From the IMG/VR virus record IMGVR_UViG_3300046557_000204, positions 1 through 45,979 of that record: DNA of 45,979 bases. One strand, given 5' to 3'. Every line of letters begins with the position of its first letter. Positions within the stretch are counted from its first letter, which is position 1. Position numbers and translations under genes: made by a program. This stretch comes from a virus. The notes beneath the pieces were generated by a model. That model ran no database searches, had not been told where the DNA came from, and worked only from the letters and a program-made list of their open reading frames with translations. Positions 1 to 45,979 of the stretch are shown piece by piece.

Positions 1-127
1 CGCAGCGTCCGCCACGGGCAACCGAGGCGCAGCGTCCGCCACGGGCTACCAAGGCGCAGCGTCCGCCACGGGCAACCGAGGCGCAGCGTCCGCCACGGGC
101 AACCGAGGCGCAGCGTCCGCCACGGGC
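1..127. repeat. Left copy of a 127-bp exact terminal direct repeat
   Basis: Bases 1-127 are identical to bases 45853-45979, checked unit by unit: one C, then 27-bp units coding NRG, YQG, NRG and NRG variants, then 18 bp. Collapsing one copy restores an uninterrupted reading frame across the join. Butting the ends together without collapsing would shift the frame. An overlap of exactly 127 bp equals a k-mer size commonly used by de Bruijn assemblers. It is therefore most simply an assembly signature of a circular or circularly permuted molecule, not a biological terminal repeat. Confidence 0.85.
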
Positions 128-346
128 AACCAAGGCGCAGCGTCCGCCACGGGCTACCAAGGCGCAGCGTCCGCCACGGGCTACGACGGCAGGGTATCCG
201 GCACGGCCGGCAATGCTCTGTTCCTGGTGGAGCGTGACGACAACTACGACATCGTCGGCGTTTGGGCTGGTATAGCAGGCAAAGACGGGATCAAGGCTGA
301 CACCTTCTACGCTCTGCGCACTGGCGTTCCTACGGAGGTAAAATGA
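1..346 (+). CDS. C-terminal part of DUF7666-like 27-bp-repeat protein (joins 45185-45852)
   Basis: This is the downstream part of the gene that starts at 45185. After removal of the 127-bp overlap the full protein is about 337 residues. Here the frame holds seven nine-residue repeats of the form AASATGxxG (xx = NR, YQ, NQ, YD). A unique C-terminal domain of about 50 residues follows, including NALFLVERDDNYDIVGVW and ending TGVPTEVK. The stop at 344-346 overlaps the start of the J-domain gene (ATGA), so the two are translationally coupled. Repeats of this ATGxxG type behind a DUF7666-type N-terminus are familiar from phage and bacterial genomes, but the role is unknown to me. A beta-solenoid is a reasonable structural guess. 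The copy number may be misassembled. Confidence 0.85.
   Translation, partial: AASATGNRGAASATGYQGAASATGNRGAASATGNRGAASATGNQGAASATGYQGAASATGYDGRVSGTAGNALFLVERDDNYDIVGVWAGIAGKDGIKADTFYALRTGVPTEVK
2..190 (+). repeat. Tandem 27-bp coding repeats, left part
   Basis: Seven consecutive 27-bp units each begin GCAGCGTCCGCCACGGGC and differ almost only at the two codons for residues 7 and 8 (AAC/TAC and CGA/CAA/GAC). The last unit degenerates into the unique C-terminal domain. Synonymous positions are identical between units, so expansion is recent or ongoing by slippage or recombination. The array continues from 45584-45979. Confidence 0.95.
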
Positions 347-1023
347 CCAATCTATATGAAACATTGGGTGTCGCCGCGGATGCTAGTGCCGCGGCGATCA
401 GGAAGGCCTTTCGCAACAAGGCTAAAACCGCCCATCCTGACGCGGGCGGCGATCCGAGCGATTTCCATGCGCTGGTCCGCGCTAGCGATATTCTGTCGGA
501 TGAAGAGAAGCGTCGGCGCTATGACGAAACGGGCGCGATCGACGATCAGCCCAACACTGTCGACAGCCAGGCGACGTCGATTATTGCCGGCTTCGTCGAT
601 CGGTTTCTGACCGACGAAGACGCCAAGTACAAAAACCTTATTGCGGAGCTGAAGAAAGCGATCAATGCCGATTTGGTAACAGCGGCTGCGTCCATTAAGG
701 AAGGCAAGGACTACGAAGCCAGAGCGCTGGATATCCGCAAACGGGTAAAGGGCAAGAAAGGCGGCGCGCTGATCGGTAAAATGGTCGACGTGCAAACCCA
801 ACAGTGCCGTAACTCTATCGCGTCAATCGAACACCAGGTCGTCGTCCGCAAGCGCGCCTTGGAGATGATAGACGACGCAGAGTTTGAAGTCGAGGTCAAG
901 CCGTTTGATCCCTATGTGCGAGTTGACCCTTGGACCAAACAGGACGTCTTTAGCAGCGATGCTTATCAACGCATGCTGGAGCGCGCGGCTTCGTCGGCCT
1001 TCTACGGCAATACAAAGTCTTGA
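343..1023 (+). CDS. J-domain (DnaJ-like) co-chaperone
   Basis: The 226-residue protein opens with a canonical J domain at about residues 3-65. It has YETLGV, the helix II basic stretch, the invariant HPD at residues 31-33, and the helix IV region EEKRRRYDETG. HPD is the loop that stimulates Hsp70 ATPase, so the protein should recruit host DnaK. The rest (about 70-226) has no G/F or zinc-finger region and looks helical and charged. That makes it a type III J protein whose C-terminus presumably binds a phage client. The start overlaps the stop of the repeat protein (ATGA), so co-expression is likely. The client could be the repeat protein or SGNH tail protein, but this is inference. Confidence 0.9.
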   Translation: MTNLYETLGVAADASAAAIRKAFRNKAKTAHPDAGGDPSDFHALVRASDILSDEEKRRRYDETGAIDDQPNTVDSQATSIIAGFVDRFLTDEDAKYKNLIAELKKAINADLVTAAASIKEGKDYEARALDIRKRVKGKKGGALIGKMVDVQTQQCRNSIASIEHQVVVRKRALEMIDDAEFEVEVKPFDPYVRVDPWTKQDVFSSDAYQRMLERAASSAFYGNTKS

Positions 1024-1075
1024 GTTTGTAGGCCGTGTCGGCTAATGTCCGGATAGCTAATCCGGAGTATCCTAC

Positions 1076-1384
1076 ATGTCATATTCAGACGCCGCCTACC
1101 CGCTTATCGCCAACGGTGCTGTAACAGGTAGCGCCGTTGCGTGGCCTGGCGGCAAAGGCGCTTTCGCGGTTTATGCTGGAACGTTTAACGGCGCCACGGT
1201 CAAGCTACAGTGGACCCCGGACGGCGGCACTACCTGGTTGGATGTCGACCGCTCCGGCGATACCTACACCACACTGACAGCCGTTGGCGCTGGTCAATTC
1301 ATTCTCCCGATCTGCCAGATACGCGCCTTTGTCTCAGGCGGCCCGCCGAGCGGCGTCTACGCTGTTGCGGAAGGCATATTCTAA
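1076..1384 (+). CDS. Hypothetical protein, probably beta-rich and virion-associated
   Basis: This 102-residue ORF is preceded by CCGGAGTATCCTAC, a good ribosome binding site. The composition is Gly/Ala/Thr rich with alternating hydrophobics (for example AFAVYAGTFNGATVKLQW and GGTTWLDVD), typical of a small beta-sandwich. Proteins with a FxGATVxLQWTPDGGTTW stretch are often met beside phage tail or receptor-binding genes. I do not recognise a named family. It is coupled by an overlapping stop/start (TAATG) to the next small ORF, and the pair precede the SGNH hydrolase, so a tail-tip or decoration role is a guess. Confidence 0.7.
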   Translation: MSYSDAAYPLIANGAVTGSAVAWPGGKGAFAVYAGTFNGATVKLQWTPDGGTTWLDVDRSGDTYTTLTAVGAGQFILPICQIRAFVSGGPPSGVYAVAEGIF

Positions 1385-1575
1385 TGCCGGCTCTTAGCGG
1401 CCCTCTATCCGGCTCGTTGTCGTCGCGCCTTAGCGACCTCACCTCTGGCGCGGGTGGGGGGTATCCGCCATCCGGCTTCGCCTTCATCCGCACGGTTCCT
1501 GGCACTCGGATGGTTGACCAGAACAGAAACCCAGTAATCGCACCAGTTTCTGCTGGCCAAGGAGTTTCACCATGA
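1384..1575 (+). CDS. Small hypothetical protein, 63 aa
   Basis: The ATG at 1384 overlaps the stop of the preceding gene, and its TGA overlaps the ATG of the SGNH gene (ATGA at 1572-1575). It thus sits in an unbroken translational-coupling chain. The protein is low in charge and rich in Ser, Gly and Pro. It begins MPALSGPLSGSLSSRLSDL and ends with VPGTRMVDQNRNPVIAPV. No family recognised. The tight coupling supports it as real; a short linker or tail-associated peptide is possible. Confidence 0.6.
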   Translation: MPALSGPLSGSLSSRLSDLTSGAGGGYPPSGFAFIRTVPGTRMVDQNRNPVIAPVSAGQGVSP

Positions 1576-2828
1576 CAACTTTTACCGCAGCGCAGATGAC
1601 GGGTCGGCCGTTCAATTCCAGAGTTGAGGTGTATGGCGATAGCCGCATGTTCTACGGCATGCTCAACACTTCAGCCAACAAGCAGCTCACGACGCGTAGC
1701 TTTCTTGATTGGTGCAGGTTCCTGAGCAATCAGGCCTTTGACCACGATATATCGGATATCTACGCAACTGCCGGGATCACGAGCGACCAGGTTCTTGCTC
1801 TGATGCAGGCAAACCCGGCCGGTGCTATTGCTGGAACTGCGATCGTTCTTTGCAGCACCAATGATCGAAACACACAGAATAGTGCTTGGTCGATCGGCTA
1901 TCTCCAGCAGATACAGGCGTTAGCAATCCAGCGCGGTCAGGTGATGATCTGGCTTAATGAGATGCCTCGTGGCGGCGGTAACGCCCTGACCGCAACGCAG
2001 CTCAAGGACCATTTGAACGTCATCCGCTGGATTAACCAGCAAGCCAGTGTGCCGGGTGTCTACGTCGTCAATTCATTCGGCGCTCTCGTCGATGTGACCG
2101 ACGCCGCCGCCGCGCCATTGGCGAATATGCTGGCTGATGGACTGCATCAGAATGGCCGTGGTTGCTACACAATAGCCACTTCACTACTGCCGCTCATAAA
2201 CTACTTGTTCCCGGCAAGGGATTTGCGCTGCAACACGCCAGCAGATGCATATGACGCCACCAACAACCCGCGCGGCGTTCTCAACGCTAATCCGCTGATG
2301 ACTGGAACGGGCGGCACAATCAACGCACCAGGCGCCGGTGCTATGAGCGGTTCACTCGCTGCGAACTATGCAGCGACGCTCATGAACGGAACTGGCCTGA
2401 CCGTCACCCTGACCGCCAATGTGTCGAGCAATGGCAAGACGTGGCAGCAGATCGGCATCACGGGCACACCCACATCCGCAGGTGCCAAGCTCACGCTCGC
2501 CAGCATTGCCGCGATTACGGCTTCCGTGTCTGTTGGCGATACGGTCGACCAACTCATGGAAATGGAGGTTGATACCGCACAGACCGGCCTCAACTCCATT
2601 TCGCTCGAAGCCGGGCTGAATGCCATGAACCGACGCGACATGGCAGTCTATGATGTAACCGACCTCTATCCGGCTGTAGCCTTGGCCGGCACACAGAGGA
2701 TTGGTCCATTCCTGCTCGGTGCTGAAGCCTCGTTCTTCAAGACGCAGATGTCGGTCTATCTGCTGCAAAACGTCGCCGCATCGTTCACGGTTCGTGTTCG
2801 AGGTTTGGCTGCTCGCAAGGTCTCGTAA
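1572..2828 (+). CDS. SGNH/GDSL-type hydrolase (putative tail-associated esterase)
   Basis: The 418-residue protein has the SGNH blocks in order. Block I is VYGDSR with nucleophile S24, block III is STNDRN at about 96-100 (N97), and block V is ADGLHQNGRG with D189 and H192. The catalytic fold spans about 15-210. A Gly/Thr/Ala-rich beta domain of about 200 residues follows (about 230-418). Phage SGNH proteins usually deacetylate or de-esterify surface polysaccharides as tail-spike modules. The C-terminal half would then be a carbohydrate-binding or trimerisation part. It has no signal peptide. It lies on the opposite strand from the structural operon, last in its unit, and is followed by a terminator hairpin. 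Confidence 0.85.
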   Translation: MTTFTAAQMTGRPFNSRVEVYGDSRMFYGMLNTSANKQLTTRSFLDWCRFLSNQAFDHDISDIYATAGITSDQVLALMQANPAGAIAGTAIVLCSTNDRNTQNSAWSIGYLQQIQALAIQRGQVMIWLNEMPRGGGNALTATQLKDHLNVIRWINQQASVPGVYVVNSFGALVDVTDAAAAPLANMLADGLHQNGRGCYTIATSLLPLINYLFPARDLRCNTPADAYDATNNPRGVLNANPLMTGTGGTINAPGAGAMSGSLAANYAATLMNGTGLTVTLTANVSSNGKTWQQIGITGTPTSAGAKLTLASIAAITASVSVGDTVDQLMEMEVDTAQTGLNSISLEAGLNAMNRRDMAVYDVTDLYPAVALAGTQRIGPFLLGAEASFFKTQMSVYLLQNVAASFTVRVRGLAARKVS

Positions 2829-2834
2829 CCCACC

Positions 2835-2860
2835 CCCCACCCTGAAACAGGGCGGGGTTT
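2835..2860 (+). terminator. Terminator between convergent SGNH and polymerase genes
   Basis: CCCCACCCTG, an AAA loop and CAGGGCGGGG form a 10-bp stem with one A-C mismatch, followed by TTT on the plus strand. It fills the 35-bp gap between two convergent genes. It most likely ends the plus-strand transcript and may also work, weakly, for the minus-strand early operon. Confidence 0.6.
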
Positions 2861-2863
2861 GGA

Positions 2864-5155
2864 TCAATCCTTGCGGTAACGCTTGCCTCGCCAGCCGGAA
2901 GCCGTCAAAGGCAAGCCGGCGGCCCACTCCGGAAGCTCGCAAATCAGTTCCTCGAATTCCATTATGTTTCCGAAACCATGCGGGACTTCTGTGATAATCT
3001 CGTCATGGACATGGCCGATAACAGGGTAACCCGCAGCTTCAGCCTGCTTTATGCCGTGCGCCAGCAGATCGCGGGCAATAGCCTGGACAATGTTTTCGAA
3101 GGCCAGACCGCCATATAGCCCGAAACGCTCCCACTTCTTCGTGACGGAGTTGACGCCGACGGCCGTTACGGATGATTTGGCATAATTATGCGCGCCTTCC
3201 TTGCCGCGCATGATCTGGACGCGGCCCTTGCGCTCGGCGATCTCGGCTTCCTCGACGCCCATCGTCTCGGAAACGTCCGACCATTTACCGTCATCGTCTT
3301 TGGTCCTGCACCAGACCTGTTGCTTGACGCGCGGATTGCCGTACGCCAGGCAGCGCCCGGAGGGCAGTCTGCACCAGAGGAAATTGCGCGAGACGAGGTA
3401 GTCGACCTTAAGCACCCGCACCACGCTTCCGGGGTTGTCGACCGCCTGGCGCATGGCGTCCTCGAGCGCGCCCCATGAAGCCGATATCGCCGGGTGTGTC
3501 GCCCGCCAACCGATCTTGACGATCTCCGCCGCCAGGAACTCTTCCCGGCTCAACAGCTTCGTGATCGGCTCTTTCCGCTTGCAGGCGTTGTCGTAGCGCT
3601 TCAGCGCTCTGTCGCGGCGTTCGGTATCAGCGGCCTCCCACACGATCGGGAACAGCGGCGCCAGCTTCATCGAATAGTTTCGTGCCATAGACCGAAACGC
3701 GCCGGGCCCGCCTTGGTACTGGAGCGACAATTCGGACACCTTGCCGACTTGCCGGCGTGGGTCTTTCTTCGTCAGCTTGTCAACAGAAGTGTTGAAAATG
3801 CCCGCGGCGGCGCGGCGGTACAGATCCGGCAGGTCCGGATCGGCCATGATGTCGAACATGGCCTGGACCTTCCAGGCCTCGTCGGCGAACCACGCAGCGA
3901 CCGCGCCTTCGATACCGGAATAGTCGGCCACCAACAGGTCATGACCAGCCGCCGCCCACAGGAAGCCGCGGATAGCGTCGGACAGAAGCCACAACGTCTT
4001 GCCAAGCTCGTCGCCGTACATGAAGCGCAGCAGCTCCGGGCTCTCCGTGCGGATGAATTGAAACAGTATATCCATGCGCAGATGGGCGTCGCCGAAGGCC
4101 CCTCTTGGCCTAGGAAGATTGTGCAGCTGCGCGCCGACGGACGACCAGCGGCCCGTACCGGCGGCGCAGAACAGGAAAGCCCCGCGAATACGACCGTCGG
4201 CGCCGGCGCGCTGCATGAAGGCTGACAGCTTGGCGACAGACGTCTTGGCGGCTTCCTGGCGAATGAGAATGGCGCGGCGGACCTTGGCGGGCAGATCGTC
4301 GAATTCGAGCAGCTCTTCGATCTCGGCCTTGGCGGCCGAGCCCATGTCGACGCCCTGGCTCTGCACCCACTCCACCAGCTTGCCCGGTTCGGAGCATTTC
4401 TTCACATAGCCGCCGGTCGCGTCGCGCATTTCGATGTCGAGCAGCCGCTTGGCTTTCTCCGCCAGCTTGATTGCAGCAGTGGCCGATGTGCGATCGAGCC
4501 TGACGCCGCGGCGGTTTATCTTCTGGTCAATAAGCCACAAGTCTTGTTCGTAGTCCGACAGGGGCACGATCCGCGCAGCGGCGGCCTCTTCCGTCTCAAC
4601 GTCAAGCCGACAGTAGGCTATGAACTTTGCGAAGTCCTCCGGGTGGTCTTCCGGCTCGTTCCAGTAAAGCCCTTCGGGCTCGACGCCGCGTGGCTTGCGC
4701 GGGATGGAGAACTTGCGGATCAGCCGCATGCCTTCCTTGTCCTTCTGGACAGGGAGATCCAGCGCGGCGGCCAGATCGCCAAGCGCGCGCGGCAGCGACA
4801 TGGCCGCAGCGGCAGCGGCGGTATCTAGGTAGTTCTCATGTTTCGGGCGCGGCCATCCGAAGCGGTCAGCCATCAGGTCGAAGGCAAGATTTTCGAACTG
4901 CGCGTTGTAGGCTACGATCGTCGCGCCGTCCTCGATCGCCTGAGCGATATCAGCCGGACAAGGCTGATCGTATAGCCACATCTGGAGGGGGCCGTCGTCG
5001 AGCCGATAGGCCATCATCAGGACTTTGGTATCCGGATGCTCGAAATAGACGTAGGCGCCCCGCTTCTTCAGATCGACCGGAGAGCGCGTCTCTACGTCGG
5101 CATGGATCGATCGGTAGGGTCTCAATGGACTACCGCCCAAATGGCGAGCGCCCAA
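2864..5155 (-). CDS. Family-A DNA polymerase with 3'-5' exonuclease domain
   Basis: The 763-residue protein is the phage replicative polymerase. Exo I is HADVETRS (D20, E22), Exo II lies near YNAQFENLAFD (about 85-100), and Exo III carries a CRLDVETEE stretch. The palm motifs follow. Motif A is ADYSGIEGAVAAW (D about 411; the usual DYSQIELR has Gly at two places), motif B is RRQVGKVSELSLQY (about 465-478), and motif C is HVHDEI (H717-D718-E719). There is no 5'-3' nuclease domain, as in T7-type enzymes. The ATG at 5155 lies inside the preceding 27-aa gene. A TTG at 5125 overlaps that gene's TGA and would give MRPYRSIHADVE, so it is a serious alternative start. It is the last gene of the early operon. 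Confidence 0.95.
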   Translation of the reverse strand: MGARHLGGSPLRPYRSIHADVETRSPVDLKKRGAYVYFEHPDTKVLMMAYRLDDGPLQMWLYDQPCPADIAQAIEDGATIVAYNAQFENLAFDLMADRFGWPRPKHENYLDTAAAAAAMSLPRALGDLAAALDLPVQKDKEGMRLIRKFSIPRKPRGVEPEGLYWNEPEDHPEDFAKFIAYCRLDVETEEAAAARIVPLSDYEQDLWLIDQKINRRGVRLDRTSATAAIKLAEKAKRLLDIEMRDATGGYVKKCSEPGKLVEWVQSQGVDMGSAAKAEIEELLEFDDLPAKVRRAILIRQEAAKTSVAKLSAFMQRAGADGRIRGAFLFCAAGTGRWSSVGAQLHNLPRPRGAFGDAHLRMDILFQFIRTESPELLRFMYGDELGKTLWLLSDAIRGFLWAAAGHDLLVADYSGIEGAVAAWFADEAWKVQAMFDIMADPDLPDLYRRAAAGIFNTSVDKLTKKDPRRQVGKVSELSLQYQGGPGAFRSMARNYSMKLAPLFPIVWEAADTERRDRALKRYDNACKRKEPITKLLSREEFLAAEIVKIGWRATHPAISASWGALEDAMRQAVDNPGSVVRVLKVDYLVSRNFLWCRLPSGRCLAYGNPRVKQQVWCRTKDDDGKWSDVSETMGVEEAEIAERKGRVQIMRGKEGAHNYAKSSVTAVGVNSVTKKWERFGLYGGLAFENIVQAIARDLLAHGIKQAEAAGYPVIGHVHDEIITEVPHGFGNIMEFEELICELPEWAAGLPLTASGWRGKRYRKD

Positions 5156-5205
5156 GATGCCAGGCAGAATATGATCAGGTAGCCGATGATGCGACGACGG
5201 GTCAT
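5122..5205 (-). CDS. 27-aa single-pass membrane peptide
   Basis: The ATG at 5205 overlaps the methyltransferase stop (GGATGAC), and AAGGA lies 7 bases upstream inside the methyltransferase's last codons. The peptide begins [12 protein letters not shown] and ends AIWAVVH: three arginines, then about 20 hydrophobic residues, a positive-inside membrane anchor. Its TGA overlaps a possible TTG start of the polymerase. Function unknown. Its position in a chain of coupled starts supports it as translated. Confidence 0.6.
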   Translation of the reverse strand: MTRRRIIGYLIIFCLASWALAIWAVVH

Positions 5206-6437
5206 CCGAAAATTCCTTCTTGTTGGTCGGTGTTGGTCGTGAAGTCAGACAGCGTGGTCAGCCGAATATGTCGATCGGCGTCGATAGCTTTGGTTTCGAG
5301 ATACGCTTCGATGAAGCTCGTTGCCGCTTCGGCATTGATTGCATTGCCATAGCCGCGCAATCGTCCCACTCTGGCGGGAGCCCCATGAGCCAGCGGGAAT
5401 GTGCCGGGTTCAACTGGCCGCCACTTTCCATCCCGGCAGAAGAGCCAGTCAGGATCTCGCCAGAAGCCGTTCGTCGGGCAGGTTCGTTCGCTAGCACCGA
5501 GAATGCCGCCACGTCTAGGCTGTTGTTCCATTGCTTGCGCTCGGCTTCGCTCTCCGCTCCAGCTAGCGTCCCGGTCCCGTTCTTGCCGTCCTGCGCTCTG
5601 GACGTCGGCCACCCCGACAACATCGCGACTGTCGCCCTGCTGCTGTCGTTGTTGCCCGCCGCGTTGTTCCCATTCTGCGCTGGCGTACCGGCCATAGGTG
5701 TCGACCAGCCCGCCAAGTTCGCCTGGCGTGGAAGCTGGTCGAAGCGATCTCGATCCGTGTCCGAGCGCTTCTTGATGTCCGCCCCGCTGTCCTTCCAGTC
5801 CCGCGTCGTCGTCGTCGTCGTCCAGCCGGTCAATTTCGCTTCCAGTACCAGACAGGCGCAGCCGTGTTTCGTGCCGTGCAGCTCTTTCTGTGTTTCCGAC
5901 CGGCCCGATACGTCGTGAGCTTGCGGAGTTGTCCAGCCTTTCTCCGAGCCACCAAAGCCGTTGTCTGATGTGGGGCGCGCCGAAGCCCGCAGAGCAGGTA
6001 TCGATCGCCCCGAAGGCGTAGCCCGTTCCTTCCAGGTCAGCTTGTACAAGGTCGAGCCAACCAAGTCCGTCTTTGCTCGCAACCTGTTCGCCAGCGACGA
6101 CTGGAGGGCCGCACTCTGCGATGAGATAATGGAAGTGCGGCCATAAGTGCCGCTCGTCATCAAACCCGCCTCCTTTGCCTGCCGCGCTGAAAGGCTGGCA
6201 GGGGCAAGAGCCGGTCCAGATCGGGCGGTCGTCGCTCCATCCGGCTCGGCGGAGAGCGTAGGACCAGACACCGATACCGGCGAAGAAGTGGCATTGCGTG
6301 TAGGATCGAAGGTCGTCTGGTCGGACATCGACAATGCTCCTGGTGTCAACGTCGCCGGGCGCGATATGGCCGGCGGAAATGAGTGCGCGCAGCCAAGCCG
6401 CAGCGAATGGATCGATTTCGTTGTAGTAAGCCGTCAT
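5202..6437 (-). CDS. C5-cytosine DNA methyltransferase
   Basis: The 411-residue enzyme has the expected motif order. Motif I is FFAGIG at about 51-56 (AdoMet binding), motif IV is GSCPCQPFS with catalytic C80, and a motif VI variant is GEQV at 116-119, where ENV is usual. Motif VIII is IRQRLW at about 158-162 and motif X is GYGNAI at 362-367. Residues about 170-330, where target recognition belongs, are low-complexity, with a run of six Asp and many Gln/Arg. This is also where a second gene is read in another frame (5258-6328). It would methylate phage DNA, probably to avoid host restriction. The start overlaps the stop of the upstream gene (ATGA). It ends QQEGIFG, one of the shared C-terminal tails. 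Confidence 0.93.
5258..6328 (-). CDS. Overlapping gene nested in the methyltransferase gene
   Basis: A 356-residue ORF runs in another minus-strand frame for almost the whole methyltransferase gene. The ATG at 6328 (MSDQTTFDP) has AGGAG 9 bases upstream. The protein carries [40 protein letters not shown] and [19 protein letters not shown]. These stretches recur in phage proteins annotated as hypothetical or, wrongly, as methyltransferase, so I think the product is real and conserved. The spaced W-[ST]-TP segments suggest a repeated DNA- or protein-binding element. It ends TPIDIFG, the same tail type as its host gene. Function unknown; a specificity or accessory subunit of the methyltransferase is possible. 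Confidence 0.72.
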
Positions 6438-6634
6438 CCGAATATGTCCTCGCCAGAGGCTGTGAAGTCAGACAGCGCGGCCAGTGCTGCGGCGTCCGGG
6501 TCGTCGGCGATATGGATCTGGTAGCCTAGCCGGTCGCGCGTCGTGGCGGCCTGCCAGCGCCCGTCCTGCGCGCGGTAAAGGGTGAAGCCTTGGAGGCCGC
6601 TAGAGGCGGCCTCCCGGAGTAGATCGGCGATCAT
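6434..6634 (-). CDS. Hypothetical protein, 66 aa, IFG tail
   Basis: The best start is the ATG at 6634, which overlaps the TGA of the upstream 25-aa gene (ATGA). An upstream in-frame start at 6703 would read through that small gene. The protein begins MIADLLREAASSGLQGF, has a short beta-like centre (YRAQDGRWQAATT) and ends with an acidic stretch and GEDIFG. Its own TGA overlaps the methyltransferase ATG. No family recognised. Position and tail suggest a replication- or methylation-associated small factor. Confidence 0.7.
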   Translation of the reverse strand: MIADLLREAASSGLQGFTLYRAQDGRWQAATTRDRLGYQIHIADDPDAAALAALSDFTASGEDIFG

Positions 6635-6708
6635 CTGAACAGTACCCAGATGAAGCCGAGCGTCACCAACGAGCCTATTGCGTCGTGAACTACGGTTGGC
6701 CAATCCAT
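6631..6708 (-). CDS. 25-aa membrane peptide
   Basis: The ATG (6708-6706) shares one base with the exonuclease stop (TGATG), and its TGA overlaps the next ATG (ATGA). The peptide begins [13 protein letters not shown] and continues with LVTLGFIWVLF, one short transmembrane segment. Overlap at both ends is strong evidence that ribosomes pass through this frame. It resembles the other tiny membrane peptide at 5122-5205 in size and context. Role unknown. Confidence 0.55.
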   Translation of the reverse strand: MDWPTVVHDAIGSLVTLGFIWVLFR

Positions 6709-7271
6709 CAGTCGAAGATCCCCGCTGCTACGGGCTTTGTCGTGCCCGGTTTGCGCCCCTTGGCGACAGCGGCGGCCACCAGTGCGACCTGGTGCAGCGT
6801 ATCGTCGAGAGCGTTGTGGTGGACGCGCGTGCGCATCAGATCGCGGGTGTCGAAGTTGAACACGTCGTAGATCGTGCGGGTGTCGCGGACGTTGTAGAAA
6901 CGCCATGGCGTTTCCTTGCCCAAGGCGCGGTAAGCCGCCTCGAGGACAGGCGGATCGAAGTTGGCGCCCTGGCTCCAAATAGTCGGAGCGTTCTGCGCCA
7001 GCAGCCATGAAGCGAACTGCTCCAGAGCTACGTTCAGTGGCTGCGGATCAACCAGGAAGGCTTTCTGCGCGGCGGGCGATTGCTCGCCCCACCACTTTTC
7101 AGTCTTCGGATCGACGACGAGGCCGGCGGACAAGCAGGACTGCTTGTCGACGTTCACGTAGAACGTCTCGCCGATTTCGCCGGTCAACTCGAATGTCACT
7201 GCGCCAATTGACCGGATGACGCTGCCCGGAGACGTGCCGAACGTCTCTATGTCGAGCATCGTATTTTTCAT
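6708..7271 (-). CDS. DEDDh-type 3'-5' exonuclease (DnaQ/RNase T fold)
   Basis: The 187-residue protein has the DEDDh acidic cluster. MLDIETFG gives D7 and E9, GANFDPPVL gives D106, and [12 protein letters not shown] gives H151/152 and D156/157. The N-terminal stretch [13 protein letters not shown] is typical of the phage branch near RNase T and Rv2179c. It would trim 3' ends of DNA or RNA during replication or recombination. The start overlaps the GapR-like stop (ATGA). It ends AAGIFD, another member of the shared tail set. The substrate cannot be told from sequence. Confidence 0.88.
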
Positions 7272-7570
7272 CCGAAGATACCGATCGCATGGCCATAGGT
7301 GTCGCGAAGCTGCTCGCGCTCTTCGCGCTCTTGAGCGTCCAGCTTGCGTAGCTTCAGCATTTCATTGAGCGTGGTCATGTCGTAGCCCCGCCCCTTGGCC
7401 TCGCCTTTGACGTCTTTTATGTCGTCGGCGATCGTGCGCTTCTCTTCCTCCAGGCGTTCGATGCGCTCGATAAACGAGAGCAATTCCTTGCCCGTTTCGT
7501 TGTTCGGGCGCGGCGCTTCGTCGGACGTGCTAGCGCTGGCGATTTCCATCGGGTCGAATTCTTCTGGCAT
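7268..7570 (-). CDS. GapR/DUF2312-like DNA-binding protein
   Basis: Residues about 28-96 match the DUF2312 (GapR) family: a coiled-coil start [18 protein letters not shown], then [20 protein letters not shown] and a final charged helix. GapR of alphaproteobacteria encircles overtwisted DNA ahead of forks and stimulates topoisomerases. A phage copy could do this at phage forks or compete with the host protein. The family is almost restricted to alphaproteobacteria and their phages, which points to the host. The N-terminal 25 residues are acidic and disordered. GGAG precedes the ATG. It ends AIGIFG, which overlaps the exonuclease start; the tail lies beyond the normal family end. Confidence 0.9.
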
Positions 7571-7648
7571 TGGTCAGTCTCCATTGTCGGTAGGGGTTCA
7601 TGACGTTGGCCGTTGTAGGCCAACGTCATCATACAAAACAGACAAGAC

Positions 7649-8278
7649 TTAGCTGAAAAGACCAGCCGCGCCGTCGCCGGATTTTGTGCTGTCGGGAGCA
7701 TCGCCAGCGTCGGCGATCTTCTCGAAATGATCGTCCGGGTTACCACCACCGCCAGAGCCGCCGAGAACTTCGTCGCCCTGCGCGACCTTAGACACCTGGA
7801 TCATGGAGACGCCAAAGGAGACACCTTTACCTTTTGCGTCGTTTTCCCAAGTGAAGGCGTTGACGATAGCGTAGCCCTGCGAGCCAGATGGGAATTCGTC
7901 CTTACTGGCGATTGGCAGAACCTGCTTGTTTACCAGCTTCGGGCGGTAAGCTTCGCCGGAGATAAGCCGCAGGAAGGTCGTACCGGGGAAGCCCTTGTGT
8001 GGCTCGCCGGTCTTCTTCGATTTGCCCTGCGGGCCATCACCATCAAGGAACGGGCTGTGGATAAGCTTGTCCTTGATCATCTGTCGGGCCTTGTCGCCCC
8101 ACTCTTCAACCGCCGCGTCTACGGCGAGTTTCTGGAGGCTGGAGATATCGGCGCCTTTGGCGAACAAGGCCGACAGGCCCCACTGCTTCTTGCCGCTTTC
8201 CTGCGTCTGGAGTTCGAACACGCCGTTGGTGAAAGCGAATGTCGCCAGCGGGGTTTTTGCATCGGCACTACGAGCCAT
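7649..8278 (-). CDS. Single-stranded DNA-binding protein, DUF2815 family
   Basis: The 209-residue protein matches the DUF2815 pattern: ATFAFTNGVFELQTQESGK, a central KLIHSPFLDGDG, and an OB-fold core ending in VNAFTWEN and GVSFGVSMIQVSK. DUF2815 proteins are T7 gp2.5-like SSBs found beside DUF2800 and PolA genes, as here. The last 40 residues are Gly- and Asp-rich and disordered, and finish GDGAAGLFS. SSB tails normally carry a terminal docking peptide, so the resemblance of GLFS to the tails of other proteins here matters. GGAAG lies 7 bases before the ATG. Confidence 0.9.
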   Translation of the reverse strand: MARSADAKTPLATFAFTNGVFELQTQESGKKQWGLSALFAKGADISSLQKLAVDAAVEEWGDKARQMIKDKLIHSPFLDGDGPQGKSKKTGEPHKGFPGTTFLRLISGEAYRPKLVNKQVLPIASKDEFPSGSQGYAIVNAFTWENDAKGKGVSFGVSMIQVSKVAQGDEVLGGSGGGGNPDDHFEKIADAGDAPDSTKSGDGAAGLFS

Positions 8279-8291
8279 TTTAGTCTTCCTT

Positions 8292-9560
8292 TTAGTCGAG
8301 AACGGAGAAGTGTTGATTTACAGAAGGCGCTACCGTCTTCCGCGTTGTCTTGTCGCTCCTGACGAGCGAAGTGCCGGTGCGGGGGGTTTCAACCCAATCC
8401 GCTATGACGGCCTTGTTCTTGGTGCCGAGTGCCTTTTCGACCTGAGCGGGCGAAGCAACCTTGCGTGGAGCCCATGCCGCGTCTGGGTCTTTGCCTGCGA
8501 TCAGCAAAGCCTTCTCGACCACGAGTGGATCGACGTTGTCCTGCCACTTGCGGCGCCCGATCTTGTCGACAAGCACGTAGTTCGGTATCTCGACGCCGGC
8601 TTCTGCCTGCCCGTGCCAATAGGCACGAACCGCGTTTATCCAACCATCGATCATGTCGAGGCTGTCGAGGATCATTGCCGCCTCTTCAGGCGATTTCTGA
8701 TCCGGCGTGTTGGCCAGTCTTGGCTGTTGTAGGTCGTCAAACCAGACACCAGCCGTATCGAGAGCCTTCCGTTCCAGTGCGGGGCACGAGCCCTTTGCCT
8801 TGCAGAAGGTGCAGTGATCTCCCGCCAACAGATACTCTTTTTCCCATAGGGTCGAGTTCATCGACGGACGGTCCAGCATCGCGGCTTTCGCCCGGTGCAT
8901 GGCCTGGAGCAGATCGGACGTCCACTCCATCAGATCGGCGACGTGGAAGTCCTCAGAGCGTATCCGGCCGCTCTGGTGGGGCGCTCGCGGCTGGACGATC
9001 GTTACCTTGATCGTCTTCACGGCAAGCCCCGGATTGGCCAGCATGGCGCCGAGTGCATAGGTCCGCAGTTGCGGGTTGCCCTTGACCTCGACGACGTAGC
9101 CCCGCCCGCCTTTCAGATCGATGACCTCGAGCTGCTTTTCGGTTGGCGAGTAGATGACCGCATCGGCAGTCCCGCCCGCCTGGAACGGTGGCTTCAGATC
9201 GGCGAGAGAGAATTTCTGTTCGATCTGGAGCAACGACGCCGGGTTAACTTTCGGCGGCGCGGCGGCAACGGTCGCATGACGCACGTAGTTGACATATTCC
9301 ATGGCCGTGTCGGCCATTTCCTCGTCAACTTCGAATTCGTGCGTCTTGCCCTTTTCGGTCGTTCCGATGAAGTCCGACGCGTCGCAACCGGCGCGCAAGC
9401 ACTTCTCGGCGATCTGGTGGCAACACGTTCCCCAATCGGCGGCTTCGTTGGTTTTGTCAGCGTAGCCGTCTGTCAGGGTAAGCGCGCCGGAGCATAGCCA
9501 GTTCCGTTCGGTGGAACTGGCCGACCAGGTGGCGTGATCTCGTACGCCGTGGTCTACCAT
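8292..9560 (-). CDS. DUF2800 family PD-(D/E)XK nuclease-like protein
   Basis: The 422-residue protein has the DUF2800 layout. An N-terminal WSASSTERNWLCSGA is followed by WGTCCHQIAEKCL. The nuclease core has GGTADAVIY (Asp), LEVIDLKGG (Asp...Lys) and a QLRTYALGA helix. CTFCKAKGSCPALE follows at about 255, and the cysteines resemble the iron-sulphur clamp of AddB/Cas4-type nucleases. It is probably a recombination or end-processing nuclease that works with the adjacent SSB, the SNF2 helicase and RusA. It overlaps the upstream MazG-like gene by 7 bases. The tail ends HFSVLD and does not fit the shared motif. Confidence 0.88.
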   Translation of the reverse strand: MVDHGVRDHATWSASSTERNWLCSGALTLTDGYADKTNEAADWGTCCHQIAEKCLRAGCDASDFIGTTEKGKTHEFEVDEEMADTAMEYVNYVRHATVAAAPPKVNPASLLQIEQKFSLADLKPPFQAGGTADAVIYSPTEKQLEVIDLKGGRGYVVEVKGNPQLRTYALGAMLANPGLAVKTIKVTIVQPRAPHQSGRIRSEDFHVADLMEWTSDLLQAMHRAKAAMLDRPSMNSTLWEKEYLLAGDHCTFCKAKGSCPALERKALDTAGVWFDDLQQPRLANTPDQKSPEEAAMILDSLDMIDGWINAVRAYWHGQAEAGVEIPNYVLVDKIGRRKWQDNVDPLVVEKALLIAGKDPDAAWAPRKVASPAQVEKALGTKNKAVIADWVETPRTGTSLVRSDKTTRKTVAPSVNQHFSVLD

Positions 9561-9904
9561 TTCTTGCCATTCGCGGCGAGCCGCGCCTCCTTTTTATGGT
9601 CAGCCCGGTTGGCGTTGAAAGCGCGCTTTTCCGTTACGGCGCCCTCCAGATCGTAGCCAAACGCGCCGGCGTAATCGAAGATACGGATCAAGGCATCAGC
9701 AAGTTCGACTTCCGCCAGCTTCCGGTGAGGAAGCTTGTCGTCCATCAAGTCCTTGCGTTCACCTTCCATGCACTCGGAAATTTCCGAGTGGATCAAGCAA
9801 AGCAGCTCGCCTTTATTACGGTCGAGCCGCGCCCCGGTCGCCGGGTCGTGCCACCAATGCTGATTGGCAGCGTGGCATTCGTCACGGTAGCCGTTCAGGT
9901 CCAT
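9554..9904 (-). CDS. MazG-like nucleotide pyrophosphohydrolase
   Basis: The 116-residue, mostly helical protein has the metal-binding pattern of the MazG/all-alpha NTP-PPase group: HSEISECMEGERKD (E41, E44, E48) and LAEVELADALIRI (E65, E67, D70). These enzymes hydrolyse nucleoside triphosphates to monophosphate and pyrophosphate. In phages they are thought to clean nucleotide pools or lower ppGpp. The ATG shares one base with the upstream TAA (TAATG), so it is coupled. It is followed with overlap by the DUF2800 gene. Confidence 0.85.
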   Translation of the reverse strand: MDLNGYRDECHAANQHWWHDPATGARLDRNKGELLCLIHSEISECMEGERKDLMDDKLPHRKLAEVELADALIRIFDYAGAFGYDLEGAVTEKRAFNANRADHKKEARLAANGKKW

Positions 9905-10578
9905 TACGCGCCGTACCTAGCTTCGGACTGTGCAGCCTTGGCGAAGACAGCGATTGCCTTCTTGATGTGGTCCTGCCCGGCTGCACCGACGAGCGAGAGT
10001 TTCCAGGCGGCTTCGCCGGCGGGCGGCTTGCCGAGCGCGTCGGCGAACATTTTGGCTCCGTCTTCCTGCGTGGCTGGAATGCCGAATTTGGTAACGTAAG
10101 CCGACATGGCTTCCTTCAGGTCTTCCGTGGTCAGCGGCGCGTCGGGCTCGCGCTCCGCTTCGACTTCAGCCTGTTCGTCGGCCTCGTCCTGCGCTTGCGT
10201 CTCCGCGTCGTCTTCAGGAGCGACACGGCTTTCGCCCGTGCTGATACCCTGCGTCGTGGTTCCAGCGGCTTCGTCCTCGGCGATCTCCGCCTTGGTGCGA
10301 CGAGCCTTGCCGGGTGCAGGCTGGCCACGAACACGCGACCCGGTGACTTCAGGCGGGGCGGCATCCGAAGGCGCGTTGCCGTCCGGATCGACAACGGCGT
10401 CGACCGACGCTTGCTTCACGACGGAGCCGATGGAGCCGCCGGTCAAGGCCGTCTGCCCAAGCATGTTGCGCCGCATTTCGGCCATTGGCGGGAGCGAGCC
10501 GTTGATGGCCGCCATAAGGGCCGCTAAGCCCGTTGCCTCTTCTTTTGATAGATAGGCGGTGTCGAAGTTGATATTCAT
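9904..10578 (-). CDS. Hypothetical acidic protein with disordered centre
   Basis: I place the start at the ATG 10578 (MNINFDTAYLSKEEA), which overlaps the TGA of the helicase (ATGA), instead of an upstream alternative at 10605. The 224-residue protein has a helical N-terminus and a long disordered Ala/Pro/Glu/Asp-rich middle (about 80-150). A folded C-terminal part follows, with TTEDLKEAMSAYVTKFG and EAAWKLSLVGAAGQDHIKKAI. The C-terminal piece resembles small domains in phage recombination proteins, but I cannot name it. It lies between helicase and MazG-like genes, so a replication or recombination accessory is likely. Confidence 0.75.
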   Translation of the reverse strand: MNINFDTAYLSKEEATGLAALMAAINGSLPPMAEMRRNMLGQTALTGGSIGSVVKQASVDAVVDPDGNAPSDAAPPEVTGSRVRGQPAPGKARRTKAEIAEDEAAGTTTQGISTGESRVAPEDDAETQAQDEADEQAEVEAEREPDAPLTTEDLKEAMSAYVTKFGIPATQEDGAKMFADALGKPPAGEAAWKLSLVGAAGQDHIKKAIAVFAKAAQSEARYGA

Positions 10579-11924
10579 GCTAATACTTCCCTGATTGCGG
10601 TCCACTTGCGGAGCAAGATTTCCTGTAGCGCTTCGTCTATACTACCCTCAAGAACAGCAACGCGGACGAAGGCTTGGCGCGTTGCTTTGAGGTTGGTTAC
10701 ACGCTTCGACATTTGTGACATATCGGACGGCGTGAAGCTTGTTTCGACAAACCATAGATTTGCCGATGAACTTAGATCGATCGCTTCGCCGGCAGCTTTG
10801 ATCTGCGCCAGGAACACCCGGATCGAGGGGTCAGATAGAAAGCGTTGCTCCGCTTCGTCTCTTTTGTTGGCCGGCGTCGATCCGTCAATACCTACAACAC
10901 CGAACGTCGAAAGCCCGTCTTTGAGGACTTGCCCCACGTCCTTGTGCCAGTACGCCAGCACGATCTTGTCGAGCCCGCATTCGAATTCTTCCTTGACGGC
11001 GGCGACCACGGCATGGGCCTTGATCTCGCCCGTCAGCCGGCGCAGAGGGCCAAGCTCCATCTCGAGCGCCTTGGTATCCCCGGCCTCGGCGGCAGCGAGC
11101 ACGAGCTTGGCGTCGAGCTTGTCTTCGACTTCCCGGCGCATGGCGGGCGATACGGCCAGCGGCAACGTCTCGTAGATCGGCGCCCGGATACCGACGTCCT
11201 GTTGCGTCCGGCGGAGCATGAAATCGCCAATCCGGCCCTTCAGCTCTTCCAGGTTCCGACCGCCGACAACGACGGGGATCTTGCGGAAATTGGAAATCTT
11301 CTTCATCCGGACGACGCAATACCGGTGCAGGAAGTCCTGGTATTTGGTCACGTCAGGCACATCGGACGTCGCGTGCAGCTTGTGAGCCGCCATGGCGCGT
11401 AACATAGGATACAGATCGTTCGGCGCGTTCGGGATGGGTGTTCCTGTCAGGCACCAGGCCTTGTAACCAGCGGCCCGGATCAAGGCCGTGCTGTCGTTGA
11501 CCAGCTGGCCGCCGAGCGTGAAGTCGCCATAAGCCGACTGCGTGCGCTTCGTTTCGATGTTCTTGGCGTAATGGCTTTCGTCGAAGACGACGCGATCCCA
11601 TTTTCGGCCGAGAAGCTGTGACCGTATCTTTGGCTCGGTTATGCCACCCCACCCGACGATGACGCATGTTCCGTTGATCTTGTCCGTGCCTTTGGCGACG
11701 ACCTGCGTTAATCGCTGGTATGGCGACCATTCCTTCATGGCGCGGCGCCAGACCGGGCGTCCGGAGGCTGTCGTCACGATCAAAATGCGTTCTTCCAGAT
11801 TGTCGTCCATCGCCATGATGGCGGCACCGGTCTTCCCACATCGTGGGTCGTCTGCCAGCAAGGCAGTATCGCGCTCTGCTAAGAACTTCGCTCCGGCTAT
11901 CTGTGTTGGGAATGGCGTTGGCAC
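10575..11924 (-). CDS. SNF2-type superfamily 2 helicase/translocase
   Basis: The 449-residue protein starts with FPTQIAGAKFLAER (Q-motif-like) and the Walker A variant DDPRCGKT, with K31 and T32. Motif II is FDESH at 114-118. The second RecA-like domain includes IDGSTPANKRDEAEQRF and IKAAGEAIDL (motif V), and SQMSKRVTNLKATR near the end (motif VI). This compact form without extra domains is the phage DEAD/SNF2 helicase found near SSB and resolvase genes. It would translocate on duplex DNA or remodel forks and recombination intermediates. Cysteine replaces the usual Gly or Leu in the Walker loop. Confidence 0.88.
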   Translation of the reverse strand: MPTPFPTQIAGAKFLAERDTALLADDPRCGKTGAAIMAMDDNLEERILIVTTASGRPVWRRAMKEWSPYQRLTQVVAKGTDKINGTCVIVGWGGITEPKIRSQLLGRKWDRVVFDESHYAKNIETKRTQSAYGDFTLGGQLVNDSTALIRAAGYKAWCLTGTPIPNAPNDLYPMLRAMAAHKLHATSDVPDVTKYQDFLHRYCVVRMKKISNFRKIPVVVGGRNLEELKGRIGDFMLRRTQQDVGIRAPIYETLPLAVSPAMRREVEDKLDAKLVLAAAEAGDTKALEMELGPLRRLTGEIKAHAVVAAVKEEFECGLDKIVLAYWHKDVGQVLKDGLSTFGVVGIDGSTPANKRDEAEQRFLSDPSIRVFLAQIKAAGEAIDLSSSANLWFVETSFTPSDMSQMSKRVTNLKATRQAFVRVAVLEGSIDEALQEILLRKWTAIREVLA

Positions 11925-12017
11925 GTTGGAAGTTCCTTCAGGAAAGCAGGTAAGTCAGGAAAGCAGGATTATCGGAACGTCGGTTTGTATGCCGTTGTCT
12001 GTCGCAGCATCATACAA

Positions 12018-12191
12018 TTACGACGTGGCGTCAACCGCTGTTTTTGCGATAGCGTCAACCATGTAACGGATCATCGACGCGGCAACGGGCAGGCTCATAG
12101 TGAACGACTTGATTTTTCCGTCGACAACCATCGTCAACAGCAGCTTGCCGTTGTCAGGCTTGGCGGTAGCCAACTGGATCGCTTCGCTCAT
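12018..12191 (-). CDS. Small hypothetical protein, 57 aa
   Basis: The ATG at 12191 overlaps the RusA stop (GGATGAG), and GGA lies within RusA's final codons. The protein reads MSEAIQLATAKPDNGKLLLT, then a beta-hairpin-like VVDGKIKSFTMSL and a helix AASMIRYMVDAI. No family recognised; a small alpha/beta or dimerising fold is plausible. The 93-bp gap after it contains TTGACG and TATGAT elements and may hold a promoter for the helicase, though the spacing is not ideal. Confidence 0.65.
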   Translation of the reverse strand: MSEAIQLATAKPDNGKLLLTMVVDGKIKSFTMSLPVAASMIRYMVDAIAKTAVDATS

Positions 12192-12607
12192 CCGAAAATT
12201 CCCTCTCCGATTTGGCGGACCTTCACCCATATTCCGGGCTTGTCGCCATACTGTTTGTGAATGCTGGTCGTCACGATCTGGCAGTCATCGATCCACACAA
12301 CGAGGTTGAGCGCGTCGAGCATCTTCATGATGTTGTCCAGGTCCGGCTTCTTTGTCGGCCATTCCGTGCCCGCTCTAGCCGCTTCCTGGCGCTTCTTTGG
12401 CCATGAACCGGTGATAGCGACAACGATCTTCAAGTCGACGTGCAGCGGGCCGTCTAGCGGCGCTCTGTCACCCATTACCTGCGCGGCGGCGTACTTCAGT
12501 CCGGCTTCATAATCCCGTGTTTTCTGAGGCGTATAGAAATGACCGTCCTTTGTGCCTCTAGGGCGCTCCTTTCCACGGGGAGCGCCCAATAGGACGATCT
12601 CGATCAC
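12188..12607 (-). CDS. rusA: RusA-type Holliday junction resolvase
   Basis: The 139-residue protein begins IEIVLLGAPRGKERPR and contains KKPDLDNIMKMLDAL followed by VVWIDDCQIV. This is the D-x-D-N and D-D-x-Q signature of RusA (D89, D91, D107/108). RusA dimers cut four-way junctions symmetrically and resolve replication or recombination intermediates before packaging. It overlaps both neighbours by 4 bases. The last residues, GEGIFG, extend past the normal family end and belong to the shared tail set. The DNA of this tail matches that of the methyltransferase over 12 bases (GGAATTTTCGGA). Confidence 0.93.
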   Translation of the reverse strand: MIEIVLLGAPRGKERPRGTKDGHFYTPQKTRDYEAGLKYAAAQVMGDRAPLDGPLHVDLKIVVAITGSWPKKRQEAARAGTEWPTKKPDLDNIMKMLDALNLVVWIDDCQIVTTSIHKQYGDKPGIWVKVRQIGEGIFG

Positions 12608-12861
12608 GCGACTGCCTCGACGGCGTGGCGGTACTGATCGACGGTCTGCATATTGCGAAGACAGGCCGCGCGTAAACGCGACCAGTCAGTCATGTCGGCC
12701 AAAAGTTCCAACTCTTCGTACAGTTCGGTTAACGCCAAACTCGAGAAATTGTCCGGCGTTGCGTTGCAGATGTCGGAAACGTCTTTCGACAAACGCCACC
12801 ACATTCGCAACTCTGCCCGCATAGTTTTTTGGTCGCCATCAACTCTATTCGAAGATGTCAT
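12604..12861 (-). CDS. Hypothetical helical protein, 85 aa
   Basis: The stop overlaps the RusA ATG. The ATG at 12861 overlaps the end of the upstream regulator gene by 17 bases and has AGGA about 12 bases upstream. An internal ATG at 12822 (MRAELRMWW) is possible. The sequence is helical and acidic: RLSKDVSDICNAT, LTELYEELELLADM, RLRAACLRNMQTVDQY. No family recognised. The overlap with regulator and resolvase makes it an early gene. Confidence 0.65.
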   Translation of the reverse strand: MTSSNRVDGDQKTMRAELRMWWRLSKDVSDICNATPDNFSSLALTELYEELELLADMTDWSRLRAACLRNMQTVDQYRHAVEAVA

Positions 12862-13090
12862 TACTAACAGTTTCCTTCCCCATATATCCGAGCAGACTTA
12901 TAGGCGCTCCATTTTGGCACTCCAGGATCAACAAGAGGATAGGCCACCATTCGCCCGGTATCGCGCCCCGCGAAAACCATTTTCGGACAGTGTCTCTCGT
13001 TGGAACCTCGACATTGAAGCAGGAAGACAGCCCGACAACGGCGTCCGGAGTTGCGAAATTCTCCTCCAGAAATTGCGTCGTTTTAAACAA
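12845..13090 (-). CDS. Putative Cro-like HTH regulator, first gene of the leftward early operon
   Basis: The 81-residue ORF starts with TTG at 13090, with AGAGG 8 bases upstream. There is no ATG before the conserved part. PTRDTVRKWFSRGAIPGEWW looks like the recognition region of small Cro/YdaS-type proteins. Its place, first in the leftward operon and divergent from the repressor across two operator candidates, fits Cro. It ends SNDIFE, a member of the shared tail set. The alternative is a non-regulatory early protein, since the HTH match is by eye and short. Confidence 0.6.
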   Translation of the reverse strand: MFKTTQFLEENFATPDAVVGLSSCFNVEVPTRDTVRKWFSRGAIPGEWWPILLLILECQNGAPISLLGYMGKETVSNDIFE

Positions 13091-13137
13091 CAGGCCTACC
13101 TCTTTGTTTCAGTGGACTAGATAACGCTAAGGCAAGC

Positions 13138-13268
13138 TGTCTGTTGTGTCAACCTACATTCTGGACAATTTGTCCGGATATGTAAAATTGTACCGATCGG
13201 CTTAGCCCGTACGTTTCCGGACATATTGTCCACTATGTATTGACGCACTGCGAAATGTGGAATACAAA
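13138..13268. promoter_or_regulatory. Divergent immunity control region: two palindromic operators and face-away promoters
   Basis: Two similar palindromes lie between the regulators: GGACAATTTGTCC at 13163-13175 and GGACATATTGTCC at 13219-13231, consensus GGACAnnnTGTCC. Each has a CCGG-type flank, in mirrored orientation. A rightward promoter TTGACG (13240-13245), 17 bp, TACAAA (13263-13268) serves the repressor, with the second operator just upstream of -35. A leftward TTGACA occupies 13152-13147 on the minus strand, with the first operator just upstream of it. This is a CI/Cro-type switch by layout; the proteins that bind it are inferred. Confidence 0.7.
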
Positions 13269-13308
13269 CGACATACGATCAACAGCAACAAAAAGGGCAA
13301 GAACTAAT

Positions 13309-13746
13309 ATGACGAATAGAATTCGCACTCACATTGAAGGCGACACCCCCACTCCAAATGCATTGGCACCCTCACACATGGTAAAGCAGGCCTTCGGAAA
13401 ACGCCTGTATAGCCTTATGATCAACAAGGGATGGACGCAGAGCGAACTAGCTCGACGCTCGGACCTGCCGCGTGACAGCATATCCGTCTACATCCGCGGC
13501 AAATCGCTTCCGACGCCGCTTAGCCTGAAGGCTTTGTCCGAAGCTCTCGGTGTAATTCCTGAAGAGCTGATGCCCAACCACATCGAAAGTGCGATCGATA
13601 ACGACACGCCAGAGATTGAAATGCGCGTCAGCCCGAACAAGCCCGACCTTGCCTGGCTGCGGATCAATCGTCTCGTGACGATCGAAACCGCCCTGAAGGT
13701 TATCGAACTGTGCAAGGCCGACGATGCGTTTGCTTCTGGAAAGTGA
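13309..13746 (+). CDS. XRE-family repressor-like HTH protein
   Basis: The 145-residue protein (ATG 13309, MTNRIRTHIEGD) has an XRE helix-turn-helix: FGKRLYSLMINKGWTQSELA, then RRSDLPRDSISVYIRGKSLP and ALSEALGVIPEEL. A short C-terminal extension follows (about 95-145) without a LexA-type peptidase. A TTG at 13240 would lie in the promoter and is rejected. It is transcribed away from the Cro-like gene and immediately upstream of the excisionase and integrase, so it probably maintains lysogeny at the GGACA-TGTCC operators. Lack of a self-cleavage domain suggests induction does not use RecA-driven autoproteolysis. Confidence 0.8.
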   Translation: MTNRIRTHIEGDTPTPNALAPSHMVKQAFGKRLYSLMINKGWTQSELARRSDLPRDSISVYIRGKSLPTPLSLKALSEALGVIPEELMPNHIESAIDNDTPEIEMRVSPNKPDLAWLRINRLVTIETALKVIELCKADDAFASGK

Positions 13747-14017
13747 AGTCGCGACGCTACTTCGTTGCAGCCGTGAGAAGGTGAAACGCCTGCGGATCAG
13801 CGGAAAACTGCCCTACATTAAAGGGCGCCCCGTTTTGATAGACCAGGCGGACCTAGATATTTATCTGGAGTGTATGAAATGCCGAGCCCCATCCTCAATA
13901 CAGCAGACAACGGGAATTTCTACGCTTACTGGTCAGAGGGAAAGCGCAGCCGACGCAAAAGCATGGGCACTAAAGACCGTTCTGTTGCGGAACAAAGGTT
14001 CGCGCAGTGGATCTTGA
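13724..14017 (+). CDS. Excisionase-like HTH protein
   Basis: Residues 1-52 form a MerR/excisionase-type winged helix: LLESEVATLLRCSREKVKRL, then RISGKLPYIKGRPVLIDQADL and YLECM. It overlaps the repressor by 23 bases and the integrase by about 139 bases. The last 45 residues look like plain read-through of the integrase gene's other frame and may have no function. Next to a tyrosine integrase, an Xis role (bending attachment sites for excision) is the natural reading, though this domain also serves as a plain regulator. Confidence 0.7.
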   Translation: MRLLLESEVATLLRCSREKVKRLRISGKLPYIKGRPVLIDQADLDIYLECMKCRAPSSIQQTTGISTLTGQRESAADAKAWALKTVLLRNKGSRSGS

Positions 14018-14991
14018 TCGGCGGTCATCGCAACGAAATTACGCCTGAAGGCAAGGCCGCGTTTACCGTCGGCCAGCTATGGGCCGTCTATGACGAGAAG
14101 CATGTTCAAAAGGAAACCGCCTCGCCCGACAGCCTGACGCAGTCGTGGAACAATTTGAAGCCTCACTTCGCTGCACTGACGCTGGCAGAAGTGACGCAGG
14201 ACGTCGTCGAGGAATATGGCGATCTCAGAGTTGCCGGCAAGATCGGGCGCGCTTCCAAGCTCGCGACCGTGCGCAAGGAACTCATCGCATTGCGGGCTTG
14301 CTTTAACTACTGCGCGCGCCCGAAGCATCGTCCTCGCATACTGGAGAAGGTCGACGTACCGGCTTTCGACCTGCCGCCTGAAGCCGATCCGCGCGACCGT
14401 TGGTTGTCGACAGAGGAAATCAAGAAGATACTGGCTTCCGCCGCGCAGCTACGCTCCGGCGATCGGCTGTCGCGCGGCGAGCGGTTTATCAGCCTCGCGC
14501 TCGAGACGGCGGCGCGCAAACAAGCGATCCTTGACCTGACGTGGGATCGGGTCGATTTCGAGATTGGCGTCATTCACTACGACGTGCCAGGTCGCAGGAA
14601 GACGAAGAAGCGTCGCGCTGCCGTGGCGATATCCGATGCTCTCCTGCCGATCCTCAAGCGTGCCTATGACGAGCGCCAAGGCAACCTGGTCATGGATCAC
14701 GGGCATGGCGTGTGGGCGACGATCCAGGTCATAGTCGAGCGCTCTGGCATAGCGCCAAAGGCGGATCGTAGGGGCACGAGAGGCCCGAAGGGTAGCGGGA
14801 TATCCCCGCACACGTTCCGCCACACAGCCGCGACGCATATGGCCCGCCGCGGCGTTCCGCTCTATGATATCGCCGGCGTGTTGGGAAACTCCATGGCGAT
14901 CGTCGAAAAGGTTTACGCGAAGCATTGCCCTGGACGGCTTCGCGCAGCGGTCAACTCTATATCGTCCGGCGTTTTGGAGATGGCAGAATAA
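13879..14991 (+). CDS. int: Tyrosine-family site-specific integrase
   Basis: I choose the ATG at 13879 (MPSPILNTADNG), with GGAG 8 bases upstream, over a GTG at 13870; this gives 370 residues. An arm-binding-like N-terminus (KRSRRKSMGTKDRSVAEQRF) is followed by a core-binding helix bundle. The catalytic domain has Arg in LETAARKQAIL, the box HTFRHTAATHM, and the tyrosine in AIVEKVYAKHCP. It integrates the phage at a host attB. The region just downstream (14992-15361) is the natural place for attP. Confidence 0.95.
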   Translation: MPSPILNTADNGNFYAYWSEGKRSRRKSMGTKDRSVAEQRFAQWILIGGHRNEITPEGKAAFTVGQLWAVYDEKHVQKETASPDSLTQSWNNLKPHFAALTLAEVTQDVVEEYGDLRVAGKIGRASKLATVRKELIALRACFNYCARPKHRPRILEKVDVPAFDLPPEADPRDRWLSTEEIKKILASAAQLRSGDRLSRGERFISLALETAARKQAILDLTWDRVDFEIGVIHYDVPGRRKTKKRRAAVAISDALLPILKRAYDERQGNLVMDHGHGVWATIQVIVERSGIAPKADRRGTRGPKGSGISPHTFRHTAATHMARRGVPLYDIAGVLGNSMAIVEKVYAKHCPGRLRAAVNSISSGVLEMAE

Positions 14992-15361
14992 GTAGTGCAT
15001 TTTCTTGCGCAAAAGTGCCCAAAATGAGCGCCTTTTTCGCAAGACAAAACCTACAACGACAGACACATACCCACGGAATAGCCTGCGCAGAAAAGAAAAT
15101 ACAGTCCATACAATGACATACACTAACGACAAAACAGTACAAGCATGACTGAGTGCAACGCGGGCTATATGGGCTTCGGCCTAGTATTTGTGCTAGCTAA
15201 ATCAATCGCTTACCGGCTGGCAGACAACCAGCCAACTGCCCGACAGACAACAGTTTGCGCACCTTTTTGCGCACCCGCTGCTCGGCACGAAGTCAGCTCG
15301 CTATTGACAGCGCTGTATTACATGCGATGGAATAAACGCTTCGATTTGGGGGACTAATAAC
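14992..15361. other. Non-coding region downstream of integrase, probable attP
   Basis: About 370 bases without a convincing gene. It holds three copies of TTGCGCA: 15005-15011, 15255-15261 and 15267-15273, the last two within a 12-bp tandem TTGCGCACC. An inverted CTTGCG...CGCAAG lies at 15004-15042, a GGCTGG/CCAGCC hairpin near 15210-15230, and ACAGACA-type motifs near 15057 and 15242. Such repeats fit integrase arm sites. I see no tRNA 3' end that would name the core. A weak ORF at 15145-15357 lacks a ribosome site. TTGACA near 15304 may start a promoter for the next genes. Confidence 0.45.
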
Positions 15362-15622
15362 TTGACCAGCTTCAACACTTTCCGCCTGATCGTATACGTG
15401 GCGTTCAAGGGTACGCCAGCAAATATTAGCGTTTCCGATTTCGACGGTCGTTGGCTCGTAAAGGTGTCGTCACTGGACGAGAAAGCTAGCGTCACGGCTG
15501 AAACCGGCGAGGCCGAAATGCTGACCACTAGCGCCTGTCAGGCCTTCGCGTACCAGTTGGTCAGAATTCTCATTAGCCGCTACGCCGGAAACGAAACCCG
15601 CGGATTGCCCTGTAGGAGTTAA
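15362..15622 (+). CDS. Hypothetical protein, 86 aa
   Basis: The ORF begins with TTG at 15362, and GGGGGA lies about 8 bases upstream. The protein begins MTSFNTFRLIVYVAFKG and looks like a small alpha/beta fold with SDFDGRWLVKVSSLDEKA, then a helix ACQAFAYQLVRILIS. No family recognised. A near-perfect ribosome site for the next small gene overlaps its last codons. Position between attP and the late operon's end suggests a lysogeny-phase accessory gene. The non-ATG start lowers certainty. Confidence 0.5.
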   Translation: MTSFNTFRLIVYVAFKGTPANISVSDFDGRWLVKVSSLDEKASVTAETGEAEMLTTSACQAFAYQLVRILISRYAGNETRGLPCRS

Positions 15623-15625
15623 AAC

Positions 15626-15709
15626 ATGCTTGAGATCGCTGGAGGCATTCTACTCGTTATGGCCATCGTCGGCCTATGGAGCTTCTTTTGGGGCCTGTTC
15701 GAAGGCTAG
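15626..15709 (+). CDS. 27-aa membrane peptide
   Basis: The ATG is preceded by TAGGAGTTAAAAC, a strong ribosome site. The peptide begins MLEIAGGILLVMAIVG and ends SFFWGLFEG: one transmembrane segment with almost no soluble part. Its stop overlaps, tail to tail, the end of the minus-strand peptidase gene. Small membrane peptides of this type are common in temperate phages. I cannot assign a role, and superinfection exclusion is only a possibility. Confidence 0.55.
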   Translation: MLEIAGGILLVMAIVGLWSFFWGLFEG

Positions 15710-16560
15710 CCGTATAGTCCGGCTACGCTCGGCGCTGGACCGCTAAGAAGGGCGTTACGACGGATCTGATCCGCTGTGTTTTGATCATCTTTTTGTCTCT
15801 GCTTATCGGCTTGTTGCTGTGCAAACATAAGCGCTAGCCCTGACATGCCCGACGACGGGTCCGGCATTCCCGCTCCAGGCGGTTGCCCGACGGGGGGCTG
15901 GCCAACAGGCGGCTGACTGGTAAACATGTTGGCAATGCTGGCCGTGGGCTGCGGAGCGGAGGCCTGCGCGTTAGCCATAACCGAGCCGACGGGGTCGAAC
16001 GATTTATTATGCATGTTCGCCATTGTCGGCGCGGCGTTCGAAGCCTGCATGGTCGGCGACGGCTGGCCGCCCGTCCGCAAGTTAGTTGGCTCCAGATGCC
16101 AATCCTCATTTCCAAGCGGAAAGTTCAAGCCGTACTTCGGGGCGTTTTCGTGCGCCCATTGGACCGCAGACGGGTCCAAGTATTGCAGATCGGCGGCTAC
16201 CCCCTTCTGGTGATTGGACGAACCTGGAGGCGCTACCCACTTCGTCTCGCCGATCGAGCGCAGCCACGGGCGCGCAGCCTCGCCAGCCGCTACGACATCG
16301 CCGCCGTTTTGCTGGACGTAGTTCTGCCATTTGGCTACGGCGTCAGGACCGACGCGTTTCTGCAAACTGCCCGCCAGGATCTCCGCTTGGCGATCGGGCG
16401 AGCGGTAGGCCGACGTCAGCCGTAGTTGCTGCTGAATATTCGGCGGCGCAGCGCCGAACATGTCAGCGATCGAATTAGCGAAGCCTGGCTGAAGACCTGC
16501 AATGGCGCCGGGGCGGGCCGCGCCTCCAACTGCGTACTGGTTTAGATCGACGACTGGCAT
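15706..16560 (-). CDS. Virion-associated M15/VanY-type peptidoglycan peptidase
   Basis: The 284-residue protein has a DD-carboxypeptidase-type domain at about 40-160, with SAYRSPDRQAEIL, SNHQKGVAADL (zinc ligands H117 and D124) and NEDWHLEP (E152, H155). The C-terminal third is disordered, with PPVGQ repeats. It is last in the late operon, after three ejection-type proteins, not in the lysis cassette. It is thus likely carried in the virion and used to cut peptidoglycan during DNA entry. It carries SIADMF, SIANMF and LALMF segments shared with its neighbours. The start overlaps the upstream stop by one base. Confidence 0.85.
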   Translation of the reverse strand: MPVVDLNQYAVGGAARPGAIAGLQPGFANSIADMFGAAPPNIQQQLRLTSAYRSPDRQAEILAGSLQKRVGPDAVAKWQNYVQQNGGDVVAAGEAARPWLRSIGETKWVAPPGSSNHQKGVAADLQYLDPSAVQWAHENAPKYGLNFPLGNEDWHLEPTNLRTGGQPSPTMQASNAAPTMANMHNKSFDPVGSVMANAQASAPQPTASIANMFTSQPPVGQPPVGQPPGAGMPDPSSGMSGLALMFAQQQADKQRQKDDQNTADQIRRNALLSGPAPSVAGLYG

Positions 16561-18725
16561 TATCTCGTCCTCGTAGCCATTGGCGCTTGTAGAGCTGTGC
16601 GCAGCGCGGCGTCGCCGAGCCCGTTCGGCAGGCTACGGCCGAGCGCGTCGCGGATCTGCTCGACGGAATTCGGGTCGGTGAACATGTCGGCTAGCGACGT
16701 CATACTGCGGCGGTAGGCTATGCGCTTGCCCGCGTCCGCCGCATTCGTAACGGCCGATGTGCCGGCGGACTTGATCGCGGTGATAAACTTCTGCGCGGGC
16801 GAGCCTTTACCCATGTCGTTCGTCATGTTGGTGTTGAACGCCGTGGCGCTACCGATCGGCTTGCGCCGCGCAGTGGCCTCTAGGACGTCCATCAGCTCCG
16901 GCGACATTTGCGCGGCGTCTTGCGTCGGCAAGTTCTGGAAGACGGCCTCAAGCGCTGCCCGCTTCGGGTCGTTACCGACGACGTCCTTGGCGAATTTCGC
17001 CCCGGCGAATTCTCGGTTGCCTTCCTGAGAGACTGTCGACGCCTTGGCGTAACGATCGCCGAGGTTCTGTCGAACCAGGCCCGTCGTTGTCTCCGGATCT
17101 TGGGCGACGAGCCGACGCGTGGCGTCAGCCGTCTCGCCTTGCGAGCCTACCAGCGGATTGCTTGGCAGAAGCGCATTGCCGGCGGCTGTCGTGTCGCCAG
17201 CGGCGGCTACCCGCCCTAGCGGGCCTTCGGCTACCGGCTGGACGAGATTGCGCGACAGATCGGCGTGCAGCGCCTTGCCGGCGACAAAATTGGGGCTGTT
17301 CGTCTCCATAAGGTGGTCGATCTGGTTGAGAATACCGGTCACGGAGGCGTTCTGCTCCTTCGTGATGGCGTCCTGGCCGATCTGCGGCAGGTCCATGCGA
17401 TCGCGGAAATACTTCCGCGTCCGGTCCAGGTTCTCGACGTCAGTGATCGGAACGGCTGGCGTTGGGTCGACAGCGGGCGTCATCGTGTAGTGCGTGACCT
17501 GACCGTTCGGCCCTAGCACGGGTGTCCTAACGGCTGGAGTGCCTGGTCGCGCCGGCTCGGCGATAAGCCGGTTGCGCAGATCGTTTAGCGGGCCAGAGAG
17601 AACGCCAGTCTGATCCGCCGCCGTGGTGGCGTGGATCTGGTCCAGAACGTTCTGGATAGCATCGGCGGGCACGGTGTCCGTATTGGCGGCCTGATACACT
17701 GGATGAGTGGCCGCCGTGCGTTCTTGCTCGACGCCGCGAATTGCCGTCGTGGCTGCATCCGAAGCGCGCGGACCAAGAACGGACGGTATCGGGCTTTGCG
17801 GGCTGATGGCGTTGAGCAGATTGCCGACAGCGGTGTCAGTCTGCGCGGGACGCGCGGCGAAGAACGGCGCGGTTACGGCGCGACCGTCGAGTGAGCCTTC
17901 GACGTTCTTCATGACGTCCGGCAAGCCGGAAGCGCCGCCTTGCGCGTGCGCAAGGGCCTCCGGACCGGTCAATCGGATACCGGTTCCGTTGTTTTGAAGG
18001 TTGAGTGCTCGCTGCCAGTCGATATCGTCGGCAGGACCAGCCGCGCGCCGCAAAACGGCTTCCGGCGTGTTGACGGCTTTCAATCCGCTGACACCAGCGT
18101 TTCCGAAGATGGCGCCGATCAGTCGGGCGATTGGCTCGTATGGCGTGCCTTCTGTTGCCTGTCCGGCTGCTTCTGACGCCACGCCAGGGATGACCGCGTG
18201 CTGGCCAAGATCTACCGCGTATTCGCCCGCTCTACGGAGAAGGGTTTCGGCGCCACGCGTGGCCCGCGACGGCATGCCGCCAGGCACGGCGAACTCTCCG
18301 ACCGTCTCGGCAAATTTGCCGGGCGTCGTCTTGGGTGCGTATAGCGTGTTGTCCATAACGCCACGGACGGCGTCTTGCGTGCGGCCTAGCGGGCCGGGCG
18401 GTTCGTTGGCTATCGCATCGTGCATGTGTTGCTGGACTTCGGGCGTATTCTGCGGCTCACCCATGATAGAACGCACGAGCGGGTCTAGATAGCCGACGAG
18501 GCCGGCGGAAGCCCTGTCTTGGATATCGGAGCCCATGCGGCCTAGCGACACTGGCAGCATGGCCGTCTCGGCGGCGCCACGGACGACGCCACTACCGAAG
18601 CTCTTGGCGCTATCGGCAAGGACGCCCGGCGGAGCGGGCGCAGCCTGAGGCACGACCGAAAAACCTTCTGGCAGATCGTCAATGTGGCCGGCTACGGCAA
18701 AGCCCGGAGGCAGTTCGTCATCCAT
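16560..18725 (-). CDS. Large internal virion (ejection) protein, 721 aa
   Basis: The protein starts with a tandem D-[DE]-LPxGF-x-V element (ELPPGFAVAGH, DLPEGFSVVP), often seen at the N-terminus of large phage ejection proteins. Then comes a Gly/Ala-rich helical region (SGVVRGAAETAMLPVSLGR) able to insert into or cross membranes, followed by a long helical body with no enzymatic motif. TSLADMF occurs near the C-terminus (about residue 680). By position and composition it is an inner-core protein that exits with the DNA and helps form the trans-envelope channel. It overlaps the upstream gene by 8 bases and the downstream one by one. Confidence 0.75.
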   Translation of the reverse strand: MDDELPPGFAVAGHIDDLPEGFSVVPQAAPAPPGVLADSAKSFGSGVVRGAAETAMLPVSLGRMGSDIQDRASAGLVGYLDPLVRSIMGEPQNTPEVQQHMHDAIANEPPGPLGRTQDAVRGVMDNTLYAPKTTPGKFAETVGEFAVPGGMPSRATRGAETLLRRAGEYAVDLGQHAVIPGVASEAAGQATEGTPYEPIARLIGAIFGNAGVSGLKAVNTPEAVLRRAAGPADDIDWQRALNLQNNGTGIRLTGPEALAHAQGGASGLPDVMKNVEGSLDGRAVTAPFFAARPAQTDTAVGNLLNAISPQSPIPSVLGPRASDAATTAIRGVEQERTAATHPVYQAANTDTVPADAIQNVLDQIHATTAADQTGVLSGPLNDLRNRLIAEPARPGTPAVRTPVLGPNGQVTHYTMTPAVDPTPAVPITDVENLDRTRKYFRDRMDLPQIGQDAITKEQNASVTGILNQIDHLMETNSPNFVAGKALHADLSRNLVQPVAEGPLGRVAAAGDTTAAGNALLPSNPLVGSQGETADATRRLVAQDPETTTGLVRQNLGDRYAKASTVSQEGNREFAGAKFAKDVVGNDPKRAALEAVFQNLPTQDAAQMSPELMDVLEATARRKPIGSATAFNTNMTNDMGKGSPAQKFITAIKSAGTSAVTNAADAGKRIAYRRSMTSLADMFTDPNSVEQIRDALGRSLPNGLGDAALRTALQAPMATRTR

Positions 18726-20250
18726 GTGGAACCCACTGCCCGTTCTGCCGGATCAGCGATTGACCGGCCTGATTTTTGATAATCGTGCCGTCCGGGTACT
18801 TGGAGGGCGCGGCGACGGGCGGCGCTACTGGCGTACCGCCGGGCGGAGGCGCGACCGCACCAGGAGCCGGCGGCGCTCCGCCTGTCGCTGCTTGGGCGTT
18901 CTGCATGTGCGCGGCCATTTCCGGAGGAACTGGCAAGCCTTGGGATTGCATGATCTTCGTGATCGCGTCGGCAGAACCGGCAGACGTGCCTTGCAAGGCG
19001 GCCAGTGCAGTCTGCCGTGCGAGCGCCTTGGCCTCGAGCGTCTTCGGATCATCGCCAGGGAAGGGAATGAACACACGGCCGTAGTTCTGGAATTCTTCCT
19101 TGCCGAACGCCGCGCCGGTATCCGGGCGCAGGATAGAGAGCATGAAGTTCATCGAATTGTTGTAGAACTGGCGTCCCTGATCGGAGACCATGGCGTTCGT
19201 CATCGATACCGGCAGCACGTCGCCCGCCTTGCCTAGCATCAATTCGAAGTCCTTGGCGCTCGGCTCGTAGCCCGCCTTCTGGATATCCCGCATGCCTGCG
19301 TCCGCCATCGACGCGCGATTGTAGAACATGCCGTTCTTGGCGGTAAACTCGCTTCCCTTCATGCCGAGCTGCTCGTTCGTGCCTGTAGGCTTGGCCTTCT
19401 CGAAAACCTGAACGTCTGCCGGCAGCGGCGTGCCATCGGCTGTCGCGTAATTGGTATCGGTCGGCTTGCGGAATACCTGAACGGTCTTGCCGCCGATATT
19501 CGCTGTGCCTTCGACAAGGGACTTGTCGGCGTTAGGGTTATACGGCTGCATATGGTTGTCGATCGCGTCGTTTCGCGAGACGTACTGCGGCGTCTTGCCG
19601 TCCGGACCCATAGCGCTTTCGACGGGAACGCCCTGCGTCGCGACGTTGCGCTGGTCGATTGGCGATAGATGCTGGAGGATTTGCGCCTCTGCCTGGCTGC
19701 GGTCGAGCGGCTTTGCAGGGCCCGTAACGACCTGGCCGCCCGGAAGCGTGGCCGTGTCGCCCTGGTTTACCTTTACGACGCCCGTCTGAGTTTCCGGAAC
19801 GCTGAACATGCTTGCGATCGTCGGAGGCACGAAACGCGTAGCGTCTGCCGTTACGGGCGCCAGCATGGATGTCGTGATGTCCTTGGTGTTAGTCAGGCGC
19901 GTCTGGTCGAGCGCGCGGGCGTTGTCGGCGTTGTTGGTTATCACAGCGCGCGCGTTGTCCGCCGTATTGTTCTGGCGCGACGTCGCGTTGGTCTGATCGA
20001 CCGAATAGTAGCTCTGGTTCGGGTTATACACCCCGGCGCCGACGCCCAATCGATCGGCCATTTCGTGATTGTAATTCGGGTCGTGAGCGTAGCTGAACAT
20101 TTCGGCGAGACGGTTGGCTTGCGCGGTTCGCGATTTCGCTTCCGCATAGCCCGCCGCGTCCGAACCGGACGGCGGCGCGAACATACCAGCAAGATTGCTG
20201 AAGGCTTGACCAATTGCGGGGTCGTTGAAACGATTTTGGGCGATCGGCAT
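18718..20250 (-). CDS. Internal virion (ejection) protein, 510 aa
   Basis: No enzymatic motif is visible. The N-terminus has SNLAGMFAPPSG and RLAEMFSYAHD. The centre is helical and Asn/Thr-rich with TIASMFSVPE, and a beta-like stretch follows. The end is a Pro/Ala linker and the closing module YPDGTIIKNQAGQSLIRQ (about 485-505), a small motif I have seen at the ends of phage virion proteins. Three copies of the [IL]A-x-MF motif link it to the two downstream proteins. It is likely part of the ejected core. Its start shares one base with the upstream stop. Confidence 0.7.
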   Translation of the reverse strand: MPIAQNRFNDPAIGQAFSNLAGMFAPPSGSDAAGYAEAKSRTAQANRLAEMFSYAHDPNYNHEMADRLGVGAGVYNPNQSYYSVDQTNATSRQNNTADNARAVITNNADNARALDQTRLTNTKDITTSMLAPVTADATRFVPPTIASMFSVPETQTGVVKVNQGDTATLPGGQVVTGPAKPLDRSQAEAQILQHLSPIDQRNVATQGVPVESAMGPDGKTPQYVSRNDAIDNHMQPYNPNADKSLVEGTANIGGKTVQVFRKPTDTNYATADGTPLPADVQVFEKAKPTGTNEQLGMKGSEFTAKNGMFYNRASMADAGMRDIQKAGYEPSAKDFELMLGKAGDVLPVSMTNAMVSDQGRQFYNNSMNFMLSILRPDTGAAFGKEEFQNYGRVFIPFPGDDPKTLEAKALARQTALAALQGTSAGSADAITKIMQSQGLPVPPEMAAHMQNAQAATGGAPPAPGAVAPPPGGTPVAPPVAAPSKYPDGTIIKNQAGQSLIRQNGQWVPHG

Positions 20251-20951
20251 TAAAGTCCGCCTCCAAACAGAGAAGAAAGTCCGCTAGCCGGTGCTTTCGG
20301 GAATGTGTTTGCCGATGGTGGCTGGTAGCCAAGATAGGCGCCCAAAGTCGTCGGCGTTGTCTTTGGCCCTGCCAAGCCCGCGCTTGTCACAAGGCTTCCG
20401 GCTCCGCCTAGCAGATCCCCGAAGGTCTTCAGGCCGTTCCCGGCCTGCGCGGCGTGGTCCAATTCATACGGCAGCACGCCCGACGATCCGCGCTTGAAGT
20501 TGTCTATCTGGCCGATATACCCGCTGTCGCGCGCCGTATCGAGGCTCTTGCTTCCGAGGACGTCGCCGAACGACCGCAACTGGCCAAGCGCTTCGCCGGT
20601 CTTGCCCGTGAAGGCTTTCGACTTGTCGCTCTGCTTGCCCAATTCCTGGACAGTGATATTCGACGACGTGGGTGGCAGTGCAGCGTCCGGATTTGCCGGC
20701 GCCGGCTGCTGGCTTGCGAAATAATCGCCGAGCTTCGTCGCGTCCGCTGCCTGGTCCTTGCCGAACGTCTTGAAGTTGTCTTGCGACTTCGTGTTGATGT
20801 TCGCCGCTTCCTGGTCGTAACCTTGCTGGCGAATACGCTCCGCCGACAGCGCGTCGTTGCGCGCGCTGTTCACGCGAGAGTTGGCGGCGGAGTTTAGCCC
20901 GGCTGAAACGCCAGAAAGTGCAACGCCTGCGATGGTTAATGGGTCGCACAT
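20250..20951 (-). CDS. Internal virion protein, T7 gp14-like position
   Basis: The 233-residue protein opens MCDPLTIAGVALSGVSAGLN, a hydrophobic start typical of small podovirus internal virion proteins. A long helical coiled region (RNDALSAERIRQQGYDQEAA) and a Gly-rich end finishing SGLSSLFGGGL follow. Such proteins form the outer-membrane part of the ejection channel in T7-like phages. I infer the same role from the N-terminus, size and gene order. It lies 2 bases after the next upstream gene. Confidence 0.7.
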   Translation of the reverse strand: MCDPLTIAGVALSGVSAGLNSAANSRVNSARNDALSAERIRQQGYDQEAANINTKSQDNFKTFGKDQAADATKLGDYFASQQPAPANPDAALPPTSSNITVQELGKQSDKSKAFTGKTGEALGQLRSFGDVLGSKSLDTARDSGYIGQIDNFKRGSSGVLPYELDHAAQAGNGLKTFGDLLGGAGSLVTSAGLAGPKTTPTTLGAYLGYQPPSANTFPKAPASGLSSLFGGGL

Positions 20952-20952
20952 A

Positions 20953-21720
20953 TCAGCTCACTTTCACGGCGCTGACAGACGGGGCAAATAGCCCGGTCTG
21001 ATAGCGAGCGCCCGTCGCGCCGCCAGAGTAATAATTCGCCTTCTCAAGCGCGGCTTGCGTGCCTAACCCCGCCGTGAAGTCCGAAAACAGGTTCGTAAGC
21101 GGGCTATACGCCGCCGGTTGCGACAGGGCCGAGGCACGAGCCGTCGCCGAGTTTACAGCGCCCTGCGCGTCACCCGTCGCGTTCAAATTCGAAATAAGAT
21201 TGGATCGGGCGTCCTCAACGGACGACTTCGCCTTATTCTCGTAGGAAAGCGCGTCGTCGGCCACCTTCTGCTTTTGCAGGCCGTACTGCGTCTGAAGGTC
21301 GCCGGATTGCGTGGCTGCGGCGGAGCTATCCAGGTTGTTGCCGCGCGCTAGCGCGAACGTCAACTGCTTCGATGCATCGTTGAACTGTTTGTCGACCTGT
21401 GGGTTTGCGTAGTCCAGGTAACCCTGTTTCTGCTTCTCGTAGAAATCCGGCGTGAATTGTCCGGCGACGGTCGAGCTAGGGCCGTAGACCTTCTCGTTAT
21501 CGAACTTCGTGACTTTGTTCGTTAGCTTGTTGCCGCTGGCGTCATAGTAGTCGCCCGTGCTGAAGTCCATCGCCCCGCCGGTAGGCTTGACGAGTTGGCG
21601 GCTAGTCCCGCCGTCAAAAATGGAATTTACGTTGTCCGTACCGGAACGGATATTTGCCTGCCGGGTTTGTTCGTCCTGGCGGGCCTGAGCTGCTTCGTTG
21701 CCGCCGCCCTTTTTACCCAT
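20953..21720 (-). CDS. Hypothetical virion protein, 255 aa
   Basis: It begins MGKKGGGNEAAQARQDEQ, a basic start followed by a Gln-rich helix. It continues with helical segments such as YGLQKQKVADDALSYENKAK and ends FAPSVSAVKVS. It overlaps the GNAT-like gene by 8 bases. Genes with this start and position are common in podovirus late operons between tail-tube and ejection genes. I read it as a structural or core protein without an assigned function. Confidence 0.65.
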   Translation of the reverse strand: MGKKGGGNEAAQARQDEQTRQANIRSGTDNVNSIFDGGTSRQLVKPTGGAMDFSTGDYYDASGNKLTNKVTKFDNEKVYGPSSTVAGQFTPDFYEKQKQGYLDYANPQVDKQFNDASKQLTFALARGNNLDSSAAATQSGDLQTQYGLQKQKVADDALSYENKAKSSVEDARSNLISNLNATGDAQGAVNSATARASALSQPAAYSPLTNLFSDFTAGLGTQAALEKANYYSGGATGARYQTGLFAPSVSAVKVS

Positions 21721-22174
21721 TTGTCATCATCCGCCGCATGAAAAAGCCGACTTGCTCAAATCCGAAGTGCTCGAGGAATTTGGCAGTTCTTTCCGACTTA
21801 AACTTATTGTCGTTCCCACCCGTCAGCTCGATAGCACCTAGCAACTTGCCCCAGGCGATCAATTCTTTGGTGAGCATGATGGCAGCGCGACTGCCTTGAT
21901 ACGCGGACGTGACGAACAATACTTCCTGCGTGCAGAAAAGTCCATCGGCGTGCCGATACTCGTTCATGGTGGCGACCAGCAGACCGACGACCCGCCCTTT
22001 GTCCTCCGCCACAAAGAAAGTCGTGTAGGCGTGGTCGAGATAACCGCGGTACGTCTCGCGCACTTTCTCTTCGCTAAAAGTCAAATACGGCGTCGATATC
22101 ACGCAGTTTTCACGCGCCAAGGCAATGATGTCGTCGATATCCTGCTCAAGCCCCAAACGGACGCGCATCGGCAC
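21713..22174 (-). CDS. GNAT-fold acetyltransferase-like protein
   Basis: The 153-residue protein starts VRLGLEQDIDDIIALARENC, has a beta strand pair FFVAEDKGRVVGLLVATM, and then EVLFVTSAYQGSRAAIMLTKEL. That last stretch is the position of the acyl-CoA-binding loop, but the R/Q-x-x-G-x-G/A is weak. It ends KFLEHFGFEQVGFFMRRMM, a typical GNAT C-terminus. Phages often carry such a protein by the tail-tube genes, where it may be structural or modify host proteins. It overlaps the next GNAT-like gene by 29 bases, so the two form a tandem pair. Confidence 0.8.
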   Translation of the reverse strand: MPMRVRLGLEQDIDDIIALARENCVISTPYLTFSEEKVRETYRGYLDHAYTTFFVAEDKGRVVGLLVATMNEYRHADGLFCTQEVLFVTSAYQGSRAAIMLTKELIAWGKLLGAIELTGGNDNKFKSERTAKFLEHFGFEQVGFFMRRMMTNG

Positions 22175-22637
22175 TCCACGAGAACTGCAAGAACGCTTCG
22201 TTATTTTTGCCGTATCCGAGCATCGGCCCTGTCTCCGGCTCGAGCCCGATCGTCCGCAGCCAGGCGTGTGTCTGGTCGTACTTGGCGAGCGACACGGCTT
22301 CGATGCGATGGACGCCCGCGGCGATCAGTTTTGGAAACAGGTTCTTTCGGATGAATTTCGTGATCGGCAGGGCTATCTGCGCGAAGTCCGGCGTCGCGAA
22401 GAACAGTAATGTTATTACATTCGGTCGCGCCTCTATCGTACCGCCAATGCAGATTGGCTTGGCGCCGATGCGGGCACAGATGACGTCCGACCGATCGCCG
22501 TAGCGGCCGGCGAGCCGATTGGCCAGATCCTCGCGCGTGTTGGACGGCGAGACGGCGGAGAACTCCTCGTAGTCTCGCTCGCGCATGTTGAGCGCGACAG
22601 CGAGAACGTCTTCAGTGGTGGCGGGCTCAATCTTCAC
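22146..22637 (-). CDS. Second GNAT-like protein
   Basis: I prefer the GTG at 22637 (MKIEPATTEDVLAVALNMRE), because GAGGG lies 8 bases upstream and homologous N-termini usually begin just so. ATG at 22652 or 22682 would also be open. The 163-residue protein has GNAT-like strands (CIGGTIEARPNVITLLFFAT) and helices but no clear acetyl-CoA loop. Similar proteins near T7-like tail tube genes are sometimes called internal virion protein A. It may be a degenerate acetyltransferase that became structural. The start overlaps the upstream tail-tube gene by 11 bases. Confidence 0.75.
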   Translation of the reverse strand: MKIEPATTEDVLAVALNMRERDYEEFSAVSPSNTREDLANRLAGRYGDRSDVICARIGAKPICIGGTIEARPNVITLLFFATPDFAQIALPITKFIRKNLFPKLIAAGVHRIEAVSLAKYDQTHAWLRTIGLEPETGPMLGYGKNNEAFLQFSWSADARPFGA

Positions 22638-24393
22638 TGGTGTCGCCCTCATAATGAATGACGGCTGACCCCAATTTGGCAAGTTCGCTTCCCGTGGTCC
22701 TGAAACGCAGGCTTACGTGCGTGCTGTCCCCGATCGCCGGCAGACGATCACCATTGAATGTCGTCTCCGTTATGGTGGCGACTTTATCTTCCGCGAGGAG
22801 GTTCGTCGGTTGCATGGCTGCGGACACCGTCCAGCTACCGACGACCGCCGCATCGATGCCGGTAAAGTTTTTCTTCCTCGTGGGTGAACCTGCATCAAGG
22901 TAGGGTAACCAAGCTTCGGCCACTGTCGCATCGTACTGAAGCGTGCCGGAAAGACCGCCAAAGGTGTAGATCGTGTTGCCGGAGCGGATGTGAACGACGC
23001 GCTGAAAGACGACGATATCGTCGATCGGGAATAGCGTCTCTACGCCTCCAGTGACGACGCTAGGTGTATAGGTAGACCACGCGCTGACCTTGGCGCCGTT
23101 GAAGAACGAGAACACATAGATCGTGTCTTTTGCCGCGAGCCAGAACCGCCCGTCGCGCGGCTCGATCAGGCCTATGATGTTGCTGCGCTCTGTTAGCGTC
23201 AGTCCCTGTAGTTTGGCGGTAACGATCGTGTCGATCGGCACGCCGATATCGCTGGTGGCCGCCGCGTTGGACGCGTCACGTGCCCTAACCGAACGAACGC
23301 CGCTTTCATCCAGATAAAATAGATCGCTGTCGCCAAACTGCGTTACGCTGCGCGGCGACAGGGTGCCCGTGTTATTCAGCACCTGCATTTGCCGATTTAG
23401 CGTCGGATCAGGGTCGATATATTCGACGATTATGGTCCGGCCTGCGAAGATAGCCAGATTGTTCTGGTATTTCGCAACGGCGCGAAGATCCTCCGCCCCG
23501 GACGTTTCGGCGGCCATGTCGATGAAGCCCGCGCCGACATTGTCGGTAGTCCATTTCGTCGGAGCGGCAATGCCGGAGAAAAACAGTACAGAGCCCGACG
23601 TCGAATACATCTTCTTTTGCATCGTCTTGACGAACGAGCCTGGCTGATAAACGCCTGCCACGTTATCCGCGCCGTTTGCCAGCGCGAAGCCAGGGCCTGG
23701 CGTGATGGCGAGGCCATTCGACACGGTGTAGCTAACAGCGCGCCCGTTCGCTGCGGCGCCAGCGATAGCGGCGAGAATATTGACCGTCGCTCCGACTGCC
23801 GTAGCGGTATAGTCGGGAGAGGATGTCGTAGAATTGATCAGAGCCGCTATCGCAGCGGCTGTAGCCTCATTGCTGGTCGCCCATACGACGGTTCCGGTAA
23901 TGATTGATACGCCGTCGACAGCCAACGTCAGAAGTGTGGAAGCAGGCGAGGCCGTTCCGCTCGTGATCGTGAAGGACGCACGAGCGCGTCCGTCGAACCA
24001 GGCGGTTACGCGAGCCCCATCGTAGAAATGGAATATCGTACCGTCTGCAAACAGGCCAACGGCGTATATCTTGGTTGCATATAGATCGTAGGACAGAACG
24101 CTGACGAGGGCCGTCACGCCGTCAGAATGCTGCAAACGTTGATATTTAACCCCGGCTGGCATCGTAGGCGCAGCGCCAGAACCGAACACGTATACGCTAT
24201 CGACCCCGGCGGCCATTGCGACAGTGCCGGCGGGCAAGGCGTAAGTCGGCACGAAGGCCGCACGTTTTTCGAACTCGCCGCCACGCGATACGTGGCCGTT
24301 CATGGCTTTGGTCAATACGCCGCCGGACGTCGTTTCCGGCATGCGCCGGCTATCCAGCCCGCCAGTGAACTCCTTGAACCATATGGTGCCGAT
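22627..24393 (-). CDS. Tail tubular protein B-like (T7 gp12-like) nozzle protein, probable non-canonical start
   Basis: The ATG at 24342 (MPETTSGGVL, 571 aa) is within the conserved N-terminus. The upstream in-frame codons read IGTIWFKEFTGGLDSRR, the usual beginning of this family. Between that segment and the in-frame TAG at 24408-24406 there is no ATG, GTG or TTG. AGGGAG lies 8 bases before an ATC at 24393, so I place the start there (588 aa). The rest is a beta-rich propeller-like sequence with repeats such as VYVFGSG and IYAVGLFADGTIFHF. These proteins form the distal nozzle of the short tail. A missed base or editing is an alternative. Confidence 0.8.
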   Translation of the reverse strand: MGTIWFKEFTGGLDSRRMPETTSGGVLTKAMNGHVSRGGEFEKRAAFVPTYALPAGTVAMAAGVDSVYVFGSGAAPTMPAGVKYQRLQHSDGVTALVSVLSYDLYATKIYAVGLFADGTIFHFYDGARVTAWFDGRARASFTITSGTASPASTLLTLAVDGVSIITGTVVWATSNEATAAAIAALINSTTSSPDYTATAVGATVNILAAIAGAAANGRAVSYTVSNGLAITPGPGFALANGADNVAGVYQPGSFVKTMQKKMYSTSGSVLFFSGIAAPTKWTTDNVGAGFIDMAAETSGAEDLRAVAKYQNNLAIFAGRTIIVEYIDPDPTLNRQMQVLNNTGTLSPRSVTQFGDSDLFYLDESGVRSVRARDASNAAATSDIGVPIDTIVTAKLQGLTLTERSNIIGLIEPRDGRFWLAAKDTIYVFSFFNGAKVSAWSTYTPSVVTGGVETLFPIDDIVVFQRVVHIRSGNTIYTFGGLSGTLQYDATVAEAWLPYLDAGSPTRKKNFTGIDAAVVGSWTVSAAMQPTNLLAEDKVATITETTFNGDRLPAIGDSTHVSLRFRTTGSELAKLGSAVIHYEGDTSED

Positions 24394-24405
24394 GACCGTT
24401 TCTCC

Positions 24406-25122
24406 CTATGGCGTCGTCTTGTTGTAGACGGCTATGGGGATGCGACGCGGCCTATCGTCCGATTGGCGGACGCCAAACATAGTGAATATCTTCCGCGGCA
24501 TCTGCGCGCCGCGAAGCTTGGCGTAACGCTTGTTCGCCTGCTCGAGCTTCATGTTCGCGTCTTTGCCGCCGCTGGCCGCCAGGTACTCGGCGGCGCAGAA
24601 TAAGACGATCATTCGATCGTCTAGATCGGCGACATCAGCTCCAGCAACAAGAGGCTTGAGGTTCCTGATGCCTGTAACCTTGACCGTACCCTCGAGCGTT
24701 ACCGGATCGGCGTTCGCGTCTGGAATTGGCCAAATCTCGAGGTTTTCGTCTTCGGCGATTTTCCAGCGCTGCGGCGGCCACTGCCGCTCGTCAAGATCGC
24801 TGTTGTAGGCGGAATAGTGCTCCGCATCTATCCCCGCATAAAGCGGACGGTAAGTGCTATCGAAGAACACTTCCATTTTCTTGATACGGTCTATATGGAC
24901 GTCGTCGGGGAAGGTGTAATAGCGCTGCCCGGCCGCCAAGGCCAAGCGGCGCTCAACACGCAGGAGCGGCCAATCGAAGTCTTCCCATAGCCATTCCTGC
25001 GTCCGTTGAATGTGGCTTACCTGCCGGTCATGGTCCTGCGAATTGTGCGCAGTATTGAACGACAGGCGGCATTCGGCCCGATACAGGTCCAGCAGCTTCG
25101 TGAGTGTGGTTCCGCGGGCCAT
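24406..25122 (-). CDS. Tail tubular protein A-like / head-tail adaptor
   Basis: The 238-residue protein has the phage adaptor pattern: LTKLLDLYRAECRLSFN, IQRTQEWLWEDFDWPLL, a beta region beginning RRLALAAGQRYYTFPDD, and a C-terminal helix AAEYLAASGGKDANMKLEQA. T7 gp11-like proteins sit under the portal and connect it to the nozzle. The gene order capsid - adaptor - nozzle agrees. The TAG is only about 12 bases before the presumed ATC start of the nozzle gene, and its downstream GGGAG acts as that gene's ribosome site. Confidence 0.85.
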   Translation of the reverse strand: MARGTTLTKLLDLYRAECRLSFNTAHNSQDHDRQVSHIQRTQEWLWEDFDWPLLRVERRLALAAGQRYYTFPDDVHIDRIKKMEVFFDSTYRPLYAGIDAEHYSAYNSDLDERQWPPQRWKIAEDENLEIWPIPDANADPVTLEGTVKVTGIRNLKPLVAGADVADLDDRMIVLFCAAEYLAASGGKDANMKLEQANKRYAKLRGAQMPRKIFTMFGVRQSDDRPRRIPIAVYNKTTP

Positions 25123-25131
25123 CAGCCGTCC

Positions 25132-25611
25132 TTACTTGAACAGGCCGTCGTCGATATCGCCGATGCCGTCGTGCTCTTCGGCTGGATCTTCGACGTGCTC
25201 GTCGACTGGCGCGTCGGTCGGCTCGGCCGCAGCAACCGGCACGGGTTCCTCGGTCAGCTCTTCGGCGATGGGCTTCGGCGCAGCGCGTGTTTCAGTCTTG
25301 AAGAAGAATTCATCAAGCTCCAGGTCGGCGAAATTGACGAACAGCGGCGCGGCGGCGCCAGGGAAGAGCGCCTCGACGACTGGAGCCGCGAACTGACCGT
25401 TCGGCTGGCTGCGACCGTAGATCTCGAGCAATCGAGCCCGTTCGGCCTTGCTGGTGCGCTTGATATCTTCCGCGTTGACGGCGATATCGGTTACGCCGTC
25501 ATAGCTGTGGATCTCGCGCAGAACGGCGACTTCCGACGGCGTGACGTTGTACTTCTGAATAGTGTTCCCGTCGTCGCCGCCGAGCTTCAAGGTGATTGTT
25601 GCGGTCTGCAT
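25132..25611 (-). CDS. Hypothetical protein with acidic tail, 159 aa, LFK end
   Basis: Residues 1-105 look folded: MQTATITLKLGGDDGN, VTPSEVAVLREIHSYDGV and AERARLLEIYG, which is a pattern common to late phage operons between capsid and adaptor genes. Residues about 115-150 are Glu/Pro/Ala-rich and disordered, ending GDIDDGLFK. That end fits the x-[IL]-F-x tail although this is a late gene. No function assigned. It follows an attenuating hairpin at 25634-25659, so it begins the lower-expressed tail part of the operon. Confidence 0.7.
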   Translation of the reverse strand: MQTATITLKLGGDDGNTIQKYNVTPSEVAVLREIHSYDGVTDIAVNAEDIKRTSKAERARLLEIYGRSQPNGQFAAPVVEALFPGAAAPLFVNFADLELDEFFFKTETRAAPKPIAEELTEEPVPVAAAEPTDAPVDEHVEDPAEEHDGIGDIDDGLFK

Positions 25612-25633
25612 TGGTCAGTCCTCTGTTGGGTTG

Positions 25634-25659
25634 AAAAAGGCGGAGCGCTAGCCCCGCCT
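25634..25659 (-). terminator. Rho-independent terminator or attenuator inside the late operon
   Basis: On the minus strand AGGCGG, a 10-base loop and CCGCCT form a GC-rich stem followed by a T run (complement of 25634-25638). It lies between the decoration-like gene (25673-26347) and the 25132-25611 gene. It would reduce transcription into the tail genes and keep capsid-level expression high upstream. Confidence 0.65.
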
Positions 25660-25672
25660 CTACTTGGTTGGC

Positions 25673-26347
25673 TTAGTAGCGGTTGCTGTAAGCCCGGCGG
25701 ATGCGAAAGACGATCGAGCCAGAACCTTCAACGAAAGCCGTGACGGCTGTCGCCTTGAAGGAAAGCGTATCGGCGACGCCGAATGCGTTCAGCGCGGTAA
25801 TCGCCGAAGCGGCGATATCCTTGCCTTTTGGGGTCGCGAGAGCCGACGTCAGGGCCAGAGCGCCGCCGGTAACGGCGACGGCATTGACGAACGGGCTGAT
25901 TGTCGCCAGCTTTGCCGCCGTGGTGACAGGCTTGTCGACGATGAAATCGACCTGCTCGATCGTGCCGGCGAAGCCGGGTTGCCAGGTCGTTACAACGTCC
26001 TGCGTGCCGGTGATCGTCGCGAGGTCGACAGGCAGCGTCACGATTTCCACGTCGTTGCCTGCAACCTGGTTGAAGTTGAACAGGATCGACGCACCAGCCG
26101 GCAAAGTCAGACCGGTGGTGTTGGTGACGGTAATGAGCGAAGCGCCGTAGGACACGGTAAAACCGGTGCCCTGAACGTACTTGTCATTGCTGTTGACGAT
26201 CATCGAAGAATTCGACAGCGCCAGCCCATTCAAGAAGCTGCCCTGCGAGAAGCCGGTAGGATAAGGAACGGTGAACGTTCCGTTGTTTGCGACAGCAGCG
26301 GCGAGGATCGTCGTGACGGCAGCAAACGAGGGGACAGTATTTGGCAT
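25673..26347 (-). CDS. Probable head decoration/structural protein, 224 aa
   Basis: The protein is Ala/Thr/Val-rich with alternating beta strands (GTFTVPYPTGFSQGSFLNG, GLTLPAGASILFNFNQVAG) and no enzymatic motif. It follows the major capsid gene directly and is separated from the tail genes by a terminator, the arrangement expected of an abundant decoration or capsid-stabilising protein. The late VDFIVDKPVTTAAKLATI stretch is known to me from phage structural proteins of unspecified role. Confidence 0.65.
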   Translation of the reverse strand: MPNTVPSFAAVTTILAAAVANNGTFTVPYPTGFSQGSFLNGLALSNSSMIVNSNDKYVQGTGFTVSYGASLITVTNTTGLTLPAGASILFNFNQVAGNDVEIVTLPVDLATITGTQDVVTTWQPGFAGTIEQVDFIVDKPVTTAAKLATISPFVNAVAVTGGALALTSALATPKGKDIAASAITALNAFGVADTLSFKATAVTAFVEGSGSIVFRIRRAYSNRY

Positions 26348-26379
26348 TTAGGGTCTCCTTTAGCCAAAATTGAGGATTT

Positions 26380-26401
26380 GGAGACGCCTTTCAGCGTCTC
26401 C
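26380..26401. other. Perfect 8-bp hairpin downstream of the capsid gene
   Basis: GGAGACGC, loop CTTTCA and GCGTCTCC form a perfect stem in the 68-bp gap between major capsid and decoration genes. No T run follows on the minus strand, so it is not a classic terminator. RNA processing or 3'-end protection of the capsid message is a reasonable guess. Confidence 0.55.
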
Positions 26402-26415
26402 TGTTTGCTGCTGTC

Positions 26416-27501
26416 TTACGCGATATCATACACCGCAGACGTGTTGAGCTGCTTGGCGATCATGACGGCGGTCGTGGTGATGCCGTTGTAGATCACGTAG
26501 CGGTCGTACGGGCGATCCGGGCTGTGCTTCTTCATGCGGTTGCCGTCCATATAGAGCAGCCGGACGCCGGCCTTGCCCATATCGAGGACATACATGCGCT
26601 TGGACAGGCCGAGATCGTCTAGGGTTGGGTCCCAAACCATGGGCAGGCCCTTCCACTTCGGATCATCCATGCCGCCGTCGGCGTTGTTCTGACCCTGGAA
26701 GCCGGTCATGGAGTAGTTGCCGTTTGCACGGAGTTCCTTCATGTAGGCCGCCCGGAAGTCCGAACCGACAAAGCACTTCATTTTCGTCTGACCGCTGCGG
26801 TATTTCGAGAGCAGGAGGTATTCCTTTTCAAGAAACTCGATCAGTGCGCCGCCGTTCGTCGTTGCCGACGTGATGGCGCCCTGCCCGCCAGCAGAACCGT
26901 AAGCCGCAGTTGCAGCACGGTTGCGCCAGAAGGTATTCGCAACGCGACCGATCGTGCCGGTCGTGCCGACTGCCGGGCTGTCGAGAATGATCGACTGGAT
27001 ACCGGCAAGGGCCTTGGCATCGGTCGAACCGTCGCCAAGGATAAGGCGATTGAGCGAGAAGGCGTAGTCTTCGCCGAGCGTGTCGTTCTTCTCGTCGAGA
27101 AGATTGGCAAGCGCGTGTTCCTCACGGCCACTCATCGGGACCGTGTTCTCGCTGTCGTTGGTTTCGTCGATATCGATGCCGTCGACCTTCAGCTCGGTAT
27201 GGGTAACGACCATGCCGATATGATGCTCGCGCCATGGGAAGCGGGCGCGCTTGATGCCGGTCGGGTTGTAGTAGGAGACCTGATCGTCACCCGTATAACC
27301 CTGAAGCGCTCCGCCACCCTGCCCGGCTTTCACCGCGAAAGAGACGTTGTCCTTGCCACCGTTAAAAGTGCCGGCGGAAGCGTTGAACGCATCAAGCATT
27401 GGCTTGTTAGCGACAAACTGCTTCCAGACGGTGCCCTTATCGATGAAGTTTTCGAGCGCGGCGTTGTTGATATTCGAGATTTCGTCGGCTGTAAAAGGCA
27501 T
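26416..27501 (-). CDS. Major capsid protein
   Basis: The 361-residue protein has the features of HK97-fold coat proteins of podoviruses. It begins MPFTADEISNINNAALENF with an N-terminal helix, then NVSFAVKAGQGGGALQGY, ARFPWREHHIGMVVTHTEL and a central ADGGMDDPKWKGLPMVWDP. The end is YVIYNGITTTAVMIAKQ. The position after scaffold and portal supports the call. There is no obvious prohead cleavage domain; the scaffold is a separate gene. It is flanked downstream by a stable hairpin. Confidence 0.9.
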   Translation of the reverse strand: MPFTADEISNINNAALENFIDKGTVWKQFVANKPMLDAFNASAGTFNGGKDNVSFAVKAGQGGGALQGYTGDDQVSYYNPTGIKRARFPWREHHIGMVVTHTELKVDGIDIDETNDSENTVPMSGREEHALANLLDEKNDTLGEDYAFSLNRLILGDGSTDAKALAGIQSIILDSPAVGTTGTIGRVANTFWRNRAATAAYGSAGGQGAITSATTNGGALIEFLEKEYLLLSKYRSGQTKMKCFVGSDFRAAYMKELRANGNYSMTGFQGQNNADGGMDDPKWKGLPMVWDPTLDDLGLSKRMYVLDMGKAGVRLLYMDGNRMKKHSPDRPYDRYVIYNGITTTAVMIAKQLNTSAVYDIA

Positions 27502-27523
27502 ACCTTTTGACCTTCAGTTTCGG

Positions 27524-28507
27524 TCAGGCCCTGCGGTTCGCACGCACGATATCGAGCGTGGACATTGCGGCGGGGCGCTGATTTCCTGCGACTTGACCGC
27601 CCATTACAGGTCGTATCGCGGGCCTCGCCTGTGGGGCTGGTGCTGCCGGCACGGGCGGACGAAACGAAGCGTTCGTAGCCTTGTATGCCTTCTGGAGTTG
27701 GGCCCTGACGCCGTCTGGCGTTGTGGGCTTGCCTTCCTTCACCTGGAGATACGCGACTTCCTTCATGAGCAAGTCCTGTTTGGCGGCGAAGTTCGGGTCT
27801 TTAAGCTGGCGATCCTGTTCCCATTCCTGCGCGGCCGATGTGATCGACTGCGCGTAGGACGTCCGTTCCTGTTGCTGGCGGCGCTGTTCCTGGAAGGACT
27901 GCGCTGCTTCGACAGAACTGGCGCGAGCCGTTGCCCGGCTGATCTCAAGTGCTGCTGCGTGCGACAGCTCATTTCGCTGAACACGCTGCTGGAGATCATC
28001 GGACAGGATCACGCCTGCGGCGACGGCAAGCTTCTGTAAGGTAGGCTGAAGCTCCGCCCACGCTTGCGCGGGGTTCGTCTTCATCAGTCCGGCAATCACG
28101 AGAGCGTCAGCCGCCTCGTTTGCGGATAGTCCTTCCTTGTCCAGAAAAGTCTGGACGTTCTGGTAGCGGATGGCGTCTGTTTCGAACGCCTTCGACTTCC
28201 GTAGAAGCTGCTGGAAACGCGGGTGCTTGTTGAAGGGAACGTCCGAGTAGTTCTCGTCGTCGTCCTTCTTGGGCGTGCCGGCGTCTAGGCCCTTATCTTC
28301 TTCGCCTTCGGCTGGCGAGGCCGTTGGTGCCCTGTCTTTCACCACGTCGCGAACGACGTTCAGAAGGTCCAGGTCATCATTTTCGCCTGTCGCGGGAGAC
28401 GACGCCGCTTGGTCAGGTTTCGCGGTTGAGACCGCTGCGCCTTGATCGTCCAGTGTCAGATCGGCGGACGGCTCCAGATCTGCAATATTATCGTCCAGTG
28501 GGGGCAT
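27524..28507 (-). CDS. Scaffolding protein
   Basis: The 327-residue protein is acidic and mostly helical with little hydrophobic core: a Pro/Ala/Asp-rich N-terminus (about 1-95), a coiled body with LQQRVQRNELSHAAALEIS and SFQEQRRQQQERTSYAQS, and a basic Pro/Ala C-terminus ending DIVRANRRA. The basic C-terminal helix usually contacts the capsid protein. Location between portal and capsid genes is classic for a scaffold. A promoter-like element lies just upstream at 28560-28532. Confidence 0.82.
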   Translation of the reverse strand: MPPLDDNIADLEPSADLTLDDQGAAVSTAKPDQAASSPATGENDDLDLLNVVRDVVKDRAPTASPAEGEEDKGLDAGTPKKDDDENYSDVPFNKHPRFQQLLRKSKAFETDAIRYQNVQTFLDKEGLSANEAADALVIAGLMKTNPAQAWAELQPTLQKLAVAAGVILSDDLQQRVQRNELSHAAALEISRATARASSVEAAQSFQEQRRQQQERTSYAQSITSAAQEWEQDRQLKDPNFAAKQDLLMKEVAYLQVKEGKPTTPDGVRAQLQKAYKATNASFRPPVPAAPAPQARPAIRPVMGGQVAGNQRPAAMSTLDIVRANRRA

Positions 28508-28531
28508 GATAGCTCCTGTTGTGGTCGTTGA

Positions 28532-28560
28532 TATGTACTGTATGTCTGCCAGTGTAGCAA
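28532..28560 (-). promoter_or_regulatory. Promoter candidate upstream of scaffold/capsid
   Basis: TTGCTA (28560-28555), a 17-bp spacer and TACATA (28537-28532) occur in the 70-bp gap between portal and scaffold genes, reading leftward. The -10 resembles TACATT at 36996-36991 and 37542-37537. It could boost scaffold and capsid transcription. Confidence 0.4.
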
Positions 28561-28577
28561 GTCATGACCTACAAAAC

Positions 28578-30926
28578 CTACACCTGATTGCTGCCAAAGG
28601 CGGGTCCGCTGCCTGATTGCCCTGGTGGCCTAGGTGCGTTGTCGCCACCTTTGCCACCCTGCATGTTCGGATTTTCCTGTCCTGGCATACCAATCTGCGT
28701 CTGCTGGTTCTGTGAAATGATCGACGGAATATCCGCTGCGATGGCGTCGGTAAGGTCCATTCGATCATCCAGACGACGAAGCGTCTCTTTCAGAAGCCAC
28801 AGCGGATTTAGCCCTGGCATCTGCATAAGCATGGGCAAGAGTTGCTTCCAGTTGTTGATCTCGACGGCCTGATTTGGCTTGCCTGTAGAGCCGGCCTCTA
28901 CCTCGAGGTAGATTTCGCTAGCAATCTCGGCGAGCGTGACTTGCGGCCAAACCGCGCCAGGTCCGACGATCTGCCCGACTTTCTCCTCAGACATTTCCTT
29001 CTGAAGGATCTGGCCGGCAGATCGCGCCAGCAGCGTCAGAAACGCGTCCAGGTCGTCGATGGAGCTGCTATCCGACGCAGACGTAGAGTTGGCGGCGATG
29101 GCGCTTTCCGTGGCGGTAGACTTCGATACGCCACCATACTGGCTTTCCTGAGCGCCGCCGACGAGCTGCATGTCGGTGAATAGCTGGTTCGTCTCGTAGA
29201 GGTTCGGGTCCACGCCAGGAACCGGGATTACCTGGAGAATGTCACCGATCTTGGCGCCGGGATCGATATTCAAGCCGACAGCCTCGAAAGGCTTAAGGCT
29301 CTTGAGCATCAACGGGTCTTCTTCGTCCGCAAAGGCGCCGTTCGCAAAAGCCCACCGCGGGCGGGCCGCTTTGCGATGCTCGCGCATGCCCTGGCGAGAA
29401 CGATTGTACTCGCGCTGCATGTCTAGCAGCAATGAGACGTCAGATGGCGGGAACAACTCCCTTTCACTCTCAACCGCGTTGAAGGTCAAGGCGTACACGG
29501 GCCAGAAGTCCTCAACGAAGACGTCAGGCGCCGCCGGCTTCCGCAAGAAGCCCGGATAACCGTCTGCGATCAAATATACGAGGCCTGACGGCTTGTCGTA
29601 ATACTTCCAGACGCAAACCAGACCCTTTTTCTTCTGTGATGGTGACACCCACTGGTAATCGTCATCCATGACGCTGTTCGCGCTTATTTCGCGCGTCGAG
29701 CCGTCATTGACCGTATAGTTGGTGTAATTGTCCTCCAGATCGACGTCGAAAAGCTCCTTCACCTCGTCCGTCGTATAGGTGTATTCGATCGTTATGTGGC
29801 GCGCGCCGACAAACCCGTCGAGCTGTTTGCAGTAGCGATCGGGAATTACCTTCGTCGACTGTGGAAAGTCGACGATAAGGCCTTCGCGCAGCACTATTTC
29901 AGGCTCTGTCTGAAGCTGCTGAACGGAATAGGTTAGCTCGGCCATCTCTGCGTCACCGTCGCCAAAGCCGCCCTCGCCGAGTTCTTGGGTCAGGTTCTTC
30001 AGATGGTCAAGCCGTGTGCGCGCATCGGCAAGCTGCTCGGTAAGACCGGGTCGAGGTCCGTATTCGCGCTGAAATCCGAGTTCGACATAGCCGACGCCAG
30101 TCGTGATCGTGCGGCGAACCGCCTGTTTCATGCCGCGCTTGAAGTCGAGCGGTTTCTGCTCACGCAAGGCCTGCGAAAAAAGGATCTCCAGCGTCCGGCT
30201 GTATTTGGTCAGCATGTTTCGGCGCTGAATGCCTTGCTGGAAGTCGGCAATGACGGCTTGCGCCTGATCAAGACCGGGTGGTAATTGGATCGGCGCCAGA
30301 GCAGTCGGCAACTGCGGCAGTACCCTTTCCGTGTAGTTGATATCGCTATGCCCTTCTGAAGCCTGCGGCGGCGCATAGCCAACCTGCGGAGGAGCCACGG
30401 GCGCGGCTACGGGTGGCACACCGCCCTCCGTAGGGATGGGCACGACGCCCGGCTGGCCGCCCGCTGTAGGATCGGAAGCGCCTGGCGCCGCCTGTATAGG
30501 CTGCCCCGTCTGTTGCGCCAGGGCCAATTGCTGCGTCGCCTGTTGCACGGTTTGAAATGCGAGCTGAAGCGAAGACGGATTTTCATCCCATACGGCAAAG
30601 TCAAGCGTATCGCGACGTCGCGCTACCGCCTTCGGGTTCTTCGCGTAAAGAGCCGCGGTCTTCATCTTCACGTGGCGCCCGACGATATTGGCGCGATAAT
30701 TGTCCTCGCTCCAGTTCTCCTCGGCGCCCCACATGGCGACTTGCATATCGCGACGCATGCGCTTGAACGCTTTGTCGTGATGCTTTTTGTCTTCCTTGAT
30801 CGTCCTGAGGATCTGCGCCGCGAGCGCCTTATCCTGCTCCGGCGTGTCGGTATCGTCAGACTTGGACGCCTCCACAGCGGGTGTCATGTCTGGCAGTCCG
30901 GCAGTGTCGTCCGTCAAATCCAACAT
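28578..30926 (-). CDS. Portal protein
   Basis: The 782-residue protein has the portal pattern. A helical N-terminal region includes DKAFKRMRRDMQVAMWGAEE and NYRANIVGRHVKMKTAALYAK. The centre has FKRGMKQAVRRTITTGVGYV and ELGFQREYG, then DVSLLLDMQREYNRSRQGMR. Near the C-terminus comes FLTLLARSAGQILQKEM and a Pro/Gln/Gly tail. A disordered Pro/Gln insertion at about 130-205 is unusual. It forms the dodecameric DNA port. The start shares one base with the TerL stop. Confidence 0.9.
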   Translation of the reverse strand: MLDLTDDTAGLPDMTPAVEASKSDDTDTPEQDKALAAQILRTIKEDKKHHDKAFKRMRRDMQVAMWGAEENWSEDNYRANIVGRHVKMKTAALYAKNPKAVARRRDTLDFAVWDENPSSLQLAFQTVQQATQQLALAQQTGQPIQAAPGASDPTAGGQPGVVPIPTEGGVPPVAAPVAPPQVGYAPPQASEGHSDINYTERVLPQLPTALAPIQLPPGLDQAQAVIADFQQGIQRRNMLTKYSRTLEILFSQALREQKPLDFKRGMKQAVRRTITTGVGYVELGFQREYGPRPGLTEQLADARTRLDHLKNLTQELGEGGFGDGDAEMAELTYSVQQLQTEPEIVLREGLIVDFPQSTKVIPDRYCKQLDGFVGARHITIEYTYTTDEVKELFDVDLEDNYTNYTVNDGSTREISANSVMDDDYQWVSPSQKKKGLVCVWKYYDKPSGLVYLIADGYPGFLRKPAAPDVFVEDFWPVYALTFNAVESERELFPPSDVSLLLDMQREYNRSRQGMREHRKAARPRWAFANGAFADEEDPLMLKSLKPFEAVGLNIDPGAKIGDILQVIPVPGVDPNLYETNQLFTDMQLVGGAQESQYGGVSKSTATESAIAANSTSASDSSSIDDLDAFLTLLARSAGQILQKEMSEEKVGQIVGPGAVWPQVTLAEIASEIYLEVEAGSTGKPNQAVEINNWKQLLPMLMQMPGLNPLWLLKETLRRLDDRMDLTDAIAADIPSIISQNQQTQIGMPGQENPNMQGGKGGDNAPRPPGQSGSGPAFGSNQV

Positions 30927-32596
30927 TAAAAGCCTCCGGACGACTTAATCGCCTTCTGATCAGCCGACCACTTGTCCGCCAATTTAACCCATGCCAGCGA
31001 TCCGAACGCCGGCTTTTCGAGCTTCTTCTTAGCAGAATTTCCGGCGGGTGCGAACTGACTTTGCATCCCCAAGCCGATCAACGACAAAGTGTCGACAAAG
31101 TCGTCATGCGTGCCGTTCGGAAACGACATCATCTGGTCGATAGCTTTTTCAGTCCAGACGGCATTTACAGGGAAATATAGTTTGCCCATGGCGACACGGC
31201 CGACCATAGACTGCGCCCTGGTGGCCTTGTCCTTGCTCGGCGTGATCTCGCGGACATTCATGTAAATGCCAGTTTCCATCATCCGTTTCCGCAGGAAAGG
31301 CCCGATAGACTTCGATATATGGCCGTTTTCAGCCCACCAGACCAGCGGCTTCTGCTTGCCGTCCGCCATCGTCAGGAACGCCTCGACGACGACGTCGGCT
31401 TTCGCCTTCTGCCAAAAACATTCCAGCAGATAGATATTCGACTGCTTGTCGACGCCGAACTTCAAGAGGACGGTAAAGTCGTTCCGTTGACCGGTAGCGA
31501 CGGCATGGTCGGACGCGCCGTAGATGCGCAAGTCTTCCGGCAGCTCGTCGGGCTTATAGAATTTGATGTTCTCGCGCTTGTATAGATCGCCGTCGAGCAT
31601 GGATGGCCGCTGCTGGTATAGCGCGGCGAAACCGAGCGGGTCTAGCGCTTGCTGCTCTTCCAGGAAGGTAAGATCGAACTTGTCCGGACCGTCAGGCCAC
31701 AGAGCCTCGCCTGGCTTGCGGCCAATCGGATCGTCTTCCTCGGCGATTGCCGGGATATTGATGATCTTTATCCGCGACGCAAGCTTAGCGTTATAATAAG
31801 GGTTCTCAGGATCGGTCAGTCGTCCGATCGGGTCGTCAGCGTGCCAGCGCGTGAACGTCAGGATGACTATTTTGCGCCCCATACGGCGCGACATGGCGAC
31901 TTTGGTGAACCAGTTCCACGCCTGATCGCGAATTGCCGGGCTCTGCGCCTCGACGTCGTCCTTGATCAGGTCGTCGCATATAAGGACGTGCCCGCCGCGC
32001 CCCGTCAGGCCGCCGCCACGGCCGACAAAGGTCCACTGACCGCCGGCCACTGTCTGGAGCCGATCGGACGCCGCGCCGCCGCGTCTGAGAGCCGATTGAG
32101 GGAATACCTGCTTGAACTGTGGTGTCTGGACGATGGCGCGGACGTCCTTGCCGAAATCGGATGCGAAATTGTCGTTATAGGTCGCAACGACGCCGTTCTG
32201 GTCCGGAAATAGCCCGATCAGCCATGCCGGCAGGCGACGGGAAACAAGCTCGGATTTTCCGTGCCGCGGCGGCATAGTCAGGATGACGAAGGTGTATTCG
32301 ACCTCTTCCTTGATGATCGCCTGGAGGACGCGCGCTACCGCTCTATGGTGCTTTGCGTCCTTGTAGCGGGAGCGCTCGACGTCGTTCGGGTCTTCCGCGT
32401 CCGGCGACGTGAACTTGACGAAGGTCATGAAGGTATCGCGGCTTTCGATCGCCTTCTTCTGACGCTTCAGCAGCTCTATCTGCTTCAGGATCTCGCTGCC
32501 GTCCTTCTCGGCTGCTTGCGCCTTGGCGACGCGCTGCTCTTCTTCCCATCCGAAGCGCTTGCCTGTCTTTGGATTGATGTTGTTTTCGCGGGTCAT
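30926..32596 (-). CDS. terL: Terminase large subunit
   Basis: The 556-residue packaging motor has Walker A MPPRHGKSE (K114, S115), an adenine-binding N-terminus, and Walker B HVLICDDLIKD. Motif III is near ILTFTRWHADD. The nuclease domain has YGASDHAVATGQRNDF (first Asp) and DDFVDTLSL near the end. It drives ATP-dependent DNA translocation and cuts concatemers. The small subunit is not adjacent but about 5 kb upstream, across the fibre and lysis genes. The start mechanism relies on a weak site after the DUF1515-like gene, 3 bases away. Confidence 0.95.
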   Translation of the reverse strand: MTRENNINPKTGKRFGWEEEQRVAKAQAAEKDGSEILKQIELLKRQKKAIESRDTFMTFVKFTSPDAEDPNDVERSRYKDAKHHRAVARVLQAIIKEEVEYTFVILTMPPRHGKSELVSRRLPAWLIGLFPDQNGVVATYNDNFASDFGKDVRAIVQTPQFKQVFPQSALRRGGAASDRLQTVAGGQWTFVGRGGGLTGRGGHVLICDDLIKDDVEAQSPAIRDQAWNWFTKVAMSRRMGRKIVILTFTRWHADDPIGRLTDPENPYYNAKLASRIKIINIPAIAEEDDPIGRKPGEALWPDGPDKFDLTFLEEQQALDPLGFAALYQQRPSMLDGDLYKRENIKFYKPDELPEDLRIYGASDHAVATGQRNDFTVLLKFGVDKQSNIYLLECFWQKAKADVVVEAFLTMADGKQKPLVWWAENGHISKSIGPFLRKRMMETGIYMNVREITPSKDKATRAQSMVGRVAMGKLYFPVNAVWTEKAIDQMMSFPNGTHDDFVDTLSLIGLGMQSQFAPAGNSAKKKLEKPAFGSLAWVKLADKWSADQKAIKSSGGF

Positions 32597-32599
32597 GGT

Positions 32600-33007
32600 C
32601 TAATTGATCCGCAGCCAATGCCGGATGGCATCGACGGCTGCGTTGCCTGTCCATACCACCACGCCGCCGATCGTTAGCCCGGCAAGCGCTATCAGGCCAC
32701 TGATACCCACGCCCAAGGTCTTGAGCCTTTTCCACTCCTCGAGCGCTGGCGCGACCTCGGCGTGGTTGTTGTCGACGGTTTCCTTCAAGGCTTTGATTTC
32801 TTCACGGATCTGTGCATCTATCTCCCCGCTAATGGCTACCGTCGTTTCAAGATGGCCTATTTGCTGAGACTGTTCGTCAATCCGCCGATGGATAATGGCC
32901 CGGTGTTCGTGGGCGTTCTTCTTTTCCTCGCGGAAGTCCGCGGTCATTCGATCCTGCCCCTCTTGGAGCCGGCCAAGTGCGAGCATTACGTCTGTCAAAG
33001 ATGCCAC
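32600..33007 (-). CDS. DUF1515-like coiled-coil membrane protein
   Basis: The 135-residue protein has MASLTDVMLALGRLQEGQ, a helical stretch with HRAIIHRRIDEQSQQIGHLE and a coiled coil to about 92, then one membrane segment (GVGISGLIALAGLTIGG) and a short tail. This resembles DUF1515 proteins of Rhizobiales phages and prophages. It lies after the spanin pair and before TerL, so it may belong to lysis. A C-terminal anchor with a cytoplasmic coiled coil is the likely topology. Confidence 0.65.
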   Translation of the reverse strand: MASLTDVMLALGRLQEGQDRMTADFREEKKNAHEHRAIIHRRIDEQSQQIGHLETTVAISGEIDAQIREEIKALKETVDNNHAEVAPALEEWKRLKTLGVGISGLIALAGLTIGGVVVWTGNAAVDAIRHWLRIN

Positions 33008-33019
33008 GTTACTGCCTTC

Positions 33020-33226
33020 TCACTTCCAGCACTTTTGCGACTGGCCGAATTTATTGTGCGCAGCTACCTGGTTCGCGAATGGCCGGTCGGTCTTGAGGAT
33101 CATTACCGACGTTGTCAGGCTTGGCGTTAACCGGCTGAAGCCGTCGCACGCATTCTGCTTTGTCGTCGTCTGACAGCCCGAAATCAGCACACAAAGCAGC
33201 AGCATCAGAGGTAGATACCTGGTCAT
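33020..33226 (-). CDS. Rz1-like outer-membrane lipoprotein (o-spanin)
   Basis: The 68-residue protein has a signal sequence and lipobox: MTRYLPLMLLLCVLISGC, cysteine 18. The mature part is short. It is embedded in another frame within the 3' part of the i-spanin-like gene (33051-33401), the classic Rz/Rz1 layout. It would be lipidated, sorted to the outer membrane, and join the i-spanin to fuse the membranes at lysis. The mature part is not very Pro-rich, unlike lambda Rz1. Confidence 0.8.
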   Translation of the reverse strand: MTRYLPLMLLLCVLISGCQTTTKQNACDGFSRLTPSLTTSVMILKTDRPFANQVAAHNKFGQSQKCWK

Positions 33227-33401
33227 TGACCACGTTCCTTTCGCGTAGAAGGATGACGGATTTGGAGAGGGCTGCGGTAGCTGCCATCTGCTTGCCTTCG
33301 CTCTGGCCTATCCAGCGCGCCGGATAGAAGACGAGGCCGGCGCCAATGACGAGGCCGGCGATGATTTTGATGTAATCGAATATCCCAAAGCCAAACATCA
33401 T
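33051..33401 (-). CDS. Rz-like inner-membrane spanin
   Basis: The start is the ATG at 33401 (MMFGFGIFDYIK), which overlaps the lysozyme TGA and has GGAGAG just upstream. The longer frame up to 33482 lies inside lysozyme. The 116-residue protein has one N-terminal membrane anchor (IIAGLVIGAGLVFYP) and a periplasmic part with a helix KQMAATAALSKSVILLRE. The Rz1-like gene is read from its 3' half. It ends REPGSCAQ. Confidence 0.8.
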   Translation of the reverse strand: MMFGFGIFDYIKIIAGLVIGAGLVFYPARWIGQSEGKQMAATAALSKSVILLRERNVVNDQVSTSDAAALCADFGLSDDDKAECVRRLQPVNAKPDNVGNDPQDRPAIREPGSCAQ

Positions 33402-33862
33402 GTTCTCTCCAGACAGAATTGGCGTTCTTTCTGCCTGCGCCGTGTCAGGCCGGGGAATACGATACCGGCAGCGCGGTTCCACTTGAGGAGCGCTTCGCAG
33501 CCTTCCTCAGGCTTGCCCGCGTTGATGAGACGAACCGTTGATGAGTTGCACGCGGCCGATACGCCAACGTTATAGGCGAAGGATGTAAGGGCGACGAAGC
33601 GTGCATCTGGCGTCGGAACCTTAACGCACGCCTGGACGCCGGCTGCGTAGGTTTGAAGCTCTTGAACGAGCAAAGCCTTGCATTCCGCCACCGTCTTGTG
33701 GTCCCCCGGCTTAACTCCGTTGGTGGAACCGTAACAGATCGTCCAAGGTTGCCCTTGCGTGGCAGGATCTGGATAGGCGTTTTGCCGCAGCCCTTCGAAG
33801 CTACCGACAAGCGAAGCCGCCATAAGAGCCGCGGCGCTACCCTTCTGTAGGCGGTTTGCCAA
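33398..33862 (-). CDS. GH24 lysozyme endolysin, possibly SAR type
   Basis: The 154-residue protein has the T4/P22-type catalytic region FEGLRQNAYPDPATQG with E23 and D32, then WTICYGSTNGV with T47. SFAYNVGVSAAC and RRRQKERQFCL lie towards the C-terminus. It cleaves the MurNAc-GlcNAc bond. Residues 8-21 (GSAAALMAASLVGS) form a weakly hydrophobic segment just before the catalytic Glu, as in signal-arrest-release endolysins, so export may be Sec-dependent. It overlaps the holin by 25 bases and the i-spanin by 4. Confidence 0.92.
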   Translation of the reverse strand: MANRLQKGSAAALMAASLVGSFEGLRQNAYPDPATQGQPWTICYGSTNGVKPGDHKTVAECKALLVQELQTYAAGVQACVKVPTPDARFVALTSFAYNVGVSAACNSSTVRLINAGKPEEGCEALLKWNRAAGIVFPGLTRRRQKERQFCLERT

Positions 33863-34112
33863 TGTCTTGTTCCTTTTCGGCGATCTTCTGGTTCAGTGTT
33901 GTTTGAAACGTAACGCGCGCCCACATGGCCCCTACGCCGACCAGCCCGATCACCAGATTGACGGCAATCTGCGTGAGTACCGACTTGCCAGTGACGATCT
34001 GCGCGCCAAGGCTGATGACAGGCTCAAACCAGATCAAAAGCACGCAGAGGACCATAAGCCGGACGCTCCAAGCATATTTCAGTGTGGTCCAGGCGTGCGG
34101 TATAAGGTTCAT
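33837..34112 (-). CDS. Holin-like membrane protein
   Basis: I choose the ATG at 34112 (MNLIPHAWTTLKYAWS), preceded by CAGGAACCGAC, over the extended frame to 34172. The 91-residue protein has two membrane segments (about 17-34, with LMVLCVLLIWFEPVISLG, and about 45-63, with QIAVNLVIGLVGVGAMW) and a charged C-terminus. This suits a class II-like holin. It opens the lysis cassette holin - lysozyme - Rz - Rz1. No clear dual-start motif is seen. Confidence 0.82.
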   Translation of the reverse strand: MNLIPHAWTTLKYAWSVRLMVLCVLLIWFEPVISLGAQIVTGKSVLTQIAVNLVIGLVGVGAMWARVTFQTTLNQKIAEKEQDIGKPPTEG

Positions 34113-34205
34113 GTCGGTTCCTGTCTGGCATTGTCTTTCGTCATATACTACATTTGCCGAACAGATGGCCAACTCATTTTTCTGTTCCGGTGAGGCCGGA
34201 ATATA

Positions 34206-35321
34206 TCAGGCGACGACAATGCGTGTGTTGTTGGTGCCGACGATGGCGTAAGGAACGACCTGAGGGGCGTTCTCCATGACCATGAACTGGGAAAGCCTGA
34301 TGTCGTCGTTGTTCGATCCGATGAAAAGCTGGCAACCGGGGCCGGTCCAGTCGGACGTAGCAAGCTGGCTTATTTCCATGTCCTTGCATTGCTCGATAGC
34401 GAACAGGTCGGCTCCGTTTGTCGGGCACCCGGGTGTGGCCCCGAAAATATGATGTACGTGCCAGCCGTGGCAGTTGAACAGATCGATACCGCGCCAATAG
34501 TCGGACGACAGTTGCGTCTTATAGAGGTGGATATCGTGGAGCTTCATCTGCCCCACGTTCTGGACGACAATGCCTCTTTTATAGGTGTTGATATGCATGT
34601 CGTGGATGCTGATGCAGGGCTTGTAGATCCCCGGCGTGTGGACGATGCCATTGTTGCACCCTACGATTTCGCCACCAGAGAGATTTAGCCCTTCGCCATG
34701 GAGACTGCCATCGCCAAAATAGGCGCTATCGGTGTGGAATACCTTCCAATCCCTCGCCATAAAGGCTTGGCAATTTGTCGCCCGAATTCCGTATTGGGCC
34801 GCGAAAGGAGCATAAATTGTGTCTTTGCCTTTGCCCCGGTAATTCCTGACCATCGGGTACCATGCATTTTCGATATGAAGTTGCGTGTCCCAGAATGATA
34901 TAGATTCATCAAGGCCGCTGACGTTGACATTATCGACAAGTGGGCCTGTGTGGGTGGCGGAAGGCAGCACCGGACCCGTCAATGCTATTGCAGTTCCCGC
35001 ATTCGCGGTCGCGGTTGTCTGGAACGACAGGTTCTCGATCCGTGGGCATTTTCGGATGTCGTTGTATCCGATATGAATACCACCATTGGTGCAATCCCAG
35101 ACGAACTCCGCTCCCATGTCAGAGACGAGCCCGACGCGATTATAGGTGGATAAATCGAACCCCTCGTTGAACCAGATATCGCCGCCGCTGTGATGAATGA
35201 AAACGTCGTCATTTGCAGAACAGGCAAGTATAGACTTCATGATTGCGGTATTTGCTGTTCTGTCGGCCCCCACGCCCGCAACCATGCCGCAAAATTGCGT
35301 CTCGTACCTTCCATAGCCCAT
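34206..35321 (-). CDS. Right-handed beta-helix tailspike protein
   Basis: The 371-residue protein is made of short beta strands and turns: GIHIGYNDIRKCPRIENLSF, PCISIHDMHINTYKRGIVV and VGQMKLHDIHLYKTQLSS. These are hallmarks of parallel beta-helix tailspikes that bind or cut surface polysaccharide. The N-terminal head-binding domain is absent, and it starts MGYGRYETQFCGMVAGVGA. It may attach through the adjacent fibre protein. Catalytic residues are not obvious. It ends about 90 bases before the holin. Confidence 0.8.
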   Translation of the reverse strand: MGYGRYETQFCGMVAGVGADRTANTAIMKSILACSANDDVFIHHSGGDIWFNEGFDLSTYNRVGLVSDMGAEFVWDCTNGGIHIGYNDIRKCPRIENLSFQTTATANAGTAIALTGPVLPSATHTGPLVDNVNVSGLDESISFWDTQLHIENAWYPMVRNYRGKGKDTIYAPFAAQYGIRATNCQAFMARDWKVFHTDSAYFGDGSLHGEGLNLSGGEIVGCNNGIVHTPGIYKPCISIHDMHINTYKRGIVVQNVGQMKLHDIHLYKTQLSSDYWRGIDLFNCHGWHVHHIFGATPGCPTNGADLFAIEQCKDMEISQLATSDWTGPGCQLFIGSNNDDIRLSQFMVMENAPQVVPYAIVGTNNTRIVVA

Positions 35322-35326
35322 CCAGA

Positions 35327-35542
35327 CTACACCTTTGAAGCGGCGGCGAAGAAGGCGTCTATCTGCCCGTCTGTGAAGCCTAGGGCCTTGAAGCCAGCGG
35401 CTATCATCGGCTCAGAAAACCGCCTGTCAGACGCGCTTTCGACAGGGTTAGATGTGACTGTGGGGAGGGTTGCGAGGAATTCCGCCTCCTCGTCCGGGGT
35501 CAATTCGCATTCAATGCCGTTTTTAAGTACTTTCACCCCCAC
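35327..35542 (-). CDS. Small hypothetical protein between fibre and tailspike
   Basis: The start is GTG, either 35542 (MGVKVLKNGIECELT) or 35536 (MKVLKNGIECELT), with AAGGGG before both. It overlaps the fibre gene's end by up to 10 bases. The protein of about 70 residues has LTPDEEAEFLATLPTV and a final helix FKALGFTDGQIDAFFAAA. Its position next to fibre genes fits a small chaperone or tail-assembly factor, but I do not recognise the family. Confidence 0.65.
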   Translation of the reverse strand: MGVKVLKNGIECELTPDEEAEFLATLPTVTSNPVESASDRRFSEPMIAAGFKALGFTDGQIDAFFAAASKV

Positions 35543-36843
35543 ACCCCTTCAATCGTAACATAGCCGGTAATAGTGCCGCCGGACCCTGGAAGGATGCGCA
35601 GAGCGTTGTTGGCGTTTGATAGCGATAGCCATCCGTGGCCCGACGACCAGAACGGCGTCGCGCCAGCTGCGCCGCCGCCATCCCAATGCGCGCTCGTGAA
35701 GGCGGCCTTGTTAAAGTTCTCCAAGACGATTTCCGTCTGGAACGGAACAAGGCCGGAATTGTCTTGAGTAGCGCCGTCGGTCAATTGTAGCGCTGACCCG
35801 TTCGATGCAGAGGCTCCGGTAGAAGAGGCAACGGCGCTAATTACCTGCGATAGGTAGTCTGTAGCGCCAGCCTTGTACGTCGCCCCATTATCTTCGCTGA
35901 GCCGCAGGAATATAGCGCCGGTAATGGAGGGCCTTACCAGGCCCGAAAGTCTGATCTTTCGGAAATCAGCGAGATTTGTCTGGTCTAGGGAGGCGACAGC
36001 CGAGAACGCCGTGGATAAGATTGGCACCCAAAAATCGGTCTTGATAATTGCAAAGAAATTGGTCCCGTCGCAGATTATCTGTGCAGATGTACCGTTCGGG
36101 ACAAGGAGCGTTGTTTTACCGTTTATTGTTTCCGAGGCGTTCGGATCTAGGATGACATCGCCACCGTCGGCAATAACCGTGTAGCGCCAATTCGCGCCGA
36201 GCGATACGACAGCAGTAAGCGCGACCGTGGCGTTTGCAGTAAATCTATGCACTGCGTTGTCGTCCGCCAATACCGCCGTATAGCCCGCTGCCTTCGCGGC
36301 ATAGATAACTTTCGCTTCCTTGCCGTCCAATGCGGTCTGTAGGCCGCTAACCGTGGCTATCGCTTGAACGCCGGTATGATTGGCGCGGGCAAACGCGTCG
36401 GTCATCTTGTTTTGCGGGTCATAGACCGACGCCGTCATAGCTCCAACGACAGAACCGATCGAAAACAGGAATTGCCACGTCGCCGGCGACAGATCGGGCC
36501 GCGTGCCCGCCGCCGACGTGTGCGCAAACAAAGCCCGGTAGAAATTCCCGTTGTAGATCACGCCATCGGCCGTAGAGTAGGCGAAACCGGACGCCCACGG
36601 GCCCTGAAGCGTAAATCCAACCTGAAGCGAGCTGCTTATCTGATCGACGCCAACAGACTGATTGGCCAGTTTACCGTCCGAACGCGTGACGCCGCGGACG
36701 AAGGTATTCAGCGCGTTAATGGAATTCGTGAGAGTGGCAAAATCCGCGTCTATCTGAGTGCCCGGAAAGCTATTATTCCCCTGCCCCAACTGAAAGTCGG
36801 AGTAGGAGCAGGAAATGCTGATCGGGTTTGTCGGATAGGTCAT
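35533..36843 (-). CDS. Tail fibre protein with podovirus attachment domain
   Basis: I use the ATG at 36843 (MTYPTNPISISCSYSD); an ATG at 36855 adds four residues, and no strong ribosome site marks either. Residues about 1-75 have FQLGQGNNSFPGTQIDADFA and FVRGVTRSDGKLANQS, the N-terminal attachment domain of many short-tailed-phage fibres. The centre has GYTAVLADDNAVHRF, common in receptor-binding fibres, and the C-terminal beta domain ends TIEGVWG. It is the first gene of the late operon and lies about 45 bases after a strong terminator. Confidence 0.85.
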   Translation of the reverse strand: MTYPTNPISISCSYSDFQLGQGNNSFPGTQIDADFATLTNSINALNTFVRGVTRSDGKLANQSVGVDQISSSLQVGFTLQGPWASGFAYSTADGVIYNGNFYRALFAHTSAAGTRPDLSPATWQFLFSIGSVVGAMTASVYDPQNKMTDAFARANHTGVQAIATVSGLQTALDGKEAKVIYAAKAAGYTAVLADDNAVHRFTANATVALTAVVSLGANWRYTVIADGGDVILDPNASETINGKTTLLVPNGTSAQIICDGTNFFAIIKTDFWVPILSTAFSAVASLDQTNLADFRKIRLSGLVRPSITGAIFLRLSEDNGATYKAGATDYLSQVISAVASSTGASASNGSALQLTDGATQDNSGLVPFQTEIVLENFNKAAFTSAHWDGGGAAGATPFWSSGHGWLSLSNANNALRILPGSGGTITGYVTIEGVWG

Positions 36844-36884
36844 GCGTCGGCCCATTCATTTGTTGGTCGCAACCTACATACATG

Positions 36885-36930
36885 CAAAACAAAAAACAAG
36901 CCCGCTAGTCGGGCGAACTAGCGGGCTTGT
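36885..36930 (-). terminator. Strong Rho-independent terminator before the late operon
   Basis: ACAAGCCCGCTAGT (36896-36909), a 7-base loop and ACTAGCGGGCTTGT (36917-36930) form a perfect 14-bp stem. On the minus strand a T-rich run follows (complement of 36885-36896). It ends transcripts that arrive from the Gp49/DUF3309 operon and from the promoter at 37019-36991. The late genes begin just beyond it, so read-through must be regulated or another promoter must exist. Confidence 0.9.
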
Positions 36931-36990
36931 CGGGAGGAGGAGCAGTGCAGTCAGCAAGCCGTTAGGGGGAGGACCAGACTTGTTGTAGGG

Positions 36991-37019
36991 AATGTAGGCG
37001 GCTGTTTGTCGGCTGTCAA
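36991..37019 (-). promoter_or_regulatory. Candidate late promoter
   Basis: TTGACA (37019-37014), an exact 17-bp spacer and TACATT (36996-36991) read leftward. The start would be near 36984, some 55 bases before the perfect terminator. It shares its GCCTACATTCC -10 context with the promoter at 37566-37537. The promoter-then-terminator order resembles lambda pR'-tR'. Confidence 0.65.
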
Positions 37020-37027
37020 GTGGGGTT

Positions 37028-37183
37028 CTACAGGCGCCCGGTCAGGAGCAGGATCAAGACCACCAGCAAGATCAGCCCCAATCCGCCTGAAGGCATGTAG
37101 CCCCAGTCGGCTGAGTGTGGCCAAGCCGGGAAAGCGCCGATCAGAACCAGTATCAGGACGATCAGAACCAGGACGCCGAGCAT
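37028..37183 (-). CDS. DUF3309 family small membrane protein
   Basis: The 51-residue protein starts at ATG 37183 with MLGVLVLIVLILVLIGAFPA, then WPHSADWGYMPSGGLG and a second membrane segment. This is the complete DUF3309 pattern, two short helices around a W-P-H-S...Y-x-P-S-G-G-L-G loop. The family is widespread in proteobacteria, and its function is unknown. The longer frame upstream overlaps Gp49 and is rejected. It is the last gene before the promoter and terminator. Confidence 0.85.
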   Translation of the reverse strand: MLGVLVLIVLILVLIGAFPAWPHSADWGYMPSGGLGLILLVVLILLLTGRL

Positions 37184-37184
37184 A

Positions 37185-37493
37185 TCAGGCGGCCTCTGCC
37201 AGCTTGGTCCGGAGCAGGTAGCCCTCGAGCGCCCAAATCTTGTTGCGGGCATTGTCACGGGCGATCTTCTGACCGAGTTCGGCGTTGAAATTGGCCGGCG
37301 AGGCAGCAGCACTTTCGCCGACGACCTGGAAGCCGTTTTTCAGCGTGAGCGCGCAGACCGTTAGCGTTGTATTCGGGAAAACGTAGAAGGCCTCTGCGAC
37401 GATCTGCTCGTCGATGTGGGCGGGAGTGAGCCGGGGAGCGGTCAAATTCTTCGCTACGATCTCGGCTTCGACTTCAGTCTCGTTGATTGGCAT
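37185..37493 (-). CDS. Phage Gp49-like protein
   Basis: The 102-residue protein has the family pattern: APRLTPAHIDEQIVAEAF, YVFPNTTLTVCALTLKNGF, VGESAAASPANFNAELGQK and ARNKIWALEGYLLR. Gp49/Gp66-type proteins are frequent in phages of proteobacteria, usually as small early or middle genes; their biochemical role is not known to me. GAGGAAG lies upstream of the ATG. A TTGACA-18-TACATT promoter lies about 45 bases ahead. Confidence 0.88.
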   Translation of the reverse strand: MPINETEVEAEIVAKNLTAPRLTPAHIDEQIVAEAFYVFPNTTLTVCALTLKNGFQVVGESAAASPANFNAELGQKIARDNARNKIWALEGYLLRTKLAEAA

Positions 37494-37536
37494 CGCCTTG
37501 GCTTCCTCTTCGGGTGGCGTTGGTTCGTCTGTCTGG

Positions 37537-37566
37537 AATGTAGGCTGATGTCCGGTTTGGTGTCAA
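37537..37566 (-). promoter_or_regulatory. Promoter for Gp49-like and DUF3309 genes
   Basis: TTGACA (37566-37561), 18 bp and TACATT (37542-37537) read leftward, with the -10 context GCCTACATTCC repeated at the candidate late promoter. The GC-rich stretch from here to the TerS gene (37567-37754) has no gene I can support. A minus ORF at 37474-37719 crosses this promoter and is not convincing. Confidence 0.65.
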
Positions 37567-37754
37567 GGCCTGTCTGGACATGAAGTCCGTTTCGATTTTT
37601 CGGGCGAATTTTTGTACGCGGGGGTGATGCAGTTTCAGAACTGCCGTTCGGACTGGGCCAGGGGGCGGACCGGGGGTCAGGCCGAGGTATGGGCCGAGGG
37701 TCGCCCTCGCCGAGCGCACGCTCTGTCTAGTCCATACTATTTAACCTATTGATA

Positions 37755-38219
37755 TCATTGAAATATATCATCATCGTTGCGCACTACTTGCGCAATCTCG
37801 ATGTGATCGACGACCTTTGCCCGGTCAGATGCTACCCGCTCTAGCTCGGCGATCGCCCTTGCTAGTTCCTCGCTTGTCATCTCGTGCGCTTCCTTGCCCT
37901 GCCCCTCTTCCGAGGCGCCTAACGTCCTGTCAAATATGACTTTTGAGGCCTGGACGCGCGCGCCAGCAGGGGCTTTGCTATCGACGACGATCGACACCAG
38001 GCAGCGCACGGCCGCCGGCAGCGCCTCGTTGAATAGCCTGGCGAGCTGTTGCGACCTGATTTCAGCCTGAATTGCAGGCCTCGACAGAGCGTCGGACGAG
38101 CGCTGGTATGGGTGCAAATAGCCTGCCGCCGTGGCCGCATAGGCCTTATCGCCCGTATTTGCGTACCGTTCAGCGAAAACCTTCTCTTTGCTCGTCATCC
38201 TGCCACCCTTGATCGGCAT
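37755..38219 (-). CDS. Terminase small subunit-like protein, IFQ tail
   Basis: The start is the ATG at 38219 (MPIKGGRMTSKEKVFAE), with GGGAAGG just before it. The longer frame to 38390 crosses a divergent promoter. The 154-residue protein has the TerS HTH pattern: EKVFAERYANTGDKAYAATAAGY and LSRPAIQAEIRSQQLARLF. A body for oligomerisation and an acidic end, RNDDDIFQ, follow. TerS recognises the pac or cos site and activates TerL. It lies about 5 kb from TerL and is divergent from a plus-strand operon. The end fits the shared tail. Confidence 0.82.
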   Translation of the reverse strand: MPIKGGRMTSKEKVFAERYANTGDKAYAATAAGYLHPYQRSSDALSRPAIQAEIRSQQLARLFNEALPAAVRCLVSIVVDSKAPAGARVQASKVIFDRTLGASEEGQGKEAHEMTSEELARAIAELERVASDRAKVVDHIEIAQVVRNDDDIFQ

Positions 38220-38288
38220 GACCTTCCCGTCCTTCGTTTCGGTTTCGTAACAATCCACTAGCAAGAATTTAGCATCCTCGCAAACTTT

Positions 38289-38332
38289 TGTCTGTTTTGT
38301 CTGTTGACGATGTAGGAAGAAAGCGGTATACA
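38289..38332 (+). promoter_or_regulatory. Near-consensus rightward promoter with TGTCTGTT element
   Basis: TTGACG (38304-38309), a 17-bp spacer and TATACA (38327-38332) precede the small-gene operon. The -35 overlaps a TGTCTGTTTTGTCTGTTGAC element (38289-38308). Its reverse complement recurs around the -35 of the leftward promoter at 45156-45140, so the two early operons may share a regulator. Confidence 0.75.
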
Positions 38333-38364
38333 AGTGACATACAAACACAACATAGGAGCCTGAC

Positions 38365-38535
38365 ATGACGAACATCGAAACCGCTCTCAACCTCGCAGCC
38401 TACCACGATAGCCGCGCTGCCCACCACGCTGCAAACGGTCGCAGCGAGCGCGCTACGGCAAACGCCTTGCTCGCCAATGCCTACCGCAAGCAAGCCGACG
38501 AGCGCGTCACGCTCAACAGCCAGCGCAAGTTTTAA
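38365..38535 (+). CDS. Small basic-acidic helical protein, 56 aa
   Basis: The ATG is preceded by ATAGGAGCCTGAC. The peptide starts MTNIETALNLAAYHDSRAA and is a His/Ala/Arg-rich helix throughout, ending VTLNSQRKF. It is first behind a strong promoter, so it should be abundant early. No family recognised. The high Ala and charge content could suit a small nucleic-acid- or protein-binding inhibitor. Confidence 0.65.
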   Translation: MTNIETALNLAAYHDSRAAHHAANGRSERATANALLANAYRKQADERVTLNSQRKF

Positions 38536-38577
38536 TCGATCGGGGCGCGAATGCCCCTCAACCTGGAGATCACGACC

Positions 38578-38823
38578 ATGACAACGAAATATTGGGCGAA
38601 AGCCGGAAAGTGCTTAATCGGGCCTTTCGAAACGCGCGAAAGCGCTATCCGCTGCATGTACGACAGGCAGGCCGACAAACGCCCGCTGCCCGACTACATG
38701 GCTCGTGCTCGCAAGAACCAGATACTGACCGGCTACGGCGAATTCGGGCCACACTTCGATATGCAGTGGGTGGACGCCTACAGCGTAACCATGGCCAGAA
38801 GCGACCTAGGCCTAGACGCCTGA
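38578..38823 (+). CDS. Small hypothetical protein, 81 aa
   Basis: I choose the ATG at 38578 (MTTKYWAKAGKCLIGPF) with CTGGAGATCACGACC upstream, over 38551. It has WAKAGKCLIGPFETRESAIR, LPDYMARARKNQILTGYGEF, and ends SVTMARSDLGLDA. The first half looks like a small beta-alpha unit. The role is unknown. It is second in the operon, 42 bases after the first gene. Confidence 0.65.
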   Translation: MTTKYWAKAGKCLIGPFETRESAIRCMYDRQADKRPLPDYMARARKNQILTGYGEFGPHFDMQWVDAYSVTMARSDLGLDA

Positions 38824-38897
38824 AGCGCTTAGGTGCCGTCGTCTGCGGATGACGCATCCTCATCGCTTCCCAAACCCAACAACGAAGGAATACCGCT

Positions 38898-39155
38898 ATG
38901 AGCACGATACAGGATCTACGCGAGGCTTGGCCCATCTACGAAAACGACGCAGTGCTCGCCTACCGCTTATTAGTCGACCACTGCGAAGGCGTGGCGCCTA
39001 TCCGCGTGCCCGGCATGGATACGCTATACCGCTTGGCGCTGCGTCGCTTCTACGGCCGCACGGTCGAAGAAGCCGCAGCGCGTGAATACGTCTATCGCTG
39101 GTTTCTCGCCCTTCGTAGCCCCGTGTTTGGCGTTCCGCACACGCTTGGCATGTAG
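38898..39155 (+). CDS. Small hypothetical helical protein, 85 aa
   Basis: The ATG has AAGGA about 10 bases upstream. The protein begins MSTIQDLREAWPIYENDAV and continues with LAYRLLVDHCEG and LYRLALRRFYGRTVEEAAAREY. It is helical and rich in Arg and Tyr. No family recognised. Its 3' flank TGTAGGCTTTAACGACC resembles that of the next gene, a sign that this operon grew by duplication of cassettes. Confidence 0.65.
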   Translation: MSTIQDLREAWPIYENDAVLAYRLLVDHCEGVAPIRVPGMDTLYRLALRRFYGRTVEEAAAREYVYRWFLALRSPVFGVPHTLGM

Positions 39156-39191
39156 GCTTTAACGACCAACACCAATCGACAGGAGACTGAC

Positions 39192-39473
39192 ATGCGCTAC
39201 ACAAGGAAATTCATTGAAGCCCGCTTCGAAATAGCAATGAAAGCCGTTGGCTTGCCGACGGGCCCGTCATGGATCGACGGCAAAGCCCAAATCGGCATTT
39301 GCTCTATCGACTACGCGGCCGTCTATGGCGGTTACACAATCCGCATGATCGCCAACGCTGGCGGAGGCGAGAGCAGCCCCTTTGGCCAGGAGCGGCACAA
39401 GGCCTCTGAATTCGTCGCCTTGCTGACAGGCATCATCCGCGCATCAGAGATCATAGCTGCGCGCAGTCTGTAG
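39192..39473 (+). CDS. Small hypothetical protein, 93 aa
   Basis: AGGAGACTGAC lies directly before the ATG. The protein has MRYTRKFIEARFEIAMKAV, GPSWIDGKAQIGICSIDY and YGGYTIRMIANAGGG, ending in a helix EFVALLTGIIRASEIIAA. It looks like a compact alpha/beta protein of unknown role; similar short proteins occur in phages and mobile elements. After it lies a decayed stretch with ATGCGCTTATTATGA. Confidence 0.65.
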   Translation: MRYTRKFIEARFEIAMKAVGLPTGPSWIDGKAQIGICSIDYAAVYGGYTIRMIANAGGGESSPFGQERHKASEFVALLTGIIRASEIIAARSL

Positions 39474-39588
39474 GCTTTCACGTCCGACAACGCTCGACAC
39501 CCAACAACGGAGAACGACCATGCGCTTATTATGACGCTCCATAGTGAGCTACCTCAAAACCTGTATGCCGTAGGAAGGATAACTCTAC

Positions 39589-39657
39589 ATGCTATTGCTT
39601 GAAGCCGTCCTCGCCGTTGCCGTCATCATGATCGCCGCAACGCCACCCCGCCGCTAA
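39589..39657 (+). CDS. Possible 22-aa membrane peptide
   Basis: ATG at 39589 gives MLLLEAVLAVAVIMIAATP plus PRR, with AGGA about 10 bases upstream. It is a single hydrophobic segment with an Arg-Arg end. A 5-codon frame (MRLL) and a 23-codon frame overlap just upstream (39519-39603). It is followed by a terminator at 39679. Short length makes it uncertain. Confidence 0.35.
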   Translation: MLLLEAVLAVAVIMIAATPPRR

Positions 39658-39678
39658 GTCGGCCTCTTCCAGTTTCGC

Positions 39679-39704
39679 AAAGGGCGCCCATCGTGGCGCC
39701 TTTT
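39679..39704 (+). terminator. Terminator of the plus-strand small-gene operon
   Basis: AAAGGGCGCC (39679-39688), loop CATCGT and GGCGCCTTTT (39695-39704) form a 10-bp stem with one G-T pair. The A/T ends allow function in both directions. It separates the small genes from the iteron region. Confidence 0.65.
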
Positions 39705-39728
39705 CTCGTTCAACAAATCGACCACTTG

Positions 39729-39784
39729 TTACTATGGTTCGCGGCGCGCCTCTTAAGGGCGCTAGCCGCAAGGTTACATAGTAA
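39729..39784. repeat. Imperfect long inverted repeat beside the iterons
   Basis: TTACTATG (39729-39736) pairs with CATAGTAA (39777-39784). Inside it GCGGC pairs with GCCGC and GCGCC with GGGCGC, around a TCTTAAG loop. Internal loops separate the three helices. It could be a cruciform or single-strand initiation structure, or a small structured RNA; no gene overlaps it. Confidence 0.65.
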
Positions 39785-39786
39785 GG

Positions 39787-39955
39787 AGACTTCCGTACTT
39801 CCGTAAAATCACCTCCGTTAACGATTTCAATGACTTACGGGTAGACTTCCGTGCTTCCGTAAGACTTCCGTAAGACTTCCGTAAACATAACGATTTCAAG
39901 CACTTAGCCAGACACTTCCGTAGACTTCCGTAGACTTCCGTATAGACTTCCGTAA
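39787..39955. repeat. Iteron array, AGACTTCCGTA, candidate replication origin
   Basis: About ten copies of (AG)ACTTCCGTA lie in one direction: near 39787, 39797, 39843, 39853, 39862, 39873, 39912, 39922, 39932 and 39944, plus degenerate copies near 39811 and an inverted one near 39833. Within clusters they are spaced 10 to 11 bases, one helical turn. A longer repeat, TAACGATTTCAA(TG or GC)ACTTA, occurs at 39819 and 39888. The array abuts the 3' end of the prim-pol/helicase gene, which probably encodes the initiator that binds or loads here. Confidence 0.85.
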
Positions 39956-39974
39956 CCTACAAGTGGTATACAGT

Positions 39975-42128
39975 TCATTCGAATATGCCTGTATTACTAT
40001 CCGCCGGCCCTGCCCCATCCACCACCTTGAAACCTTTTTTCTTGCTATCGCTAGACGCCACCGCAACGGCTATCAGGCCTGTCTGCTCCCACAGCAAAAG
40101 CAACTCTTCAGCCCGTGCGCCATCAAAACCATAATCGGCGATCATGCGTTTTACCCCGTAGCGCTCCTTCGTGTTTGGCGCCTTCGACCACGGCTCGCCA
40201 GCATCCCACGCTGCCCTCATGGCCTCCAGGACGCGTGACGCCGTATCGGGTGTCAAGGTAACAGATGGGCCGACACCACGCTCTGCGCGCTCGACAACCA
40301 GCGACGTTTCGCCATCAACGCCAACTGCCACAGTCTCAAACCGGTAGGGCTCTTCCCATCCGTCCGGACCGTCCTTCTGTTTCTCGCACTCCAACAGGCC
40401 GATGGTCGCGCCCTTCTTGCGCGACAGCGAGAAGACAAAGTCGCCAGCGCCCAACAGGACCGTAGAGCCACGCATGCCGCCCTGCTTCGAACTATGATGC
40501 ACGCCTAAGACAGCACAGCCGAACGTGTCCTTGACAGCATCACAAGCCCGAACGAACAGCGTCATGTCTTTCTGTAGGTTTTCATCGGCGCCAGGGAGCG
40601 CACGAGAGACAGTGTCGACAATGACGAGACAAGGTTTGGCGCCGCCGGTCGTGACGCTACCTAGGGTGCGCAACAGCTTGGCGACGTCATCCTCTTTCAT
40701 GAAGTTGATAGACTGCTCTAGCAGAAAGAACCTGTTGTCGCCGACACCAGCCGGCAAGTTGCGCTTTGCGCGCCACGCCTTGATGCGGTTGCGAAACCCG
40801 TAGGAACCTTCGGAGGCGATATAGATGACGCACGATGCGTCACTGGTCCTGATCTCATCGCCGTGCCAGTCAGCGAGCCCGTGCGCTATGGATAGCCCCA
40901 TATCCAGCGCAAGGAATGACTTGCCGACGCCGGGCTCGCTGTACAGGAAGCCTACTGCCTTCTCCGGTACGTGTCGAGCCAGCAGCCATGTCGGCGGCGG
41001 GCGGTTGACTATCTCGTCGATCGTCAACAGCCTGTAGGTATCTGTAGCCGTCTGTTGGGCTTCCTGCTCGGCGATGATGGCGAACGGATTGTCGGACGGA
41101 ACTATCGGCTCGAACCATATTTCGGCTTCGTTGAACTTGCCGTCGGAATACTTGCCGGCAAGCTCGTAGACGAAGCCGGCGCCGCGGCGGAACGGGGCTT
41201 TCATCCGTCCCCAATCGGCCGCGACGATATCGGGGTCGTTGGCCTCGCCATCCTTGCCCTGCCATAGATCGCACCAGTCGGCGAACAGCGCGAACGCCTC
41301 GTTCGGGTGCTCTGGCAGGGCCGCCTTGATGGCGTAGCCGTAGTTTCGATAGTCCTCGCGTGACGGGAATAGCTCAGTCGTATTGGGTGTGGCGCGCACG
41401 GCCTTGGTTATGGCCTCCAGCGTGCCGCGCAAAGCTTGCTGGTTGATCTCTGTTGACGCGCCCTCGCGGACGATAGGCGCGGCTTGTGGCAACAGGCTTT
41501 GAAGCTCGGCCATGAACGCATCGATCTGCGCTGGCGTGAACGTCGGCAGATCGTCGAGCGGCACAATCGGGCGTGGCCAGGTATAGGGCTTCTGCGTCTT
41601 CGGGTGGATACCGTGGGCAACGAACTGGCGCCCATCCGACAGGATCTCGACGCGCTCTAATAGCCGACCTTTCTCGTCTCTGTTGCCGAACTCGACACGG
41701 GTGTAGCGATAGGGTTCTGTCAGCCCGATAAGATAGAGCGCCTTCGGAGACTGGCCGACACGCGTTGGCAATCGGCCGAAATGCTTCTCAACCGTGTCGC
41801 GGACGATGACAGCCCATTCGACGTTGGTCGTGTCCGCGTCTATACCTGCAATGCCCTGCCCGGTCTTGATGCCGATGCCGGCGCCCATGTCGTTCCAGCG
41901 ATTGATATCGCGCTCGTCGGCCTCGTAGGGTAGCCAGTCGAAGCCGAACCACTTGCCATCTTGCCCACGGATACCGGGCGCCTTGCCGCGAGGGTCCTGG
42001 CTTGTGCCGATGCGTTTCGATAAGCTCGATCGGGCTGATATCTCGGCGGTTGGCGGGACGATCGGCACGAGACGCGTATAGCCGAGCGCATAGAACTTCA
42101 GAAATTCATTCGTTGCCATGATGTTCAT
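39975..42128 (-). CDS. Bifunctional prim-pol and RepA-type AAA+/RecA-like helicase
   Basis: The 717-residue protein starts with a primase-polymerase domain (about 1-200). It has GKAPGIRGQDG, then IKTGQGIAGIDADTTN with D97 and D99, the metal-binding pair, and ILSDGRQFVAHGIHPKT. A linker helical domain (about 230-340) follows. The P-loop domain has SEPGVGKSFLALDMG (K403), Walker B LVIVDTVSRALPG, then VLGVHHSSKQGGMRGSTVL. A winged-helix end finishes SNTGIFE, one of the shared tails. It primes and unwinds DNA at the phage origin, most likely at the iterons 20 bases beyond its stop. The start overlaps the previous stop (ATGA). Confidence 0.9.
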   Translation of the reverse strand: MNIMATNEFLKFYALGYTRLVPIVPPTAEISARSSLSKRIGTSQDPRGKAPGIRGQDGKWFGFDWLPYEADERDINRWNDMGAGIGIKTGQGIAGIDADTTNVEWAVIVRDTVEKHFGRLPTRVGQSPKALYLIGLTEPYRYTRVEFGNRDEKGRLLERVEILSDGRQFVAHGIHPKTQKPYTWPRPIVPLDDLPTFTPAQIDAFMAELQSLLPQAAPIVREGASTEINQQALRGTLEAITKAVRATPNTTELFPSREDYRNYGYAIKAALPEHPNEAFALFADWCDLWQGKDGEANDPDIVAADWGRMKAPFRRGAGFVYELAGKYSDGKFNEAEIWFEPIVPSDNPFAIIAEQEAQQTATDTYRLLTIDEIVNRPPPTWLLARHVPEKAVGFLYSEPGVGKSFLALDMGLSIAHGLADWHGDEIRTSDASCVIYIASEGSYGFRNRIKAWRAKRNLPAGVGDNRFFLLEQSINFMKEDDVAKLLRTLGSVTTGGAKPCLVIVDTVSRALPGADENLQKDMTLFVRACDAVKDTFGCAVLGVHHSSKQGGMRGSTVLLGAGDFVFSLSRKKGATIGLLECEKQKDGPDGWEEPYRFETVAVGVDGETSLVVERAERGVGPSVTLTPDTASRVLEAMRAAWDAGEPWSKAPNTKERYGVKRMIADYGFDGARAEELLLLWEQTGLIAVAVASSDSKKKGFKVVDGAGPADSNTGIFE

Positions 42129-42349
42129 TCTGCCACGCTCGGCTTCAGCCTGACCACGATCCGGTAAGCCAAATTGTGCACCCTGCTGCGCGTAGCCTTC
42201 AAGCCGCTGTCAGCGATATCGCGCGTACCGTGCGCCCCGCTGTGGATATACGCGCCTGTAGGAGTAAAGACGTAGACGTTGACAAATCGAGGACCGCTCT
42301 TCAGCAAGCGCGCGGCGTGCTCGTCATTATAAAATATCGTACTGCTCAT
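42125..42349 (-). CDS. Small hypothetical protein, 74 aa
   Basis: ATGA overlaps couple it at both ends. The protein begins MSSTIFYNDEHAARLLKSG, then FVNVYVFTPTGAYIHSGAHG and a basic end, LKATRSRVHNLAYRIVVRL. It looks like a small beta-rich nucleic-acid-binding type, but I know no family. The coupling to the prim-pol gene suggests a replication-time product. Confidence 0.7.
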   Translation of the reverse strand: MSSTIFYNDEHAARLLKSGPRFVNVYVFTPTGAYIHSGAHGTRDIADSGLKATRSRVHNLAYRIVVRLKPSVAE

Positions 42350-42714
42350 GCCGGCACACTATCGACGGGAGTTTCGGCGACGAGAAAATCCTCGACCTTC
42401 AGCTTCTGGAGAGGCCGGAAGTTGCGCGCGGGGTATAGCACCGAACCGGAATAGGTGACGTTATGCCAAGTGAAGCGTACGCCGTCCTGGTCCGGTATCT
42501 CTTCGAACTTCAGACAAAGCTCTTTGCTTATGTCGCCAAGTTCCAAGCACCTCACGGTGTAAATCTTTCCTACAGTTGGCAGGAAAAGCGGATCGATGAT
42601 TTCTAGCCCGTCGGGCATGTCGTCCTCTTTGACGCAAACGACGTGCTGTCCTACCTCGAAATTACAATATGTTGTGTCGCCGGGTTGAACATCGCCCGTA
42701 TTTGCCCTATTCAT
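42346..42714 (-). CDS. Hypothetical protein, beta-barrel like, 122 aa
   Basis: GAGGA lies upstream of the ATG. The sequence has FEVGQHVVCVKEDDMPDG, PTVGKIYTVRCLELGD, LCLKFEEIPDQDG and YPARNFRPLQKL. This repeated pattern (G-x-VVCV ... G-x-x-YTV ... FRP) is common in small phage proteins of the Rhizobiales, probably an SH3-like barrel. Function unknown. The last codons overlap the next ATG. Confidence 0.75.
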   Translation of the reverse strand: MNRANTGDVQPGDTTYCNFEVGQHVVCVKEDDMPDGLEIIDPLFLPTVGKIYTVRCLELGDISKELCLKFEEIPDQDGVRFTWHNVTYSGSVLYPARNFRPLQKLKVEDFLVAETPVDSVPA

Positions 42715-42851
42715 AGTGTGGTCCTCTCGTCTTGTCGAAGCGATTGGGTTGATTGTTGGTCAGGGGAACGGCGGGTCGAAAGATCCGTCGTTTCTGTTTT
42801 CAGCGAAACCAGCACTGTAGATCAATGTCCGGCGATGTAGGAAGCGAAATC

Positions 42852-43136
42852 CTACAAGTCGATCGGAACAAGCATCAGCTTGTAACCGAGCACCAGCGCC
42901 ATGTTTTCGATCTCGGTAATCATCGGCGTGGCGCGGCCGTGCTTCCAGCGCGATATGCTGACACGGTGACAGCCCGTTTCGCTGGCGATCGTCTCGGCGG
43001 GGATATTGGCCGCGTCTATCAGATCGAACAATTCACGGACTATGCGCGAGGACGTCCGCGCCGGTTTCTTCGTGCCCGGCAACGTCTTGCCCTTGTTGGT
43101 TGGCTCGTGGCCCGACGGTCTGCCCGCCGTTGTCAC
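42852..43136 (-). CDS. HTH-type regulator
   Basis: It starts with GTG at 43136, which overlaps the upstream TGA (GTGA). The 94-residue protein has a basic disordered N-terminus (about 1-28), then VRELFDLIDAANIPAETIAS and an XRE recognition stretch GCHRVSISRWKHGRATP, then ITEIENMALVLGYKLMLVPI. This matches small Cro/XRE DNA-binding proteins. A gap of 138 bases follows with a TGTAGGA/TCCTACA hairpin over its stop. It may be a regulator of this second early operon. Confidence 0.8.
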   Translation of the reverse strand: MTTAGRPSGHEPTNKGKTLPGTKKPARTSSRIVRELFDLIDAANIPAETIASETGCHRVSISRWKHGRATPMITEIENMALVLGYKLMLVPIDL

Positions 43137-43387
43137 CAGCTTCCTCCTTGCCGCTTTACCAACGCGTCTATGCCTGAAGCCGAGGGCTGCTTACGGTAGC
43201 TGTCAGCGGCTACGAAGACCTTAGATTTGCAGACGGGGCACTCAATGGTTACAGCGTCTCCGTCGCGCTGGTCTGATACGTATTCGGCCTCAGAACGCTT
43301 GAACCTGAGGAGCGACTTGCAGTTTCCGCAAGCCGCACTGTACGTACGATCTTCTGGCTTCTCGCCTTTTCTTAGAACCTCAATCAT
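43133..43387 (-). CDS. Zinc-ribbon protein, 84 aa
   Basis: The start is the ATG at 43387 (MIEVLRKGEKPEDRTYS), with GGGGAG upstream and ATGA overlap with the previous gene. It has two CxxC knuckles: ACGNCKSLLRF and IECPVCKSKVFV, a zinc ribbon. Small ribbons of this type bind nucleic acid or act as transcription or late-gene factors. No closer assignment. The longer frame upstream overlaps another gene and is rejected. Confidence 0.75.
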   Translation of the reverse strand: MIEVLRKGEKPEDRTYSAACGNCKSLLRFKRSEAEYVSDQRDGDAVTIECPVCKSKVFVAADSYRKQPSASGIDALVKRQGGSW

Positions 43388-43557
43388 TTCGTTCTCCCCA
43401 CGCTGGCGCCCGGCACGATCGGCGCGGGCAATTGACTGGCTCTGTAGCCGGCGGCGAAGGCTTCCTGATAGACTGACAGCAAGACCTTTTCCTGGTAGGT
43501 CTTGGAGGCCCACCAGCGCGCGAAGGCTTCGTCTTGCGGACTAGATGCAGTAGTCAT
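43384..43557 (-). CDS. Small hypothetical protein, 57 aa
   Basis: ATG at 43557 is preceded by GGAGGGCACG, a strong site. The peptide begins MTTASSPQDEAFARWWASK, then TYQEKVLLSVYQEAFAAGY. The pattern (FxxWW ... Y...AFxAGYxA) is common in small phage proteins where a helix pair ends in GYRAS. Function unknown. It overlaps neighbours at both ends. Confidence 0.7.
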   Translation of the reverse strand: MTTASSPQDEAFARWWASKTYQEKVLLSVYQEAFAAGYRASQLPAPIVPGASVGRTK

Positions 43558-43756
43558 CGTGCCCTCCGTTCGATAGCCTCCGCACCAGATCGTGGCGGTA
43601 GACGTTGGTGGCATGGTCGACCCAATGAGCGGCGTCCTTGCCGCGCAGATCACGCTGCCTGGCGTCCTGCTGCATGCGCTTGTGGGTGACAGCCCGGAAC
43701 AGCGAGACGGCCACGTTGACGACGTCCTGCGGCGATACGTGCGGGGCGATCTTCAT
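43541..43756 (-). CDS. Small hypothetical protein, 71 aa
   Basis: ATG at 43756 (MKIAPHVSPQDVVNVAVSL) overlaps the cupin gene's stop (ATGA). The protein is helical and basic with RAVTHKRMQQDARQRDLRGK and HWVDHATNVYRHDLVRRL, and ends HDDYCI. It may bind nucleic acid. The upstream in-frame extension lies inside the cupin gene and is rejected. Confidence 0.65.
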   Translation of the reverse strand: MKIAPHVSPQDVVNVAVSLFRAVTHKRMQQDARQRDLRGKDAAHWVDHATNVYRHDLVRRLSNGGHDDYCI

Positions 43757-44238
43757 TCGTCCAGTTCCCCACAGCCCGCGCCAATTTCGGAAGCGTTGCC
43801 CGGCTTTGTGAAAGCCTTCCAGTGGCGCCAACCGTTCGGGCAGTGGAAACCCCATTCGCGAATTCGTGGGCCGGTGACGAACAGGGTCCAGCACGGGCCG
43901 TCATGAAGCTCGACGCGATGAGCCTGAGAGGCGTAGCGAAACTTCATCTGGCCAGCGTTGCGGATCGAACGGACGTTGACGCCGCCGGCGTTTACTGTGT
44001 GCTCCGTGTAGGAGCCGCGAAGCAGGATAGACAGGTTCCACCACGGATGATCGTGGAGCGCCCTATCGTCGTCTGAACGCATGAAGTGGTGCAGGTAGAT
44101 ATTGAACCATTTGTTGCGCGGAATAACCCACCAGCGCGCGAGATAGGTGTCTTCGCGACCGCCGATGTAAACGTCGGCGTCTCGCTTCTCGGAGAGCGCA
44201 ATTAAGCGCGGCGCAAGGGTAGAGGCTACGAAGCTCAT
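43753..44238 (-). CDS. Cupin-like phage protein
   Basis: ATG at 44238 (MSFVASTLAPRLIALSEKR) overlaps the lipoprotein stop. The 161-residue protein has IPRNKWFNIYLHHFMRSDD, then RALHDHPWWNLSILLRGSY, a cupin motif with HxH, VRSIRNAGQMKFRYASQAHR, and ends EWGFHCPNGWRHWKAF. The conserved His and Glu suggest a metal-binding beta barrel. Related proteins are common in phages, substrate unknown. It lies in an operon of small accessory proteins. Confidence 0.78.
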   Translation of the reverse strand: MSFVASTLAPRLIALSEKRDADVYIGGREDTYLARWWVIPRNKWFNIYLHHFMRSDDDRALHDHPWWNLSILLRGSYTEHTVNAGGVNVRSIRNAGQMKFRYASQAHRVELHDGPCWTLFVTGPRIREWGFHCPNGWRHWKAFTKPGNASEIGAGCGELDE

Positions 44239-44357
44239 TGCCCGATCCTCAGTTGCTGAAGGCCGGCGGAACAGTATTCGCAGCCCATGGGTTGATAGGG
44301 CCGCGCGCACGAAGCGAGCGACAGGGCGAGCAGAATTACAAGCACATGAGCGGTCAT
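44235..44357 (-). CDS. Small lipoprotein, 40 aa
   Basis: GGAGG lies 8 bases before the ATG. MTAHVLVILLALSLASC is a complete lipoprotein signal with the cysteine at 17, followed by a 23-residue mature part with CEYC. It overlaps genes on both sides by 4 bases. A small outer-envelope lipoprotein expressed early may be an exclusion or host-envelope factor; this is inference. Confidence 0.7.
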   Translation of the reverse strand: MTAHVLVILLALSLASCARPYQPMGCEYCSAGLQQLRIGQ

Positions 44358-44620
44358 CGCATTGCCTCCTGGTTGGATTGGTCATTGGTGGATTGTTGAT
44401 GTTCGAAGCGCGGCAAGCCGAATAGCAGCAAGCCGATGACCATGACGCCGAGCACGGCGTATTGCATGTCGCGTATGATCGTCAGCAGCGGGTCGGCGAC
44501 GTTCGTGGCGCGTAGCTCGACGTGCTGCGTCTGGTGTTCGCTATAGACGCAGCACTGGTTCTCGGCGCAGCAAGCGCCGTCGAAGTCGTGGTATAATGGG
44601 CACTTCAGCTTGTCGGTCAT
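44354..44620 (-). CDS. Cys-rich single-pass membrane protein, 88 aa
   Basis: The protein has a Cys-rich N-terminus (KCPLYHDFDGACCAENQCC), then a hydrophobic segment YAVLGVMVIGLLLFGLP at about 54-70 and a polar end. The cysteine pattern could bind metal or form disulfides. It is coupled to the lipoprotein (ATGA). Together they look like an envelope-directed pair. No family recognised. Confidence 0.65.
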   Translation of the reverse strand: MTDKLKCPLYHDFDGACCAENQCCVYSEHQTQHVELRATNVADPLLTIIRDMQYAVLGVMVIGLLLFGLPRFEHQQSTNDQSNQEAMR

Positions 44621-44661
44621 TTGTCGAATGTCCTTTGTTGTCTGTCGTGAAAGGATACGTT

Positions 44662-44889
44662 TCAGTCGAAGATATTCGGCTCTGGTTCTGCCGGCGCTTC
44701 TGCTTCCGGCGGGAAGGCTTGCGCCAACACGTCGACCTCAGACGCTCCGGTGAAGGAATAAACTTGCGTGTCTGGTGTGAAGATCTCCAGGGTTACAGGC
44801 TCGCCAGGGCCGTAGGCGTACACGGCGAAACCTAGATCCGGGTTGGCGGCGCGGGCGTCATCAAGCGAACAAATCGATTTGGTTGTCAT
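44662..44889 (-). CDS. Hypothetical acidic protein, 75 aa, IFD tail
   Basis: The start ([17 protein letters not shown]) overlaps the RHH gene by 29 bases. The folded part has DLGFAVYAYGPGEPVTLEIF and QVYSFTGASEVDVLAQAF. The end is a Pro/Glu/Ala linker and EPNIFD, so a flexible arm carries the shared tail. No family recognised. Confidence 0.65.
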   Translation of the reverse strand: MTTKSICSLDDARAANPDLGFAVYAYGPGEPVTLEIFTPDTQVYSFTGASEVDVLAQAFPPEAEAPAEPEPNIFD

Positions 44890-45082
44890 CGGCTTCGTCC
44901 TCCCGTGGCTTGTTGATCATGTCGCGCAGCTCGCGGTCGGTCTTGCCCATATGCTCGTGCAAGATCAGTTCGACGAGCTTGTTGCGGGAGATGTGCTGCC
45001 GCCCGGCTTTCGTCGTTAATGTCTTGAGCAGCGTGTTCGGGAGCCGGAACGCTGCGATGCTCTTGATCGGCCGCTTGGCCAT
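44861..45082 (-). CDS. Ribbon-helix-helix regulator with QIDLF tail
   Basis: The 73-residue protein begins [26 protein letters not shown] is the DNA-binding ribbon, followed by helices [17 protein letters not shown] and [11 protein letters not shown], as in Arc/MetJ-type regulators. An acidic linker (PREDEADDN) leads to QIDLFA at the end. QIDLF matches the QL(S/D)LF beta-clamp binding consensus at all but one conservative position. GGAG precedes the ATG. It is the first gene of the operon and may autoregulate it. Confidence 0.8.
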
Positions 45083-45115
45083 TCGGTATCTCCTTTTGTG
45101 CTTGACGTTGTCTTA

Positions 45116-45156
45116 TCTGTATGCCATTTGTATGTCGCAGTCAACAGACAAAACAG
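45116..45156 (-). promoter_or_regulatory. Leftward promoter of the second early operon
   Basis: On the minus strand CTGTTTTGTCTGTTGAC (45156-45140) contains the -35 TTGACT (45144-45139). A 17-bp spacer leads to a weak -10, TACAGA (45121-45116). The upstream element equals the one at the 38.3 kb promoter over 17 bases. The region between 45083 and 45184 must also hold the rightward promoter of the repeat gene. Confidence 0.6.
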
Positions 45157-45184
45157 CCAACAAATCGACAATGAGGACCACAAA

Positions 45185-45979
45185 ATGACCAAAGCTAAAA
45201 AGCCAGTCGAGCAGGAAACGATCATCGCGATAAAGGGCTTTAACAAGGATCTTACCTGCACGCCGAACGGCGTGAAGTTTCAATACGAGGTCGACAATAC
45301 CTATAAGCAGGACGGGGTTATTAAGGCCTGCCGGACTGGCTTTCATGCGATCGAGGGCCACCCGCTGGAGGTGTTCGGCTACTACGCGCCCGCCGGGTCC
45401 GTATTCCATGAGGTCGAGCTGAAAGGCCCATTCAGCCGAGAAAACAGCGACAGCAAGATCGCCGCGGCTGAAATCACGATCAAGGCAGAGTTGAAAATTC
45501 CGGAGCTAGTAGCCCGCGTCGTTCGTTGGGTGATGGATCGCGCCACCACTGAAGAGGGCGGCCACGCCACGGGCGACCAAGGCGCAGCGTCCGCCACGGG
45601 CAACCAAGGCGCAGCGTCCGCCACGGGCAACCAAGGCGCAGCGTCCGCCACGGGCAACCAAGGCGCAGCGTCCGCCACGGGCGACCAAGGCGCAGCGTCC
45701 GCCACGGGCAACCAAGGCGCAGCGTCCGCCACGGGCGACCAAGGCGCAGCGTCCGCCACGGGCAACCAAGGCGCAGCGTCCGCCACGGGCAACCGAGGCG
45801 CAGCGTCCGCCACGGGCGACCAAGGCGCAGCGTCCGCCACGGGCAACCGAGGCGCAGCGTCCGCCACGGGCAACCGAGGCGCAGCGTCCGCCACGGGCTA
45901 CCAAGGCGCAGCGTCCGCCACGGGCAACCGAGGCGCAGCGTCCGCCACGGGCAACCGAGGCGCAGCGTCCGCCACGGGC
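45185..45979 (+). CDS. N-terminal part of DUF7666-like repeat protein (continues at 128-346)
   Basis: GAGGACCACAAA precedes the ATG. Residues about 10-115 form the N-terminal domain: [40 protein letters not shown] and [14 protein letters not shown], which I recall as DUF7666. A TG(F)HA-x-(E/P)LxVF(G)YY pattern is typical. From 45584 the nine-residue AASATGxxG repeat runs to the contig end. After merging, the protein continues at base 128 for about 337 residues in all. It is first in its plus-strand operon, upstream of the J-domain gene. No signal peptide or membrane anchor is seen. Confidence 0.88.
45584..45979 (+). repeat. Tandem 27-bp coding repeats, right part
   Basis: Fourteen full units and one partial unit of 27 bp encode AASATG followed by NQG, DQG, NRG or YQG. 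A degenerate unit (GHATGDQG) precedes them at 45557-45583. The last 127 bases duplicate bases 1-127. Apart from codons 7 and 8 the units are identical, so short reads cannot fix their number. Confidence 0.95.
45853..45979. repeat. Right copy of the 127-bp exact terminal direct repeat
   Basis: Identical to 1-127. It marks the circularisation overlap. One copy should be dropped when the genome is made circular. Confidence 0.85.

What the first reader, a model, noticed from the sequence alone, without database searches (positions are those of the whole stretch)
5202..13090. A shared C-terminal tag x-[I/L]-F-x-stop on many early proteins
Proteins at 5202 (QEGIFG), 5258 (PIDIFG), 6434 (GEDIFG), 6708 (AAGIFD), 7268 (AIGIFG), 7649 (AAGLFS), 12188 (GEGIFG) and 12845 (SNDIFE) end with Phe at the second-last place and Ile/Leu before it. 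So do those at 39975 (NTGIFE), 44662 (EPNIFD), 44861 (QIDLFA), 37755 (DDDIFQ) and 25132 (DDGLFK). The families are unrelated: methyltransferase, exonuclease, GapR-like, SSB, RusA, prim-pol helicase, RHH. In RusA and the GapR-like protein the tag is an addition beyond the usual domain end. By chance one would expect well under one such end among about 65 proteins. Codons vary (ATA/ATC/ATT/CTT/CTG/TTG), so it is not a DNA repeat. I infer a docking peptide that brings early proteins to one hub, such as a sliding clamp or a tail-binding pocket of the polymerase or helicase. A shared tail between SSB and others recalls SSB-tip competition.
Basis: partly seen in the sequence, partly recalled or inferred. 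Interest (0 to 1): 0.92.

Follow-up and report, generated by a model that had tools for sequence, protein, structure and literature searches.

The report
Shared C-terminal docking tag in phages
This phage and dozens of relatives end a dozen unrelated DNA-handling proteins with the same tiny C-terminal tag, whose key letter switches in all proteins of a phage together, as if the tag were a private address read by one still unidentified partner of the phage's replication machinery.

Summary
Thirteen window ORFs end [GDN]-[IL]-F-x-stop, with about 0.4 expected (P ~1e-16). In 21 related phage genomes [ILV]-F sits one residue before the end in 156 of 1161 genes; other positions average about 7. The orthologous families are tagged in nearly every phage (primpol 20/20, RusA 19/19, a small protein 21/21, SSB 21/22, methyltransferases 29/29). 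Two methyltransferase genes that overlap in different frames each carry a tag at their own stop.

Three new results support docking. (1) The residue before Phe (I, V, L or A) is the same in about ten unrelated families of one phage but differs between phages (466 matching pairs against 240±11 shuffled), and it has switched repeatedly. (2) Distant relatives use other shared tails: [DE]-W-[DGN], DFLD, DPF. (3) Primpol homologues in phages lacking the PolA–SSB–DUF2800–9904–SNF2 module have no tag.

This points to a co-evolving reader encoded in that module, working like T7 tail–polymerase or T4 tail–clamp docking on a larger scale. It is not the canonical bacterial clamp motif (conserved Gln missing), and it is not confined to early proteins.

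The parts
5202..6437 (-). C5-cytosine DNA methyltransferase (411 aa), tail QEGIFG at 5205-5222
   Evidence: PF00145, phrog_363 match 1-384 of 411; all 9 relatives with this family tagged
5258..6349 (-). Overlapping second reading frame, methyltransferase-type family, tail PIDIFG at 5261-5278
   Evidence: phrog_31772 and phrog_1008; about 20 homologues, tagged in tagged phages; L055, L075 and L083 homologues end without a tag
6434..6703 (-). Small protein of unknown function, tail GEDIFG
   Evidence: 17/17 relatives tagged
6708..7271 (-). Rv2179c-like 3'-5' exonuclease, tail AAGIFD
   Evidence: PF16473 match 3-167 of 187; 9/9 relatives tagged
7268..7570 (-). GapR-like DNA-binding protein, tail AIGIFG
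   Evidence: PF10073; 18/21 relatives tagged
7649..8278 (-). Gp2.5/Enc34-type SSB, tail AAGLFS; always Leu at -3 in the main clade
   Evidence: phrog_112, PF10991; 21 of 22 tagged genomes; tails listed
12188..12607 (-). RusA Holliday-junction resolvase, tail GEGIFG beyond the domain end
   Evidence: PF05866 match 8-131 of 139; 19/19 relatives tagged
12845..13090 (-). Small protein (81 aa), tail SNDIFE
   Evidence: RHph_N65 has a protein of 80 aa in the same place ending DDIFT
25132..25611 (-). Protein encoded downstream of the capsid gene, tail DDGLFK after an acidic linker
   Evidence: 14/21 relatives tagged
37755..38390 (-). Small terminase subunit, tail DDDIFQ
   Evidence: phrog_51 and PF03592, weak; 17/21 relatives tagged
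39975..42128 (-). Prim-Pol / AAA_25 helicase (717 aa), tail NTGIFE
   Evidence: PF09250, PF13481; 20/20 relatives tagged; homologues in phages without the module are untagged
44662..44889 (-). 75-aa protein with Pro/Glu linker, tail EPNIFD
   Evidence: 21/21 relatives tagged
44861..45082 (-). RHH-like small protein, tail QIDLFA
   Evidence: RHph_N65 relative ends TIDLFA
2864..5155 (-). Family A DNA polymerase, never tagged (ends RGKRYRKD); leading reader candidate
   Evidence: phrog_17 and PF00476; 0/128 tagged; AF2 model pLDDT 92, Pol I fold
8292..9560 (-). DUF2800 exonuclease, almost never tagged (2/97); rival reader candidate
   Evidence: PF10926
9904..10605 (-). Unannotated protein '9904': acidic linker plus helical C-terminal domain; in 22/22 tagged genomes, never tagged at its end in this clade; rival reader candidate
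10575..11924 (-). SNF2-type helicase, untagged in this clade; weaker reader candidate (missing from one tagged genome)
   Evidence: PF00176

Best explanation
The motif [GDSN]-[I/V/L/A]-F-[small or acidic]-COOH, on a short acidic or flexible tail, is a phage-private docking tag. It gathers the phage's DNA-acting proteins (SSB, primase-helicase, resolvase, exonuclease, GapR-like protein, methyltransferases, small terminase and several small proteins) on one reader encoded in the phage replication module PolA-SSB-DUF2800-9904-SNF2. Inferred mechanism: Phe enters a deep pocket, the -3 side chain fills a size-selective neighbouring pocket, and the fixed one-residue distance to the C-terminus suggests that the carboxylate is also read. 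The most likely reader is the untagged family A polymerase, as in phage T7, but this is the least certain step. SHOWN here: the tag, its enrichment, its register, its conservation, its recurrence on unrelated genes, its concerted switching, and its association with the module.
For: Enrichment only at offset 1: 156/1161 against about 7 (P ~1e-154). Near-complete tagging of 13 unrelated families across 22 genomes, including a non-homologous PAPS reductase near the methyltransferase position of RHph_N65 (KDIFK) and both frames of the overlapping methyltransferase pair. Residue -3 uniform within a phage across families: 466 same-residue pairs against 240+-11, p = 2e-4 at the limit of 5000 shuffles. 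Window (GC .588) is almost all I and G014 (GC .589) all V, so GC is not the cause. The class switches many times on the polymerase tree (19 changes with mixed classes counted; 11-14 without). Other clades use other shared tails: E/D-W-[DGN] on six proteins of G033 and of G034 including SSB and primpol, DFLD/EDFD in G041, DPF in L095. A primpol homologue in the 46-kb record G045, which lacks PolA, SSB, DUF2800, 9904 and SNF2, ends RVTQEGGK without a tag, while the six PolA-bearing records of at least 40 kb with the primpol that were checked and hold a full-length polymerase all have tags. PolA is never tagged (0/128). T7 precedent: gp2.5 ends ADEDGDF and gp4 SNDTDF; gp4 tails bind gp5 (PMC8835902).
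Against: No binding was tested and no complex could be predicted. Relatives were mostly found through the polymerase, so PolA's 22/22 presence is by construction. Tag class follows the gene trees of 9904 (7 changes), SSB (9), DUF2800 (10) and SNF2 (10) slightly better than that of pol (11) on the same 35 phages. Nearest-neighbour and matrix tests favour SSB and SNF2. The column scan gave equally strong hits in structural controls, so it names no pocket. The permutation test does not model phylogeny. In a few relatives the motif sits one to several residues further in (GGLFGE, DDLFGRL), so a free C-terminus may not be essential everywhere.
Confidence: 0.62

Rival explanations
1. Same docking tag, but the reader is another module protein: the unannotated 9904 protein (helical C-terminal domain, duplicated in many relatives), the DUF2800 exonuclease, the SNF2 helicase or the SSB core.
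For: 9904 is in 22/22 tagged genomes and 1/5 others, never tagged at its end in this clade. Its gene tree needs the fewest class changes of the five core genes. SNF2 is the only significant term in matrix regression (p = 0.002) and SSB the best nearest-neighbour predictor.
Against: Differences between genes are small and the tests disagree. SNF2 is missing in tagged genome G035. In the W clade the 9904-like proteins themselves hold several internal W motifs, and in G035 the 9904 protein holds the SSB tail sequence GDFFG, which fits a ligand rather than a reader. SSB carries a tag itself.
Confidence: 0.22
2. The tag is a degenerate bacterial beta-clamp-binding motif that recruits phage proteins to host DnaN.
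For: [GDSN]-[LIV]-F equals the last three positions of QL[S/D]LF; Pol II QLGLF and UmuC QLNLF have G and N in the centre, and small side chains are usual there (PMC3716654). A few tags have the Gln (QEGIF, QEDIF).
Against: Gln at the required position is 11/237, 1.4x background. Concerted I/V/L/A switching and the Trp code do not fit a host pocket that must keep binding host partners. G045, without the module, has no [GDSN][ILVA]Fx end among 44 called genes.
Confidence: 0.08
3. The tag is a degron or other C-terminal processing signal that limits the lifetime of these proteins.
For: It is strictly C-terminal in this clade and appended to unrelated proteins.
Against: It is kept on SSB and primase-helicase, which act throughout replication, and it co-switches and depends on the replication module. 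I know of no described degron of this form.
Confidence: 0.04
4. Artefact of composition, gene calling or a mobile DNA repeat at gene ends.
For: Gene calls in relatives come from my own simple finder, with some wrong calls.
Against: Offset control, varied codons, published annotation of RHph_N65, two reading frames tagged independently, no enrichment in relatives without tags.
Confidence: 0.01

Closest known systems
T7 gp2.5 and gp4 acidic C-terminal tails binding gp5 DNA polymerase
   Same: SSB and primase-helicase of one phage share an acidic tail with Phe at the end (ADEDGDF, SNDTDF). gp4 tails bind the family A polymerase (PMC8835902). The SSB here is of the gp2.5/Enc34 family.
   Different: Of the 16 T7 proteins checked, gp2.5 and gp4 carry the D-x-F type ending (gp4.2 and gp5.5 also end in Phe without it), against 13 tagged ORFs here. 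Here Phe is penultimate, preceded by a size-specific I/V/L/A, and methyltransferases, RusA, GapR and TerS carry it too.
T4 sliding-clamp-binding C-termini (gp43, gp55, gp33 on gp45)
   Same: [quoted passage not shown] T4 gp43 ends SLDFLFG and gp55 SLDFLYEAND, close to the LDFLD tails of record G041.
   Different: No clamp was found among the window proteins searched, and the polymerase lacks the tag, whereas T4 polymerase carries it.
Bacterial beta-clamp-binding motif QL[S/D]LF
   Same: The last three positions match [GDSN]-[LI]-F, and the motif is often C-terminal.
   Different: The conserved Gln is not enriched; I, V and A at -3; concerted switching; Trp in another clade.
Bacterial SSB C-terminal tip (DDDIPF)
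   Same: Acidic tail, Ile and Phe, close to the C-terminus; many-partner hub logic (own knowledge).
   Different: There one protein displays the tip to many readers. Here many proteins display the tip to presumably one reader, and Phe is penultimate.

Membership tests
Bacterial beta-clamp-binding motif | Small residue, hydrophobic residue, Phe at positions 3-5 of QL[S/D]LF | tested here: met
   Logo: -4 G/D/S/N, -3 V/I/L/A, -2 F
Bacterial beta-clamp-binding motif | Conserved Gln at position 1 | tested here: not met
   Q at -6 in 11 of 237 tags, 1.4x background
Bacterial beta-clamp-binding motif | Binds DnaN | not testable with these tools
   No complex prediction available
T7-type tail docking on phage family A polymerase | SSB and primase-helicase share an acidic aromatic C-terminal tail | tested here: met
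   SSB AAGLFS and primpol NTGIFE; 21 SSB and 20/20 primpol tagged; acidic upstream
T7-type tail docking on phage family A polymerase | Phage encodes a family A polymerase that lacks the tail | tested here: met
   phrog_17 and PF00476; 0/128 tagged; Pol I fold
T7-type tail docking on phage family A polymerase | Phe is the terminal residue | tested here: not met
   Offset 0: 2 genes, offset 1: 156 genes
T7-type tail docking on phage family A polymerase | Tail binds the polymerase | not testable with these tools
   Gene-tree tracking inconclusive and slightly worse for pol
T4-type clamp-binding C-termini | Phage-encoded sliding clamp | tested here: inconclusive
   No clamp among the window proteins searched against PHROGs/Pfam, but 9904 and some small proteins are unannotated and not every ORF was scanned
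T4-type clamp-binding C-termini | DNA polymerase carries the motif | tested here: not met
   Polymerase ends RGKRYRKD; 0/128 tagged

The most novel reading that the evidence does not exclude
A phage-private, switchable C-terminal address code: a large part of a phage's DNA-acting proteome (replication, recombination, modification, packaging) carries one letter-matched tag for a co-evolving phage reader. Different phage lineages use different codes (GIFG, GVFG, GAFA, DLFD, EWD, DFLD, DPF), so that gene exchange between lineages is filtered by the code.
Probability: 0.5. Interest if true: 0.92.

Novelty: new variant of a known kind. Interest (0 to 1): 0.82.

Why it matters
Docking of a few replication proteins through C-terminal tails is known from T7, T4 and bacterial SSB. 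A tag on about a fifth of a phage's genes, including methyltransferases, a resolvase and the small terminase, would mean that replication, recombination, DNA modification and packaging are wired to one hub. It also suggests that acquired genes must gain the local tag to work, a testable barrier to phage mosaicism.

Tried and rejected
Canonical clamp motif: rejected as a family assignment because Gln is absent. Shadow-ORF explanation for 5258: rejected. GC or codon bias as the cause of I versus V: rejected (correlation of GC with the Ile fraction is -0.45, but phages of equal GC differ completely). 9904 as tag-specific hub by presence alone: weakened when weak homologues turned up in relatives without the tag and W motifs were seen inside W-clade homologues. 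Foldseek of the 9904 model found no solved relative. Pfam and PHROG scans of the 9904 family gave nothing usable. An automatic search for other aromatic tails per locus listed nothing below p 1e-3 beyond the main tag, so the DFLD and DPF codes rest on few proteins each. Literature searches found no description of this tag; only open-licence papers were searched.
Full report
OBSERVATION. The window is a 45,979-base virus record. They follow [GDN]-[IL]-F-x-stop, with six different Ile/Leu codons. Using the rate of [ILV]F at other distances from the C-terminus as background, 13 of about 66 genes has P = 1.3e-16. Domain matches put most tags outside the conserved domains: RusA 8-131 of 139, exonuclease 3-167 of 187, methyltransferase 1-384 of 411. 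In the GapR-like protein the tag replaces the normal end. The set is wider than 'early': the small terminase (37755) and a protein downstream of the capsid gene (25132) carry it.

RELATIVES. Rhizobium phage RHph_N65, as annotated in GenBank, has 14 such ends among 69 CDS, on RusA, SSB, the protein in the GapR slot, exonuclease, primpol, TerS and others, and also on a PAPS reductase near the position where the window has the methyltransferase. I collected about 140 loci around the related family A polymerase from viral contigs and bacterial genomes and whole records of 25 phages. In 21 genomes with tags, [ILV]F occurs at offset 1 in 156 of 1161 genes, 2 at offset 0, 2 at offset 2 and about 7 elsewhere. 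Gram-positive and most distant relatives show no excess. Tagging is close to complete by family: primpol 20/20, RusA 19/19, the 44662 family 21/21, the 6434 family 17/17, methyltransferases 10/10, 10/10 and 9/9, exonuclease 9/9, SSB 21 of 22, GapR 18/21, TerS 17/21, the 25132 family 14/21. Polymerase (0/128), the 9904 protein (0/32), integrase (0/23) and the repressor (0/21) are never tagged; the DUF2800 exonuclease almost never (2/97).

A TELLING DETAIL. The methyltransferase gene (5202-6437) overlaps a second methyltransferase-type frame (5258-6349) on the same strand. Both end in the tag, at different stops. About 20 relatives have the second frame. In tagged phages it is tagged too (17 pairs listed, for example QGSIFE with PSIFD, RQDVFG with QNVFG), while in L055, L075 and L083 it ends without one. 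A DNA repeat or composition effect cannot do this.

CONCERTED SWITCHING. The residue before Phe is I, V, L or A. Within a phage it is the same in about ten unrelated families; between phages it differs: window IIIIIIIIIL, G014 eleven V, G026 ten V and one L, G021 AAAAAVV, G017 LLLLL. Shuffling residues among phages within each family gives 240±11 same-residue pairs against 466 observed (p = 2e-4, the limit of 5000 shuffles). GC content does not explain it. On the polymerase tree the class changes many times (19 with mixed classes counted; 11-14 in simpler counts), so whole sets of tags have switched repeatedly. The SSB tail is the exception: in the main clade it stays LF whatever the others do. 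The permutation does not model phylogeny, but independent drift of ten families would not produce agreement within phages.

OTHER CODES. A clade with about 37% polymerase identity (G033, G034 and relatives) uses [DE]-W-[DGN]: six proteins in each genome, among them SSB (GDDWG), primpol (DEWGG) and, in G034, a DNA methyltransferase (SAEWD). W at -2 is seen in 17 of 211 genes, against an average of about 3 at other positions. G041 uses DFLD/EDFD on SSB, a TerS-like protein and a small protein, and L095 uses DPF on three proteins. The last two rest on few proteins each.

WHO READS IT. Searching with the primpol instead of the polymerase gave a natural experiment. G045 (45.9 kb) and the fragment G050 (34 kb) contain the primpol but not PolA, SSB, DUF2800, 9904 or SNF2. 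Their primpols end without a tag. G045 has no [GDSN][ILVA]Fx end among 44 called genes (a weak TerS-like open frame, not among the called ends, ends RGVFG), and G050 has one (NGSAFV) that is not the primpol. The six records of at least 40 kb with a full-length PolA checked all have tags. Within the module the evidence is split. PolA is the only member never tagged in any clade and has the T7 precedent. The gene trees of 9904, SSB, DUF2800 and SNF2 track the class somewhat better than pol (7, 9, 10, 10 against 11 changes on the same 35 phages), while nearest-neighbour and matrix tests favour SSB and SNF2. Column scans are uninformative because structural controls score equally. SNF2 is absent from tagged G035. 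W-clade 9904-like proteins hold internal W motifs, which fits a ligand better than a reader. AlphaFold2 models of PolA (pLDDT 92) and 9904 (C-terminal domain about 96) were made, but complexes could not be predicted.

COMPARISON. T7 gp2.5 and gp4 end ADEDGDF and SNDTDF, and gp4 tails bind the polymerase (PMC8835902). [quoted passage not shown] gp43 ends SLDFLFG. The bacterial clamp motif QL[S/D]LF shares the last three positions, but its conserved Gln is missing here. In the Enc34 family to which this SSB belongs, acidic C-terminal tails are known and implicated in partner binding by analogy with T7 gp2.5 (PMC5686142). The window's system works like these but differs in scale, in the penultimate Phe, in the untagged polymerase and in the switchable letter.

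LIMITS. Gene calls in relatives are from my own finder. Relatives are sampled mostly through the polymerase, so its universal presence is not evidence. No binding is shown.

Noticed in passing
window 5202-6437 and 5258-6349: Two same-strand overlapping methyltransferase-family genes in different frames, both conserved in about 20 relatives; the second frame is a long dual-coding stretch worth a study of its own.
   Followed up: partly
window 9904-10605: Unannotated protein with conserved RGRPRRTKEEIAEDEAA-like and ISTGEERV...AQDAADEAAE segments and a compact helical C-terminal domain that is duplicated in many relatives; no Pfam, useful PHROG or PDB fold match.
   Followed up: partly
G033 and G034 9904-like proteins (open frames around G033:8.6 kb and G034:21.3 kb) and their SSBs: Several internal W motifs (GDDWDD, DEWDE, NDWDD) inside disordered-looking linkers, as if the W-code phages had multivalent tag carriers.
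   Followed up: partly
SSB of the tagged phages (window 7649-8278): The SSB tail keeps LF in the main clade even when all other tags of the phage are V or A, suggesting a separate constraint such as self-binding.
   Followed up: partly
window 1-50 and 45930-45979: Both ends of the record consist of the same short repeat (GAGGCGCAGCGTCCGCCACGGGC...), so the record ends lie in a repeat and may be an assembly edge.
   Followed up: no
L079, L080, L095: Three proteins in L095 (and shared tails in L079/L080) end in a DPF tail (PADPFSED, ASPDPFDD, TVPDPFTD), a possible further tag code.
   Followed up: partly
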